64,000 bases of DNA from contig CM055895.1 in assembly GCA_029582155.1 (NCBI GenBank), positions 17,288,787 to 17,352,786 of the forward strand. The letters are read 5' to 3'. The position numbers and the translations under genes are program-made. Below the pieces are notes generated by a model. It was not told the DNA's origin, made no database searches, and was given only the letters and a program-made list of their open reading frames with translations. How positions within the stretch are numbered: the first letter of the stretch is position 1; the number at the start of each line of letters is the position of its first letter. Positions 1-64,000 of the stretch are shown in pieces. This stretch comes from Panopea generosa (Eukaryota > Mollusca > Bivalvia > Adapedonta > Hiatellidae).

Positions 1-1948
1 CAAATTTGAAGTTCAGTCCCGTTTTTCCCCTTTCTATTTCTATATTAATTAACTCCTGATATATTAAATTCCAGTTATTCTAATATTCCACTATTTAGAA
101 TCTGTTCTTTGGGCCCTACATCCTAAAATCTATTGATTTCTCACTCATTATTTCGAATTTTTATCACTGCGTGAAGATGAAAGGCAAACCGCCGAAGGTG
201 GTAATTGCTGATCCCATACCTGTAATTTGTCACTTCATGTCTCTGTCACAGCAAGTAAGGTAAATGTGTTATCAAATTGTTAGATACAAACACAAGCGAG
301 ACACACTTTAATTAGGCAAACAATGCCGCTTTTTGTTTGGGTGACAAAGTTTTAGAAGACATTTGTTCTATTTGTTCATCTTATGTTTTATTTGTAAAGT
401 TGTTGTAACTGTTGCTAATATATACCGTAACCTGTGTTTATTTTTCTGTTGCATAGTCTATTTATTTGATGTTCATGAAAATAAAAAGTATAAACACATT
501 TTATTTATCTATTATAGCACACTTAAAAAATTACAATGTTCATGCATTAGGCAAATAGAAAATTAGCCTACATACGGAAGACAACGCACAACATACGTTT
601 GTGTAGAAGAAAATGACGCATGTAAACAGTTAAATTAACCACAATTTAAGATTAATGCCACAGCACACATCAATATAAACAATGTTTATATTATGTGTAA
701 ATATAGCAAAAACATATTATTTTTGAGTATAGAACAAGAAATATAGGTATTAACATGTACACACATATATTCTCAACGATTTATGAAGTGGGTGGGGTAA
801 CGGTAAAAAGTAGACTCCTGATTAATCGAAATCCGGATATTTCAAATAATTTTTATGGTCCCATGGAATTCGAAATATTGAGTTTCGACTGTATTCTGTT
901 TTGTTACTGTTTTAAATATACAGACTGATGATTTCTTTTGTTTTTTTTTGTAGTTTTTTTTACATCCTAGTATTAAAATTCCCCCAAACACTCATTTTTC
1001 CCCTCCAAAAGGCTCCACCCCCTTCCCCTAAAAGTAAATAAAAACACTGACTATATGTAAGATATAATGACATTAAGCTTTATTTCTTCCCTTAATAAAA
1101 TTTTGATAGATAATAATTTTTTTATAAATAGAAAATATTTTGGAAATTGTATGTTTTATTAAAATAGTGCATATTTTGCTATTTGTGTTTTGATTTTATT
1201 CAAACATTCCTCTTTCCAGATTCAATATTGTTTGAATAAACTCCTGATTTTGATATTTTTTTTATTCCAATTCAAGTGTTTTTATGTGCCATCCCTAATG
1301 TAATTTGATTACATTTGTTTGAGGTTGTTATGGCCCTTGATGTATATTTAGCATAAACTATTATGTACTATGCCCAGACTACTTATCTTGAATGGCTCAG
1401 TATTATGTCAATTAAGGACCATAATTCTTTGTTACAGGAAGTTTTATGAACATGCATGCTTATAAATTGAACTTTATTGTTTTAACCGGTGACTTGCCGG
1501 AGATTTTGAAAAAATGTCCAGCTGCCTTTAATACTGCACAAATTGACCCTCTTAATCAGTCGAGTGGTGCAAAATAAGTATCTTTGACAATCCCTCACTT
1601 GTCTTTGGTTGAAACAATTAAATGTTTAAGCTGTAAGTTGGTCATAGATCTCTGAGGTCATAATAGATTTATTGCTAGATTTTCATCTCAGCCCGCTACC
1701 TTATTTTCATGCCACAGCCAACCATTTTTTTTTTCAATAATAAAGAAAAATAACCAAAAAAAACCCCAAAAATATTTAAAATAAAAAATGATATATCCCC
1801 CCCACTCCCCACAACCACTTTTTAAGAAAATTTCAGATGATATTATAGCAATTAATTTAAAAATTGCCTAATTGACTTTCTAATGAATTAAGTTATGCAT
1901 TCACTCTGCTAGCTTTGTGACTGCAAACTTAATTCAATAATTGATCTA
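1..1948. other. AT-rich non-coding DNA, no secure feature
   Basis: I see no confident gene. A short open stretch at 177-258 (MKGKPPKVVIADPIPVICHF..., followed by CAA|GTAAGG) could be an upstream exon of the adaptor gene, but its acceptor is poor. Another exon-like piece lies at 1439-1570. Homopolymer A/T runs are common. Confidence 0.4.
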
Positions 1949-2947
1949 CGAGGGGGGATCAGAAAGTTCTTAGATTTTTGCCATAACTTATTTATATCAG
2001 TTATACAATGCAAAATATTGATATTGTATTTAAAATAAATGTATATGGGACATATTTTGAAAATTTTAGCATGATACGTCAACTATTAAGAAAATGAGGC
2101 ACTATTCAAAGCAAAGCAGTTAGATAAGTCAGGGCAAAATGATGACGTTGTATTCAACAAAAACCAACGTCAAAATTTTGAATAGTTGCTTTTGTATTAA
2201 ATTTACTGAGTCACTCCTTCTCAAAATACTCTCCTCCGTGGTCTATTCATATTTGCTACCATTTACACCATTGAGTGAACATGTTAACGAAATCCTTAGA
2301 TGGTATACTGAACACAACATTCTGTAAAACATGCTTTAATTGTAATATGTCTTCAAATCGACTTCCCGTTTGCTCCTTTTCAATTGACTGATTACCGGCA
2401 TTCTAAAAAACATTAATTTTGTGAAATTTAAACACAAGAGACCTTGAAACATAAGATTCACCATACATACTTTTGTTTTTCTGTTTGAGCAGGTGTATTA
2501 TTTAGCATGGAGCAGAACTTTACTGAACTGCGGTATTCCGCCTGATAATCCATTTTCAAGTCCCCCGACGTCATTTTGTTTCTAACAAAATGGCATACCG
2601 TAACATCATAATATTGACATCACTGTTGAGATGCGCATAATTGGTGGCATTTTTTTAAAGTATGTAAACAAGAATACGATGCAGCACACATTGATATTTT
2701 TTATTTAAAAATAAAACCCATTTTGGCAATGCTACACTTGTTTGAACAGTATAGGTTGGAAAAAAGCAAAAACTGCCCCGACTACGTAAATCGACGTTTC
2801 CATAGTTACAATAGAAAATAAACTAAAGATGAAAAATTATCAAATTTTTGCAAAATTACTTCAAATATGTAGCGGCACCGGCTCCTTGTGAATTATTAGA
2901 ATACAATGATAAATAAAAAAGTCTACAAACTTTCTGATCCCTCCTCG
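1949..2947 (-). mobile_element. Degenerate mariner element (minus orientation)
   Basis: TA-flanked ends (TA at 1947-1948 and 2948-2949) with inverted termini CGAGGGGGGATCAGAAAGTT and, on the other strand, CGAGGAGGGATCAGAAAGTT. This is a typical mariner end. Minus-strand translation near 2200-2270 gives IDHGGEYFEKE, the mariner C-terminal IDLQGDYFEK signature. The ~1 kb length and the interrupted frames indicate an inactive copy, probably deleted internally. Confidence 0.75.
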
Positions 2948-3044
2948 TATATTCTAAACAGGTAGCCAACTATATGATCTAGAATGTCTTCATCAATACA
3001 AAAAAGTAAATCTCACTTGTTTTCAAGATTACATGTTATCAGTG

Positions 3045-3292
3045 CAGCCTAGTATAGCCTAGTGCAGCCTAGTGTAGCCTTGTGCAGCCTAGTGTAGCCT
3101 ACTGCAGCCTAGTGTAGCATACTGCAGTCATAGTGTAGCCTAGTTTCAGTCTAGTGCAGCTTAGTGTAGCCTAGTGCAGCATAGTGCAGCCTAGTTTAGC
3201 CTAGTTTAGCCTAGTGTAGCCTAGTGCAGCATAGTGCAGCCTAGTGCAGCATAGTGCAGTCTAGTTTAGCCTAGTGCAGCCTAGTGTAGCCT
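3045..3292. repeat. 10-bp minisatellite (AGCCTAGTGC/T)
   Basis: About 25 imperfect tandem copies of a 10-base unit, with variants CATAGTGCAG and CTAGTTTAGC. It sits directly beside a SINE tail at 3297. Confidence 0.9.
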
Positions 3293-3296
3293 AACA

Positions 3297-3420
3297 CCAT
3301 TTTCAACATATGACAGGTTATATACATGGCATATCCTGTTTTATGGATGAAAAGAAGACCTCAAAATGAATCTGAGTAGAACAATTAAGTTTTACCGACC
3401 TGGGTTCAAACCTCAGAAGT
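3297..3420 (-). mobile_element. SINE family S4, 3' part
   Basis: The reverse complement shares the tail of the near-complete copy at 42053: ACTCAGATTCATTYTGAGGT, then CCATAAAAC, GGATATGCCAT, ATATAACCTG and GTTGAAAATGG. The tRNA-like head is missing. Confidence 0.65.
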
Positions 3421-3473
3421 GGTAATAATACTAACTACAGCACCTTGGACCAATGACATATTCACATGCTGTT

Positions 3474-3825
3474 TAGTTGGCCGGTTTGTTCAGTCAGTAA
3501 CATGTCTGACTATCAATCCAGAGGTTGTGAGTTCATATCATCAGTTACTTGGGGAGGTGGTTAACCCTTTACTCCATAGATACGCGTTTTCCTGTACCAA
3601 TCACAAAAGGTCATTGAAAACAGTGCAGGAAGAGTTCAGATTGGTCGTAACGAGCAATCTGAACTCTTCCTGCACTGTTTTCCACTCTGTCAGTTAATAT
3701 TAACATAATTCACCCATTGCTGATACATGGTGAATTAATACTTTCAATATTAGAGGTGTTCAAAGGCGTCTTTATGAAGTAAAGGGTTAACTGATTGTCT
3801 GTTAGCCCTCGATGGCATAAAAAAG
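3474..3825 (+). mobile_element. tRNA-derived SINE family S5, split by a piggyBac-type MITE
   Basis: The tRNA-like head GTTCAGTCAGTAACATG...CAGAGGTTGTGAGTTCATAT resembles the copies at 27540 and 34428 (which lie on the minus strand). The sequence resumes after 3790 with TTAACTGATTGTCTGTTAGC, matching the same family's tail. The MITE entered at the SINE's own TTAA. Confidence 0.6.
3561..3790. mobile_element. piggyBac-type MITE, copy 1
   Basis: TTAA target duplications flank CCCTTTACTCCATA and, at the other end, TATGAAGTAAAGGG (CCC...GGG termini, TTAA target, as in piggyBac). The interior has a near-perfect hairpin at 3616-3682. Related copies lie at 28333 and 46160. No coding capacity. Confidence 0.85.
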
Positions 3826-3837
3826 AAGCTAAACATT

Positions 3838-3902
3838 TAAACAAACAAACAAACAAACAAACAAACAAACAAACAAAAAACAAACAAACAAACAAACAAA
3901 CA
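3838..3902. repeat. (AAAC)n microsatellite
   Basis: About sixteen AAAC/CAAA tetranucleotides with one interruption. It probably grew at the tail of the preceding SINE. Confidence 0.9.
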
Positions 3903-4782
3903 CATACTATTCAATGTATAGTTGAAAAGTAATATGTCACACGGATACAAGTTGCCTCATGGGATATCATAAGTGTGGTTTTTCATTTATGTAATTTATA
4001 ATAGTGACATAATTATAAGCTGTTTATTTCATATTTCAAGGGTTGTCGGAACAATAATGGAGAAGAAGATACAGTATTTTGCTTTCAACCATCTATTGCT
4101 TCCTGGAACATGTGTAATGCTTTTCTTATCCTGGTTAATACAAAACCAGATTTGTGCACTGGTATATTGACTCTCTTTAACATTTTATATGGCAGGATTA
4201 GGTTACAATGTTATATAATCTGTGTAAAATGTTTGTACATTTAGAATTACTCGAAAAAATAAATTGTGTTGACTTCTTGAAAAAAAGAATACAGGAAGCT
4301 AGTGCAGTTAAAACATGATGTCTTTTTCACATTTTGCTGTGATTTGTTTCAGTAGTTAGCATTATTTTCATGCCATCATGGCAATGTTTAACAGACAATT
4401 AGCAAAATTCAATAATATTTTAACCCACCCCACTTTTCTTCAAAATACGTTTTAGCATTCATGTTTGATGTTGTCTTTAATATAATATTAAGTAGTTTTG
4501 CTCAATTTTAAAAAATAAAATTTCGGGGGTGGGGTGAAAATATTTTAGCAAAATTTTATTATATTTTCACTTGCAGGTGAATTCTTAGGTGGGTGAAAAT
4601 ATAATATGACACCAGTACCACTAAGAGGAGTATCCTAATTTTACAACTGTATTACTTATCCAACTACATTACATGAATACATCCCCCCCCCCCCCCCCCC
4701 CCCCCCCCCGATAGCCGGTTATACAACGTGGAGTCTAAACTGCTGTTTACTATGCCAGTTAGAATTTTGTGGTCATAATTAT
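3903..4782. other. Intergenic or intronic DNA with small inverted repeat and poly-C
   Basis: No gene seen. An inverted repeat AATATTTTAACCCACCCCAC / GGTGGGGTGAAAATATT at about 4414-4545 looks like a small MITE. A run of 27 C lies at 4683-4709. Confidence 0.5.
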
Positions 4783-6036
4783 CAAGGGGTATTCAAAAAG
4801 TTTTGAGACTAACATGCCTCTGTAAAAATTATTACAGGTATGCACACAAATTAGTGGTGAACATGCAGGTTGTTTCAAAGGCCATGTATGCCAAAAATAT
4901 CAACACAATTGGTTTTGCTATGCATATACATTGACACTATTTTTGTAAGCTTGAAACCTGCTTAAAAGAACGCAATTAGGCCATACGTATACTCTCATGT
5001 TGCTTTGACTATACCAGGTAAACAGATTCCGTTTATGGTGATTCTTCTCCTTCCAAAGCGACTGTTTATAGGACGTATTTAATAAGGAAGAATCTAGAGT
5101 CAAAGACCTTACCCCAGAGCTCCATTGTCTTCTGGGAACATTGCTTATGTAGAAAGCATGGCAGCAGATGACTTGCGCTATATAGTTTCTCAGATAACTG
5201 CATCAATGGGTAGTTCATTGGGAAGTGTTCACGAAATTCTGGCTAAACACTTACGATTATCAATGGTATGTGCATGGTGGGTACCCCACCTTCTGACCAA
5301 AGAGCATATAGCCCAACTGGGTGAAATGTTGCAAAGATCTTTTGAAAGTGTACAAAAATGCTGACGAAAGAAGACAAAATGAGCTCCTCACAGGTGATGA
5401 AACGTGGATCTATTATTTCGAGCCTCAAAAACTGGTTAGTTATAAACAGTGGCTAAGGAAAGGGACAAGAAGTACTGATTATAACAAAACAAACTCAAAG
5501 CTCAAGATGTGTTCTATACACAATTTTCTTCAATTTCAAAGGTCCTGTTAAATGTGCAAATACCCAGTGCACCTGGCAGAACTGTTACTGGAAATTTTTA
5601 TAAAGATAAGGTATTGAAATCAGTGAGAAAATATTTCATGTTGGTTTGAGGGGTATCTGTCTTATCAATGACAATACATCTGCACACAAGAGTAATATTG
5701 TGCAACAGTTTCTGCGGGACCAACAACTTGCAGCACCCTCCATGTTCGCCAGACCTGAGTCCCTTTCACTTCTTTCTCTTTCCTGACCTGTACTGAAAAA
5801 GATTCATGCTGCGCATCAGTTACAACTCTAAAAGTGCTCTTGGCAGTGCTGTGTGTCAGTATCTGCAGAGTATACCGAGGGCAGACTACTCTGTGGCTTT
5901 CAGGTCATGGATATCTCGGATGGAAAAACGCATTTCTGTTAAGGGAGAATATTTTGAAAGATTGATATAAGAAATTTGCCATAAATCAGCTGTAGTCTGA
6001 TTTTATAAAGCCAGTCTCAAAACTAATTGAATTCTA

Positions 6037-6038
<2 letters not shown>
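4783..6038 (+). mobile_element. mariner (Tc1/mariner, DD34D-type) transposon, near full length, decayed
   Basis: Terminal inverted repeats ATTCAAAAAGTTTTGAGACT at about 4792-4811 and the partner AGTCTCAAAACTAATTGAAT at 6013-6032. Transposase pieces in order are VCAWWVPHLLT (5268-5300), TGDETWIYYFEPQK (first catalytic D, 5392-5430), LINDNTSAHKS (second D, about 5661-5695) and PPCSPDLSPFHFFLFP (third D, about 5736-5788). The pieces fall in more than one frame, so at least two frameshifts separate them and the copy is inactive. Confidence 0.85.

Positions 6039-6072
<34 letters not shown>
6039..6072. repeat. (AT)n microsatellite
   Basis: About fifteen AT dinucleotides directly at the right end of the mariner copy. 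The TA-rich target may have been the insertion site. Confidence 0.85.
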
Positions 6073-6074
<2 letters not shown>

Positions 6075-6191
6075 GTGTCAATTTATATAAATTTTGAGGA
6101 GAGCTACCCAATTTATTAGAATTGCTAAGAATTCCATTGTAAGTATAAATACTCCTTGTATACCTGTGTAATTATTTTGTTGTTGTTGCAG

Positions 6192-6246
6192 GAAATGCAT
6201 GACTACATGGTGTCTGTCGAGGACATATATGAGAAGATGTCGAACG
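6192..6246 (+). CDS. PIK3AP1: PIK3AP1-like exon a (YEKM motif)
   Basis: The acceptor is TTGTTGTTGCAG followed by a reading frame EMHDYMVSVEDIYEKMSNG. The motif Y-E-K-M (6228-6239) fits the p85 SH2 consensus YxxM. The chosen donor is ACG|GTAAAC, phase 1. A second donor at 6279, AAG|GTTTGT, would add eleven residues and keep the same phase, so the exon end is uncertain. The frame at the acceptor is phase 0. The preceding exon, which should encode the end of the ankyrin/DBB region, was not found upstream. Confidence 0.65.
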
Positions 6247-6900
6247 GTAAACAATTACAATACTGCAACAATCTTGAAGGTTTGTACTGAATTTGTTTGA
6301 GCACATGTTTTTATTTATATTTCTCACATAGTTCAATGACATTTCATCAACATTTCAATGTAATTTTGACCAAATCTTTCAGTGAAATTTCACTGAAATG
6401 CCAGTTTAATTACACAGAAAGATTGGTGAGATTTCAGTGAAATTTCACTGGTATTTAGTAAAATTTCAATGAGATCTTGCAGAAATCTCACCAAAATTTG
6501 ACCAGGGCACTTAACCATAGTTTGGTCTCAGGGTCCTAAACCATAGTTTGGCATCAGTTAGGTCTTAGGGCACTAAACCATAGTTAGGTCTTAGGGCACT
6601 GAACCATAGTTAGGTATTCTGGCCCTTACCCATAGTTAGGTCTTAGGGCACTTAGAACAACAGTTAGGTCTTAGGGCACTAAACCATAGTTAGGACTTAG
6701 GGCACTGAACCATAGTTGGGTATCTTGGCCCTAACCTTTAGTTAGGTCTTAGGGTATTAAAATGACAGTTTGGTTTTAGGGCACTAAACCATAGTTAAGT
6801 CTTAGGGCACTGAACCATAGTTAGGTCTTAGGGCACTGAACCATAGTTAGGTATTAGGGCCTTAACCCATAGTTAGGTCTTAGGGCACTAAACACACACA

Positions 6901-6984
<84 letters not shown>

Positions 6985-6985
6985 C

Positions 6986-7025
<40 letters not shown>

Positions 7026-10000
7026 GTATATTGTTTGTATCTTAATGTCATCCAACTTCTTGGAAAAAACTAATATATATACTAATTTTGCATTTTCTGT
7101 AAATCTTTTGTTTCGGGAATCCTTGACACTTTTGTTGACCACAGATAGCTTCAGTTCTACTCTAGTAGTTTTAACCAGTTAAAGTTTTATAACAATCAGG
7201 GAAGTGGTATGTTGTGGAATAGGTTGTACATAACTTATGAATAAAAATATGTTTAAACCAACTCCACTTGTTAATTCCACTTGTTAATTCCACTTGTTGA
7301 TTCCACTTGTTAATTTCATTTGTTAACTCCACTTATTAATTCCACTTGTTAAACATTTATTAATTTCACTTTTAATTCAACTTGTTGATTCCACTTGTTT
7401 ATTTCGCTTGTTAACTCCACTTGTTGATTCCACTTGTTAATTTCACCTGTTAACTCCACTTATAAATTCCACTTGTTAATTCCACTTATTAATTTCACTT
7501 TTAATTCAACTTGTTGATTCCACTTGTTAGTTTCACCTGTTAACTCCACTTATTAATTCCACTTGTTAATTCCACTTATTAATTTCATTTTTAATTCAAC
7601 TTGTTGATATAACTTGTTTATTTCACTTGTTAACTCCACTTGTTAATTCCACTTGTTAATTCCACTTGTTAATTCAACTTGTTGATTCCACTTGTTAATT
7701 CAACTTGTTGATTCCACTTGTTAATTTCACCTGTTAATTCCACTTATTAATTCCACTTGTTAATTCCACTTATTAATTTCACTTTTAATTCAACTTGTTG
7801 ATATAATTTGTTTATTTCACTTGTTAACTCCACTTGTTAATTCAACTTGTTGATTCCACTTGTTATTTCACTTGTTAACTCCACTTGTTAATTTCCAAAA
7901 TGGAAGAAATATAATATAAACTGTTCACTCTGTTTTGTTCTGTTCAAAGGTACGAAAGGTTACATGGCAATGGGTGGAGGAGACAGAGTGGAGGACTATA
8001 CAGAAGCTCGTATAACTGCTGAAGAAGATGATTATGAAATAAAGGTTCCAAACAAGTTTGTAGAAGAGGTTGAGGAAGTACTCTCTGATGAGGACATTAC
8101 TGCACCAGGTAAACAAGTTCATGCCCACAGTACCCATGCTGCTTTATCATATGTGTATAAATAATCAACCCCAGGAACTTTAAGTTACATAGAATTAATA
8201 AACAGATTAATTTATACTAATTTGTTTTAGCTGTATTTTGAAGAAAGCTATAAGCTTATATGAACTGCTCTCAAGTCAACTTCCTGGCTGTAATGAGTAC
8301 TGAGTGGTGCATTGGATTGAGCCAGGAATTGAACCAGCAACCTCTAGCTTGGGTGACCAATAACCCTTCAAAATTTGCACTCCCTTTGATCTTTACACTC
8401 AGGTTAAAGAGTTTAAATTTTTAGGAATAATAACTGAAACTTTGTTTTGAAAATGCTTAAAAAATAAACATTGGAATCCATTTTGTTCCAGACGAAAGGG
8501 TCACATAGAGAAGAATTTGTTCTCAATATTGCACAGTGTTATGTTGGGGCAAAGTTAATAATCCAGAAATACATGTAACTTACAAGTTCTGACCCAGTTT
8601 TGATTTTGTCATAAAACATTGTGAAGGGATAAATGACTGTAATAACAATCAGTATTCCATTAAGGAGTGAGTGGTCCAGTGGTAGAGCATCTGCCCCATA
8701 ATTGGAGTGTCATAGGTTTGATCCTCTGCCACAGCTATGTGCAGGTGTCCTTGAGCAATACTTTTTCCACATGCGGTTAGTGCTGGTTCTATCCAGGAAG
8801 ACTTCAGGCCTAATTTGTCTAAGTTGAAATAACAGTAATTTGTTTCACATTCTATGTTATATAAATAAGTTTAAACTAATATTCTAATTACAAACCATGT
8901 AGATCCTGATTAGCCTATGAGTAACCACTAAATTTTGGTCTGATTACAGCCTGCTTTTTTTAAATTTCAAATCTAAATAAAAAACATGGTTTAAAAACAA
9001 AAATGGTATATTTCTTATGATATATATTTAGCAGTTATGCAATATAATATTATATAAAAAAAATTGTATTTCAAGTTTAGCAAACTCATTTTTTTTCTTT
9101 TTCTTCATTTAAAGATATTCCCAAAAAACCAGCCGTTGCAGTGAAGTCCAGAGTTTCTGCTGCGACTCCCCCACCAAGGCCTGCTACTAGTTCTGTTGTA
9201 TCTCCAACATCACATTCTCCAAGCTGTGCCAACCAGACCCAGGAGGACAAGAACCCCACCCCCAATACCTGAGGCAGAAGAAGATATATTTTTTAGTATG
9301 AATTTCACAGCACTTTTGATTGCTCTTTGTCACATCTTTCAAAAACAAAATTAATGATTATGACTTTTTCAAATAATCTATAGCCAAAATCAATGGTATG
9401 GTAAACTAATGTACAGATCATTTACAATATGTTGAACACAATTTAAATCCTAGCAGCATTAAAACTCAATATATATATACAAAACATGTTTATAACTTTA
9501 CACAAAACATGTCTTCAATTTATATATTAAAACATATCTACAACTTTACACTAAACATGTCTTCAATTTATATATTAAAACATGTCTACAACTTTACACT
9601 AAACATGTCTTCAATTTATATATTAAAACATGTCTACAACTTTATACACAAAACATGTCTTCAGTTTATATATACAAAACATGTCTACAACTTTATTCAC
9701 AAAACATGTCTTCAATTTATATATTGAAACATGTCTACAACTTTATACACAAAATGTGTTTTCAGTTTGTATATCAAAACATGTCTACAACTGTAAACAC
9801 AAAACATGTTTTCAGCTTGTATATCAAAACATGTCTACAACTTTATACACAAAACATGTTTCCAGTTTGTATATCAAAACATGTCTACAACTTAATACAC
9901 AATACATGTCTTCAGATTGTATATCAAAACATGTCTACAACTTTATACACAAAACATGTCTTCAATTTGTGTATCAAAACATGTCCACAACTTTATACAC

Positions 10001-13000
10001 AAAACATTTTTTCAATTTGTATATTATCTAGATCTATAAAGCAGAAATCCCTTTGTTTAAGTCTGAATACTGGCATTATAAGCCAGATATCCCTTTGTTT
10101 AAGTCTGAATACTGGCATTATAAGCCAGATATCGCTTTGTTTAAGTCTGAACACTGGCACTATAAGCCAGAGATCCCTTTGTTTAAGTCTGAACACTGGC
10201 ATTATAAGCCAGAGATCCCTTTGTTTAAGTCTGAATACTGGTATATAAGCCAGAGATCCCTTTGTTTAAGTCTGAATACTGGCATTATAAACCAGAGATC
10301 CCTTTATTTAAGTCTGAATACTGGCATTATAAGCCAGATATCCCTTTGTTTAAGTCTGAATACTGGCATTATAAGCCAGAGATCCCGTTGTTTAAGTCTG
10401 AACACTGGCATTATAATTCAGAGATCCCTTTGTTTAAGTCTGAATACTGGCATTATAAGCCAGAGATCCCTTTGTTTAAGTCTGAATACTGGCATTATAA
10501 TCCAGAGATCCCTTTGCTTAAGTCTGAACACTGGCACTATAAGCCAGAGATACCTTTGTTTAAGTCTGAATACTGGTATATAAGCCAGAGATCCTTTTGT
10601 TTAAGTCTGAATACTGGCATTATAAACCAGAGATCCTTTGTTTAAGTCTGAATACTGGCATTATAAGCCAGATATCGCTTTGTTTAAGTCTGAACACTGG
10701 CACTATAAGCCAGAGATCCCTTTGTTTAAGTCTGAACACTGGCATTATAAGCCAGAGATCCCTTTGTTTATGTCTGAACACTGGCACTATAAGCCAGAAA
10801 TTCCTTTGTTTAAGTCTGAACACTGGCACTATAAGCCAGAGATCCCTTTGTTTTAGTCTGAACACTGGCACTATAAGCCAGAGATTACTTTGTTTAAGTC
10901 TGAATACTGGCACTATTAGCCAGAGGTGCCTTTGTTTAAGATTGAATACTAGCACTATAAGCCAGAGATTCCTTTGTTTAAGTCTGAATACTGGCACTAT
11001 AAGCCAGAGATTCCTTTGTTTAAGTCTGAATACTGGCACTATAAGCCAGAGATTCCTTTGTTTAAGTCTGAATACTGGCACTATAAGCCAGAGATTCCTT
11101 TGTTTAAGTCTGAATACTGGCACTGTAAGCCAGAGATTCCTTTGTTTAAGACTGAATACTGGCACTATGAGCCAGAGATTTTGTTCAAGTCAGACTACAA
11201 CTATAACCTTGGTACCATGTTTTTTATAATCTGAATACTAGCGCTATAAGCCAGAGATCCCTTTGTTTAAGTCTGAACACTAGCACTATAAGCCAGATAT
11301 TTCTTCTGTGTATTGTAAGGTGATACTTATATCCTAAAGAGTTATATCTAACCTGTATAGCTTCATTCAACAACCACTTACTTTCATTGTACATGTATAT
11401 CAAAATTGCTAACAGGGTGGTGGAGAGAAATGGGTGTAACGCTGTTTGAATACATCACATGTCACATATCCAGCTTCCTCAGTGAAGACAGATGAATCTG
11501 GGTAGAGCCATCATACTTTAAAAGGTCACATAAAGTCTCTGGACCTAACTACAGGGCTCACAATAACAACTGTCACATATCCAGCTTCCTCGGTGAAGAC
11601 AAATGAATCTGTGTAGAGCCATCATACTTTTAAAGGTCACATAAAGTCTCTGGACCTAACTACAGGGCTCACAATAACAACTGTCACATATCCAGCTTCC
11701 TCGGTGAAGACAAATGAATCTGTGTAGAGCCATCATACTTTTAAAGGTCACATAAAGTCTCTGGACCTAACTACAGGGCTCACAATAATGCTTTCAATGG
11801 TGAGAAGCAATATCGTCTTATAACATTATTCCTACCTGCCATGAAGTGTCTTAAAAGAATTAAAAAAAACCCACCATATTCATGCATGACAATGGTTCTT
11901 CTTCACTTATAACTTCAGATGTAATACCCCCAATACCAGGGACCACAGGCTGCTCAGGCTATTGATGAGTTGTCCCAGATACAAAATTCTTACAAACAAA
12001 ACGAGTTTGACCTAGACGACATAGAGATGCTGTTCCGTGCATGGCAGGACAGAAATCGTGATGGACAATCACCATCTATGAAGGAACGTAAGGTATGACG
12101 TGAAGACAGTGTACAGTCAGATCTGTATGAGCGGTCACCTCTATTTAACAGCCACTTGTCTTAAGCAGCCACATTTGCTCTTTCCCATTTATATGCTTTC
12201 AGTGCAAATTAACCTGTATTAAGCAACAACCTGTCTTAAAAGGCCACTTTTGCTCCTTCCCTTGAGTGGCTGCTTAAAACAGGTTTGACTGTATATTATG
12301 GTGACGTTTTTTAATCAGAGACATATAACAGCATGATGTTTTCCGCCGTATGAGAAACGGTGTTGTGTAATGCCGTGTTTTCTTTAGTGTTTCAGCATAG
12401 TGGTATAATTTAGTGGTAGAACAGTGGTTTTACTCAATTTTCAGATTCCTTCTGAGGTTTCCCCCGCACCATTAATAAAAGTGGATGTAACAATACAGTC
12501 TGTAATGTTGAAAAGGACAATAAACCACATTAGAAATAATTGTCTTCTGTCATATAAGAACATGTTGTCATTTGGTATTTTTCTTATACATGTTGCATAT
12601 TTTAACATAGTGGTATAATAAGTTTTGCACTTACTTTGTGTAATAAAGGAGGGGTGAAGCAGTTTTGCACTTATTTTGTGTATTTCAAGAGCAGCGAAGC
12701 AGTTTTGCACTTACTTTGTGTATTTCAAGAGCAGCTAATCAGTTTTGCACTTACTTTGTGTATTTCAGGAGCAGCGAATCAGTTTTGCACTTACTTTGTG
12801 TATTTCAGGAGCAGCGAGTCAGTTTTGCAGTTACTTCGTGTATTTCAGGAGCAGCAAATCAGTTTTGCAGTTACTTTTTGTATTTCAGGAGAAGTGAGTC
12901 AGTTTTGCAGTTACTTTGTATATTTCAGGAGCAGCGAGTCAGTTTTGCAGTTACTTCATGTATTTCAGGAGCAGCAAATCATTTTGCAGTTACTTTGTGT

Positions 13001-16000
13001 ATTTCAGGAGAAGCGAGTCAGTTTTGCAGTTACTTTGTATATTTCAGGAGCAGTGAGACAGTTTTGCAGTTACTTTTTGTATTTCAGGAACATTGAGTTA
13101 GTTTTGCAGTTACTTTATGTATTTCAGGAACAGTGAGTCAGTTTTGCACTTATTTTTTGTATTTCAGGAGCAATTAGTCAGATTTGCACTTACTTTGTGT
13201 ATTTCAGAAGCAGTGAGTCAGTTTCACAGTAACTTTGTGTATTTCAGGAGCAGTGAGTCAGTTTTGCAGTTACTTTTTGTATTTCAGGAGCAGTGAGTCA
13301 GTTTTACAGTTACATCATGTATTTCAGGAGCAGTGAGTCAGTTTTGCAGTTACTTTGTGTAATTCAGGAGCAGTGAGTCAGTTTTGCAGTTACTTTTTGT
13401 ATTTCAGGAGCAGTGAGTCAGTTTGACAGTTTAGTCATGTATTTCAGGAGCAAGTGAGTCAGTTTTGCAGTTACTTTTTGTATTTCAGGAACAGTGAGTC
13501 AGTTTTACAGTTATGTCATGTATTTCAGGAGCAGTGAGTCAGTTTTGCACTTACTTTTTGTATTTCAGGAACAGTGACTGAGTCAGTTTTACAGTTACGT
13601 CATGTATTTCAGGAGCAGTGAGTCAGTTTTGCACTTACTTTTTGTATTTCAGGAACAGTGAGTCAGTTTTACAGTTACGTCACGTATTTCTGGAGCAGTG
13701 AGTCAGTTTTGCCATTAGTTTTTGTATTTTAGGAACAGTGTGTCAGTTTTACAGTTACATCATGTATTTCAGGAGCAGTGAGTCAATTTTGCAGTTACTT
13801 TTTGTATTTCAGGAGCAGTGAGTCAGTTTTACAGTTATGTCATGTATTTCAGGAGCAGTGAGTCAGTTTTGCAGTTACTTTTTGTATTTCAGGAACAGTG
13901 AGTCAGTTTTACAGTTACATCATGTATTTCAGGAGCAGTGAGTCAGTTTTGCAGTTACTTTTTGTATTTTAGGAACAGTGAGTCAGTTTTACAGTTACGT
14001 CATGTATTTCAGGAGCAATGAGTCAGTTTTGCAGATACTTTTTGTATTTCAGGAGCAGTGAGTCAGTTTTACAGTTACATCATGTACTTCAGGAGCAGTG
14101 AGTCAGTTTTGCAGTTACTATGTGTATTTCAGGAGCAGTGAGTCAGTTTTACACTTACTTTTTGTATTTCAGGAGCAATGAGTAAGTTTTACAGTTACAT
14201 CATGTATTTCAGGAGCAGTGAGTCAGTTTTGCAGTTACTTTTTGTATTTCAGGAACAGTGAGTCAGTTTTACAGTTACGTCATGTATTTCAGGAGCAATG
14301 AGTCAGTTTTGCAGTTACTTTTTGTTTTTTAGGAACAGTGAGTCAGTTTTACAGTTATGTCATGTATTTCAGGAGCAGTGAGTCAGTTTTGCAGTTACTT
14401 TTTGTATTTCAGGAGCAGTGAGTCAGTTTTACAGTTACATCATGTATTTCAGGAGCAGTGAGTCAGTTTTGCAGTTACTTTGTGTATTTCAGGAGCAGTG
14501 AGTCAGTTTTGCACTTACTTTTTGTATTTCAGGAGCAGTGAGTCAGTTTTACAGTTATGTCATGTATTTCAGGAGCAGTGAGTCAATTTTGCACTTACTT
14601 TTTGTTCTTCAGGAACAGTGAGTCAGTTTTACAGTTACGTCATGTATTTCAGGAGCAGTGAATCAGTTTTGCAGTTATTTTTTGAATTTCAGGAACAGTG
14701 AGTTAGTTTTACAGTTACATCATGTATTTCAGGAGCATTGAGTCAGTTTTGCAGATTACTTTTTGTATTTCAGGAACAGCGAGTCAGTTTTACAGTTACG
14801 TCATGTATCTCAGGAGGAATGAGTCAGTTTTGCAGTTACTTTTTGTATTTCATGAACAGTGAGTCAGTTTTACAGTTACGTCATGTAATTCAGGAGCAGT
14901 GAGTCAGTTTTGCAGTTACTTTTTGTATTTCAGGAACAGTGAGTCAGTTTTAAAGTTACATCATGTATTTCAGGAGCAGTGAGTCAGTTTTGCACTTACT
15001 TTTTGTATTTCAGGAACAGTGAGTCAGTTTAACAGTTACGTCATGTATCTCAGGAGCAGTGAGTCAGTTTTGCAGTTACTTTTTGTATTTTAGGAGCACC
15101 TACAACAAGTGAAGGATAATTATCAGAAGGTGCTACAAAGTGCAGAAAAAGATCGGAAGAAAAAAGGTTTCTTTTCCAGACTTACGAGTAAGAAGAGAGA
15201 AAAACCTCAGTTAGCTATACAGGTACAATCCCTAATAGAGCTCAGTAACAACTTGATCACTATCTACTCTAGTAAAACCTCAGTTATCTTTACAGGTACA
15301 ATCCCTAATAGAGTTCAGTAGCAACTTGATCACTATCTACTCTAGTAAAACCTCAGTTAGCATTACAGGTACAATCACTAATAGAGTTGAGTAAAAACTT
15401 GATCACTATCTACCCTAGTAAAACCTCAGTTAGATATACAGGTACAATCCCTAATAGAGTTCAGTAACAACTTGATCACTATCTACTCTAGTAAAACCTC
15501 AGTTAGCTTTACAGGTACAATCCCTAATAGAGTTCAGTAGCAACTTGATCAATATCTACTCTAGTAAAACCTCAGTTAGCTTTACAGGTACAATCCCTAA
15601 TAGAGTTAAGAAACAACTTGATCACTATCTACTCTAGTAAAACCTCAGTTAGCTTTACAGGTACAATTCCAAATAGAGTTCAATAGCAACGTGATCACTA
15701 TCTACTCTAGTAAAACCTTACAGGTACAATCCCTAATAGAGTTCAGTAACAACTTGATCACTATCTATTCTAGTAGAACCTCAGTTAGCTATACAGGTAC
15801 AATCCCTAATAGAGTTCAGTAACAACTTGATCACTTTCCACTCTAGTAAAACCTCAGTTAGCTATACAGGTACAATCCCTAATAGAGTTCAGTAACGACT
15901 TGATCACTATCTACTCTAGTAGAAATTTTGTTAGCTATACAGGTACAATCCCTAATATAGTTAAGTAACAACTTGATCACTTTCCACTCTAGGAGAACCT

Positions 16001-19000
16001 CAGTTAGCTATACAAGTACAATCCCTAATAGAGTTAAGTAACAACTTGATCACTATCTACTCTAGTAGAACCTCAGTTAGCTATACAGGTACAATCCCTA
16101 ATAGAGTTCAGTAACAACTTGATCACTTTCTACTCTAGTAGAACCTCAGTTAGCTATACAGGTACAATCCCTAATAGAGTTCAGTAACAACTTGATTACT
16201 AACTATTCTAGTAGAACTTTAGTTAGCTATACAGGTACAATCCCTAATAGAGTTCAGTAACAACTTGATCACTATCTACTCTAGTAGAACCTCAGTTAGC
16301 TATACAGGTATAATCCCTAATAGAGTTCAGTAACAACTTGATCACTTCCTACTCTAGTAGAACCTCAGTTAGCTATACAGGTACAATCCCTAATAGAGTT
16401 CAGTAACAACTTGATCACTTTCCACTCTAGTAAAACCTCAGTTAGCTATACAGGTACAATTCCTAATAGAGTTCAGTAACAACTTGATCACTATCTACTC
16501 TAGTAGAACTTAAGTTAGCTATACAGGTACAATCCCTAATAGAGTTCAGTAACAACTTGATCACTATCTACTCTAGTAAAACCTCAGTTAGCTTTACAGG
16601 TACAATCCCTAATAGAGTTCAGTAACAACTTGATCACTATCTACTCTAGTAGAACTTTAGTTAGCTATACAGGTACAATCCCTTATAGAGTTAAGTAACA
16701 ACTTGATCACTTTCGACTCTAGTAGAACCTCAGTTAGCTTTACAGGTACAATCCTAAATAGAGTTCAGTAACAACTTGATCACTTTCTACTCTAGTAAAA
16801 CCTCAGTTAGCTATACAGGTACAATCACTAATAGAGTTCAGTGTCAACTTGATCACTATCTACTATAGTAGAACCTCAGTTAGCTATACAGGTACAATTC
16901 CTAATAGAGTTCAGTAACAACTTGATCACTATCTACTCTAGTAGAACCTCAGTTAGCTATACAGGTACAATCCCTAATAGAGTTCAGTTACAACTTGATC
17001 ATTATCTACTCTAGTAGAACCTCAGTTAGCTATACAGGTACAATCCCTAATAGAGTTAAGTAACAACTTGATCACTATCTACTATAGTAGAACCTCAGTT
17101 ATCTATACAGGTACAATCCCTAATAGAGTTCAGTAACAACTTGATCACTATCTACACTAGAAGAACCTCAGTTAGCTATACAGGTACAATCCCTTATAGA
17201 GTTAAGTAACAACTTGATCAGTATCATTTCTAGAAGAACCTCAGTTAGATATACAGGTACAATCCCTAATAGAGTTCAGTAACAACTTGATCACTATCTA
17301 CTCTAGTAGAACCTCAGTAAGCTATACAGGTACAATCCCTAATAGAGTTAAGTAACAACTTGATCACTATCTACTATATTAATACCTCAGTTATTTATTC
17401 AGGTACAATCCCTAATAGAGTTCAGTAACAACTTGATCACTATCTACTCTAGTAAAACCTCAGTTAGCTTTACAGGTACAATCCCTTATAGAGTTCAGTA
17501 ACAACTTGATCACTATCTACTCTAGTAGAACCTCAGTTAGCTATACAGGTACAATCCCTAATAGAGTTCAGTAACAACTTGATCACTATGTACTGTAGTA
17601 GAACCTCAGTTAGCTGTACAGGTACAATCCCTAATAGAGTTCAGTAACAACTTGATCACTTTCTACTCTAGTAGAACCTCCGTTAGCTTTACAGGTACAA
17701 TCCCTAATAGAGTTCAGTAACAACTTGATCACTTCCTACTGTAGTAGAACCTCAGTTAGCTATACAGGTACAATCACTAATAGAGTTCAGTAACAACTTG
17801 ATCCCTATCAACTCTAGTAAAACCTCATTTAGCTTTACAGGTACAATCCCTAATAGAGTTTAGTAACAACTTGATCACTATCTACTCTAGTAGAACCTCA
17901 GTTATCTATACAGGTACAATTCCTAATAGAGTTCAGTAACAACTTGATCACTATCTGCTCTAGTAGAACCTCAGTTAGCTATAGAGGTACAATCCCTAAT
18001 AGAGTTCAGTAACAACTTGATCACTTTCCACTCTAGTAAAACCTCAGTTAGCTATACAGGTACAATCCCTAATAGAGTTCAGTAACAACTTGATCACTAT
18101 CTACTCTAGTAGAACTTAAGTTAGCTATACAGGTACAATCCCTAATAGAGTTCAGTTACAACTTGATCATTATCTACTCTAGTAGAACCTCAGTTAGCTA
18201 TACAGGTACAATCCCTAATAGAGTTAAGTAACAACTTGATCACTATCTACTATAGTAGAACCTCAGTTATCTATACAGGTACAATCCCTAATAGAGTTCA
18301 GTAACAACTTGATCACTATCTACACTAGAAGAACCTCAGTTAGCTATACAGGTACAATCCCTTATAGAGTTAAGTAACAACTTGATCAGTATCATTTCTA
18401 GAAGAACCTCAGTTAGATATACAGGTACAATCCCTAATAGAGTTCAGTAACAACTTGATCACTATCTACTCTAGTAGAACCTCAGTAAGCTATACAGGTA
18501 CAATCCCTAATAGAGTTAAGTAACAACTTGATCACTATCTACTATATTAATACCTCAGTTATTTATTCAGGTACAATCCCTAATAGAGTTCAGTAACAAC
18601 TTGATCACTATCTACTCTAGTAAAACCTCAGTTAGCTTTACAGGTACAATCCCTTATAGAGTTCATTAACAACTTGATCACTATCTACTCTAGTAGAACC
18701 TCAGTTAGCTATACAGGTACAATCCCTAATAGAGTTCAGTAACAACTTGATCACTATGTACTGTAGTAGAACCTCAGTTAGCTGTACAGGTACAATCCCT
18801 AATAGAGTTCAGTAACAACTTGATCACTTTCTACTCTAGTAGAACCTCCGTTAGCTTTACAGGTACAATCCCTAATAGAGTTCAGTAACAACTTGATCAC
18901 TTCCTACTGTAGTAGAACCTCAGTTAGCTATACAGGTACAATCACTAATAGAGTTCAGTAACAACTTGATCCCTATCAACTCTAGTAAAACCTCATTTAG

Positions 19001-22000
19001 CTTTACAGGTACAATCCCTAATAGAGTTTAGTAACAACTTGATCACTATCTACTCTAGTAGAACCTCAGTTATCTATACAGGTACAATTCCTAATAGAGT
19101 TCAGTAACAACTTGATCACTATCTGCTCTAGTAGAACCTCAGTTAGCTATAGAGGTACAATCCCTAATAGAGTTCAGTAACAACTTGATCACTTTCCACT
19201 CTAGTAAAACCTCAGTTAGCTATACAGGTACAATCCCTAATAGAGTTCAGTAACAACTTGATCACTATCTACTCTAGTAGAACTTAAGTTAGCTATACAG
19301 GTACAATCCCTAATAGAGTTAAGTAACAATTTGATCACTATCTACTCTAGTAAAACCTCAGTTAGCTTTACAGGTACAATCCCTAATAGAGTTCAGTAAC
19401 AACTTGATCACTATCTACTCTAATAGAACTTTAGTTAGCTATACAGGTACACTCCCTAATAGAGTTAAGTAACAACTTGATCACTTTCTACTCTAGTAGA
19501 ACCTCAGTTAGCTATACAGGTACAATCTTTAATAGAGTTCAGTAACAACTTGATCACTTTCTACTCTAGTAAAACCTCAGTTAGCTATACAGGTACAATC
19601 ACTAATAGAGTTCAGTAACAATTTGATCACTATCTACTATAGTAGAACCCCAGTTAGCTATACAGGTACAATCCCTAATAGAATTCAGTAACAACTTGAT
19701 CACTATCTACTCTAGTAGAACCTCAGTTAGCTATACAGGTACAATCCCTAATAGAGTTCAGTAACAACTTGATCACTATCTACTCTAGTAGAACCTCAGT
19801 TAGCTATACAGGTACAATCCCTAATAGAGTTAAGTAACAACTTGATCAGTATCATTTCTAGTAGAACCTCAGTTAGATATACAGGTACAATCCCTAATAG
19901 AGTTCAGTAATAACTTGTTCATTATCTACTCTAGTAGAACCTCAGTTAGCTATACAGGTACAATCCCTAATAGAGTTAAGTAACAACTTGATCACTATCT
20001 ACTATAGTAGAACCTCAGTTATCTATACAGGTACAATCCCTAATAGAGTTCAGTAACAACTTGATCACTATCTACTCTAGTAAAACCTCAGTTAGCTTTA
20101 CAGGTACAATCCCTAATAGAGTTAAAAAACAACTTGATCACTATCTACTCTAGTAAAACTTCAGTTAGCTTTACAGGTACAATCCCAAATAGCGTTCAGT
20201 AGCAACGTGATCACTATCTACTCTAGTAAAACCTTACAGGTACAATCCCTAATAGAGTTAAGTAACAACTTGATCACTTTCCACTCTAGTAAAACCTCAG
20301 TTAGCTATACAGGTACAATCCCTAATAGAGTTCAGTAACAACTTGATCACTATCTACTCTAGTAGAAATTTTGTTAGCTATACAGGTACAATCCCTAATA
20401 TAGTTAAGTAACAACTTGATCACTTTCCACTCTAGGAGAACCTCAGTTAGCTATACAGGTACAATCCCTAATAGAGTTAAGTAACAACTTGATCACTATC
20501 TACTCTAGTAACACCTCAGTTAGCTATACAGGTACAATCCCTAATAGAGTTCAGTAACAACTTGATCACTTTCTACTCTAGTAGAACCTCAGTTAGCTAT
20601 ACAGGTACAATCCCTAATAGAGTTCAGTAACAACTTGATTACTATCTATTCTAGTAGAACTTTAGTTAGCTATACAGGTACAATCCCTAATAGAGTTCAG
20701 TAACAACTTGACCACTATCTACTCTAGTAGAACCTCAGTTAGCTTTACAGGTACAATCCTTAATAGAGTTCAGTAACAACTTGATCACTTTCCACTCTAG
20801 TAAAACCTCAGTTAGCTATACAGGTACAATCCCTAATAGAGTTCAGTAACAACTTGATCACTATCTTCTCTAGTAGAAATTTTGTTAGCTATACAGGTAC
20901 AATCCCTAATATAGTTAAGTAACAACTTGATCACTTTCCACTCTAGGAGAACCTCAGTTAGCTATACAGGTACAATCCCTAATAGAGTTAAGTAACAACT
21001 TGATCACTATCTACTCTAGTAGAACCTCAGTTAGCTATACAGGTACAATCCCTAATAGAGTTCAGTAACAACTTGATCACTTTCTACTCTAGTAGAACCT
21101 CAGTTAGCTATACAGGTACAATCCCTAATAGAGTTCAGTAACAACTTGATTACTATCTATTCTAGTAGAACTTTAGTTAGCTATACAGGTACAATCCCTA
21201 ATAGAGTTCAGTAACAACTTGATCACTATCTACTCTAGTAGAACCTCAGTTAACTATACAGGTATAATCCCTAATAGAGTTCAGTAACAACTTGATCACT
21301 TCCTACTCTAGTAGAACCTCAGTTAGCTATACAGGTACAATCCCTAATAGAGTTCAGTAACAACTTGATCACTTTCCACTCTAGTAAAACCTCAGTTAGC
21401 TATACAGGTACAATTCCTAATAGAGTTCAGTAACAACTTGATCACTATCTACTCTAGTAGAACTTAAGTTAGCTATACAGGTACAATCCCTAATAGAGTT
21501 CAGTAACAACTTGATCACTATCTACTCTAGTAAAACCTCAGTTAGCTTTACAGGTACAATCCCTAATAGAGTTCAGTAACAACTTGATCATTATCTACTC
21601 TAGTAGAACTTTAGTTAGCTATACAGGTACAATCCCTTATAGAGTTAAGTAACAACTTGATCACTTTCGACTCTAGTAGAACCTCAGTTAGCTTTACAGG
21701 TACAATCCTTAATAGAGTTCAGTAACAACTTGATCACTTTCTACTCTAGTAAAACCTCAGTTATCTATACAGGTACAATCACTAATAGAGTTCAGTGTCA
21801 ACTTGATCACTATCTACTATAGTAGAACCTCAGTTAGCTATACAGGTACAATTCCTAATAGAGTTCAGTAACAACTTGATCACTATCTACTCTAGTAGAA
21901 CCTCAGTTAGCTATACAGGTACAATCCCTAATAGAGTTCAGTTACAACTTGATCATTATCTACTCTAGTAGAACCTCAGTTAGCTATACAGGTACAATCC

Positions 22001-25000
22001 CTAATAGAGTTAAGTAACAACTTGATCACTATCTACTATAGTAGAACCTCAGTTATCTATACAGGTACAATCCCTAATAGAGTTCAGTAACAACTTGATC
22101 ACTATCTACACTAGAAGAACCTCAGTTAGCTATACAGGTACAATCCCTTATAGAGTTAAGTAACAACTTGATCAGTATCATTTCTAGAAGAACCTCAGTT
22201 AGATATACAGGTACAATCCGTAATAGAGTTCAGTAACAACTTGATCACTACTCTAGTAGAACCTCAGTAAGCTATACAGGTACAATCCCTAATAGAGTTA
22301 AGTAACAACTTGATCACTATCTACTATATTAAAACCTCAGTTAGATATACAGGTACAATCCCTAATAGAGTTCAGTAACAACTTGATCACAATCTACTCT
22401 AGTAAAACCTCAGTTAGCTTTACAGGTACAATCCCTTATAGAGTTCAGTAACAACTTGATCACTATCTACTCTAGTAGAACCTCAGTTAGCTATACAGGT
22501 ACAATCCCTAATAGAGTTCAGTAACAACTTGATCACTATTTACTGTAGTAGAACCTCAGTTAGCTGTACAGGTACAATCCCTAATAGAGTTCAGTAACAA
22601 CTTGATCACTTTCTACTCTAGTAGAACCTCAGTTAGCTTTAAAGGTACAATCCCTAATAGAGTTCAGTAACAACTTGATCACTTCCTACTGTAGTAGAAC
22701 CTCAGTTAGCTATACAGGTACAATCCCTAATAGAGTTCAGTAACAACTTGATCCCTATCTACTCTAGTAAAACCTCATTTAGCTTTACAGGTACAATCCC
22801 TAATAGAGTTTAGTAACAACTTGATCACTATCTACTCTAGTAGAACCTCAGTTATCTATACAGGTACATTCCCTAATAGAGTTCAGTAACAACTTGATCA
22901 CTATATACTCTAGTAGAACCTCAGTTAGCTATAGAGGTACAATCCCTAATAGAGTTCAGTAACAACTTGATCACTTTCCACTCTAGTAAAACCTCAGTTA
23001 GCTATACAGGTACAATCCCTAATAGAGTTCAGTAACAACTTGATCAGTATCTACTCTAGTAGAACTTAAGTTAGCTATACAGGTACAATCCCTAATAGAG
23101 TTAAGTAACAATTTGATCACTATCTACTCTAGTAAAACCTCAGTTAGCTTTACAGGTACAATCCCTAATAGAGTTCAGTAACAACTTGATCACTATCTAC
23201 TCTAATAGAACTTTAGTTAGCTATACAGGTACACTCCCTAATAGAGTTAAGTAACAACTTGATCACTTTCTACTCTAGTAGAACCTCAGTTAGCTATACA
23301 GGTACAATCTTTAATAGAGTTCAGTAACAACTTGATCACTTTCTACTCTAGTAAAACCTCAGTTAGCTATACAGGTACAATCACTAATAGAGTTCAGTAA
23401 CAACTTGATCACTATCTACTATAGTAGAACCCCAGTTAGCTATACAGGTACAATCTCTAATAGAATTCAGTAACAACTTGATCACTATCTACTCTAGTAG
23501 AACCTCAGTTAGCTATACAGGTACAATCCCTAATAGAGTTAAGTAACAACTTGATCACTATCTACTCAAGTAGAACCTCAGTTAGCTATACAGGTACAAT
23601 CCCTAATAGAGTTAAGTAACAACTTGATCAGTATCATTTCTAGTAGAACCTCAGTTAGATATACAGGTACAATCCCTAATAGAGTTCAGTAATAACTTGT
23701 TCATTATCTACTCTAGTAGAACCTCAGTTAGCTATACAGGTACAATCCCTAATAGAGTTAAGTAACAACTTGATCACTATCTACTATAGTAGAACCTCAG
23801 TTATCTATACAGGTACAATCTCTAATAGAGTTCAGTAACAACTTGATCACTATCTACTCTAGTAAAACCTCAGTTAGCTTTACAGGTACAATCCCTAATA
23901 GAGTTCAGTAACAACTTGATCACTATCTACTCTAGTAGAACTTAAGTTAGCTGTACAGGTACAATCCCTAATAGAGTTCAGTAACAACTTGATCACTTTC
24001 TACTCTAGTAGAACCTCAGTTAGCTTTACAGGTACAATCCCTAATAGAGTTCAGTAACAACTTGATCACTTCCTACTCTAGTAGAACTTCAGTTAGCTAT
24101 ACAGGTACAATCATTAATAGAGTTCAGTAACAACTTGATCACTATCTACTCTAGTAAAACCTCAGTTAGCTTTACAGGTACAATCCCTAATAGAGTTTAG
24201 TAACAACTTGATCACTATCTACTCTAGTAGAACCTCAGTTAGCTATACAGGTACAATCCCTAATAGAGTTCAGTAACAACTTGATCACTATCTTCTCTAG
24301 TAGAACCTCAATTAGCTATACAGGTAAAATCCCTAATAGAGTTCAGTAACAACTTGATCACTATCTACTATAGCAGAACCTCAGTTATCTATACAGGTAC
24401 AATCCCTAATAGAGTTCAGTAACAACTTGATCACTATCTACTCTAGAAGAACCTCAGTTAGCTTTACAGGTACAATCCCTAATAGAGTTCTGTAACAACT
24501 TGATCACTTTCTACTCTAGTAGAACCTCAGTTAGTTGTACAGGTACAATCCCTAATACAGTTCAGTAACAACTTGATCACTATCTACTCTAGTGGAACCT
24601 CAGTTATCTATACAGGTACAATCCCTAATAGAGTTCAGTAACAATTTGATCACTATCTTCTCTAGTAGAACCTCAATTAGCATTACAGGTACAATCCCTA
24701 ATAGAGTTCTGTAACAACTTGATCACTTTCTACTCTAGTAGAACCTCAGTTAGTTGTACAGGTACAATCCCTAATACAGTTCAGTAACAACTTGATCACT
24801 ATCTACTCTAGTGGAACCTCAGTTATCTATACAGGTACAATCCCTAATAGAGTTCAGTAACAACTTGATCACTATCTACTCTATTCCTCTGTTTGCTATA
24901 CAGCTACAATCCCTAATAGAGTTCAGTAACAATTTGATCACTATCTACTCTAGTAGAACCTCAGTTAGCTATACAGGTTCAATCCCAAATAGAGTTCAGT

Positions 25001-28000
25001 AACAACTTGGTCTCTATCTACTCTAGTAGAACCTCAGTTAGCTATACAGGTACAATCCCTAATAGAGTTCAGTAACAAATTGATCACTTTCTACTCTAGT
25101 AGAACCTCAGTTATCTATACAGGTACAATCCCTAATAGAGTTCAGTAACAACTTGATCACTATCTACTCTAGTAAAACCTCAGTTAGCTGTACAGGTTCA
25201 ATCACTAATAGAGTTCAGTAACAACTTGATCACTATCTACTCTAATAAAACCTCAGTTATCTATACAGGTACAATCCCTAATTGAGTTCAGTAACAACTT
25301 GATCACTATCTACTCTAGTAGATCCTCAGTTAGCTATACAAGTACAATCCCTAATAGAGTTCAGTAACAACTTGATCACTATCTACTCTAGTAAAACCTC
25401 AGTTATTTATACAGGTACAATCCCTAATAGAGTTCAGTAACAACTTGATCACTATCTACTCTAGTAGAATATCAGTTAGCTATACAAGTACAATCCCTAA
25501 TGGAGTTCAGTAACAACTTGATCACTATCTACTCTAGTAGAACCTCAGTTAGCTATACAGGTACATTCCCTAATAGAGTTCAGTAACAACTTGATCAGTA
25601 TCTACTCTAGTAGAACCTCAGTTACCTATACAGGTACAATCCCTAATAGAGTTCAGTAACAACTTGATCACTATCTACTCTAATAGAACATGGTCCTTTT
25701 TCGTACCTGAAATGGAAACATAATTAAAAGATAGAAATGACATCGCAATTGGAAAAAAGCTTGATTTGTTGATGGCAATTATCTGTGTCCAAATGGCAAG
25801 CTTAATACTTGCTCATGAGTAGTGTGGCAACATTTTAAATATACAAATGCATTTTGAACATCTGTTTTCAATAGTTTAGATGTTGTGTTTTATACCGGCT
25901 TGTTGTGACCTTGGCATAGTTGTTACAACGGGCCTTGTCATTGACAAGTAATAAAATAACAATTTTTCATTGACAAGTAATACAGTGCTGAATTGTCATT
26001 GATAAACAATAAAGAGTTGTTTTGTTATTGCCAAGTAATAAAGTAACAATTTGTCATTGAAGAGTAACAAAGTAACAATTTGTCATTGACAAGTAATAAT
26101 GTAACAATTTTCATTGACAAGTAATGAAGCAATGATTTGCCATTGTCCAGTGATAAACATAGTGTTGATTTGTCATTGGCATGTAATAAACTGTTAATTT
26201 GTCATCGACAAATAATAAAGTAATGACTTGTCATTGACAAATGAAAAAGTAACAATTTTCATTGATAAGTAGTAATACAAAGTGTTTGTTTGTCATTGAC
26301 AAATGATAAAGTAACAATTTTCAGGGATAAGTAGTAACACAAAGTGTTTGTTTGTCATTGACAAGTTGAAAACTATTGTTTTGTCATTGCCAATTAGTAA
26401 AGTGTTGGTGTGTCATTGACAATTAACAAAGTGTTGGTTTGTCATAGAGAAGTAATCATTTGCCATTGCCAATTAATAAAGTGTTGATTTGTCATTGACA
26501 AGTAATGAAGTAATGATGTTCATTTGACAAGTTATAAAGTAATGATTTATTATTGACAAATAATAACACAAAGTGTTTGTTTGTCATTGACAACTTATAA
26601 ATAAATGATTTGCCAATGCTAAGTGATAAAGTGTTGGTTTGTCATTGACAAGTAATAAAGTGTTGATTTGTCATTGACAAGGATTTGTCATTGACAAGTA
26701 ATTCGGTAATGATGTGCTTTTGACAAGTAATAAAGTAACAATTTATCATTGACAAGTAATAACACAAAGTGTTTGTTTGTCATTGAAAAGTAATTAAGCA
26801 ATGATTTGCTATTGACAAGTAAAAAAGTGTTGATTTGTCATTGACAAGTAAATAGAGTGTTGATTTGTCATTGACAAGGATTTGTCATTGACAAGTAATT
26901 CGGTAATGATGTGCTTTTGACAAGTAATAAAGTAACAATTTATCATTGACAAGTAATAACACAAAGTGTTTGTTTGTCATTGAAAAGTAATTAAGCAATG
27001 ATTTGCTATTGACAAGTAAAAAAGTGTTGATTTGTCATTGACAAGTAATAGATTGTTGATTTGAAATTGAAAAGTAATATTAAAAGTAATGATTTGTCAT
27101 TGACAATTAATAAGTTGTTTTGAAACTGACAAGTTATGAAAAAGAGTTGATTTATCATTGACAAGTAATAAAGGGTTTATTTGTCATTGACAAGTAATAT
27201 AAAATGTAAATGATTTGTCTTTGACATGTAATAAAAGGTTGATTTGAAATTGATAAGTAATAAAAAAGTGTTGATTTGTAATTAACAAGTAAAAAAGTGT
27301 TGATTTGTATTTGACAAGAAATAAAGTTTTGATTTGTCATTGACAGCATAATGTGGTGCCAAATAAGTATGAGAAATGGAACCCCGCGATGGACAGTCCA
27401 GATGGTGCTCAGGATTATCAGTATGGTTACACAAGGAATAGAGACAGCACTATCAGTACAACATCTACTGCCAGCACAGCAAGTAAGTTCTGTTTCCTTG
27501 TTTCAATATCAAGCATCTTTTTGATGAGCTAACAAATGATCAGTTAACCCGACCGCTCTTTCCTGGAATTTTGAATGGTTAACCCCTCTCCTGAAGTAAA
27601 TGATAACTTTCCCACTTGAAACAGTAGTGTGAGACAAATGACAATGAGATGCAATGTCAAAATCTATCATCACAGTGACTTGTGACCAGGATATGAACTC
27701 ACAACCCCTGGATTGATAGTCAAGATGTGCTACCCACTGAGCCAACCAAGTCCGGTTAGCAAGTAAGTCATGTATAGTTGCAATGTTTAGTTGTGAACGT
27801 ATTCCTTCTAGTTACTTTATTTTATATGGTCAATATTAGCTTCGATTAAACGATAAAACTATTAAAAAATTTATGTAGTTATTAAATTTTTCTTTACATA
27901 AGATGAAATAAGTTTTAGGCCATGGTTCAAGACCATAGATCTTTTATCACTAAGGGTTTTATTGTTTGTCCATGTTTTGACTTTGCCAAGATATTTAACA

Positions 28001-31000
28001 GGGAGAGCTTACTTAGTGTATACTGATTTATTATAGCTCGATTGCAATGAAAGCTCAGAGCTTATAGCAACCGCTCTCGAGTGCTTCCTGGGTTGAACTA
28101 GTACTGAGTGTTGTTTTATGAGAGGCATCGGGTCGATGCGGGGATCGAACCCACAACCTCTGGTGTGAGCGGCCAACACTCTATCCATTACTTGCCATAT
28201 TCTTTTGCAGAAATAAGGCATCTGCACATGCAGATGTTTTTATGATGAATATGTTGTCTTCAATCATCAGTGAAACAGACTCCTAGGCATGGTATACATG
28301 ATCATTTGTTGGAAATAAATAGTCACTGTCATTTAACCCTTTACTCCATATGCATTTTAAGTGGACTCTTCCAAATTCAAAGCCGCACATAGTCAATTTC
28401 CATGAATATATATACATTTTACCTATTTATTTTGATAGAGCAGAAAACAGTGTAGGATCTGTTCTGATTGCACTGTTTTCAAAAGCCTTCTATATTAGAG
28501 GTGTCCAAAGGCATCTATATTAGAGGTGTCCAAAGGCATCTATATGATGTAAAGGGTTAACTGTGTTTAGAATAGGTATCTGTTTTCAGTTGTTGTATGG
28601 TGTTTAGTGTCACTTTCAACATTTTTTAGTTATATCACAATGGTGTCTATTTGAGACAGTTTTTCTAAGCACTGCCACACTTGAGTTATAATCATGCTGC
28701 AGACACATGGTATATCATACCCCACCCAGTCTCATTATAATGACATACTGAAAAATTCAAAGGTCCATAACTGAGCATTCAACTAGAAAAATACTTATAA
28801 TTCCTATAAAATTTCATCAAATCTGATACAGAAGATGCATGTAGTTGAAGAAATGAAGAATGGGCAAGATTTGTATTTTGAAACATTCAAAGGATGATCA
28901 TAAGACTGAACATTTCAACCATATGCTTAACTAGACTTCATACTGATACTTCCTTATAGTATTTATAAAAGCTCCATAAAAATCTGATGAGCAACCAAGC
29001 AGAATAAAGTTTTAAAATATTGAAATAGGCTATAACTCACTTAAAAGTCATCCAACCTGAAAACTGCATTGATATAATGAGGGCTTGGTGCAAAACTGTT
29101 GTAACTAGGTTTTTGCAAATTGTTCAGGAGGAGGAAAAAATTGTTTTTTATTTTCTTCTTTAGATATTTTTGCTAATATTTTTCAAAATTCAAATGAAAA
29201 CTGCATTACTTACAATTTTAACAAGTGTTATCAATTAAAGCTTTAATATAACTTGATTTATTTGTAAAAGTTTGAATTACAATAGTGTTGCATTGAAAAT
29301 TCAATAAAACTGAATTTATATGTGGTGCAAAACTATTGTAACTCAAGTTACAATAGTTTTGCACCAAGTTTTATGAGATAAATAACTAATTTCTAAGTTT
29401 AAAAATATTATAACTCAATATAAAACTGATTAAAATTATGTTGTTATTACTCAAAAACTAATTTTAATTCTATTAAATGTTAACACAAACATATAAGAAG
29501 TATTGGAAATATAGAAAAACATATACAAAAGTATATTAAGCTGTATTATTTATGTTTTAGCCTATAAATACGATAATTTTGACAGTTATCGTGTTAACAA
29601 TCAATTAACCTATGTCATTAACACTGTTAAGCATAATATTTCAGTTATGAAAGTATTAGATTATGATAATATAAGTTAATATATATAATTATGTTTCCAA
29701 ATTCATATTTAGAAATTGATATTGTGTAAATTTATATAGTATGCAGATACTATCTGGACCACAGTATAATCGTAACTAACTGTCATGTTTAAGAATGTGA
29801 CATTATGATATTAATATACCAGTAAATATCAATCAAGATTTTAAAACTGTTGTTTTCAGTCTTATAAATTTATTGCAAATTTTTGCCTGGGGTGCAATAG
29901 GCAGTTGAGATCAAATTGCATACTACATGAATGTTTTGGTTAAAACCTTATTTTTAGACAAATAGGCAAAAAGATACCTGTGTTTTATTTAGTTAAAAAT
30001 TTGGAATAGTTATCGTTTAAATTTAAACAAGCGGTAAGTGGGTACTGTGCCCCATGGGCCTACTATACCATCATCACTAACAACTGCACCTTCAAAATCC
30101 ATCATGCCAAATTAATTAAACACCTTTCAGTCTTCATACATGTACCAACTCCATCACCGTGGTACTGTACCCTTTACACCCACCAAACTAACATCATTAT
30201 ACCCACTGTACCATATACAACCACCATACCAACATCATCACTTCCACACTCTACATCTAGTATACTAGCACCATTTTCAACTACATCCTTATCATCTGCC
30301 AAACAAAATCCATAAGACACTGATCCTTTATATTTATTACATGTATCGACTCTGTCACCATACCAACTCAACTATCCATAGTGACTGTACCTTCAACATC
30401 CACCATCCCAACCCCACTACCTATTGCATCCATTACATCCATCATACTGACCTAATTAACTACTGAACCATTACACCCACCAATCCAGTACCATTATCCA
30501 CTGTAACATCTACATTCACTCCAATGCTTCCTCTACATTACTCCATTATATAGGTACTGTTTTTTCACTACCATTAACTATAATACCAACCAGAACCTCA
30601 TTACTTACTGTACCCTCTACACCCACCATTTAGATTCAACTACACTGTACCTTCTACATCAACAATACCAACAGCTCTACCTGTGCCCTAAATATCCACC
30701 ATACCAACTTCGTTACTCACAATCCACATTATATCAACATCACTACCCACTGTGTTCACCATACCAACATCACTACCGTCTGTTTCATGGACACTACATC
30801 CACCGTACCATCTCAACTATTCACTGTTCCTTCTACATCCTCTATAATTCTTTACTAATTTCACTACTCACTACCCCTTTAATATCAACATCACTTCCCA
30901 TTGCAACCATTATATTCATTATACCAACACCACTACTCAATGTCCACTCTGCATCCACCATACCATTATAACTATTCACTGTACTTATTACATCCACTAT

Positions 31001-34000
31001 ACCATATCAACCATCTTTATCACTCATTGTTCCCTTTACACCCATAATACCAACTATACTACAAGCTGTACCCTATACAACCTCCATACCAACTACATTA
31101 CTAGCTTTAATATCAATACCCACCATACCAACTACACTACCAGCTGTACCCTTTATACTCACAATACCAACTACACTACTAGCTGTCCCCTTAATACCCA
31201 GAATACAAACTGCACTACTAGCTATACCAGCTATACCAGCTATACCCTCTATACTCACAATACCAACTACACTACCAGCTGTACCTTCTTCACTCACCAT
31301 ACCAACTATACTACCAGTCTACCCTCTATACTCACCATACTAACTACACTACCAGCTGCATCCTCTACACCCACCATACCAACTATACTACATGCTGTAC
31401 TGTTTATGCCACGAAATCATTTACACAACCAGATGTACCCTCTTCACACACAATACCAATACTGTACTGTATATACAACTACGATACCATCTACACTACC
31501 AGCTGTACTCTCTTTAACCACCATACCAACTACACTACCAGCTGTACTGTCTACACCCACAATACCAACTACACTACCAGCTGTACCCTCAACATCCACC
31601 ATACCAACTATGCTTCCAGTTGTAACATCCACACCCACCATACCAACTATGCATCCAGTTGTACCATCCACACCCCCTATACCGTCTATGCTACTCACCA
31701 TACCAACTACACTACCAGCTGTACCCGCTTCATCCATAATAGCAACTGCACTACCTGCTGTGCCTTCTACACTCACAACACCAACAATGCTACCAACTGT
31801 ACACTTTACACCCAACATACCAACTATACTACCTACAGTAACCTCTACCCCCACTATACCAACAACCCTACCAGCTGTACCCTCTACACCTACCATATCG
31901 ACTATGACTATACTACCAGCTCTCCTGTCTACACCCATGATACCATCTACACTACCAGCTGTACTCTCTTCACCTACCATACCTCTACACTACCAGCTGT
32001 ACCCTTAACACCAACAATACCAACTACATTACCAGCTGTACCCTCAACACTCACCATACCAACTATGCTACCAGTTGTACCATCCACACCCACCATACCA
32101 ACTATGTTACCTGTCATACCCTCTTCACCGACCATACCAACTACACTACCAGTTGTACTATCCACACCCACTATACCAACTATTCTACGAGCCATACCCT
32201 CTACACCCATCATACCAACTATGCTACCAGCTGTACATTTTACACCATCTATACCAACTATGCTACGAGCCATACCCTCTACACCCATCATACCAACTAT
32301 GCTACCAGCTGTACCTTTTACACCCACTATACCAACTATGCTATGAGCCATACCCTCTACACCCATCATACCAACTATGCTACCAGCTGTACCTTCTTCA
32401 CCCGACATACCAACTATGCTATGAGCTATACCCTCTACACCCATCATACCAACTATGCTACCAGCTGTACCTTCTACACCCACCATACCAACTATACTAC
32501 CAGCCACACCCTACACACCCACCATACCAACTATGCTACTTGCTGTACCTTCTACACCCATCATACCAACTATGCTACCAGCTGTACCTTCTACACCCTC
32601 CATACCAACTATACTACCAGCCACACCCTATACACCCATCATACCAACTATGCTACCAGCTGTACCTTCTACACCCACCATACCAACTATGCTACCAGCC
32701 ACACCCTATACACCCTACATACCAACTATGCTACGAGCCATACCCTCTACACCCATCATACCAACTACGTTACCAGTTGTACCTTCTTCACCCACTATAC
32801 CAACTATGCTACCAGCCACACCCTATACACCCACCACACCAACTATGCTACAAGCCATACCCTCTACACCCATTATACCAACTATGCTATGAGCCATACC
32901 TTCTTCACCCACTATACCAACTATGCTACCAGTTGTACCTTCTTCACCCACTATACCAACTATGCTACCAGCCACACCCTATACACCCACCATACCAACT
33001 ATGCTACGGGCCATACCCTCTACACCCATCATACCAACTACGTTACCAGTTGTACCTTCTTCACCCACTATACCAACTACGTTACCAGTTGTACCTTCTT
33101 CACCCACTATACCAACTATGCTACCAGCCACACTCTATACACCCACCATACCAACTATGTTACCTGTCATACCCTCTTCACCTACCATACCAACTACACT
33201 ACCAGCTGTACCCTCAACACCCACCATACCAACTATGCTACCTGGGTTGTACCCTCAACACCCACCATACCAACTATGCTACCAGTTGTACCCTCTACAC
33301 CCATTATACCCCTATACTACCAGCTGTACCGTCTAGACCCACAATACAATTTACAGTACCAGCTGTACCCTCTACATCCATCATACCAACTACACTACCA
33401 GTAGCTGCTGTACCCTCTAGATCCACTTCACCATCTCAACTATCAGCTGTACACTCTGTATCCACCATACCCCATACCAACCCCACTACCCACATTGTGC
33501 TTTATTCAATTGGTATAATTAAAAGTTAACTCTGAGAAACCAAGGTTTATAAATATCTAAAGTATATTGTTTTGGTTCTAAGTTAACAGCCATTTTAAAA
33601 TAATTAGATACATGTTGACTGATATATTAGTACTGATATATTAAGAAGAATAATACTGAGTGTACCAGGTCATATCTCATTCTTGAAGTATTCAAAAGGG
33701 ATATATTGGTTTGGTAAAGTTATAATTGGTATAAATTAAAAGTATGTTGAGTAATATTGTGAGATTGGACGGACTTTTTTATTAAAAAAAAAATGCAAAC
33801 CAAAAAATTCACTGTAAATTTTAATAATCAGATTTTTTAACAAAATATCAACAAATGGTTCTTTTATAGCACAATAACTATATTAATCATCCATTTTATT
33901 GTCACTAATGTCCAAATCAATAAAACATTTAAAATACTCATTTGACTAAAATTAGTTTTTTATCAAATTAAAATGTTTTTAAAAATTTAATTAAAAAAAA

Positions 34001-37000
34001 AAAAAGTCTTTTTATCTGTATTTCTTCAAAATCTTCAAAAATTTTCCTGAACTATCATTTGAAACTTGTATTGCAATATTCTTGGACTAAATAAAAGTGT
34101 GGTTATACATGATAACTGGGTTTAATAAAATTCAAATTCAAGTTACAATAGTTTTGCACCGATATAAATAAAGGTTTCCAAGATATTATTTGGTGCAAAA
34201 CTATTGTAACTCAAGTTACAATAGTTTTGCACTAAAGAATTAGTGTATTTGAGAAACAATATTTTCACCAAATGTGAATATCTTCAAAATTATTTAAAAT
34301 ATCAGGACCAAATTTTAACACAAGATGCATATTGTAAAACTATAGTAATTTATGCAAAAAAAATATTTTTGAAAAAAACGGAGTTACAATAGTTTTGCGC
34401 TTAATAACTGATATTACTGACAACTTTTCCACTTGAATCAACTGTGAGACTGTGAGAGACAAATGACAATGAGACACAATGTCATAATATCAAACATCAT
34501 GGAGACTGTGGGTCGATGCAGATTCAAACTCATGACCCTTGGATTGATGGTCAGACACGCTGTGACAGACTGAGCTTAGACCAGACCTGGCAGACATTAG
34601 CTGAAGGATTTACAGTTAAAGTAAAGTAATGTATAATTCAAATCTTGAAAAATGGTTGTACACAGAGAATATCACGAAATCCGTACATCACTAATTAATG
34701 ATTACAGGTTCTTCAAGCTGTAGCTCACATGACAGTGCAAGGGGAACCATCAGTGAGGTCGACTCTGAAGATGAGGTAATTTTTAGATTTACATTTGGCA
34801 TGCTGCATCTATTTTAGCTGTGTTAGTTTAGATGATGAAAACTTGTCCGTTGTCTGCTGTGCACCGAAACCTTTCATCTTACTTATCAAATAGAAGTTAT
34901 ATTTATATAGGATTTTAATCAAACTTAGTTATGTTATAATTATACAATCACAATATTTCATTTGGGTTAAAAGTTTTTTTAAAAATTTAAGTACCTGTCA
35001 GAAACTGAGTTGTCTGCCCTTGAATTGTTATTATGGCCTCGTCATTCAAAGAAAGGGATATAGAGAATACGTTGTTAGTGTCTGATATTATCAAATTTAT
35101 CATGTGAGGCTTATAACAAAAACATGACGAGGCTCTGTTGAGTCCTTGCTTTTTTCGTGCCGAACCTGATAAAGTTGATAGTATTAGACATTTACATGGT
35201 ATTCTATTTATCATGTCAATAATTTTAGTTTGTTTTTTATGTTTTAAGTAAGGTAAAAAGTAGTTCCGTCCAGGTCAAAATGTATAAGTATACATAACAA
35301 GGTGACAATAACAATGATGTGATAAACCCATGTTTACCAGGTAGGCAGTTAATCAACAACAAAAATGAATGCATTGACATGATAGAATAAGCTTTAGTGC
35401 TACCCTTATCGGTTGCGTCTTTGTCAAAAAAACTGAAATATATATATATATATGTCTATGTATTAAACAAAAACATTCTATTTCATCCTTTTTAGAACAT
35501 GAATGTTTTGATATTTTATTGAATGTACTTTTGATACTATTATTATTGCTGACTATACTATTGTGATACTATAGATATTGCAGGTTACTATTGTGATACT
35601 ATAGATATTGCAGGTTACTATTATGGTACTATAAATATTGCAGGTTACTATTGTGATACTATAGATATTGCAGGTTACTATTGTAATACTATAGATATTG
35701 ATGAATATACTATTGTGATACTATAGATATTGCAGGTTACTATTGCGATACTATAGATATTGCAGGTTACTATTGTAATACTATAGATATTGATGAATAT
35801 ACTATTGTGATACTATAGATATTGATGAATATATTATTTTGATACTATAGATATTGCAGGTTACTATTGCGATACTATAGATATTGCAGGTTACTGTTGT
35901 GATACTATAGATATTGCAGGTTACTATTTCGATACTATAGATATTGCAGGTTACTATTGTAATACTATAGATATTGCTGAATATACTATTGTGATACTAT
36001 AGATATTGCAGGTTACTATTGTAATACTATAGATATTGCTGAATATACTATTGTGATACTATAGATATTGATGAGTATATTATTGTGATACTATAGATAT
36101 TGCAGGTTTTTATTGTGATACTATAGATATGGCAGGATACTATTGTGATACTATAGATATTGCAGGTAACTGTTGTGATACTATTAATATTGCTGAATAT
36201 ACTATTGGAATACTATATACATTGCAGGTTGCTATTGCGATAATATTTCAAAAGTTATTGATAGCTTTTGTAGCATCTTACCTAAAGAAACATGATCTTT
36301 TGAAAATAAAGGGACATTAGTAAAGGAATCATCTATCATAAAGTTAATTTTAAGGATGTTTGTCAGCATTCTAGCATCTGTACCTTTTATTGGATCTTAA
36401 GGAGTTGCTGTGGTCTAGTGGTTAACATGCTTGCTCCAAGACCCGGAGATCCTCGGATCGATTCCCGGTGGGGTTGTGTCCAGAGTTTTTCAAACAGACT
36501 CCAACAGTACCTTTTTCGAACAAAGTACCAAGAAAGTATGCAATCCTTCTGAGTGGATTTTAATTGGTTAGCCCGTGTACAGAGAGAGTCATACCCACCC
36601 AGCATGTAAAACATCTCATTGAACTTCTATGTTAATCAGTGATTCATTCCCATAATCCTGTGCATTTTGTGCCTGCACTTAATCCTCGCAAGATGGTGTT
36701 GCAGACAGACAGACGAGTGAATGCCAGTATTGCAAAATCCATTTAAATCTAGATATGACACCACAACAGTTTACATGTTTACAAAGTAGGTGTAAAGTTA
36801 TGAAAGCAAAAATAAGATAAATTACCGGTGAATATAATTTTTTTTTTATATTTTAGGATGATAGACGACGACCAGCTCCTCCCAGTCGATCAAGAGAAAG
36901 CATGAAGGTGAATTTAAATTGCGATTTTATAACTAGAAAAACGTTTTGGTACATAATGCGTAAATGCTTGAATACCTAACTTGTTTTTCAATTATCATTA

Positions 37001-39264
37001 GATAAGGAAAATACATTCATCTAATACCATCAATAATTTACATAGCATACAAATATATAAGGTATGTTTGTATGTAATGCGTATACACTTTTATTCACAA
37101 CTCGTGTTTCAAATGAAAGTTCCTCCAAAACTATATGAATATATCTTTAATGGATATGAGGAGGAGATTACGATATTCCTGCCCAAGTGTGTCATGTCAA
37201 TGCAAGTTAATTAATAAGTATAAGTATAATAAATTTTGACCGGGATGGAATCTCTGCAGGTTGTATCAAAAGTAAAATGCTGATTTTCAATTTTATAAAA
37301 AGATGAATTAGAAATATTGACATGATAAAGAGAATACCATGTTAGTTGGATATTTTCAACTTCATCAGATTTGGCATGAAAAAAACAAGGACTCAGCAGA
37401 GCATCGTCATTGTTTTCTAGCTCTACTGGCCAAAGTCCAACAGGGCTTATGTCATGGTAAACTGTCCGTTGTCAATCTGTTAACATTTTTCTTGTAGACA
37501 CGATAGCACCTTCATTTTTTATTGAAACTTAACACAATTTGCACAGCAGTTATATAACTACAAGATCTCGGACATGTCCTTGAACCAGCATGATTTGAAC
37601 ACAAATACCCCTGTCACAGGGCTTATAAGTACATTTTAAGCGAAACTTTAAAAAACATTTTCTCTAAAAATGAAAGACCTAGACCTTAGATAATTTACAT
37701 GTAGCATTGCATGGATGTCCCTTAAAAGATTTGTTGAAGTCAGGTCCCTATGCTCAAATTTGGGGCTGCCACAGGGGTCACTGTTTTACATAAAGTTATT
37801 AAGGGAAAATATTGTGGATGCGATAGCACCTTCATGTTTCATTTAATCTTAACCAGGGCTTATGTCATGGTTAATTCTCCATCATCGTCCTTCCCTTAAT
37901 TTTTTTCTTGTAGAGGTGATAGAACCTTTATTTTTCATTGAATCTTAACAAAGACCGCAGCGTGGTCTAGTGGTAGAGCGTCCGCCTTGCATGCGGAAGG
38001 TCCTGGGTTTGATCCCTTGGTCATACCAAAGACTTTAAAAATGGTACTAGAAGCTTCCTCGCTTGACTGCTCAGCATTTAGAGGACAGTTCTAGGTCTGG
38101 TCGGCCCGGTGTCAGTATAATGTGACTGGGTGGGGTATCATACTATGTGTCTTCGGCATGATACTCCATTGTGACAGCGCTCAGAATACTGTCTCAAGTA
38201 GACACCGTCGTGATATGACTGAAAATTATTGAAAGTGACGCTAAACACCATACAATAACAACAACAATACAACATAAATCTTAACAACAGCATTTATTTA
38301 ACCACAAGATCACGGACAAGTTCTTGAACCAGCGTGATTGGACAACAAATGCCCCACTCTTTTCTGAAAGTTCAAGGCCTAGACCTCAGATATTTACATG
38401 TAACACTGCATTGAGGTCCCCTAAAAGATTGGTTGAAGAAGAACTTACAAAAAAAATTTCCTCTGGAATGTTCATTTGTCCATTTGTTGCCAGTACAATG
38501 ATTCAGGTTCTCTTGGGGCTCTTGTTTTGTAAGCCACAACTGATAAAGTTGATAATATCATGCAATTACGTGGTATTCTCTATATATGATAATAAAAATG
38601 TAAACAATTATACATGGAAATAAACATGAAAGTTTAAACAATTGTATAATCTTTATTGATTTAAAGCATAAATCAGTTAAACAAATGTTCCTTGTCCGAA
38701 TTTATTGTATTAATGTAAATCTGACTGTCTCCTATTCGATCTGTTGATTATTGTGTATCATGATAGCGAGGAGAATTTACGTGAAAATTTATGTTTGTGA
38801 GGCGATTTAGGTTACAAATATTGCGAATATCAAATCCTCACTAAAATATCGGCTTTGCAACAGTATCACAATACCGTAAAGATTTTTATATTTTTTAATT
38901 CTAAACAAAAAATGTTACATGTATATCGATTCACTTTCTCCTGAGAATATCTCGACATCATACTAGCATGAGCATTTTATGAGTGTATGAATTTCATCTT
39001 GAACCTTTATAATGCCAACTAATTATTCACTTATGAGTTATAATTCAATATATATATATTTTTTATGTTCTTCAGGAAAATCGAAAATCCATGGGAACGC
39101 TTTTTCTTGAGTCGGTGCAAAATCGGCCACAATCCCGACTGCCGACCCCCCCACCTCTTCAAAGAAATACATCTCACTACCCTGTGCAGCGTGGTCGTAG
39201 CCATGGAAGTCCAGTTGCGCCACCACGTCCACGTCCACCTCCTCGAAAAACTTCCAACCCATAA
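6192..39264 (+). CDS. PIK3AP1: PIK3AP1/BCAP-like PI3-kinase adaptor, 3' part of a multi-exon gene
   Basis: Nine exons joined by GT..AG introns give the C-terminal half of a BCAP-type adaptor. In vertebrates BCAP is tyrosine-phosphorylated and recruits PI3K p85 through YxxM motifs. Seen here, in order: DIYEKM and GYMAM (two YxxM motifs), an acidic stretch, a proline-rich linker, a charged helical block (LFRAWQDRNRDG followed by EHLQQVKDNYQKV), a Ser/Thr-rich run, an acidic SEVDSEDEDDRRR stretch and a final PPRPRPPPRK tail before TAA. From memory, human PIK3AP1 has the same order: YESM/YVEM motifs, a helical block with KEWQLNQKK and QQENLKRLRDS, an STSSTASST run, then proline-rich ends. BANK1 and insect stumps/Dof are relatives and possible alternatives. 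The N-terminal DBB/ankyrin exons are not seen. Introns occupy over 95% of the span and are mostly tandem arrays. Confidence 0.7.
6380..6460. repeat. Palindromic AGTGAAATTTCACT motifs
   Basis: Two copies of a self-complementary core, AGTGAAATTTCACTG, about 50 bases apart within a stretch rich in repeated TTTCA/TGAAA words. Possibly a remnant of an inverted-repeat element. Confidence 0.5.
6513..6893. repeat. 25-bp minisatellite in intron after exon a
   Basis: About fifteen imperfect copies of AACCATAGTTAGGTCTTAGG plus GCACT. Unit length varies by a few bases. Confidence 0.9.
6891..7021. repeat. (CGCA)n/(CA)n microsatellite
   Basis: About 20 ACGC tetranucleotides followed by a CA run, abutting the preceding minisatellite and ending in TATATGTATA. 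Confidence 0.95.
7258..7897. repeat. 13-bp minisatellite before exon b
   Basis: About 48 copies of CACTTGTTAATTC with recurrent variants (AACTTGTTGATTC, CACTTATTAATTT). The variants recur in blocks of ~125-200 bp, so there is higher-order structure. It ends about 55 bases before the exon b acceptor. Confidence 0.92.
7950..8108 (+). CDS. PIK3AP1: PIK3AP1-like exon b (YMAM motif, acidic)
   Basis: The acceptor is TCTGTTCAAAG and the donor is CCAG|GTAAAC. It is phase 1 at both ends, so it joins the previous exon cleanly. It encodes TKGYMAMGGGDRVEDYTEAR, then ITAEEDDYEIKVPNKFVEEV and EEVLSDEDITAP. Y-M-A-M (7961-7972) is a second YxxM site. Further tyrosines in acidic settings (EDYTEA, DDYEIK) look like kinase/SH2 sites. 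A 13-bp minisatellite ends about 55 bases upstream. Confidence 0.75.
8246..8370 (-). mobile_element. tRNA-derived SINE family S3 copy
   Basis: The minus strand shows a B-box-like GGTTCAATTCCTGG and the family tail (GAGCAGTTCATATAAGCTTA). It resembles the better copy at 28034. Confidence 0.6.
8664..8832 (+). mobile_element. tRNA-derived SINE family S2
   Basis: An A-box-like TGGTCCAGTGGTAGAGCAT and a B-box-like GGTTTGATCCT sit 35 bases apart in a tRNA-like head, followed by a non-tRNA tail with GGTGTCCTTGAGCAATACTT. A minus-strand relative is at 59876. Confidence 0.75.
9115..9295 (+). CDS. PIK3AP1: PIK3AP1-like exon c (proline-rich), apparent frameshift
   Basis: The acceptor TTCATTTAAAG in phase 1 gives DIPKKPAVAVKSRVSAATPP, then PRPATSSVVSPTSHSPS, and after that a short run to TGA at about 9270. 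From about 9216 onward the +1 frame reads QAVPTRPRRTRTPPPIPEAE and then EDIFF up to a possible donor TTA|GTATGA. That frame is proline-rich and acidic like the rest of the linker. The simplest reading is a one-base indel around 9216-9240, either a sequence/assembly error or a real lesion. An alternative terminal exon ending at the TGA is possible but would cut off the conserved downstream exons. Confidence 0.55.
9472..10030. repeat. 50-bp minisatellite (two ~25-bp half-units)
   Basis: About eleven copies built from AAACATGTCTACAACTTTAT and AAACATGTCTTCAATTTGTA half-units. It lies in the intron after exon c. Because 50 is not a multiple of three, open frames here change frame from unit to unit. 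Confidence 0.92.
10036..11300. repeat. 42-bp minisatellite
   Basis: About 30 copies of a unit containing CCTTTGTTTAAGTCTGAATA and CTGGCATTATAAGCCAGAGA. Within each unit CTGGC...GCCAG is a small inverted repeat. The period is 14 codons, so long open frames appear on both strands, encoding repeats such as LFKSEYWHYKPEIP. I regard these as by-products. Confidence 0.95.
11460..11792. repeat. Three tandem copies of a 111-bp unit
   Basis: Units starting TGTCACATATCCAGCTTCCT at 11460, 11571 and 11682, nearly identical, which points to recent duplication. Confidence 0.93.
11919..12092 (+). CDS. PIK3AP1: PIK3AP1-like exon d (helical FRAWQDRNRDG block)
   Basis: From 11940 the frame reads GPQAAQAIDELSQIQNSYKQ, NEFDLDDIEMLFRAWQDRNR, DGQSPSMKERK up to the donor AAG|GTATGA in phase 0. 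It aligns in sense with the BCAP segment LQEQVKLGIVNVDEAVLHFK / EWQLNQKK. Two acceptors are possible. AACTTCAG at 11918 would read VIPPIPG in a different frame, implying a one-base shift near 11940. CAATACCAG at 11939 opens the correct frame directly but in phase 0, which does not match the phase-1 donor proposed for exon c. The core from 11940 is secure and the start is not. Confidence 0.7.
12396..12619 (+). mobile_element. SINE family S4 fragment with 14-bp target duplication
   Basis: CATAGTGGTATAAT at 12396-12409 recurs at 12606-12619. Between them lies the S4 body (GTGGTTTTACTCA, AGATTCCTTCTGAGGT, ATTAATAAAAG, TGTTGAAAAGGACAATAAAC). The tRNA-like head is lacking, so it is a 5'-truncated insertion. 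Confidence 0.7.
12640..15093 (+). repeat. 40-bp minisatellite repeating the exon-e acceptor
   Basis: About 60 units, each containing TACTTTTTGTATTTCAG|GAGCA followed by GTGAGTCAGTTTTGCAG. The last unit is the real 3' splice site of exon e (TTTTTGTATTTTAG|GAGCA). From about 13400 units alternate between a TTGCAGTTACTTTTTG form and a TTACAGTTACATCATG form, giving an 80-bp higher-order dimer. The array fills nearly all of the intron between exons d and e. Confidence 0.95.
15094..15222 (+). CDS. PIK3AP1: PIK3AP1-like exon e, flanked by arrays of its own splice sites
   Basis: The acceptor is TTTTTGTATTTTAG|GAG and the donor is ATACAG|GTACAA, both phase 0, giving 43 codons: EHLQQVKDNYQKVLQSAEKD, RKKKGFFSRLTSKKREKPQL, AIQ. 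It continues the amphipathic helix of exon d and ends in a basic patch. An internal GTAAGA at 15187 is a better-looking donor by sequence, but it gives phase 1 and an immediate stop with the next exon, so the GTACAA donor is preferred. The array upstream ends in this acceptor. The array downstream starts inside this exon at about 15202 and repeats its last ~20 bases and donor. Confidence 0.8.
15202..25690 (+). repeat. 73-bp satellite-scale array repeating the exon-e donor
   Basis: About 140 units of 73 bp. Each carries the last ~20 bases of exon e (AACCTCAGTTAGCTATACAG) followed by the donor GTACAATCCCTAATAGAG and then ~35 bases of intron ending CTATCTACTCTAG. Unit variants recur at long range: the ATCATTTCTAGAAGAA variant at 17221 recurs at 18389, exactly 1168 bp (16 units) later, with the surrounding kilobase almost identical. 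A few units are ~62 bp through internal deletion (15715, 20235). Confidence 0.96.
25691..25915. other. Unique intronic spacer between two arrays
   Basis: AT-rich sequence without recognisable coding or repeat content. It is the only non-repetitive part of the intron between exons e and f. Confidence 0.6.
25916..27346 (+). repeat. ~29-bp minisatellite ending in the exon-f acceptor
   Basis: About 48 imperfect copies of TTGATTTGTCATTGACAAGT plus AATAAAGTG. The final unit, TTGATTTGTCATTGACAG, is the acceptor of exon f. A ~200-bp block at 26652 is repeated almost exactly at 26861. Confidence 0.93.
27347..27482 (+). CDS. PIK3AP1: PIK3AP1-like exon f (Ser/Thr-rich)
   Basis: The acceptor is TTGTCATTGACAG and the donor is GCAA|GTAAGT. 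It enters in phase 0 and leaves in phase 1. It encodes HNVVPNKYEKWNPAMDSPDG, AQDYQYGYTRNRDSTISTTS, TASTA. The STTSTASTAS run matches the STSSTASST run of vertebrate BCAP. The acceptor is the last unit of a ~29-bp array. Confidence 0.75.
27540..27762 (-). mobile_element. tRNA-derived SINE family S5
   Basis: On the minus strand a tRNA-like head TTGGCTCAGTGGGTAGCAC...GGTTGTGAGTTCATATCC is followed by a body shared with 34428 (CATTGTCATTTGTCTCACA). It contains GGGGTTAACC, the TTAA at which the 3474 copy was interrupted. Confidence 0.7.
28034..28197 (-). mobile_element. tRNA-derived SINE family S3, best copy
   Basis: The minus strand carries an A-box-like AATGGATAGAGTGTTGGC and an exact B box, GGTTCGATCCC, followed by a tail with CTCGAGAGCGGTTGCTATAA. 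Other copies are at 8246 and 56777. Confidence 0.75.
28333..28560. mobile_element. piggyBac-type MITE, copy 2
   Basis: TTAA-CCCTTTACTCCATA at the left and TGATGTAAAGGG-TTAA at the right. The central hairpin is partly deleted compared with copies 1 and 3. Confidence 0.82.
28591..28750 (-). mobile_element. SINE family S1, 3' part
   Basis: Shares GTGTTTAGTGTCACTTTCAA, CTGCAGACACATGGTAT and CCCCACCCAGTC with the full copies at 37953 (plus) and 43712 (minus). The tRNA-like head is absent. Confidence 0.75.
28751..29086. other. Intronic DNA, nothing recognised
   Basis: AT-rich, no open frame of note, no recognisable repeat. Confidence 0.5.
30040..33500. repeat. 39-bp minisatellite (CCAACTATGCTACCAGCTGT...)
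   Basis: Degenerate from about 30040 and regular from about 31300, with roughly 60-85 copies. The unit also contains ACCTTCTACACCCACCATA. The period equals 13 codons, so every frame stays open for hundreds of codons in parts. The encoded peptides (YQLCYQLYLLHP and similar) are low-complexity and differ in each frame, so they are not treated as genes. Confidence 0.93.
33531..34130. other. AT-rich intronic DNA
   Basis: Homopolymer A/T-rich stretch without exons or clear repeats. Confidence 0.5.
34428..34592 (-). mobile_element. tRNA-derived SINE family S5 copy
   Basis: Shares the minus-strand head (TCAATCCAAGGGTCATGAGTT) in diverged form and the body CATTGTCATTTGTCTCTCA with the copy at 27540. 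It ends about 115 bases before exon g. Confidence 0.65.
34708..34775 (+). CDS. PIK3AP1: PIK3AP1-like exon g (Ser-rich then acidic)
   Basis: The acceptor is AATGATTACAG and the donor is GATGAG|GTAATT. It enters in phase 1 and leaves in phase 0. It encodes SSSCSSHDSARGTISEVDSE followed by DE. The serine run followed by an acidic patch resembles the SNRSSTRS...EGDNEDNE segment of vertebrate BCAP. Confidence 0.7.
35050..35220. mobile_element. Short foldback MITE
   Basis: Left arm ATAGAGAATACGTTGTTAGT and right arm TACATGGTATTCTATTTATC are inverted, with inner arms GATATTATCAAATTTATCA and TGATAAAGTTGATAGTATT. The arms match the ends of the larger element at 37317-38592. Confidence 0.65.
35557..36235. 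repeat. 30-bp minisatellite before exon h
   Basis: About 22 copies of TACTATTGTGATACTATAGA plus TATTGCAGGT, with a GATGAATA variant. Each standard unit has TTGCAG|GTTACT, an AG|GT junction. Confidence 0.93.
36400..36640 (+). mobile_element. tRNA-derived SINE (single copy, family S6)
   Basis: A-box-like TGGTCTAGTGGTTAACATG and B-box-like GGATCGATTCCC in a 70-base tRNA-like head, then an unrelated body. It ends about 215 bases before exon h. Confidence 0.7.
36857..36907 (+). CDS. PIK3AP1: PIK3AP1-like exon h (17 codons)
   Basis: A small phase-0 exon between TTTTATATTTTAG and AAG|GTGAAT, encoding DDRRRPAPPSRSRESMK. The acidic start continues the DSEDE end of exon g and leads into the proline-rich tail. 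It is supported by both splice signals and by phase agreement with its neighbours. Confidence 0.65.
36908..37316. other. Intronic DNA, nothing recognised
   Basis: AT-rich sequence with no supported feature. Confidence 0.5.
37317..38592. mobile_element. Long-TIR non-autonomous element with a SINE inserted
   Basis: The left end TTGACATGATAAAGAGAATA and the right end GGTATTCTCTATATATGATA are inverted. Similarity continues inward for about 80 bases (TCAACTTCATCAGATTTGGC versus the inverse of ACAACTGATAAAGTTGATAA). The interior holds two related copies of a ~300-base sequence (37500 and 38275). An S1 SINE interrupts it. No transposase frame is visible. Confidence 0.65.
37953..38272 (+). mobile_element. 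tRNA-derived SINE family S1, full copy
   Basis: The head GCAGCGTGGTCTAGTGGTAG...GGGTTTGATCCC has A and B boxes and a TGC at the anticodon place (alanine-like). The body has CCCGGTGTCAGTATAATGTG and the 3' end an (ACA)n-like tail. The target duplication AATCTTAACA occurs at 37941-37950 and 38277-38286. The uninterrupted sister sequence near 37517 shows the empty site. Confidence 0.85.
38593..39075. other. Intronic DNA, nothing recognised
   Basis: AT-rich with a short (AT) run just before the terminal exon. Confidence 0.5.
39076..39264 (+). CDS. PIK3AP1: PIK3AP1-like terminal exon i (proline-rich SH3-ligand tail)
   Basis: The acceptor is ATGTTCTTCAG, phase 0, with 62 codons and then TAA at 39262. 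It encodes ENRKSMGTLFLESVQNRPQS, RLPTPPPLQRNTSHYPVQRG, RSHGSPVAPPRPRPPPRKTS and NP. APPRPRPPPRK is a class-type SH3 ligand like the PPPPVPPR end of vertebrate BCAP. The exon is richer in G+C than the AT-rich DNA around it. No clear AATAAA was found just downstream, so the 3' UTR end is not assigned. Confidence 0.75.
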   Translation, partial: ENRKSMGTLFLESVQNRPQSRLPTPPPLQRNTSHYPVQRGRSHGSPVAPPRPRPPPRKTSNP

Positions 39265-40870
39265 AAAACTTTTAATTAATACATATGTATATTATAAATG
39301 GAGCAGGAGATATCAGTATTTATAATAGTATATAAATTTAATGGCAAATTTATGTTGCCTGTTGCCACCAGCTGACAAATTATAACATTGTTTTAAGGTC
39401 ACATGAGTCCAAGGCTCAAGTGAGCTATTCTGATCACTTTTTGTCCATTGTAAGACTGGGCAAATTCTTAAATTACTGGTTAAATTTTTCACGAATCCCA
39501 TTGCAACATAGTCATCACAATGGCAGTTAAGTACGTGCACTTTGTCTGTCTCTTCGTCCATCCGATCTTATTCAGGCTATAACTTTCTCATGCATAGAGG
39601 GATTTTGACATAACTTTAACCATGATGAGGTGAGGTGGCTAGAAGTTCAAAGTTCAAGGTCATAGATAGGTATAATACTTTATTCCATTCCATGTTTTTT
39701 AAACAATTTGACAGTTTTTGGAAGGCGAGCAAAGTTCTGACTTCCTTAGCTGTCGTACAGCCCTAGCAATCTGTTGTAAAGGTAACGTACGACAGAAACC
39801 ACAATATTCATCCGACAGGTAAAGTAGTTCACAAGTTTCAACATGCATTTGCCGTAGCAGAGGACGTATTATACAACAAGAGATTCAAAGTTTTTTATTT
39901 ATTGCAGATTTTTTTTCTGTATGAAAATTCAAAGATATGATACGGGAAGCATACAATTCCATTGAAATGTGGAAGAATACACTAATCTCGCTGTGCTCTA
40001 AAAAAAATTGTTTAACGCATTAACTACTATGCATAGTGACGTCATCTGATTGGGGGGGGGGGGGGGGGGGGGAGCTATAATCTCTAACATCATTCAACTG
40101 TAATCAGGTGTAATCATTAACGGGGTGAACAATCGACATGTTTTCGATATAATAACTCATACTTTGAGTAAATAGTGATTGTTAATGTAATTTCATTCAC
40201 TATGGAATGTTCTCTTTGATCTTGATAGTAAAATAAAGAAATTAGGTTCGAGGCTATTTTTGTTGTTGACAGAAAAACGCACCAATCTATAATCTTATGC
40301 AAGCAGTGTTTTGATGTTGATGAACAGATCCCCCGCTCAAAGTAATTGATTTAAATATACATTCATTATTTCATATATATATTCAACCCTTATCTTCTAC
40401 TGTTGTATTGCTACTCAATTTTTGCTGCTAATTAGTTTATCCAAACATATTTAACTGTTAATTAGGTCATCCGACCGTTATGTTTGTTGTGTATCTGTAT
40501 TTTTTAGATTGATTAAATCTAGGTCACGCAAAACCATTTATAATGCGTTTAATTGATAATTTATATTGTTGGTTAAAAGCTATATGAGAATCGAACATAA
40601 CTAAAGTTGATATTCTCGTAAATCTGTAAGTAAGGTCATGTTTGTTTTGTTCTGGACAAAGAGATATGGATATATGTGGTATATTCTCGGACAATCAGGA
40701 ACATTCTGTGCTGAATGCATTTTGTTATCCATAAATAATAACTATTGAACTGGAGATATTAAAATTGACTGGAGTTGTAGCACAAAATATATGATTGCCA
40801 GACTGAAAATGATTCATGGAAAAACAAAATCTGGAGTTGAAGTTAAAATATAATATATATCTGGAGCTGA
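39265..40870. other. 3' flank of the adaptor gene
   Basis: Likely contains the 3' UTR of the adaptor gene, but no poly(A) signal can be assigned with confidence. A run of 21 G lies at 40052-40072. No other gene is seen. Confidence 0.5.
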
Positions 40871-40874
40871 ATCG

Positions 40875-41258
40875 TTGAAATCCTTGCTTGAGGAGTTGGA
40901 CAAGCACATTATTAAAAAGCACTTTAAAGCAGTACATTCTTTTTTTTATGAAATAATGGGAATAGATATTGAGCAGTGGAGATGTAAAATTGGTAGTTTT
41001 TCTGGGAAAGATGTGTCGATCAATACTCTATCAAAAAGTCAAACGTCAGAATATGAAGGTTTGTTTGTCAAGCTTTCATATAGGTTGTTCATGTTGATAA
41101 CTTTTATGTGGAAAGGAATCCTGGACCACCATATTTACAACTGTAAATGGCAATTTTCACCAGGATCATCGAATATTCAGTCAATTTTCACAGGGAAGAC
41201 AGTGTGTACCATGTTGTTTAGCATTTTTTGCAAAGCCCTTATAAAAACCGTTTGATAG
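40875..41258 (+). CDS. Unassigned open frame of about 126 codons
   Basis: The frame reads LKSLLEELDKHIIKKHFKAV, then HSFFYEIMGIDIEQWRCKIG and onward to a TGA. It has no ATG at its start (the frame opens at TTG) and no clear splice acceptor. The composition looks protein-like, with a charged helix at the start, but I do not recognise a family. It could be a remnant of a transposon or an exon of an unknown gene. Confidence 0.2.
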
Positions 41259-42052
41259 GTACTGTTGGAAAAGTATTAATATGGACTCTGTATTGTGTGC
41301 AGGAGATTATTTATACAGATACACGAAAGAAATAGCAAACACACCACACTCTTTTCTAAATCCAAGTGAATTGCCTTCTTACTTAACATATCAGAAATCT
41401 AACTAAGTTTTCCAATTTCCCGAACCTACATTTTTGAATTAACACAAGCAGCGAGCCTTCCCTCAGACCTTTGAGGCCTTTGATTTAAAATCAGAAAACA
41501 CAAATGTTCATCATAATCAGAAATACTGTTTGCAAGATCCATGTCTGTAACACCAGGTCAGGGTCATATTTAGAGATTCAAGGTCAGAAACGGGTACAGA
41601 ATTTTAGAAATTGGTATAATATTTTTGAATTGTGTTTGTTGCTGATATTGATCATCCAAGAATGTCACAAGAACCTAGCTCAACCCCCACCTTATAGTTT
41701 CAGGTTTTGAAACTGTTTACATCTCCTGTGAAGTCAAGGAATTATACAGAAAAAAAAAACTGCAATAAAAACTCTGAACCACAGACTCATTTTTAATCAA
41801 ACTGAATTTGAATATACATTGAGTGGTGTCTTACCAAGTTTGTTTTTGTAGACATCTGTCTTCCAAGATGGCCACCTGAGGGCCTTTAGATTTTGAAAGT
41901 GTTAACAACATTTTTTCTGAAACCATTTTACAACCATTTTCATTGAATTTTGTAAATTTGCGACCTAATTCCACCAATTTTTACATAGTCGTATTTAGGG
42001 AAAACTCTGCAAACTGGTGACTCCGACTCAATTCTGATAAAACTTTGGTTGG
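41259..42052. other. Intergenic DNA, nothing recognised
   Basis: No supported gene or element. Several short runs are typical of decayed repeats. Confidence 0.45.
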
Positions 42053-42290
42053 TGGGGTCCTCTGTGGCTGATTGGTCTAACGCGCCATATCAAGATCACT
42101 TACCTCTCACTGCAAACATCGTAGTTTCGAGTCCTGCTCAGTCCGTGAAAAAGTTTGACAGTTACTTTAGGAAGGATGGTGGTTTTACTCAGATTCATTC
42201 TGAGGTCTAACTCCACCAATAAAACTGGGTATGCCATATATAACCTGAAATGTGTTGAAAATGGCAATAAACCCCATTGAAAAATTAATT
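42053..42290 (+). mobile_element. tRNA-derived SINE family S4, near-full copy
   Basis: The tRNA-like head GGTCCTCTGTGGCTGATTGG...TAGTTTCGAGTCCTG is followed by the family body (GGTGGTTTTACTCAGATTCA) and tail (ATATAACCTG, TGTTGAAAATGGCAATAAAC). It serves as reference for the copies at 3297, 12410 and 46136. Confidence 0.75.
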
Positions 42291-43711
42291 AGGTGTTCGC
42301 CTTTAGATTTGTGTTTTTGTTAACATTGGTCATCCTATGAAACTTTGTACAAATTAGAGAAAAATGCATTGTTATTACATAAATAGTCTTAACCATAAAC
42401 TTTTCTGAGGAGCAGAGGAGTGGTAGCATGAATGTAAGATTCAGTTGAGAGCATGCAACATTTGTAAATATGTCATTACTCTCATAACAGCTGGTGCTCC
42501 ATGTGATAGAAATACTTGTGGTTGTTGTGAGTTACAGAGTGATAGAGCTAAAAAGTAATCTAATATAGAATATGCGTAAAATCTGTAAGATATATCAGCA
42601 AAATGTTCACAACAATTTCTATGGTGTATTACGTTTTTTAATAAATAATAAAATATGTAGATGATCTACAGATTTGGGTCTCATCTTACTTTTCAATGAA
42701 TAAATAAGTATGAGTATAGTCACCTGTTTTTAATGTTTTTAGCTTCAATTTGATACTTTAACAATTAGCAAATAATGCTTACGGACATTCACGATGGTTT
42801 GTTTACTCATGCAATGGTTTAGAGGTTTTTTCATTCCCAAGTATTACATGGAGCAGAAAACCGAAAAACAATGACTCTGGGAGTCCTGTTAAAAAAAAGA
42901 AAACATTTTTCAGTAGACTGTATTGTTGGCTATCATAAATAAAAATGCAGTCTATTTTTCAGTAAAAACAAGGAAAATTTTCACAGATTGTAAAAAGAAG
43001 TAGAAAACTTCAAATATCTTCTAAATACCAGCTCAACAGATTTTGAAAGTTCTTAATGACAAATGGTCCTTAATTAATTAGTTACAAGAAACTTTATTTT
43101 TTGTCAGATTTACAAATATAAAACACAAGCTATTAAGCTATTTGTTCTATCACAATTGTACAAATTGTGTCCCTGGGGTTTAAAAAAATGTCCTCGCCAT
43201 TAGGGATAACATAGCCCCGGCAACATGTTACATTATAGAGATTAATGAGATTATTTTAAAAGATGGTCCTGCTTTTGTTGTAATTTTTAAAGAGGCAGTA
43301 TTAGGCCAAAGTCATTCAGAGTTGTTAAAATGATTCAGTTTCATTGCCTTAAAAGTGTTAAAATTGAAAATTGTCAAAAATCTTCTGAAGAACCAATCAT
43401 TCAATGAATGGCATTTAACTTTGCACATTTCAAATCAATGTTAAGTTTTAGCAAAACAGATTTGATTCAACAAAGGAAGATTTTGTTTACCAAGAGGGAT
43501 AATTCAGACCAAATTATAGCCCCAGTAACTCAGGAGTTGCAGCCCTTACAATTGTTTTTATAATTGTAGAAATATCAATAGCAATTTTAATGAGATTGTT
43601 ACCAATGTTTATTGGCAAAATGTATAATTTTAACTTGACATCACAATCAATTTTTGATATTAAATGGATATTGCCAATTAAGGATTAAAGGTAATTTGTT
43701 TTGGTCTTTTT
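42291..43711. other. Intergenic DNA, nothing recognised
   Basis: AT-rich with no open frame longer than about 60 codons that looks coding. Confidence 0.5.
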
Positions 43712-44008
43712 TATGTTTAGTGTCACTTTCAATAATTTTTCAGTCATATCCCAATGTTGTCTACTGGAGACAGTATTCTGAGTGCTGTCACACTGGAGTA
43801 TCAGGCTGCAGACACATGGTATGATACCCCACCCAGTCACATTATACTGACACCGGGCTGACCAGACCTAGAACTTTCCTTTAAATGCTGAGCGTCAAGG
43901 GAGGAAGCTTCCAGTACCATTTTTAAAGTCTTTGGTATGACCTGGCCGGGTATCGAACCTTCTGCATGCGAGGCGGAGGCTCTACCATTATACCAGGCTG
44001 CGGTCTAG
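43712..44008 (-). mobile_element. tRNA-derived SINE family S1, full copy
   Basis: The reverse complement of the 37953 copy throughout, from AGACCGCAGCCTGGTATAAT (head) to GTGACACTAAACATA (tail). Confidence 0.83.
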
Positions 44009-44219
44009 GGGAATTTTTCATGTGATTGTGATGTTTATAAACTTCAAATTATAAAGTTGTTTATAAACTTTGATATACTTTATGTTGTCTTCATAATAGA
44101 AAGTTTATGTATATGGATTTAGTTACATAGCTTCCAGATAGAATTAAAATGTTCTGAAAACTGTTGGAAATATGTAGAAATCTGTCTATCGTAAATAAAC
44201 TAAATAAACTAAAACAAGT

Positions 44220-44760
44220 TATTCTTATATTTCTAAAATGCCACGCATGTTAAGTGTACGTTTAACGTAAATTTAACATACATGCCAAAATGTACATTTC
44301 TCATGTAAATAGTACCACAAGCATTTAACATATGTTTCTGCCATACGTTTAATGTACATTTCACATATGTTCGAATACATAGGTTTTTCATGGAAATAGT
44401 ACCACGCACGTTTAACATATGTTTTTGTTAACATATATTAATAATATGTAACATGAATTTTTTATTCTCATTTTCAAATTAGCCCCTGTCCCTTCTAGTG
44501 ATATTCCATAAAACAGTGTATCCCATGTGTTGTTGGAGAATTTTAGTGCAATAATTATATATGATTTTTGACATATGTTATAAATATGAATCGAAACATG
44601 TATGACAAAAGTATGTTTAATATGCATTTAACATAGTTTAATGTTCGCGTATCTTTTACATGCATTTTTGATTCTCATTTAAATTGGCCCCTGCCTCTGG
44701 CTCAGCTGGTGGTATTTCCTAAAACAGTGTGTGCCATGTGTTGTGGGAGATTTTAGCGCT
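44220..44760. repeat. Imperfect ~100-bp and ~200-bp tandem duplications
   Basis: AAATAGTACCAC plus TTTAACATATG recurs at 44298 and 44395. ATTCTCATTT...GCCCCTG...AAAACAGTGT recurs at 44463 and 44670. Confidence 0.6.
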
Positions 44761-44924
44761 TTACCTTCAGATCATGGGTTTGGTGCTTTGCCAATGGACC
44801 AGGCACTCCACTAAAATGTATAGCCAATGACATGTAAAGTGGGGGCATTCATGTTCTCTGAATAACTTCCTTCTTATTTGCTGTGAGCACTAAAGTAGTA
44901 TGGTCACATTCTCCATTCATTAGT

Positions 44925-45630
44925 ATACTTCAGTGTTCACATTCATCATTCATAAGCATGCTTCAGTGTTCACATTCATCATTCATAAGCATGCTTCAGT
45001 GTTCACATTCATCATTCATTAGCATTCTTCAGTGTTCACATTCGTCATTCATCATTCGTTAGCATGCTTCAGTGTTCACATTCGTTAGCATACTTCAGTG
45101 TTCACATTCATCATTCATCATTCGTTAGCATGCTTCAGTGTTCACATTCATCATTCATCATTCATTAGCATTCTTCAGTGTTCACATTCGGCATTCATTA
45201 GCATGCTTTTGTGTTCACATTCGTCATTCATCATTCGTTAGCATTCTTCAGTGTTCACATTCATCATTCATCATTCGTTAGCATACTTCAGTGTTCACAT
45301 TCGTCATTCATCATTCGTTAGCATTCTTCAGTGTTCACATTCATCATTCATTAGCATGTTTATGTGTTCACATTCATCATTCGTTAGCATTCTTTAGTGT
45401 TCACATTCGTCATTCACCATTTGTTAGCATGCTTCAGTGTTCACATTCGTCATTCATTAGCATGCTTCTGTGTTCACATTCATCATTCGTTAGCATGCTT
45501 CAGTGTTCACATTCATCATTCGTTAGCATGCTTCAGTGTTCACATTCATCATTCGTTAGCATGCTTCTGTGTTCACATTCATCATTTGTCATTCGCTAGC
45601 ATGCTTCAGTGTTCACATTCATCATACAAT
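44925..45630. repeat. 33-bp minisatellite (TTAGCATGCTTCAGTGTTCA...)
   Basis: About 20 copies of a unit containing TTAGCATGCTTCAGTGTTCA and CATTCATCATTCG, with some units longer by a CATCATTCAT insertion. The period is a multiple of three, hence the spurious open frames HSSFVSMLQCS and similar. Confidence 0.92.
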
Positions 45631-45699
45631 GTTATTTGAATGTTTTATGCATCATACCATGGTTTAAACATGGGTTCAGATGCCATTTTTCACATTACT

Positions 45700-45895
45700 G
45701 CTGTGTTTGGTATCCCGGCTTATTGCTATAAAAAAAACCTTAGACTGAGATTCAACAACTGTAGATTCGCAAGAAAAGACTGGGTACATTCTTAATTAAG
45801 AATGTGGACAGAGCCGGGGTTGAACCTGTCACTTTCAGCAATTAGAGGCAAATGATCTTGAGATAGCGATTCAGACTACTGTGCAATTGTGAACC
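45700..45895 (-). mobile_element. Probable tRNA-derived SINE
   Basis: The minus strand has GGTTCAACCCCGGC (B-box-like) and AGTAGTCTGAATCGCTATC (head-like). No second copy is seen in this window. Confidence 0.45.
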
Positions 45896-46135
45896 CAGTT
45901 GGGTGGGGTAATGATCACAATTACAAAGTTTAAATGGTTCGTAATATAAAGACTTTGATTGTAAATCAAAGTTTTCATCCTATTCTTTGACTGTGCTTTA
46001 CAAACTGTATAATTTTGGGCCTTAATCTTTATATAATTTGGCCAGTAGTTGATGAAATAAATCTTTATCATAAATGAAAGAATTGTTTGTGGTTTGTTAT
46101 TTTTCCAAAAATTCTATTATTAAGCTGCTTTTTTT

Positions 46136-46633
46136 CAGGTTATATATGGCATATCCTGTTTAACCCTTTACTCCATAGATACCAATCACATAAAGTCTTT
46201 GAAAACAGTGCAGGAAGAGTTCAGATTGCTCGTAACGAGCAATCTGAACACTTCCTGCACTGTTTTCCACTCTGTCAGTTAATATAAACATAATTCACCC
46301 AATAATTCAAAAACCTTCTATATTAGAGGTGTCCAAAGGCGTCAATATTAGAGGTGTCCGAAGGTGTCTATATAAAGTAAAGGGTTAATTGGTTGAGACA
46401 GACCTCAGAATGTATCTTAGCAGTACCACAGTCCTTCTGCAAATAACTGGCAAACTTTTTCACATAATGTTTTTCACATAGAGTTGGACTTGGAGCTACA
46501 ACGTTTGTAGTGAGAAATAAGTGATCTTGAGATGACGTGTAAGAGTATTTGGAGCAAGCGGGAATCAAACCCGAAACCTTTGTGTTGAGAGGTTGGTGAG
46601 ATGGCACCTGAGACCACTCTGCTATGGAGGACC
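46136..46633 (-). mobile_element. SINE family S4 interrupted by a piggyBac-type MITE
   Basis: The sequences at 46136-46159 and 46389-46633 together match the reverse complement of the 42053 copy, with the MITE between them. The minus-strand head reads GGTCCTCCATAGCAGAGTGG...GGTTTCGGGTTTGATTCCCG. Confidence 0.7.
46160..46388. mobile_element. piggyBac-type MITE, copy 3
   Basis: TTAA-CCCTTTACTCCATA and TATAAAGTAAAGGG-TTAA ends. The central hairpin at 46201-46267 is nearly perfect, with about 30-base arms. It is nested within a minus-strand S4 SINE. Confidence 0.87.
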
Positions 46634-47080
46634 TGAAGCTAATTCTATAATGTTAATGTGGTTATAATTCAAATTCTGGTTGTGAGGTATACACTATTTC
46701 ATAAGAAATGATAAATTGTGGTTTTACGGTATACCAACACATAAACATTTATAGCATGACACCAACAGGAAGGAAGATTCCAAGCTCACTCTCCAACAAA
46801 AAACTAACATATTAAATTAGCAATCTTGCTTCTGTTTCCACGACATTTTACTTAAAAACTTAACTTAGTTTTGATTGGTTATTTATCTATTATATAATCA
46901 ATACCAATGCGACTATAATATAGCATATAATGCAATTTTACTGGAACCAGTCTAAAATCATGATCACTTGGCTGCTTTTATTAGATTAAGTTTTTATGTA
47001 TTTAAGTATGTATGTATTAATGAAACAGAAGCCAGATTGGAAGAAAAAACTATCCATGAATGGTCCTAGGAGTTCATGGC
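46634..47080. other. Intergenic DNA, nothing recognised
   Basis: AT-rich, no supported feature. Confidence 0.5.
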
Positions 47081-47306
47081 TGCGTTTCACAAAATAACGT
47101 ACGATAAATTTGCCATAAGTTTATTTAACAATTTGTACGTGGTTTGTTTAAATTTTCATCGACATTAAAAATAATTGTTTTTCCAGAAAATATATCATTT
47201 TCTGCATGGTCTTAGCAATTTTGGATTCATTTCGGTTCATATTAATGTGATTAAATGTGGTTTACGCTTACGACGATTTTTCTCGTAAGTTTTTTTGTGA
47301 AACCCA
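47081..47306. mobile_element. MITE with GTTTCACAAAA termini
   Basis: Left TGCGTTTCACAAAATAACGT and right (inverse) GGGTTTCACAAAAAAACTTA form imperfect terminal repeats about 225 bp apart. The interior is non-coding. Confidence 0.6.
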
Positions 47307-47829
47307 CCCCAGAACTGCAGTTTAGGCAAATTATGTTCAATACACAATTTTTCAGCTCTTGCGAGATGCATGAAGTTAACTTTTTCATCACACATTTGGC
47401 ACCCAAGCTGGAACCATATAGGGGTTTATTCTTTAACCACAATAATTAAGACATCAAAAAATGATGAAATGGAAATGACAATTTCTAGCTCTCTGCAAAG
47501 ATCAACGGCGATTCCATTCTCACTAAGAACCACACAGATTTTGTAAGAGATAAGAAAATATAATGAAAATACTGATATGGAGCATTCAAAGGACGGCACA
47601 ACAATCACAGCAGAATCAATCCAAGTATTAAAACATAAACCTTCCTTACTGGTACATTCATTCCTATTCTTTCCCCACTCATTATAAAAACAGAAGGTGT
47701 GCTTAAAACAAGCCCCTCCAAACTATTTGTTTTAAAAAGTTACCATGCACATATGTACAGTGTATCACAAACATGCTTAACCAGACCGTGGACAAGGGAG
47801 TAAGATGGTTGTAATCCAGGGAATAGCAA
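47307..47829. other. Intergenic DNA, nothing recognised
   Basis: No supported gene. Open frames of 60-80 codons on both strands show no coding character. Confidence 0.45.
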
Positions 47830-50800
47830 GCTTGACTAGCAAGGAAATGTGTGCTTGGGAATGGAATAGCATGGGAACTGTTTGTGTCTTGGAATTGAAT
47901 AGCATGGGATGGGAACTGTTGGTTTCTGGGAATGGAATAGCATGGCAACTGTTGCTGTCTGGGAATACAATAGCATGGGAACTGTTGCTGTCTGGAAATA
48001 GAATAGAATGGGAACTGGTTGTGTCTGGGAATAGAATAGCATGGGAATTGTTTGTGTCTGGGAATGGAATAACATGGGAATTGTTTGTGTCTGGGAATGG
48101 AATAGTATGGGAACTGTTTGTGTCTGGGAATGGAATAGCATGGGAACTGTTGCTGTCTGGGAATACAATAGCATGGGAACTGTTGCTGTCTGGGAATCGA
48201 ATAGCATGGGAACTGGTTGTGTCTGGGAATAAAATAGCATGGGAACTGTTTGTGTCTTGGAATGAAATAACATGGGAATTGTTTGTGTCTGGGAATGGAA
48301 TAGCATGGGAACTGTTGCTGTCTGGGAATAGAATAGCATGGAAACTGTTTGTGTATGGGAATAGAATAGCATTGGAACTGGTTGTGTCAGGGAATAGAAT
48401 AGCATTGGAACTGTTTGTGTCTGGGAATGAAATAAAATGGGAACTGTTTTTGTCTGAGAATAGAAACACATGGGAACTGTTTGTTTGGGAATGGAATAGC
48501 ATGGGAACTGTTTGTGTCTGGGAATAGAATAGCATGAGAACTGTTTGTGTCTTGGAATGGAATAAAATGGGAACTGTTGCTGTCTGGGAATGGAATAACA
48601 TGGGAACTGTTTGTGTCTGGGAAAGGAATAGCATGGGAACTGTATGTATCTGAGAATGGAATAGCATGGGAACTGTATGTATCTGAGAATGGAATAGCAT
48701 AAAAACTGTTTCTGTCTGAAAATGGAATAGCATGGGAACTGTTTGTGTCTGAGAATAGAATAGCATGTAAACTGTTTGTGTCTGGGAATGGAATAACATG
48801 ATAACTGTTTGTGTCTGATAATAGAATATCATGTAAACTGTTTATGTCTGGGAATGGAATAGCATGGTAACTGTTTGTGTCTGAGAATAGAATAGCATGT
48901 AAACTGTTTGTGTCTGGGAATGGAATAGCATGTAAACTGTTTGTGTCTGAGAATAGAATAGCATGTAAACTGTTTGTGTCTGGGAATGGAATAGCATGAT
49001 AACTGTGTGTGTCTTGGAATGGAATAGCATGTAAACTGTTTGTGTCTGGGAATGGAATAGCATGGTAACTGTTTGTGTCTGAGAATAGAATATCATGTAA
49101 ACTGTTTGTGTCTGGGAATGGAATAGCATGGTAACTGTTTGTGTCTGAGAATAGAATAGCATGGTAACTGTTTGTGTCTGGGAATGGAATAGCATGGTAA
49201 CTGTTTGTGTCTGAGAATAGAATAGCATGGTAACTGTTTGTGTCTTGGAATGGAATAGCATGGGAACTGGTTGTGTCTAGGAATGGAATAGCATGAGAAT
49301 TGTTTGTGTCTGGGAATGGAATAGCATGGGAACTGTTGCTGTCTGGGAATAGAAAAGCATGGAAACTGTTTGTGTCATGGGAACTGGTTGTGTCTGGGAA
49401 TAGAATAGCATGGGAACTGTTTGTGTCTCGGAATGGTATAAAATGGGAACTGTTTTTGTCTGGGAATAGAAACACAATGGGAACTGTTTGTTTGGGAATG
49501 GAACAACATGGGAACTGTTAGTGTCTGGGAATAGAACAGCATGAGAACTGTTAGTGTCTGGGAATGGAATAAAATGGGAACTGTTGCTGTCTGGGAATGG
49601 AATAACATGGGAACTGTTTGTGTCTGGGAAAGGAATAGCATGGGAACTGTATGTATCTGAGAATGGAATAGCATATAAACTGTTTTTGTCTGAAAATAGA
49701 ATAGCATGGAAACTATTTGTATCTGGGAATGGAATAGCATGGGAACTGGTTGTGTCTAGGAATAGAATAGCATGAGAATTGTTTGTGTCTGGGAATGGAA
49801 TAGCATGGGAACTGTTGCTGTCTGGGAATAGAATAGCATGGAAACTGTTTGTGTCATGAGAATTGTTTGTGTCTGGGAATAGAATAGCATTGGAACTGTT
49901 TGTGTCTGAAATTAGAATAGCATGTAAAAAGTTTGTGTCTGGGAATGGAATAGCATGATAACTGTGTGTGTCATGGAATGGAATAGCATGTAAACTGTTT
50001 GTGTCTGGGAATGGAATAGCATAGTAACTGATTGTGTCTGAGAATAGAATATCATGTAAACTGTTTGTGTCTGGGAATGGAGTAGCATGGTAACTGTTTG
50101 TGTCTGAGAATAGAATAGCATGTAAACTGTTTGTGTCTGGGAATGGAATAGCATGATAACTGTGTGTGTCTTGGAATGGAATAGCATGTAAACTGTTTGT
50201 GTCTGGGAATGGAATAGCATGGTAACTGTTTGTGTCTGAGAATAGAATATCATGTAAACTGTTTGTGTCTGGGAATGGAATATCATGTAAACTGTTTGTG
50301 TCTGGGAATGGAGTAGCATGGTAACTGTTTGTGTCTGAGAATAGAATATCATGTAAACTGTTTGTGTCTGGGAATGGAATATCATGTAAACTGTTTGTGT
50401 CTGGGAATGGAATAGCATGGTAACTGTTTGTGTCTGAGAATAGAATATCATGTAAACTGTTTGTGTCTGGGAATGGAATATCATGTAAACTGTTTGTGTC
50501 TGGGAATGGAATAGCATGGTAACTGTTTGTGTCTGAGAATAGAATATCATATAAACTGTTTGTGTCTGGGAATGGAGTAGCATGGGAACTGTTTGTGTCT
50601 GAGAATAGAATAGCATGTAAACTGTTTGTGTCTGGGAATGGAATAGCATGATAACTGTGTGTGTCTGAGAATAGAATATCATGTAAACTGTTTGTGTCTG
50701 GGAATGGAATAGCATGGTAACTGTTTGTGTCTGAGAATAGAATAGCATGGTAACTGTTTGTGTCTGGGAATAGAATAGCATGATAACTATGTGTGTCTTG

Positions 50801-52630
50801 GAATGGAATAGCATGTAAACTGTTTGTGTCTGGGAATGGAATAGCATGGTAACTGTTTGTGTCTGAGAATAGAATATCATGTAAACTGTTTGTGTCTGGG
50901 AATGGAATAGCATGGTAACTGTTTGTGTCTGAGAATAGAATAGCATGTAAACTGTTTGTGTCTGGGAATGGAATAGCATGATAACTGTTTGTGTCTAAGA
51001 ATAGAATAGCATGTAAACTGTTTGTGTCTGGGAATGGAATAGCATGATAACTGTGTGTGTCTTGGAATGGAATAGCATGTAAACTGTTTGTGTCTGGGAA
51101 TGGAATAGCATGGTAACTGTTTGTGTCTGAGAATAGAATAGCATGTAAACTGTTTGTGTCTGGGAATGGAATAGCATGATAACTGTGTGTGTCTGAGAAT
51201 AGAATAGCATGTAAACTGTTTGTGTCTGGGAATGGAATAACATGATAACTGTTTGTGTCTGATAATAGAATATCATGTAAACTGTTTGTGTCTGGGAATG
51301 GAATAGCATGGTAACTGTTTGTGTCTGAGAATAGAATATCATATAAACTGTTTGTGTCTGGGAATGGAGTAGCATGGGAACTGTTTATGTCTGAGAATAG
51401 AATAGCATGTAAACTGTTTGTGTCTTGGAATGGAATAGCATGATAACTGTGTGTGTCTTGGAATGGAATAGCATGTAAACTGTTTGTGTCTGGGAATGGA
51501 ATAGCATGGTAACTGTTTGTGTCTGAGAATAGAATATCATGTAAACTGTTTGTGTTTTGGAATGGAATAGCATGATAACTGTGTGTGTCTTGGAATGGAA
51601 TAGCATGTAAACTGTTTGTGTCTGGGAATGGAATAGCATGGTAACTGTTTGTGTCTGAGAATAGAATATCATGTAAACTGTTTGTGTCTGGGAATGGAAT
51701 AGCATGGTAACTGTTTGTGTCTGAGAATAGAATAGCATGGTAACTGTTTGTGTCTGGGAATGGAATAGCATGGTAACTGTTTGTGTCTGAGAATAGAATA
51801 GCATGGTAACTGTTTGTGTCTTGGAATGGAATAGCATGGTAACTGTTTGTGTCTGGGAATAGAATAGCATGGTAACTGTTTGTGTCTTGGAATGGAATAG
51901 CATGTAAACGGGTTGTGTCTGGGAATAGAACAGCTTGGGAAGTATTTGTGTCTGGGAATAGACTAGCATGTAAACTGTTTGTGTCTGGGAATGGAATAGC
52001 ATGGTAACTGTTTGTGTCTGAGAATAGAATAGCATGGGAACTGTTTGTGTCTTGGAATAGAATAGCATGTAAACTGTTTGTGTCTGGGAATAGAATAGCT
52101 TGGGAAGTATTTGTGTCTGGGAATAGAAAAACATGTTAACTGTTTGTGTCTGGGAATAGAATAGCTTGGGAAGTATTTGTGTCTGGGAATAGAATAGCAT
52201 GTAAACTGTTTGTGTCTGGGAATTGAATAGCTTGGGAAGTATTTGTGTCTGGGAATAGAATATCATGTAAACTGTTTGTGTCTTGGAATGGAATAGCATG
52301 GTAACTGTTTGTGTCTGAGAATAGAATAGCATGGTAACTGTTTTTGTCTTGGAATATAAAAGCATGTAAACTGTTTGTGTCTGGGAATAGAATAGCTTGG
52401 GAAGTATTTGTGTCTGAGAATAGAATAGCATGTAAACTGTATGTGTCTGGGAATGGAATAGCATGGTAACTGTTTGTGTCTGAGAATAGAATAGCATGGT
52501 AACTGTTTGTGTCTGGGAATAGAATAGCATGTAAACTGTTTGTGTCTGGGAATAGAATAGCTTTGGAGGTATTTGTGTCTGGGAATAGAAAAGCATGTAA
52601 ACTGTTTTTGTCTGGGAATGGAATAGCATT
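47830..52630. repeat. 33-bp minisatellite array, 4.8 kb
   Basis: About 145 copies of GAATAGAATAGCATGTAAAC plus TGTTTGTGTCTGG. GGGAATGG and GAGAATAG variants often alternate, giving a 66-bp dimer. A 47.8-49.8 kb part (GGGAACTG variants) and a 50-52.6 kb part (GTAAACTG variants) differ. Because 33 is a multiple of three, all six frames are rich in long open frames, including a 414-codon one on the minus strand (FHSQTQTVYML repeats). It lies between the 3' ends of two convergent genes. Confidence 0.95.
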
Positions 52631-52999
52631 CCATATAATATATTATATATAATATATCTATAATTATATAGTTATTGTGTGTTTTGAACAAAAATTTTAT
52701 CATTTTAAAATTTCCAACACATAAGATTGAATATTATGGCATTCCGTTGTATCGGTTGAGGAATGAGGCATTGACATAAGTTCATTTACTTCCCACTCGA
52801 GATCAGCTTGATCCAATACATTTATGTGAGAAAGTTTGTCAGTTATTTGCGGAAGGAAAGTAGCTCTAAGTTACAAAAATAAAAAAATAATAAAAAAAAA
52901 GTTGAAAAAAACAAACAAACAACAAAACACTTAGTTGTCAAAAATCTCTTGGGGAATATTTCCTGTCAGAATATAGGCTAGAACAGTTTTGGCAGCGCG
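52631..52999. other. 3' flank of the F-box gene
   Basis: AT-rich (TATATAATATATTATATATA at the array edge). The F-box 3' UTR should lie here on the minus strand. No poly(A) signal was assigned. Confidence 0.5.
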
Positions 53000-53385
53000 T
53001 TAAATCAGAAATTCATCATCGTCATCTTCAATCACATCCTCTCCAGCGTCGGCACCATCTGGCATGAAAAGCAAATCGTCTTCGTCAACATCAGCCGGGG
53101 GTTCATATATATCATTTTCGTCATCGGAAACAATAACTTCGGCATCGTTGTTGTTTTCATCGAGCCTCAGTTGTACAACATCGTTATCAGAGGAGTCTTC
53201 ATCGGCATCGTCGCCATCGTCGATGTCGGCGCTCAGCGTGCTTCCTCCAATACTGGAGCCAATGTCGTTGGGACCTACATGGGCGAAGTCTCTTATGTCG
53301 GCCAGTAAAACAGACTTTTCTGCATATATTCTGCGCCAGTCATCGTCAGAAATGTCCGATATTGTAAGATTGACCGACGTGAGAG
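53000..53385 (-). CDS. FBXO39: FBXO39-like exon 3 (acidic C-terminus)
   Basis: The acceptor is TTTTGTCACAG. The exon runs to TAA at 53000-53002. The first part, LTSVNLTISDISDDDWRRIY, matches the end of the family fold. The remaining ~85 residues are strongly acidic, with many Asp/Glu blocks (DDGDDADEDSSDN, VSDDENDIYEPP, IEDDDDEFLI). Human FBXO39 lacks such a tail. The tail is open to the stop in one frame, with moderate G+C typical of exons here. Confidence 0.78.
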
Positions 53386-56235
53386 CTGTGACAAAATAGA
53401 AATAGAAATTCACATCAGCCTATATATTGATTTGAAAATAAATAGTACATATCTCTTGGCAACAACAACAACATCAACATCAACAACAACATTTAAAGAT
53501 CATCAGATATTAATATATGGGTTAGCAGTGCCTTGTAGTGAAAACTTACAGCCCCTAATAGTGACAAAGGCCCTCACTTTATACGTGACATTTATCAACC
53601 TCTTTATTGCACATGTCTCTACATATTGTTTTAATTTATTTATATTACCTTTATGTTTTATGGGTAAAATGTACAATGCAACTTCCTTCATCTGCCGCAC
53701 TGATTGCTCTTAACTCATGGTTTATCTATAATTTAATAAGATCTTGACTATTCTCCAGTCTTTTGATAAATTCTTGCAGATTGGGGTATCTAATAAAAAG
53801 ACCTTCGGCGTCTCGTCCAATATGATTTACACCACAATACGCACGAGTAGGCCTACAATATATTACCATACTGTATAAAGCACTGTAAACTCTAGGCACA
53901 GTTACACCATACCACCATTGTAAACAGGATATATAGTATATCTTAATATAATATATAACAAGATAAATAATCATTGTTTCTTCTTCTTTAAAAATGCATT
54001 TTTCTTATCTTAATGCTAATTTTTTTTATTTATATGGCATTATTGACGTATTTAAAATATGAATTTAGTAAACAAAATATTGCTTTGAAATTGGGGTATG
54101 AATACATGATTTCGGAAGTCTAGTTTCACTTTGTTAACAGTGTACACGCTGAACAAAAAAAAATCTCTTATATGACACATGACCCCTACTTTTAGTAGTG
54201 CAGAGGTTGACAAACAATAAAATGTAAGTTTTACTTCTTTCATTTGGGCCTCTCTATGAATGACAAGCCTTCAAATTTTTATTATTTACTAAAGAGTAAA
54301 GAACAAAAATCAATGGTGGGCTACCACCTTATAATATAATATGTCCTTTATTTTATTTCTATTTTGCAAAGGGGCACAACTCGAATAAATGGTTGAAACG
54401 GATTCTCTGTCGTACATTTTGATAAAAAGTGCAAAATACTTTTTTTAATTTAAAAACTTTTTAATTTAAAATGCATTTTTAAAAAGAAGACACCATATAA
54501 TCGGTACTGTGCACTACACTGAAAGGATGTTCTAACTAGACCTTTTTAATTTGGATTTTTTTTTCAAATATCATAAACGGTATCGGCTTGGATTTTTGCA
54601 CCTTATCATAATACCATAACGGCAATATGAAAATGACAAAATCATACACCGTGACAATTGCACAAACTTGCTCGCGGACACAGGTATCACTCCGTCCAAC
54701 GTGTACATTACATAAGCGGCTCCTACGCCGCATTTTCAGTGATAACTACGCACGATAAACCGGTACTTCTTGTTATTTTCGAATGTTTTTTAGGAAACGG
54801 TCATGTTCCCATCCAAAAACACATGTCCGCTTGAAACTTAAATAGAATGCCGCACGTATCGACTATATCTTTGATTTAAAAACGAAATAATAATATGAAA
54901 GTAAAGGGATTTTCTTATCTCACTATTCGACCGCGTGCACAAAAATAACAGGAAGTACCGGTTTATCGTATGTAGTTGTAACCATAAATGCAACGTAGTA
55001 GCCGTTTATGTAACGTATACGTTGGGTAGGTAAAATAATTTTAAGGTGATTGCATAAAATCAATATTCGTGTTCATTTCAATGTTCTATTACGGAAACCG
55101 CATAGACATAACACTTTTGTATCATGCCGCGTATAATTAACGGAGAGCGCGCTTGCGTAATTGGCATGTTATAAGCCGGTCATTCCTGCGGCCATGTACG
55201 TGTTATAAGGTATTCCATCGTTACTTAAACAGCATGTGCTGAGTTCCAGAGGAGGACACAATAAGTATTGATTATTGTTTGAGTGACTTTTCACATTGTT
55301 TAAATTTTATTTGATCTGATTGTCGCCATTTTGCGAATTTCAATTTTGATAGTAGTTCTTTTTATTTGCTAAGTTTTATAATTTATTGAAGTTTAATTTA
55401 AATGAATTTTCAACGAAATACGTATTATACACGTTAAGTTATATATATTTCAAGTTTCAACTTAATGTTGGAAAAATTGCTGATTAACAAAAGGTCTAGT
55501 TAGAATATCCTTTCAGTGTATAGTGTATCACTTGAGTCAAAAATGATTAATATTTTTTTTTTAAATTTCAGAAAGCTATACTTAGGAGTGATGTCCCATA
55601 TTGACATACGTTCAGAGGTATCAATTTAACGATTTTTACGAGTAACTGATCATGGTGACGAGCCCATATGACTTTATGTTTTGGTAACAGGTAACATTTA
55701 CATGAACATAAGCAAAATTGATTAAAGAAACCGCCCTGTTCCCATTAAATCTTCGTGTGTGTGATGAAATACATTTAAAACAGTTGAGTTACTTTTAATT
55801 TCATGAATTATTAGATCATATTATGGTTTAAATGTGCTTACTAACTCGTCCCTGGTGGTGAAGCTTCATTATCTCTATGACGGTGTCGGCCGACAGTCGG
55901 CACTGAATACACAGGTCCTTCAGTTGACTACACCGACCGACCATGTATAGCAGCTCGCTGTCCACTCGCTCGTGATGTTCAAAGAACATCGCAAAATTTT
56001 CTAGAATAAAAAAAACCACAGTTAAGATATATCTTAATATTATATATATTATAATATGGTGTTGTTTATAAAATGACTACATGTATGGTGACTCATACAT
56101 GCATAGCTCGTTTCTTATTGTGTTATATCAAATCAGAAACGAATACAATTTACGCGTCTCTGATTATATATAACGTGCCGGAAATCCCAAAAAATATCCA
56201 TCAATGACAAATGTTGTCTGAGTATGCTTATATAC

Positions 56236-56317
<82 letters not shown>

Positions 56318-58062
56318 GAGATTCCCTAAAGTGTACTATACTGGTTATGTATTACGTATCATGTTCTGTTTTTTAAAGTAAGATTAACTTGCTTAATTGT
56401 ATTTAAATATTTCAAAATAAAATAGACACAAACATTTTGCATGAGCAACACGATGAAACAGTACATACGTATGAAACTGTTTATTCAGTTTTGCATTACA
56501 TGCAAATGCGCAAACTGTATTAAAATAATTTATAATGCTGGTACTACATGTATATAAATTACGTTAACAATGTGTTTACAATGTATTTTGGGCGGGAGGC
56601 CTACATCACTCAAATGAAATATAGTGTATATTGTTTATTTTCTGATCTGAACATATTTTACTAAAAAGTGACCTTTACTAGATTATTTATAGTGCTATTA
56701 TTTTCTATATACTAAGTTTCTAAAAGATCAGTTTGGGCATATTGATTTATACTAAGTATGGGTTATTCTAATTTTTTTAGCTCGATTGCAAAATTGCTCA
56801 GAGCTTATATAAACTGCTCTCGAGCTCGAGCTGAGCAGCCAGCACTTCATCCGCTGTACTACTTCCCGCCTCCCGCTTTGTCATATAGGGTCTATTCCAA
56901 GTGATGTCGTTATCCAATACGCATAGATGTACAGAAATAGCCGTTATTAAGTTATTTTCATATTTAACTTTTTTTTTAAATAGAAATGCATATACTTGTG
57001 AAAATAAAATACATACTTACCTAATGTGGAATTATAGAGCATAGCAATATGATGCAAGAATGCAGACAGCCTTTCTTCTGATTCGCCCAGCCTCACCCAC
57101 GACGTCAGATAACACTCGGACAACGGCATACCACGGACGAAAGCTGTTCGTAAATCGTTTCCACGAAGTATTGTTGTGCACAGATAAGCACCAACTTTTA
57201 CTTTGGGACATCTTTCTGCAAACTCGTACCAAACGTCCGGTTGCATTTCGATACCACGAATGTCACCTTCAAGAATAATAGACAGGCTGTCCAGAGTGTG
57301 TGAAAGTTTGTTTGCCATATTGCGTAGTATTTCCGGACTGAGGTATTTGTAATTCAGATGCAAGTGCTCTAATGCGCTGAATTTTGACATTGTTGCAACA
57401 TAACGAGGCTGTCGAAATGGAAACACATTGGTTTCGAAAAAGTCCTCCATATATAAACTCGTAAGTGAACCGGCTGTTGCCCCTTTTACCAGCGCATCTA
57501 AAAACCTACATCCATCTAAAATTCTCATCCGCGCGCCAGAAAGATACGCCGATTCCAGAAACTTTTGTTTTCTAACCATTCTACACAACGAAGATATCAG
57601 CCGATTCCGCGAAAGTATGAAATGCCAGTGTTGTTCCATGTGTATATGTTCAAGGTCCAGCTCTTTCAGATGAATATCGTTTCTGCTACACATGCGTTTC
57701 AGAAATGCTTCTACAGCTTTTGAAATCGTCATACATGACTGGAATGTCGGTGTACCGAAACCTAAGGTTAGTTTATTCAAACAATGACCGAATTTTTCTA
57801 CAAATTTCTTTTCTTTCTCAGCTGTTCTTTCGGGCGCTAAAGAGTTGAAAATAATTCGGCGTTCTCTCCAAAGCACACAGCTGGAAAACAATCTGTACCA
57901 ATTTTTGCATGTACACGCCATGTTTAATTTATCTCTGTCTGGAAGACAAAGATAAACGTAAATTAATGTTATATCAGGAATATTGTTCCATTCCTGGGAA
58001 TCAGAACTGCAATCTAACTCTAAGCAAGAGTCTGTATCATTGCAGGAGTTAGACGTCGCCAT
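53000..58062 (-). CDS. FBXO39: F-box protein, FBXO39-like, complete three-exon gene
   Basis: Exons 58062-57021, 56000-55842 and 53385-53000 join in phase 1 at both introns to give 528 codons. An N-terminal F-box (about residues 25-70: IPDITLIYVYLCLPDRDKLN, then CKNWYRLF and LWRERR) is followed by a leucine-rich-repeat-like region. Several stretches match human FBXO39 in order: KKFVEKFG, LYMEDFF, MSKFSALEHLHLNYKYLSPE. F-box proteins bring substrates to SCF ubiquitin ligases. The human protein is about 440 residues, and the extra length here is an acidic C-terminus. The start is the ATG at 58062, giving MATSNSCNDTDSC. FBXO33 is a related alternative. Confidence 0.8.
53386..54514. other. F-box intron 2, left part
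   Basis: No secure feature. A minus-strand piece at about 53745-53860 reads VNHIGRDAEGLFIRYPNLQE after a TATTGTAG, but its phase does not fit the F-box exons. Confidence 0.45.
54517..55518. mobile_element. 1-kb foldback DNA element with TA target duplication
   Basis: CACTGAAAGGATGTTCTAAC at the left and the inverse of GTTAGAATATCCTTTCAGTG at the right, each bordered by TA. Inner sequences are inverted as well: ACGATAAACCGGTACTTCTT (54749) pairs with AGGAAGTACCGGTTTATCGT (54951), and CGTGTACATTACATAAGCGG pairs with CCGTTTATGTAACGTATACG. The whole element is thus a long imperfect hairpin with no coding frame. It lies in F-box intron 2. Confidence 0.8.
55519..55841. other. F-box intron 2, right part
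   Basis: AT-rich intronic DNA, nothing recognised. Confidence 0.5.
55842..56000 (-). CDS. FBXO39: FBXO39-like exon 2
   Basis: The acceptor is TTTATTCTAG and the donor is GTTA|GTAAGC. It encodes NFAMFFEHHERVDSELLYMV, GRCSQLKDLCIQCRLSADTV, IEIMKLHHQGR. This matches the FBXO39 segment around ESLDEELHLLIISCRKL. An earlier GTTAGT donor would break the frame of exon 3, so GTAAGC is chosen. Confidence 0.8.
56241..56321. repeat. (GA)n microsatellite
   Basis: About 40 GA dinucleotides with one ATGA interruption. Confidence 0.95.
56777..56866 (-). mobile_element. SINE family S3, internally deleted copy
   Basis: Shares GCTCGATTGC, CTCAGAGCTTATA and TGCTCTCGAG with 28034, then jumps to the head region (CCAGCACTTCATCC). 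Confidence 0.6.
57021..58062 (-). CDS. FBXO39: FBXO39-like exon 1 (F-box and LRR-like region)
   Basis: 347 codons plus one base, ending CCACATTAG|GTAAGT. It begins with a short Ser/Asp-rich leader, then the F-box, then repeats of LxxLxL-type strands (LKELDLEHIHME, LTSLYMEDFF, LEHLHLNYKYL, LDSLSIILEG). Cysteines and W residues sit at the places expected for this family (CKNWYRLFSSCVLW). No internal stops and no frameshifts. Confidence 0.88.
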
Positions 58063-59170
58063 TTTCAATTACAAAACATTGAGCACATATTTTGATGACG
58101 TTTCTAAAAACATTAACATGGTCCGACGTTATGAAAACCATTGACGTTTTCGCGGAAAAACACCTTAAACGCAAAATACATTTGTGTTGTGAACTATCAG
58201 CTACACTGTTGTTGGCGAATATGCAAACTATTATAAGATGTTTTTCGGCCATCTATAAGGGTTATGCCGATTCCCAAATAAAAATGAAATTCAGAGTCTG
58301 CACTCGTGATGGGGTGTTCTTATTTCACATAAGCATCGTGTATGTCTTATACATGTATGTAGGCCTACTTTTTAGCAATAAAACAAAGTGAAAAGTTATC
58401 AAAATGGCCATTTGTTTCTTTAAACTTTCTTTTCATGCAACAGATATACTTCAAAGAAATACTTTTGAAAATGTTTGCAATTTTCATACCTTATTATATT
58501 CGACACATGTATATAGTTAAGACTAAAATTTTAATATTAAAACTGTTTGACGAGAATAGTTCAGTATTATTGGATAGAGCTATATAGGCCTATATGTTTT
58601 GGTCAATAATCTATTAACTCTCACAGTTTTATTAGACTTTGAACAGTCATCAATTTAAAATTAAGTGTTTATTTTAACCCGACCTATTTGGTTGGATGTC
58701 GGAACGGTTGTTTTCAACCAGGGATTTCAACATGATTTTTAAAACATTTTTCGTCAGTATTTTCTGATATATATGTTATCTGCATGTACATGTCCTCGTG
58801 AATCGAGTGCTTTTTATATATCATTGTGGCAACCCGCGGTGTAACAAAAACCCTTAGTGTATCGTTACACTAAGGTTGAAGCCGTTATAAACGCAACCCT
58901 TAATGTAACAAAACCCATTTTTGTTCAGGTTTCGACCCTTAGTGTAACTAAACGTTACTTGAAATAAACACAATAAAAATGAACAATATTGAAACGACAA
59001 GAATGCCCCGCCCCGCTGCCTACTTTCTTTTTTTTTAATGGTGACCTCTACACCAGAACCCAAAACGCATATCTTAGTTCGGAACACCTATATACAGTTT
59101 CATCAACATTGGATTAAAAATCAGGACAGAAGAGCGGTAACGTCAGTTTTTTCTACTTTTAGTAACGAGG
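58063..59170. other. 5' flank of the F-box gene
   Basis: Should hold the F-box promoter and 5' UTR on the minus strand, but no core element can be supported. A perfect hairpin, CCTTAGTGTA-TCGT-TACACTAAGG, lies at 58852-58875, with the word CCCTTAGTGTAAC repeated nearby. Confidence 0.5.
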
Positions 59171-59179
59171 ACATTGACC

Positions 59180-59425
59180 TTCGCTCGTGAACGGAATGCA
59201 TCCGAAGTATCTCTGTTCTGAGAAGCTGTGTGACGTATGGAAGAACGGACGGACGGACATGGGTAGCACTATACCCCTAAGAAATTTCAATGGCAGTTGC
59301 TTAACAACATGTGATACTTTGTATAAATTGTGTATGACCCAGCCGGAGATCAAATCCACGACCTTCCACAATCGAAGCGCACGCTCCGCAGCTAGACCAA
59401 CACTGTGGCTTTTGCATGCCAATTT
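59180..59425 (-). mobile_element. Probable tRNA-derived SINE
   Basis: The minus strand has CCACAGTGTTGGTCTAGCTG (A-box region) and GGTCGTGGATTTGATCTCCG (B-box region), which is tRNA-like spacing. No second copy is seen here. Confidence 0.5.
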
Positions 59426-59875
59426 CATTGCTCATTAGTGAAGGTAAATTGACATTTCACTAAAACCAATAATGTTATTTTCTGCAGTTTATGTTTAAAA
59501 ACTGAAAATTTTATGTATCATTGTACTGCTTTTGCGGTGAAATTATCAAGAACAATACACTGAGAAATCTATAAAACTCATAAAATAAAGTGAAATTGTA
59601 ATATGTAAACCTGTCACATCAATATAACTATGTGTACGGTTGTATTGTGTAATGATGAGAAAGTTCAAAGTTTAAATCAGTGCAATTATCTATGTTTATG
59701 TCTATGTCTCATGAAATATTAGAATCCTCATTCTGATGAGGAATAATCAAAGAATTAAAAGTACTGAAAAACGGGTTTTAATAATATCCGTACGACTCTT
59801 AATTTGATTGATTTTAGATTTATTTATTTTACTTCGATTGGTAAACAAGTTATTACAACTAATACAAATCATGAT

Positions 59876-60016
59876 CGAGTTCTTCCTGCTTAGAACCAGT
59901 ACTAAGCATATGCGGAAAAGGTGTCTTACTCAAGGACAGCTCATATAGCCGTGGTGGAGGACCAAATCCACGACCCTCCGATCATGGGGCGATGCTCTAC
60001 CACTGGACCACGCGCG
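59876..60016 (-). mobile_element. tRNA-derived SINE family S2
   Basis: The reverse complement reads GCGTGGTCCAGTGGTAGAGC and GGGTCGTGGATTTGGTCCTC, then TGTCCTTGAGTAAGACACC, matching the plus-strand copy at 8664. Confidence 0.72.
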
Positions 60017-60850
60017 CTTTTATTGTAGCGTTTGGTTAATTTTATGTAACATTTTTTTTAAATATGACATAGCTCTAATACAATGTCAGAAATATGATGG
60101 TGTTTTCGGTTTCTTAAGAATCGCCGCTTAATATTTCAATGCAAAACGGATATTGATACTTAATGCTTGTATATGACGTTTAAATAACTATAAAATAATA
60201 ATTTCCTACCAAAAAGGTAACAAATATATGTTCATTGCATCGACATTCACTTTATATCACCAATATACGTCCAACAAAATGGCGGTACCTGATTTCGACC
60301 ACATGGCTGGATGACGCAATGTATCAAACTATAATGACATGAGGTTGCAGAAATGCAAATAAATTAAAGTTGATAAAACTGCACTTATCTTTCACACGAA
60401 TGAATATTTCTTAATGGGTTTATCGCATAACAATATCAATTTACTAAACAGCATGACGTTTTTTTGTTTTTTTATAATTTTATTTTTTTTTTAAAAATGG
60501 CAAAGTAACCAAATAAAAACAAGACGGTGTCCCATTGGGGTGGTAGTGTGCTGATTTACATACATACTTAAATACAAACTGATAATCCTTGAGCATGCAC
60601 ACGCCGAGAATCACTGTTGAGCCCTTACTGGGGTGGTAGTGTATTGCTAGGGAAAACTATGTAATGTTATACCCATCATTAATCGTGTTATATTCCTCTA
60701 TGTGTTGACATAAATGTATAAATAGAGGTTCTTGCATGAGTGCTCGTTTAGTTTTGAATTTATTAAACAAGGTGGCAAAAATATGTTATGCGAGGCTCTA
60801 CCGAGCATTATAAAGAGTTAAATGAATTCAATAATAAATTAGCACACATT
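60017..60850. other. Intergenic DNA, nothing firm
   Basis: CTGGGGTGGTAGTGT-like words recur at 60535 and 60627. Otherwise AT-rich and featureless. Confidence 0.45.
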
Positions 60851-60854
60851 TTAG

Positions 60855-61085
60855 ATTCTCTTTTTATCACAATACCATTTATTTTTCTAAATTTTTTAAA
60901 TTAAATTAAATTTAAATAAAAAAAAGATTCTATTTTTATCACATAATTCGGGAAGAACGGTAATTTTACCTTTTATTTTTCTAAATATTTTAAATATAAA
61001 AAATGATTCTCTTTTTATCACTAAAATCGAGAAAAATGGTAATTTTACCATATATTTTTCTAAATTTTTTACTTAAAAAAAACAC
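60855..61085. repeat. ~85-bp tandem repeat, about 2.5 copies
   Basis: GATTCTCTTTTTATCAC...GGTAATTTTACC...TTATTTTTCTAAA recurs three times with small changes. Confidence 0.75.
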
Positions 61086-61459
61086 CAAAACTTAAAAAAA
61101 CAACAGCAACTTTAATGAGATAACAATATATTTTTGGACAAAAAAACAACAACAAAGTAAAAAATTACTATAATGATATAACAATATATTTTTGAACCAT
61201 GACGAGAGCGCCTCCCCGTGGTGTGGTCTGGATGCATATGAATAAATAATTTTCTTATTAGTAATAAAAGTTTATTTTAATGTACTGTATACAAATTCTA
61301 ATTTTAATAACATACTTTTGTTTCAGTCACTCTTATTTATCCATATGCAACGAAACGCTCTCTATTAGTTTTCAACTATTTTGAATACAGTTGATATAAC
61401 TACTTATTGAATATTTCTTAAAGACCAGTGACTTAGTTGTAGAGACTTAATAAATTATT

Positions 61460-61920
61460 TTAAACCTTCATTTCGGTAGTCCAAAAGATAATTTCGGTAA
61501 TTTTCAAGGGAAGTAATCCATACAGGAATACATGGGAAAGGTAAAACTCAATTAAAGTCAAGTTATAAAATTCCAAAAGTGCTGAAAATTTACATACTTT
61601 ATTAAATTAATATTATTTATAGTATCAAAGTAACTTTTTTAATACAATGAACTAAAACATGATTTTAAACCTTCATTTCGGTAGTCCAAAATTTCATTTC
61701 GGTAATTTTGAAGGGAAGTAATTCATACAGGAATAAATGGGAAAGGTAAAAATTAATTAAATTCAAGTTATAAACTTCCAAATGTGTTGAAAATGGGCCT
61801 ACCTTATTAAATAAACATTATTTATAATATTACAGTTTAATTTTATCATATTATTAACTATAACATTAACTTTAAGCTTCATTTCGGTAATGAAATGAAG
61901 TTCATTTCGGTAACTATACG
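61460..61920. repeat. ~210-bp tandem duplication (CTTCATTTCGGTA)
   Basis: AAACCTTCATTTCGGTAGTC, AAGGGAAGTAATYCATACAG and GGGAAAGGTAAAA recur at 61463 and 61668. A partial third copy is at 61875. Confidence 0.82.
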
Positions 61921-61964
61921 CACCCATAGCGACATATTTTATAAATTAAGTCATGTGCAAACAA

Positions 61965-62058
61965 CGAAACTACGACGGTGAAAAAGCGAACAACGATGGT
62001 GAAAAGTCGAAATTACGATGGTGAAAAGTCGAAAAAACGATGGTGAAAATTCGAAATT
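61965..62058. repeat. ~24-bp tandem motif (ACGATGGTGAAAAGTCGAAA)
   Basis: Four copies in a row with small changes in the last bases. Confidence 0.85.
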
Positions 62059-62241
62059 TGTAAATATTGCCAATTGTTCAGGAAGTTAATATACGCGTGC
62101 GCGATATTCATAGTTATCGAAAGTAATTTAATTCAGATCGTGATCGAAAACAAGTTACAGCAACATACGTATATATTTTTTTACATAAGAAAATGAGATA
62201 CGAGGTATCAAAAGTGGTCTCTGTCGGTTCTGATCATTTTG

Positions 62242-62520
62242 GCTGTGCCAGCCAAACCTCCATCACGCCGACATAAGCATGTCTATACATTTGGCATAAA
62301 GACGTATAATGACCTGTTAGACAAACACCGACCAAAGGACAATGCTGTTCGATTTTATTTTCACTTCTTTATACGACACACGGCATGGGAAATTAAATTG
62401 TATTTTATGTCCATGCATCAAATTTTTATTTGCATAGACGAACGCACAGGACTCACACCACTATTATCTCCCTTGAGTACTCCGGACCTACATATGAAGG
62501 AGGTAGAAATAAAACTTTAG
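62242..62520 (+). CDS. Unassigned open frame of about 92 codons
   Basis: Reads AVPAKPPSRRHKHVYTFGIK, TYNDLLDKHRPKDNAVRFYF and onward to TAG, with no ATG at the start. Codon use is less AT-rich than the flanks. I recognise no family. It may be an exon of an unknown gene or a decayed element piece. Confidence 0.2.
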   Translation, partial: AVPAKPPSRRHKHVYTFGIKTYNDLLDKHRPKDNAVRFYFHFFIRHTAWEIKLYFMSMHQIFICIDERTGLTPLLSPLSTPDLHMKEVEIKL

Positions 62521-62861
62521 TTATCTTTTTCTTCATTTTTCAGATCTTTGTATTGCAGTGATTTATTTTATCCTACCATGTGCTAAATAGTCAGTATTTT
62601 AGAAATCACCACAAAAAATTTGATGCTGATACCAGATTTTTGGGAAATTCTGAGTCATTTCAGACTTGTTGGTTCGAACCACATCGGGGGCGAATAGTAA
62701 ACATATTATGATAGGTTTAACACAATCATTGAATTTTAATTCTAATCTGGTCATTGTATGCTTTTTTCCTTTATAATTGCATATCTTGAACCAGTGAAGA
62801 TTTTTGAGCCCAGACACATGCTGCAGATTGTGTTTTTTCACTGTGTTTTGGACATAAATGT

Positions 62862-64000
62862 TTCAATGGAACTCTATAGGAAATGTAATAGTTGTGTGAG
62901 ACGTAAATGTTATAATGGAGCCCTATGGGAAATGCAATAGTGGTGTGAGACGTAAATGTTACAATGGAACTCTATAGGAAATGTAATAGTTGTGTGAGAC
63001 GTAAATGTTATAACGGAGACCTATGGGAAATGTAATAGTGGTGTGAGACGTAAATGTTACAATGGAACTCTATGGGAAATGTAATAGTGGTGTGAGATGT
63101 AAATGTTACAATGGAACTCTATAGGAAATGTAATAGTTGTGTGAGACGTAAATGTTATAACGGAGCCCTATGGGAAATGTAATAGTTGTGTGAGACGTAA
63201 ATGTTACAATGGAACTCTATAGGAAATGTAATAGTTGTGTGAGACGTAAATGTTATAACGGAGACCTATGGGAAATGTAATAGTGGTGTGAGACGTAAAT
63301 GTTACAATGGAGCTCTATGGGAAATGTAATAGTGGTGTGAGATGTAAATGTTACAATGGAACTCTATAGGAAATGTAATAGTTGTGTGAGACGTAAATGT
63401 TATAACGGAGCCCTATGGGAAATGTAATAGTGGTGTGAGACGTAAATGTTACAATGGAACTCTATAGGAAATGTAATAGTTGTGTGAGACGTAAATGTTA
63501 TAACGGAGACCTATGGGAAATGTAATAGTGGTGTGAGACGTAAATGTTACAATGGAGCTCTATAGGAAATGTAATAGTTGTGTGAGACATAATTGTTATA
63601 ACGGAGCCCTATGGGAAATGTCATAGTGGTGTGAGACGTAAATGTTACAATGGAACTCTATAGGAAATGTAATAGTTGTGTGAGACGTAAATGTTATAAC
63701 GGAGACCTATGGGAAATGTAATAGTGGTGTGAGACGTAAATGTTACAACGGAGCCCTATTGGAAATATAATAGTCGTGTGAGACGTAAATGTTACAATGG
63801 AGCCCTATGGGAAATGTAATAGTGGTGTGAGACGTAAATGTTACAATGGAACTCTATAGGAAATGTAATAGTTTTGTGAGACGTAAATGTTATAACGGAG
63901 ACCTATGGGAAATGTAATAGTGGTGTGAGACGTAAATGTTACAACGGAGCCCTATGGGAAATATAATAGTCGTGTGAGACGTAAATGTTACAATAGAGCC
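62862..64000. repeat. 49-bp minisatellite with 98-bp dimer, running off the window
   Basis: About 23 units containing GTAATAGTTGTGTGAGACGT and AAATGTTATAACGGAGCCCT. An AATGGAACTCTATAGG form and an ACGGAGCCCTATGGG form alternate, so the higher-order unit is 98 bp. The array continues past the right edge. Confidence 0.95.

Follow-up and report, generated by a model that had tools for sequence, protein, structure and literature searches.

The window (the whole 64,000-nt stretch of DNA analysed, C2:17288787-17352786, from a 1.47 Gb assembly of 39 contigs) contains two genes whose best protein relatives are found in the clam Mactra antiquata. On the plus strand lies a BCAP/BANK-type adaptor gene, whose best relative in a padded protein search is Mactra antiquata P0001 (E 2.7e-41, 37% identity) and in whose relatives PF14545 is present. 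On the minus strand lies a gene for F-box only protein 39, with M. antiquata P0004 as its best relative (61% identity). Pfam scans covered positions 1-9401, 11290-12632, 27301-31002, 33400-35542 and 36240-44912 in three forward frames, 52630-62851 in two forward frames and 56900-58102 in the reverse frames; within these segments and frames only the F-box gene reached the curated cut-off. An Rfam search gave no match. Nine exons of the BCAP/BANK-type gene were placed by reading frame, splice consensus and similarity, and its splice sites, here and below, are predicted from frame, consensus and homology. Together with three tandem arrays, the features are as follows.

6192-6279 (or 6246), plus strand: upstream exon
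7950-8108, plus strand: upstream exon
9115-9295, plus strand: upstream exon with a frame break, where the exon predictor made no plus-strand call
11940..12092, plus strand: exon preceding E1 (GPQAAQAIDELSQ...SMKERK), with its start from the predictor; an alternative reading starts at 11919
12621..15098, plus strand: 40-bp acceptor-side array (TRF: 61.8 copies, 84% matches)
15094..15222, plus strand: E1, the bracketed 129-nt exon (EHLQQVKDNYQ...KPQLAIQ), placed by open frame, splice consensus and alignment with M. antiquata P0001 and Papilio P0002
15203..25689, plus strand: 73-bp donor-side array (TRF: 144.0 copies, 91% matches)
25934..27345, plus strand: 29/58-bp array before E2, ending 1 nt short of the E2 acceptor border
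27347..27482, plus strand: E2, the next exon (HNVVPNKYEKW...)
34708-34775, plus strand: downstream exon
36857-36907, plus strand: downstream exon
39076-39263, plus strand: last exon, ending within the TAA stop codon

E1 is open in phase 0 and is flanked by tattttag upstream and gtacaa downstream. An initial annotation of this DNA had described two different arrays, with periods of 40 and 73 bp, on the two borders of one 129-nt exon, and both TRF and the exon placement confirm that description; the third array, at 25934-27345, was absent from it. The intron before E1 measures 3001 nt, of which 2473 nt are the 40-bp array and 528 nt are array-free. The E1-E2 intron measures 12,124 nt, of which 11,879 nt belong to the 73-bp and 29/58-bp arrays and 245 nt are array-free, such that border arrays account for the great length of an intron that is almost all repeats.

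Junction copies and the age of E1

The 40-bp array passes the acceptor AG and then runs through 5 nt (GAGCA) of E1, and the 73-bp array begins 20-22 nt ahead of the E1 donor and repeats those exon bases together with the GT. The AG is retained in 58 of 64 aligned rows and the GT in 143 of 146 (two rows in each alignment being partial flanks). The claim that each array copies its own junction stands at the donor, where the final 22 bases of E1 match the 73-bp array perfectly (score 44) and the best E1 window clear of the donor end scores 20. It is thin at the acceptor. Because the first 22 bases of E1 score 14 against the 40-bp array, below control windows that score up to 19, acceptor-side copying is weak, and what is repeated there is nearly all intron, with GAGCA as the only shared exon part. 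The symmetric layout holds, but copying is pronounced on the donor side and slight on the acceptor side. No copy of E2 was detectable in the array at 25934-27345 (score 15, equalled by 213 of 300 shuffles), which contains six broken decoy acceptors and no intact one.

In the middles of the arrays, mean identity to the consensus is 0.955 for the 73-bp array and 0.917 for the 40-bp array. At its far end the 40-bp array is more diverged (0.78-0.85), whereas the ends of the 73-bp array are no more diverged than the rest of it. The 73-bp array also contains identical internal stretches, 600 bp or longer, that recur with an offset of 1168 bp (16 units), which show recent block copying and, as read from one assembly, hint at recent expansion. 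An expansion created by misassembly could be suspected from the sheer length of the arrays and from the broken reading frame in one of the gene's other exons, but the units differ from one another, to the extent given by the identities above, and arrays of this kind recur in many further genes, and we regard this explanation as extremely unlikely. The array copy numbers in the assembly may still be wrong.

Protein alignments bear on the order in which exon and arrays arose. At the E1/E2 joint, RPQMNIEHNVEPNKYE of Mactra corresponds to KPQLAIQHNVVPNKYE encoded in the window, with no gap at the border. At the start of E1, KERKKQM of Mactra and KEKQEQL of the butterfly Papilio align with KERKEHL of the window, again without a gap. 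(Papilio P0002 has a gap at the end of E1 and is uninformative for that border.) E1 is very likely older than the arrays, because Mactra, and Papilio at the E1 start, align across its borders ungapped. The reverse order, in which the arrays came first, supplied the splice sites and set the exon borders, would fit the E2 acceptor, which sits at the very end of an array that shares no exon bases with it and has array-like sequence upstream, as well as the E1 acceptor, whose AG is itself within an array. It is nevertheless very unlikely, since the relatives read through the E1 borders with no inserted residues and the repeated 22 nt of E1 encode residues that are partly conserved in Mactra. The protein is continuous with its relatives across the E1/E2 joint, and the arrays have the look of an intron that already existed and then grew.

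Decoy splice sites and the choice among them

When sites were scored with a donor weight matrix trained on 173 exons of the same genome, 132 of 142 intact decoys scored at least as high as the E1 donor in use; for the acceptor, the weight-matrix count was 24 of 47 intact decoys. Among 12 arrays that cross borders elsewhere in the genome (see below), nine have at least one decoy that equals the used site, and in the other three (L009, L084 and L004) no decoy was as strong by weight matrix; in these, site strength may help the choice. Since many decoys score as well as the used site, strength alone does not explain why the outermost copy would be chosen. Exon definition could explain it, as the units would offer exons of only ~5-23 nt, compared with the normal 129-nt exon. 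Use of inner copies is further disfavoured because neither 40 nor 73 is divisible by 3, and such use would both add sequence and shift the frame.

Together, these data lead us to consider it likely that the E1 arrays are mirage-type exon-border minisatellites, the products of ordinary border-crossing duplication that is tolerated as splicing would use the outermost copy alone. Ordinary slippage or unequal exchange would have tandemly duplicated a short stretch that lay beside or spanned an exon/intron border; the unit content makes duplication across the border a well-based reading for the 73-bp array and a less well-based one for the 40-bp array. The layout shows that the expansion lies on the intron side, and introns with a few hundred array-free bases would in this way have grown to their present 3 kb and 12 kb. 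The copy touching the exon presumably stays the splice site, as frame and homology indicate, and the inner copies would be unused. The choice is probably made via exon definition, in that only the innermost acceptor and donor enclose the normal 129-nt exon. For the 40-bp and E2 arrays, a seed merely beside the border is equally possible, because the former copies five exon bases and the latter none.

A role for the arrays in splicing is improbable. Repeated sites that tune exon use, or serve as spares, and are kept by selection might be read from the decoy donors, nearly all of which are intact, but the similarity of the copies is accounted for by recent block copying, and unit lengths of crossing arrays are multiples of 3 in only four of 14 cases, with no preference and therefore no visible frame-keeping selection; we give this possibility very little credence. 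The related proposal in the initial annotation, that selection keeps a functional site at the array edge, calls for no special force, because once a border has been duplicated, the exon stays as it was only if the outermost copy is used.

Array edges near exon borders in the same genome

For the E1 gene by itself, we seeded 11 arrays uniformly over the array-free intron lengths, excluding a 4-bp repeat in the first intron. This model predicts 1.69 border-touching arrays, compared with three observed (P = 0.22), and chance is enough to account for the border arrays of this gene. With only 528 and 245 nt of the introns array-free, seeding at a border is not improbable here, and the argument that two arrays at one exon are hard to attribute to chance leaves out of account that it was the arrays that lengthened the introns.

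A wider sample was drawn from three Pfam families, myosin head, kinesin motor and tyrosine phosphatase, which have 81, 126 and 170 matches in the genome. The best 30 matches of each gave 90 loci and 290,901 bases, 7.6% of which are occupied by arrays. A codon-plus-splice predictor found 129 of the 134 exons placed by homology, and its calls numbered 246 on the gene strand versus 24 on the opposite strand. Those above threshold and away from locus ends (236) were reduced to 199 by genomic position and, after four lying mostly within arrays were dropped and near-identical paralogs were merged, to 173 exons with 346 borders. Arrays cross 12 of these borders, at donors in L043, L030, L009, L084, L027, L050 and L013 and at acceptors in L074, L031, L004, L017 and L026, and four more halt 3-7 nt from a border (L065, L025, L023 and L037). 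Eight of the 16 exons concerned have homology support (L017 via the overlapping locus L014); the others were judged by eye from their peptides to be family parts. Two observations bear on a possible introner or other dispersed intron-creating element, copies of which would sit at many unrelated intron positions: the sampled crossing arrays contain the border of their own gene, and the 73-bp unit contains E1's own bases. This small survey suggests that splice-border arrays are common in this genome.

In most settings, the density of array edges is higher near borders than within introns. In the exon sample, edges per kb amount to 0.20 at -80..-41 (2 edges), 0.77 at -40..-3 (10 edges) and 0.89 at -2..+10 (4 edges), with none at +11..+50 in the main setting, 0.29-0.37 at 51-400 and 0.17-0.19 beyond. 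The zone -40..+10 contains 14 edges versus 4.0-5.6 expected (depending on the reference zone, the ratio is 2.5-3.5 and p is 0.006 to 0.0002), and over ten settings the ratio of border to intron edge density is 2.3-4.0 (p 0.05 to 0.0001, uncorrected for the number of settings). Eight of the 14 edges come from the 108 homology-supported exons and six from the other 65; the supported exons alone give 8 edges versus 2.7-3.6 expected (p 0.01-0.05). The excess is to be read with two caveats: cases are few, and exons that have splice sites to spare may be over-represented among the predictor's calls. Comparing -40..+50 with 51-400 gives a ratio of 1.38 (p 0.19) and no clear excess. The initial annotation named the lack of a genome-wide excess as part of what would refute it; in this 173-exon sample, most settings show an excess. 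Purely uniform seeding does not predict the border-edge excess seen in most settings.

We also counted donor words, AAGGTAAGT and CAGGTAAGT, genome-wide. Triples at unit-like spacing outnumber those of the reversed word (1755 versus 515, and 730 versus 311), although the single word AAGGTAAGT, the one covered by the single-word comparison, is rarer than its reverse (22901 versus 29573). Among the matches listed, the triple-word counts stem mainly from a few long arrays and from one dispersed 51-bp repeat, and they lend weak support to a border excess. Overall, a border excess beyond chance is moderately supported by the wider sample, and an excess of edges of two- to three-fold is likely but not established.

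These edge densities, the empty zone at +11..+50 and the word counts are what would be expected if tandem duplications truly arose more often at exon borders, making these a hot spot (owing, for instance, to DNA damage tied to transcription or splicing, or to a property of the border sequence), in which case the arrays would be the same objects at non-random positions. The lack of a clear excess in the wider comparison, the modest number of edges when only homology-supported exons are used and the few repeats behind the word counts weigh against it, as does the scatter of crossing-array edges, 5-69 nt into the exons, which indicates that the junction is not a fixed point. We hold a hot spot to be possible but somewhat doubtful. 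The same edges do not support a mechanism that starts duplications exactly at borders, as had been proposed: none of the 16 sampled edges lies at position 0 (the nearest is at 3 nt), and because crossing edges lie 5-69 nt inside exons, cutting at the splice site itself, for instance by reverse splicing, is disfavoured. The E2 array of the BCAP/BANK-type gene, 1 nt from the border, is the exception, and chance is the sole account that we can offer for it.

No exon with arrays at both borders was found in the sample of 173; with independent borders, the expectation is 0.2-0.4. Extrapolated from the sampled rates, arrays would cross both borders of about 0.12% of exons, or ~240 of an assumed 200,000 exons. 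A genome with hot spots at exon borders, where splice-border minisatellites are several times as frequent as in introns and occur at thousands of exons, with hundreds bracketed on both sides, is a tentative projection that we would not bet on.

Relation to described border repeats

The initial annotation knew of no described class of element with this layout, but one exists. Two papers (PMC3087553, PMC3902484) describe mirages, in which intron/exon borders of lancelet genes are tandemly duplicated, with reported unit lengths of 10-160 bp and with Adh3, the globins BflGb6 and BflGb9, troponin C and PGBD5 as examples (the last two from PMC3902484). As in the mirages described there, the repeats can span either exon/intron border, the units carry splice signals and the exon is otherwise normal. 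The 73-bp array spans its border clearly, with 22 exon nt and the GT, the 40-bp array does so weakly, with 5 exon nt, and both keep their splice signals in most rows; the E2 array contains neither exon sequence nor an intact signal. Undisturbed mRNA splicing and array lengths that vary among alleles or tissues are further marks of the class; at E1, the exact internal repeats hint at recent expansion. Unlike the lancelet cases, E1 has arrays at both borders, has up to 144 units (compared with 6 and 3 in the globin example) and belongs to an animal that has its best protein relatives among clams. The mirages in these two papers all come from a small number of lancelet genes.

If a few percent of the exon borders of a genome carry mirages, one could test directly there whether duplication is drawn to borders, and the splicing choice among up to ~144 near-identical sites could be tested as exon definition versus site strength. 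If borders are indeed a hot spot, such a genome amounts to an experiment of nature on how the spliceosome selects a single site when dozens are equivalent. In the literature searched, which lies outside most subscription journals, neither a report of border minisatellites in bivalves nor a genome-wide count of them was among the matches listed. A Plasmodiophora paper proved unrelated.

Two human cases bear partial similarity to the E1 arrays. The interferon-induced gene 6-16 (IFI6) reportedly contains a minisatellite with multiple splice donor sites. To judge by the title, it resembles the donor side of E1 in that a donor site is repeated and differs in that its extra donor sites serve a transcript, whereas at E1 the frame argues against the inner sites. 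Tandem repeats at exon-intron borders have also been described in human segmental duplications (PMC2812944) and, like the E1 arrays, alter gene structure; in that paper novel introns are proposed, whereas at E1 it is an existing intron that appears to have grown.

The 40-bp array and the exons upstream of it

The minisatellite on the acceptor side of exon E1 (15094-15222) of the BCAP/BANK-type adaptor gene, a 40-bp array at 12621-15098, consists of two unit types in alternation, with the best lag at two units, and its divergence is highest at the far end. Further upstream in the same gene, the third exon (9115-9295) shifts frame midway and encounters a TGA, and the fourth exon (11919-12092; predictor start at 11940) would contain a TAA if its start is at 11919. 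An error in the sequence may account for this, or the gene may be spliced in alternative ways or be broken.

Other features of the window

None of the four other large minisatellites contacts an exon, among the exons found in the window.

9466-11297, minisatellite, 50/42 bp units
31028-33401, minisatellite, 39 bp units
47856-52629, minisatellite, 33 bp units
62851-64000, minisatellite, 49 bp units
56947-58068, - strand, F-box only protein 39 gene, complete, in a single open frame

Tandem repeats elsewhere in the genome

Two loci sampled from the tyrosine phosphatase family matches (L086 and L090, contig C3 near 29577864-29578428) lie where a tyrosine-phosphatase exon, together with its flanks, recurs as a 197-bp tandem unit, and further matches at C3:30225280, 30225482 and 30225676 suggest a second array of this exon-plus-flanks type. 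Among the first matches listed, a dispersed 51-bp tandem repeat, present in several places on contig C1, bears a consensus donor word, AAGGTAAGT. Triples of another donor word, CAGGTAAGT, spaced at multiples of ~58 bp, extend across 27 kb of the same contig (C1:56270862-56298303), apparently as a single very long array.
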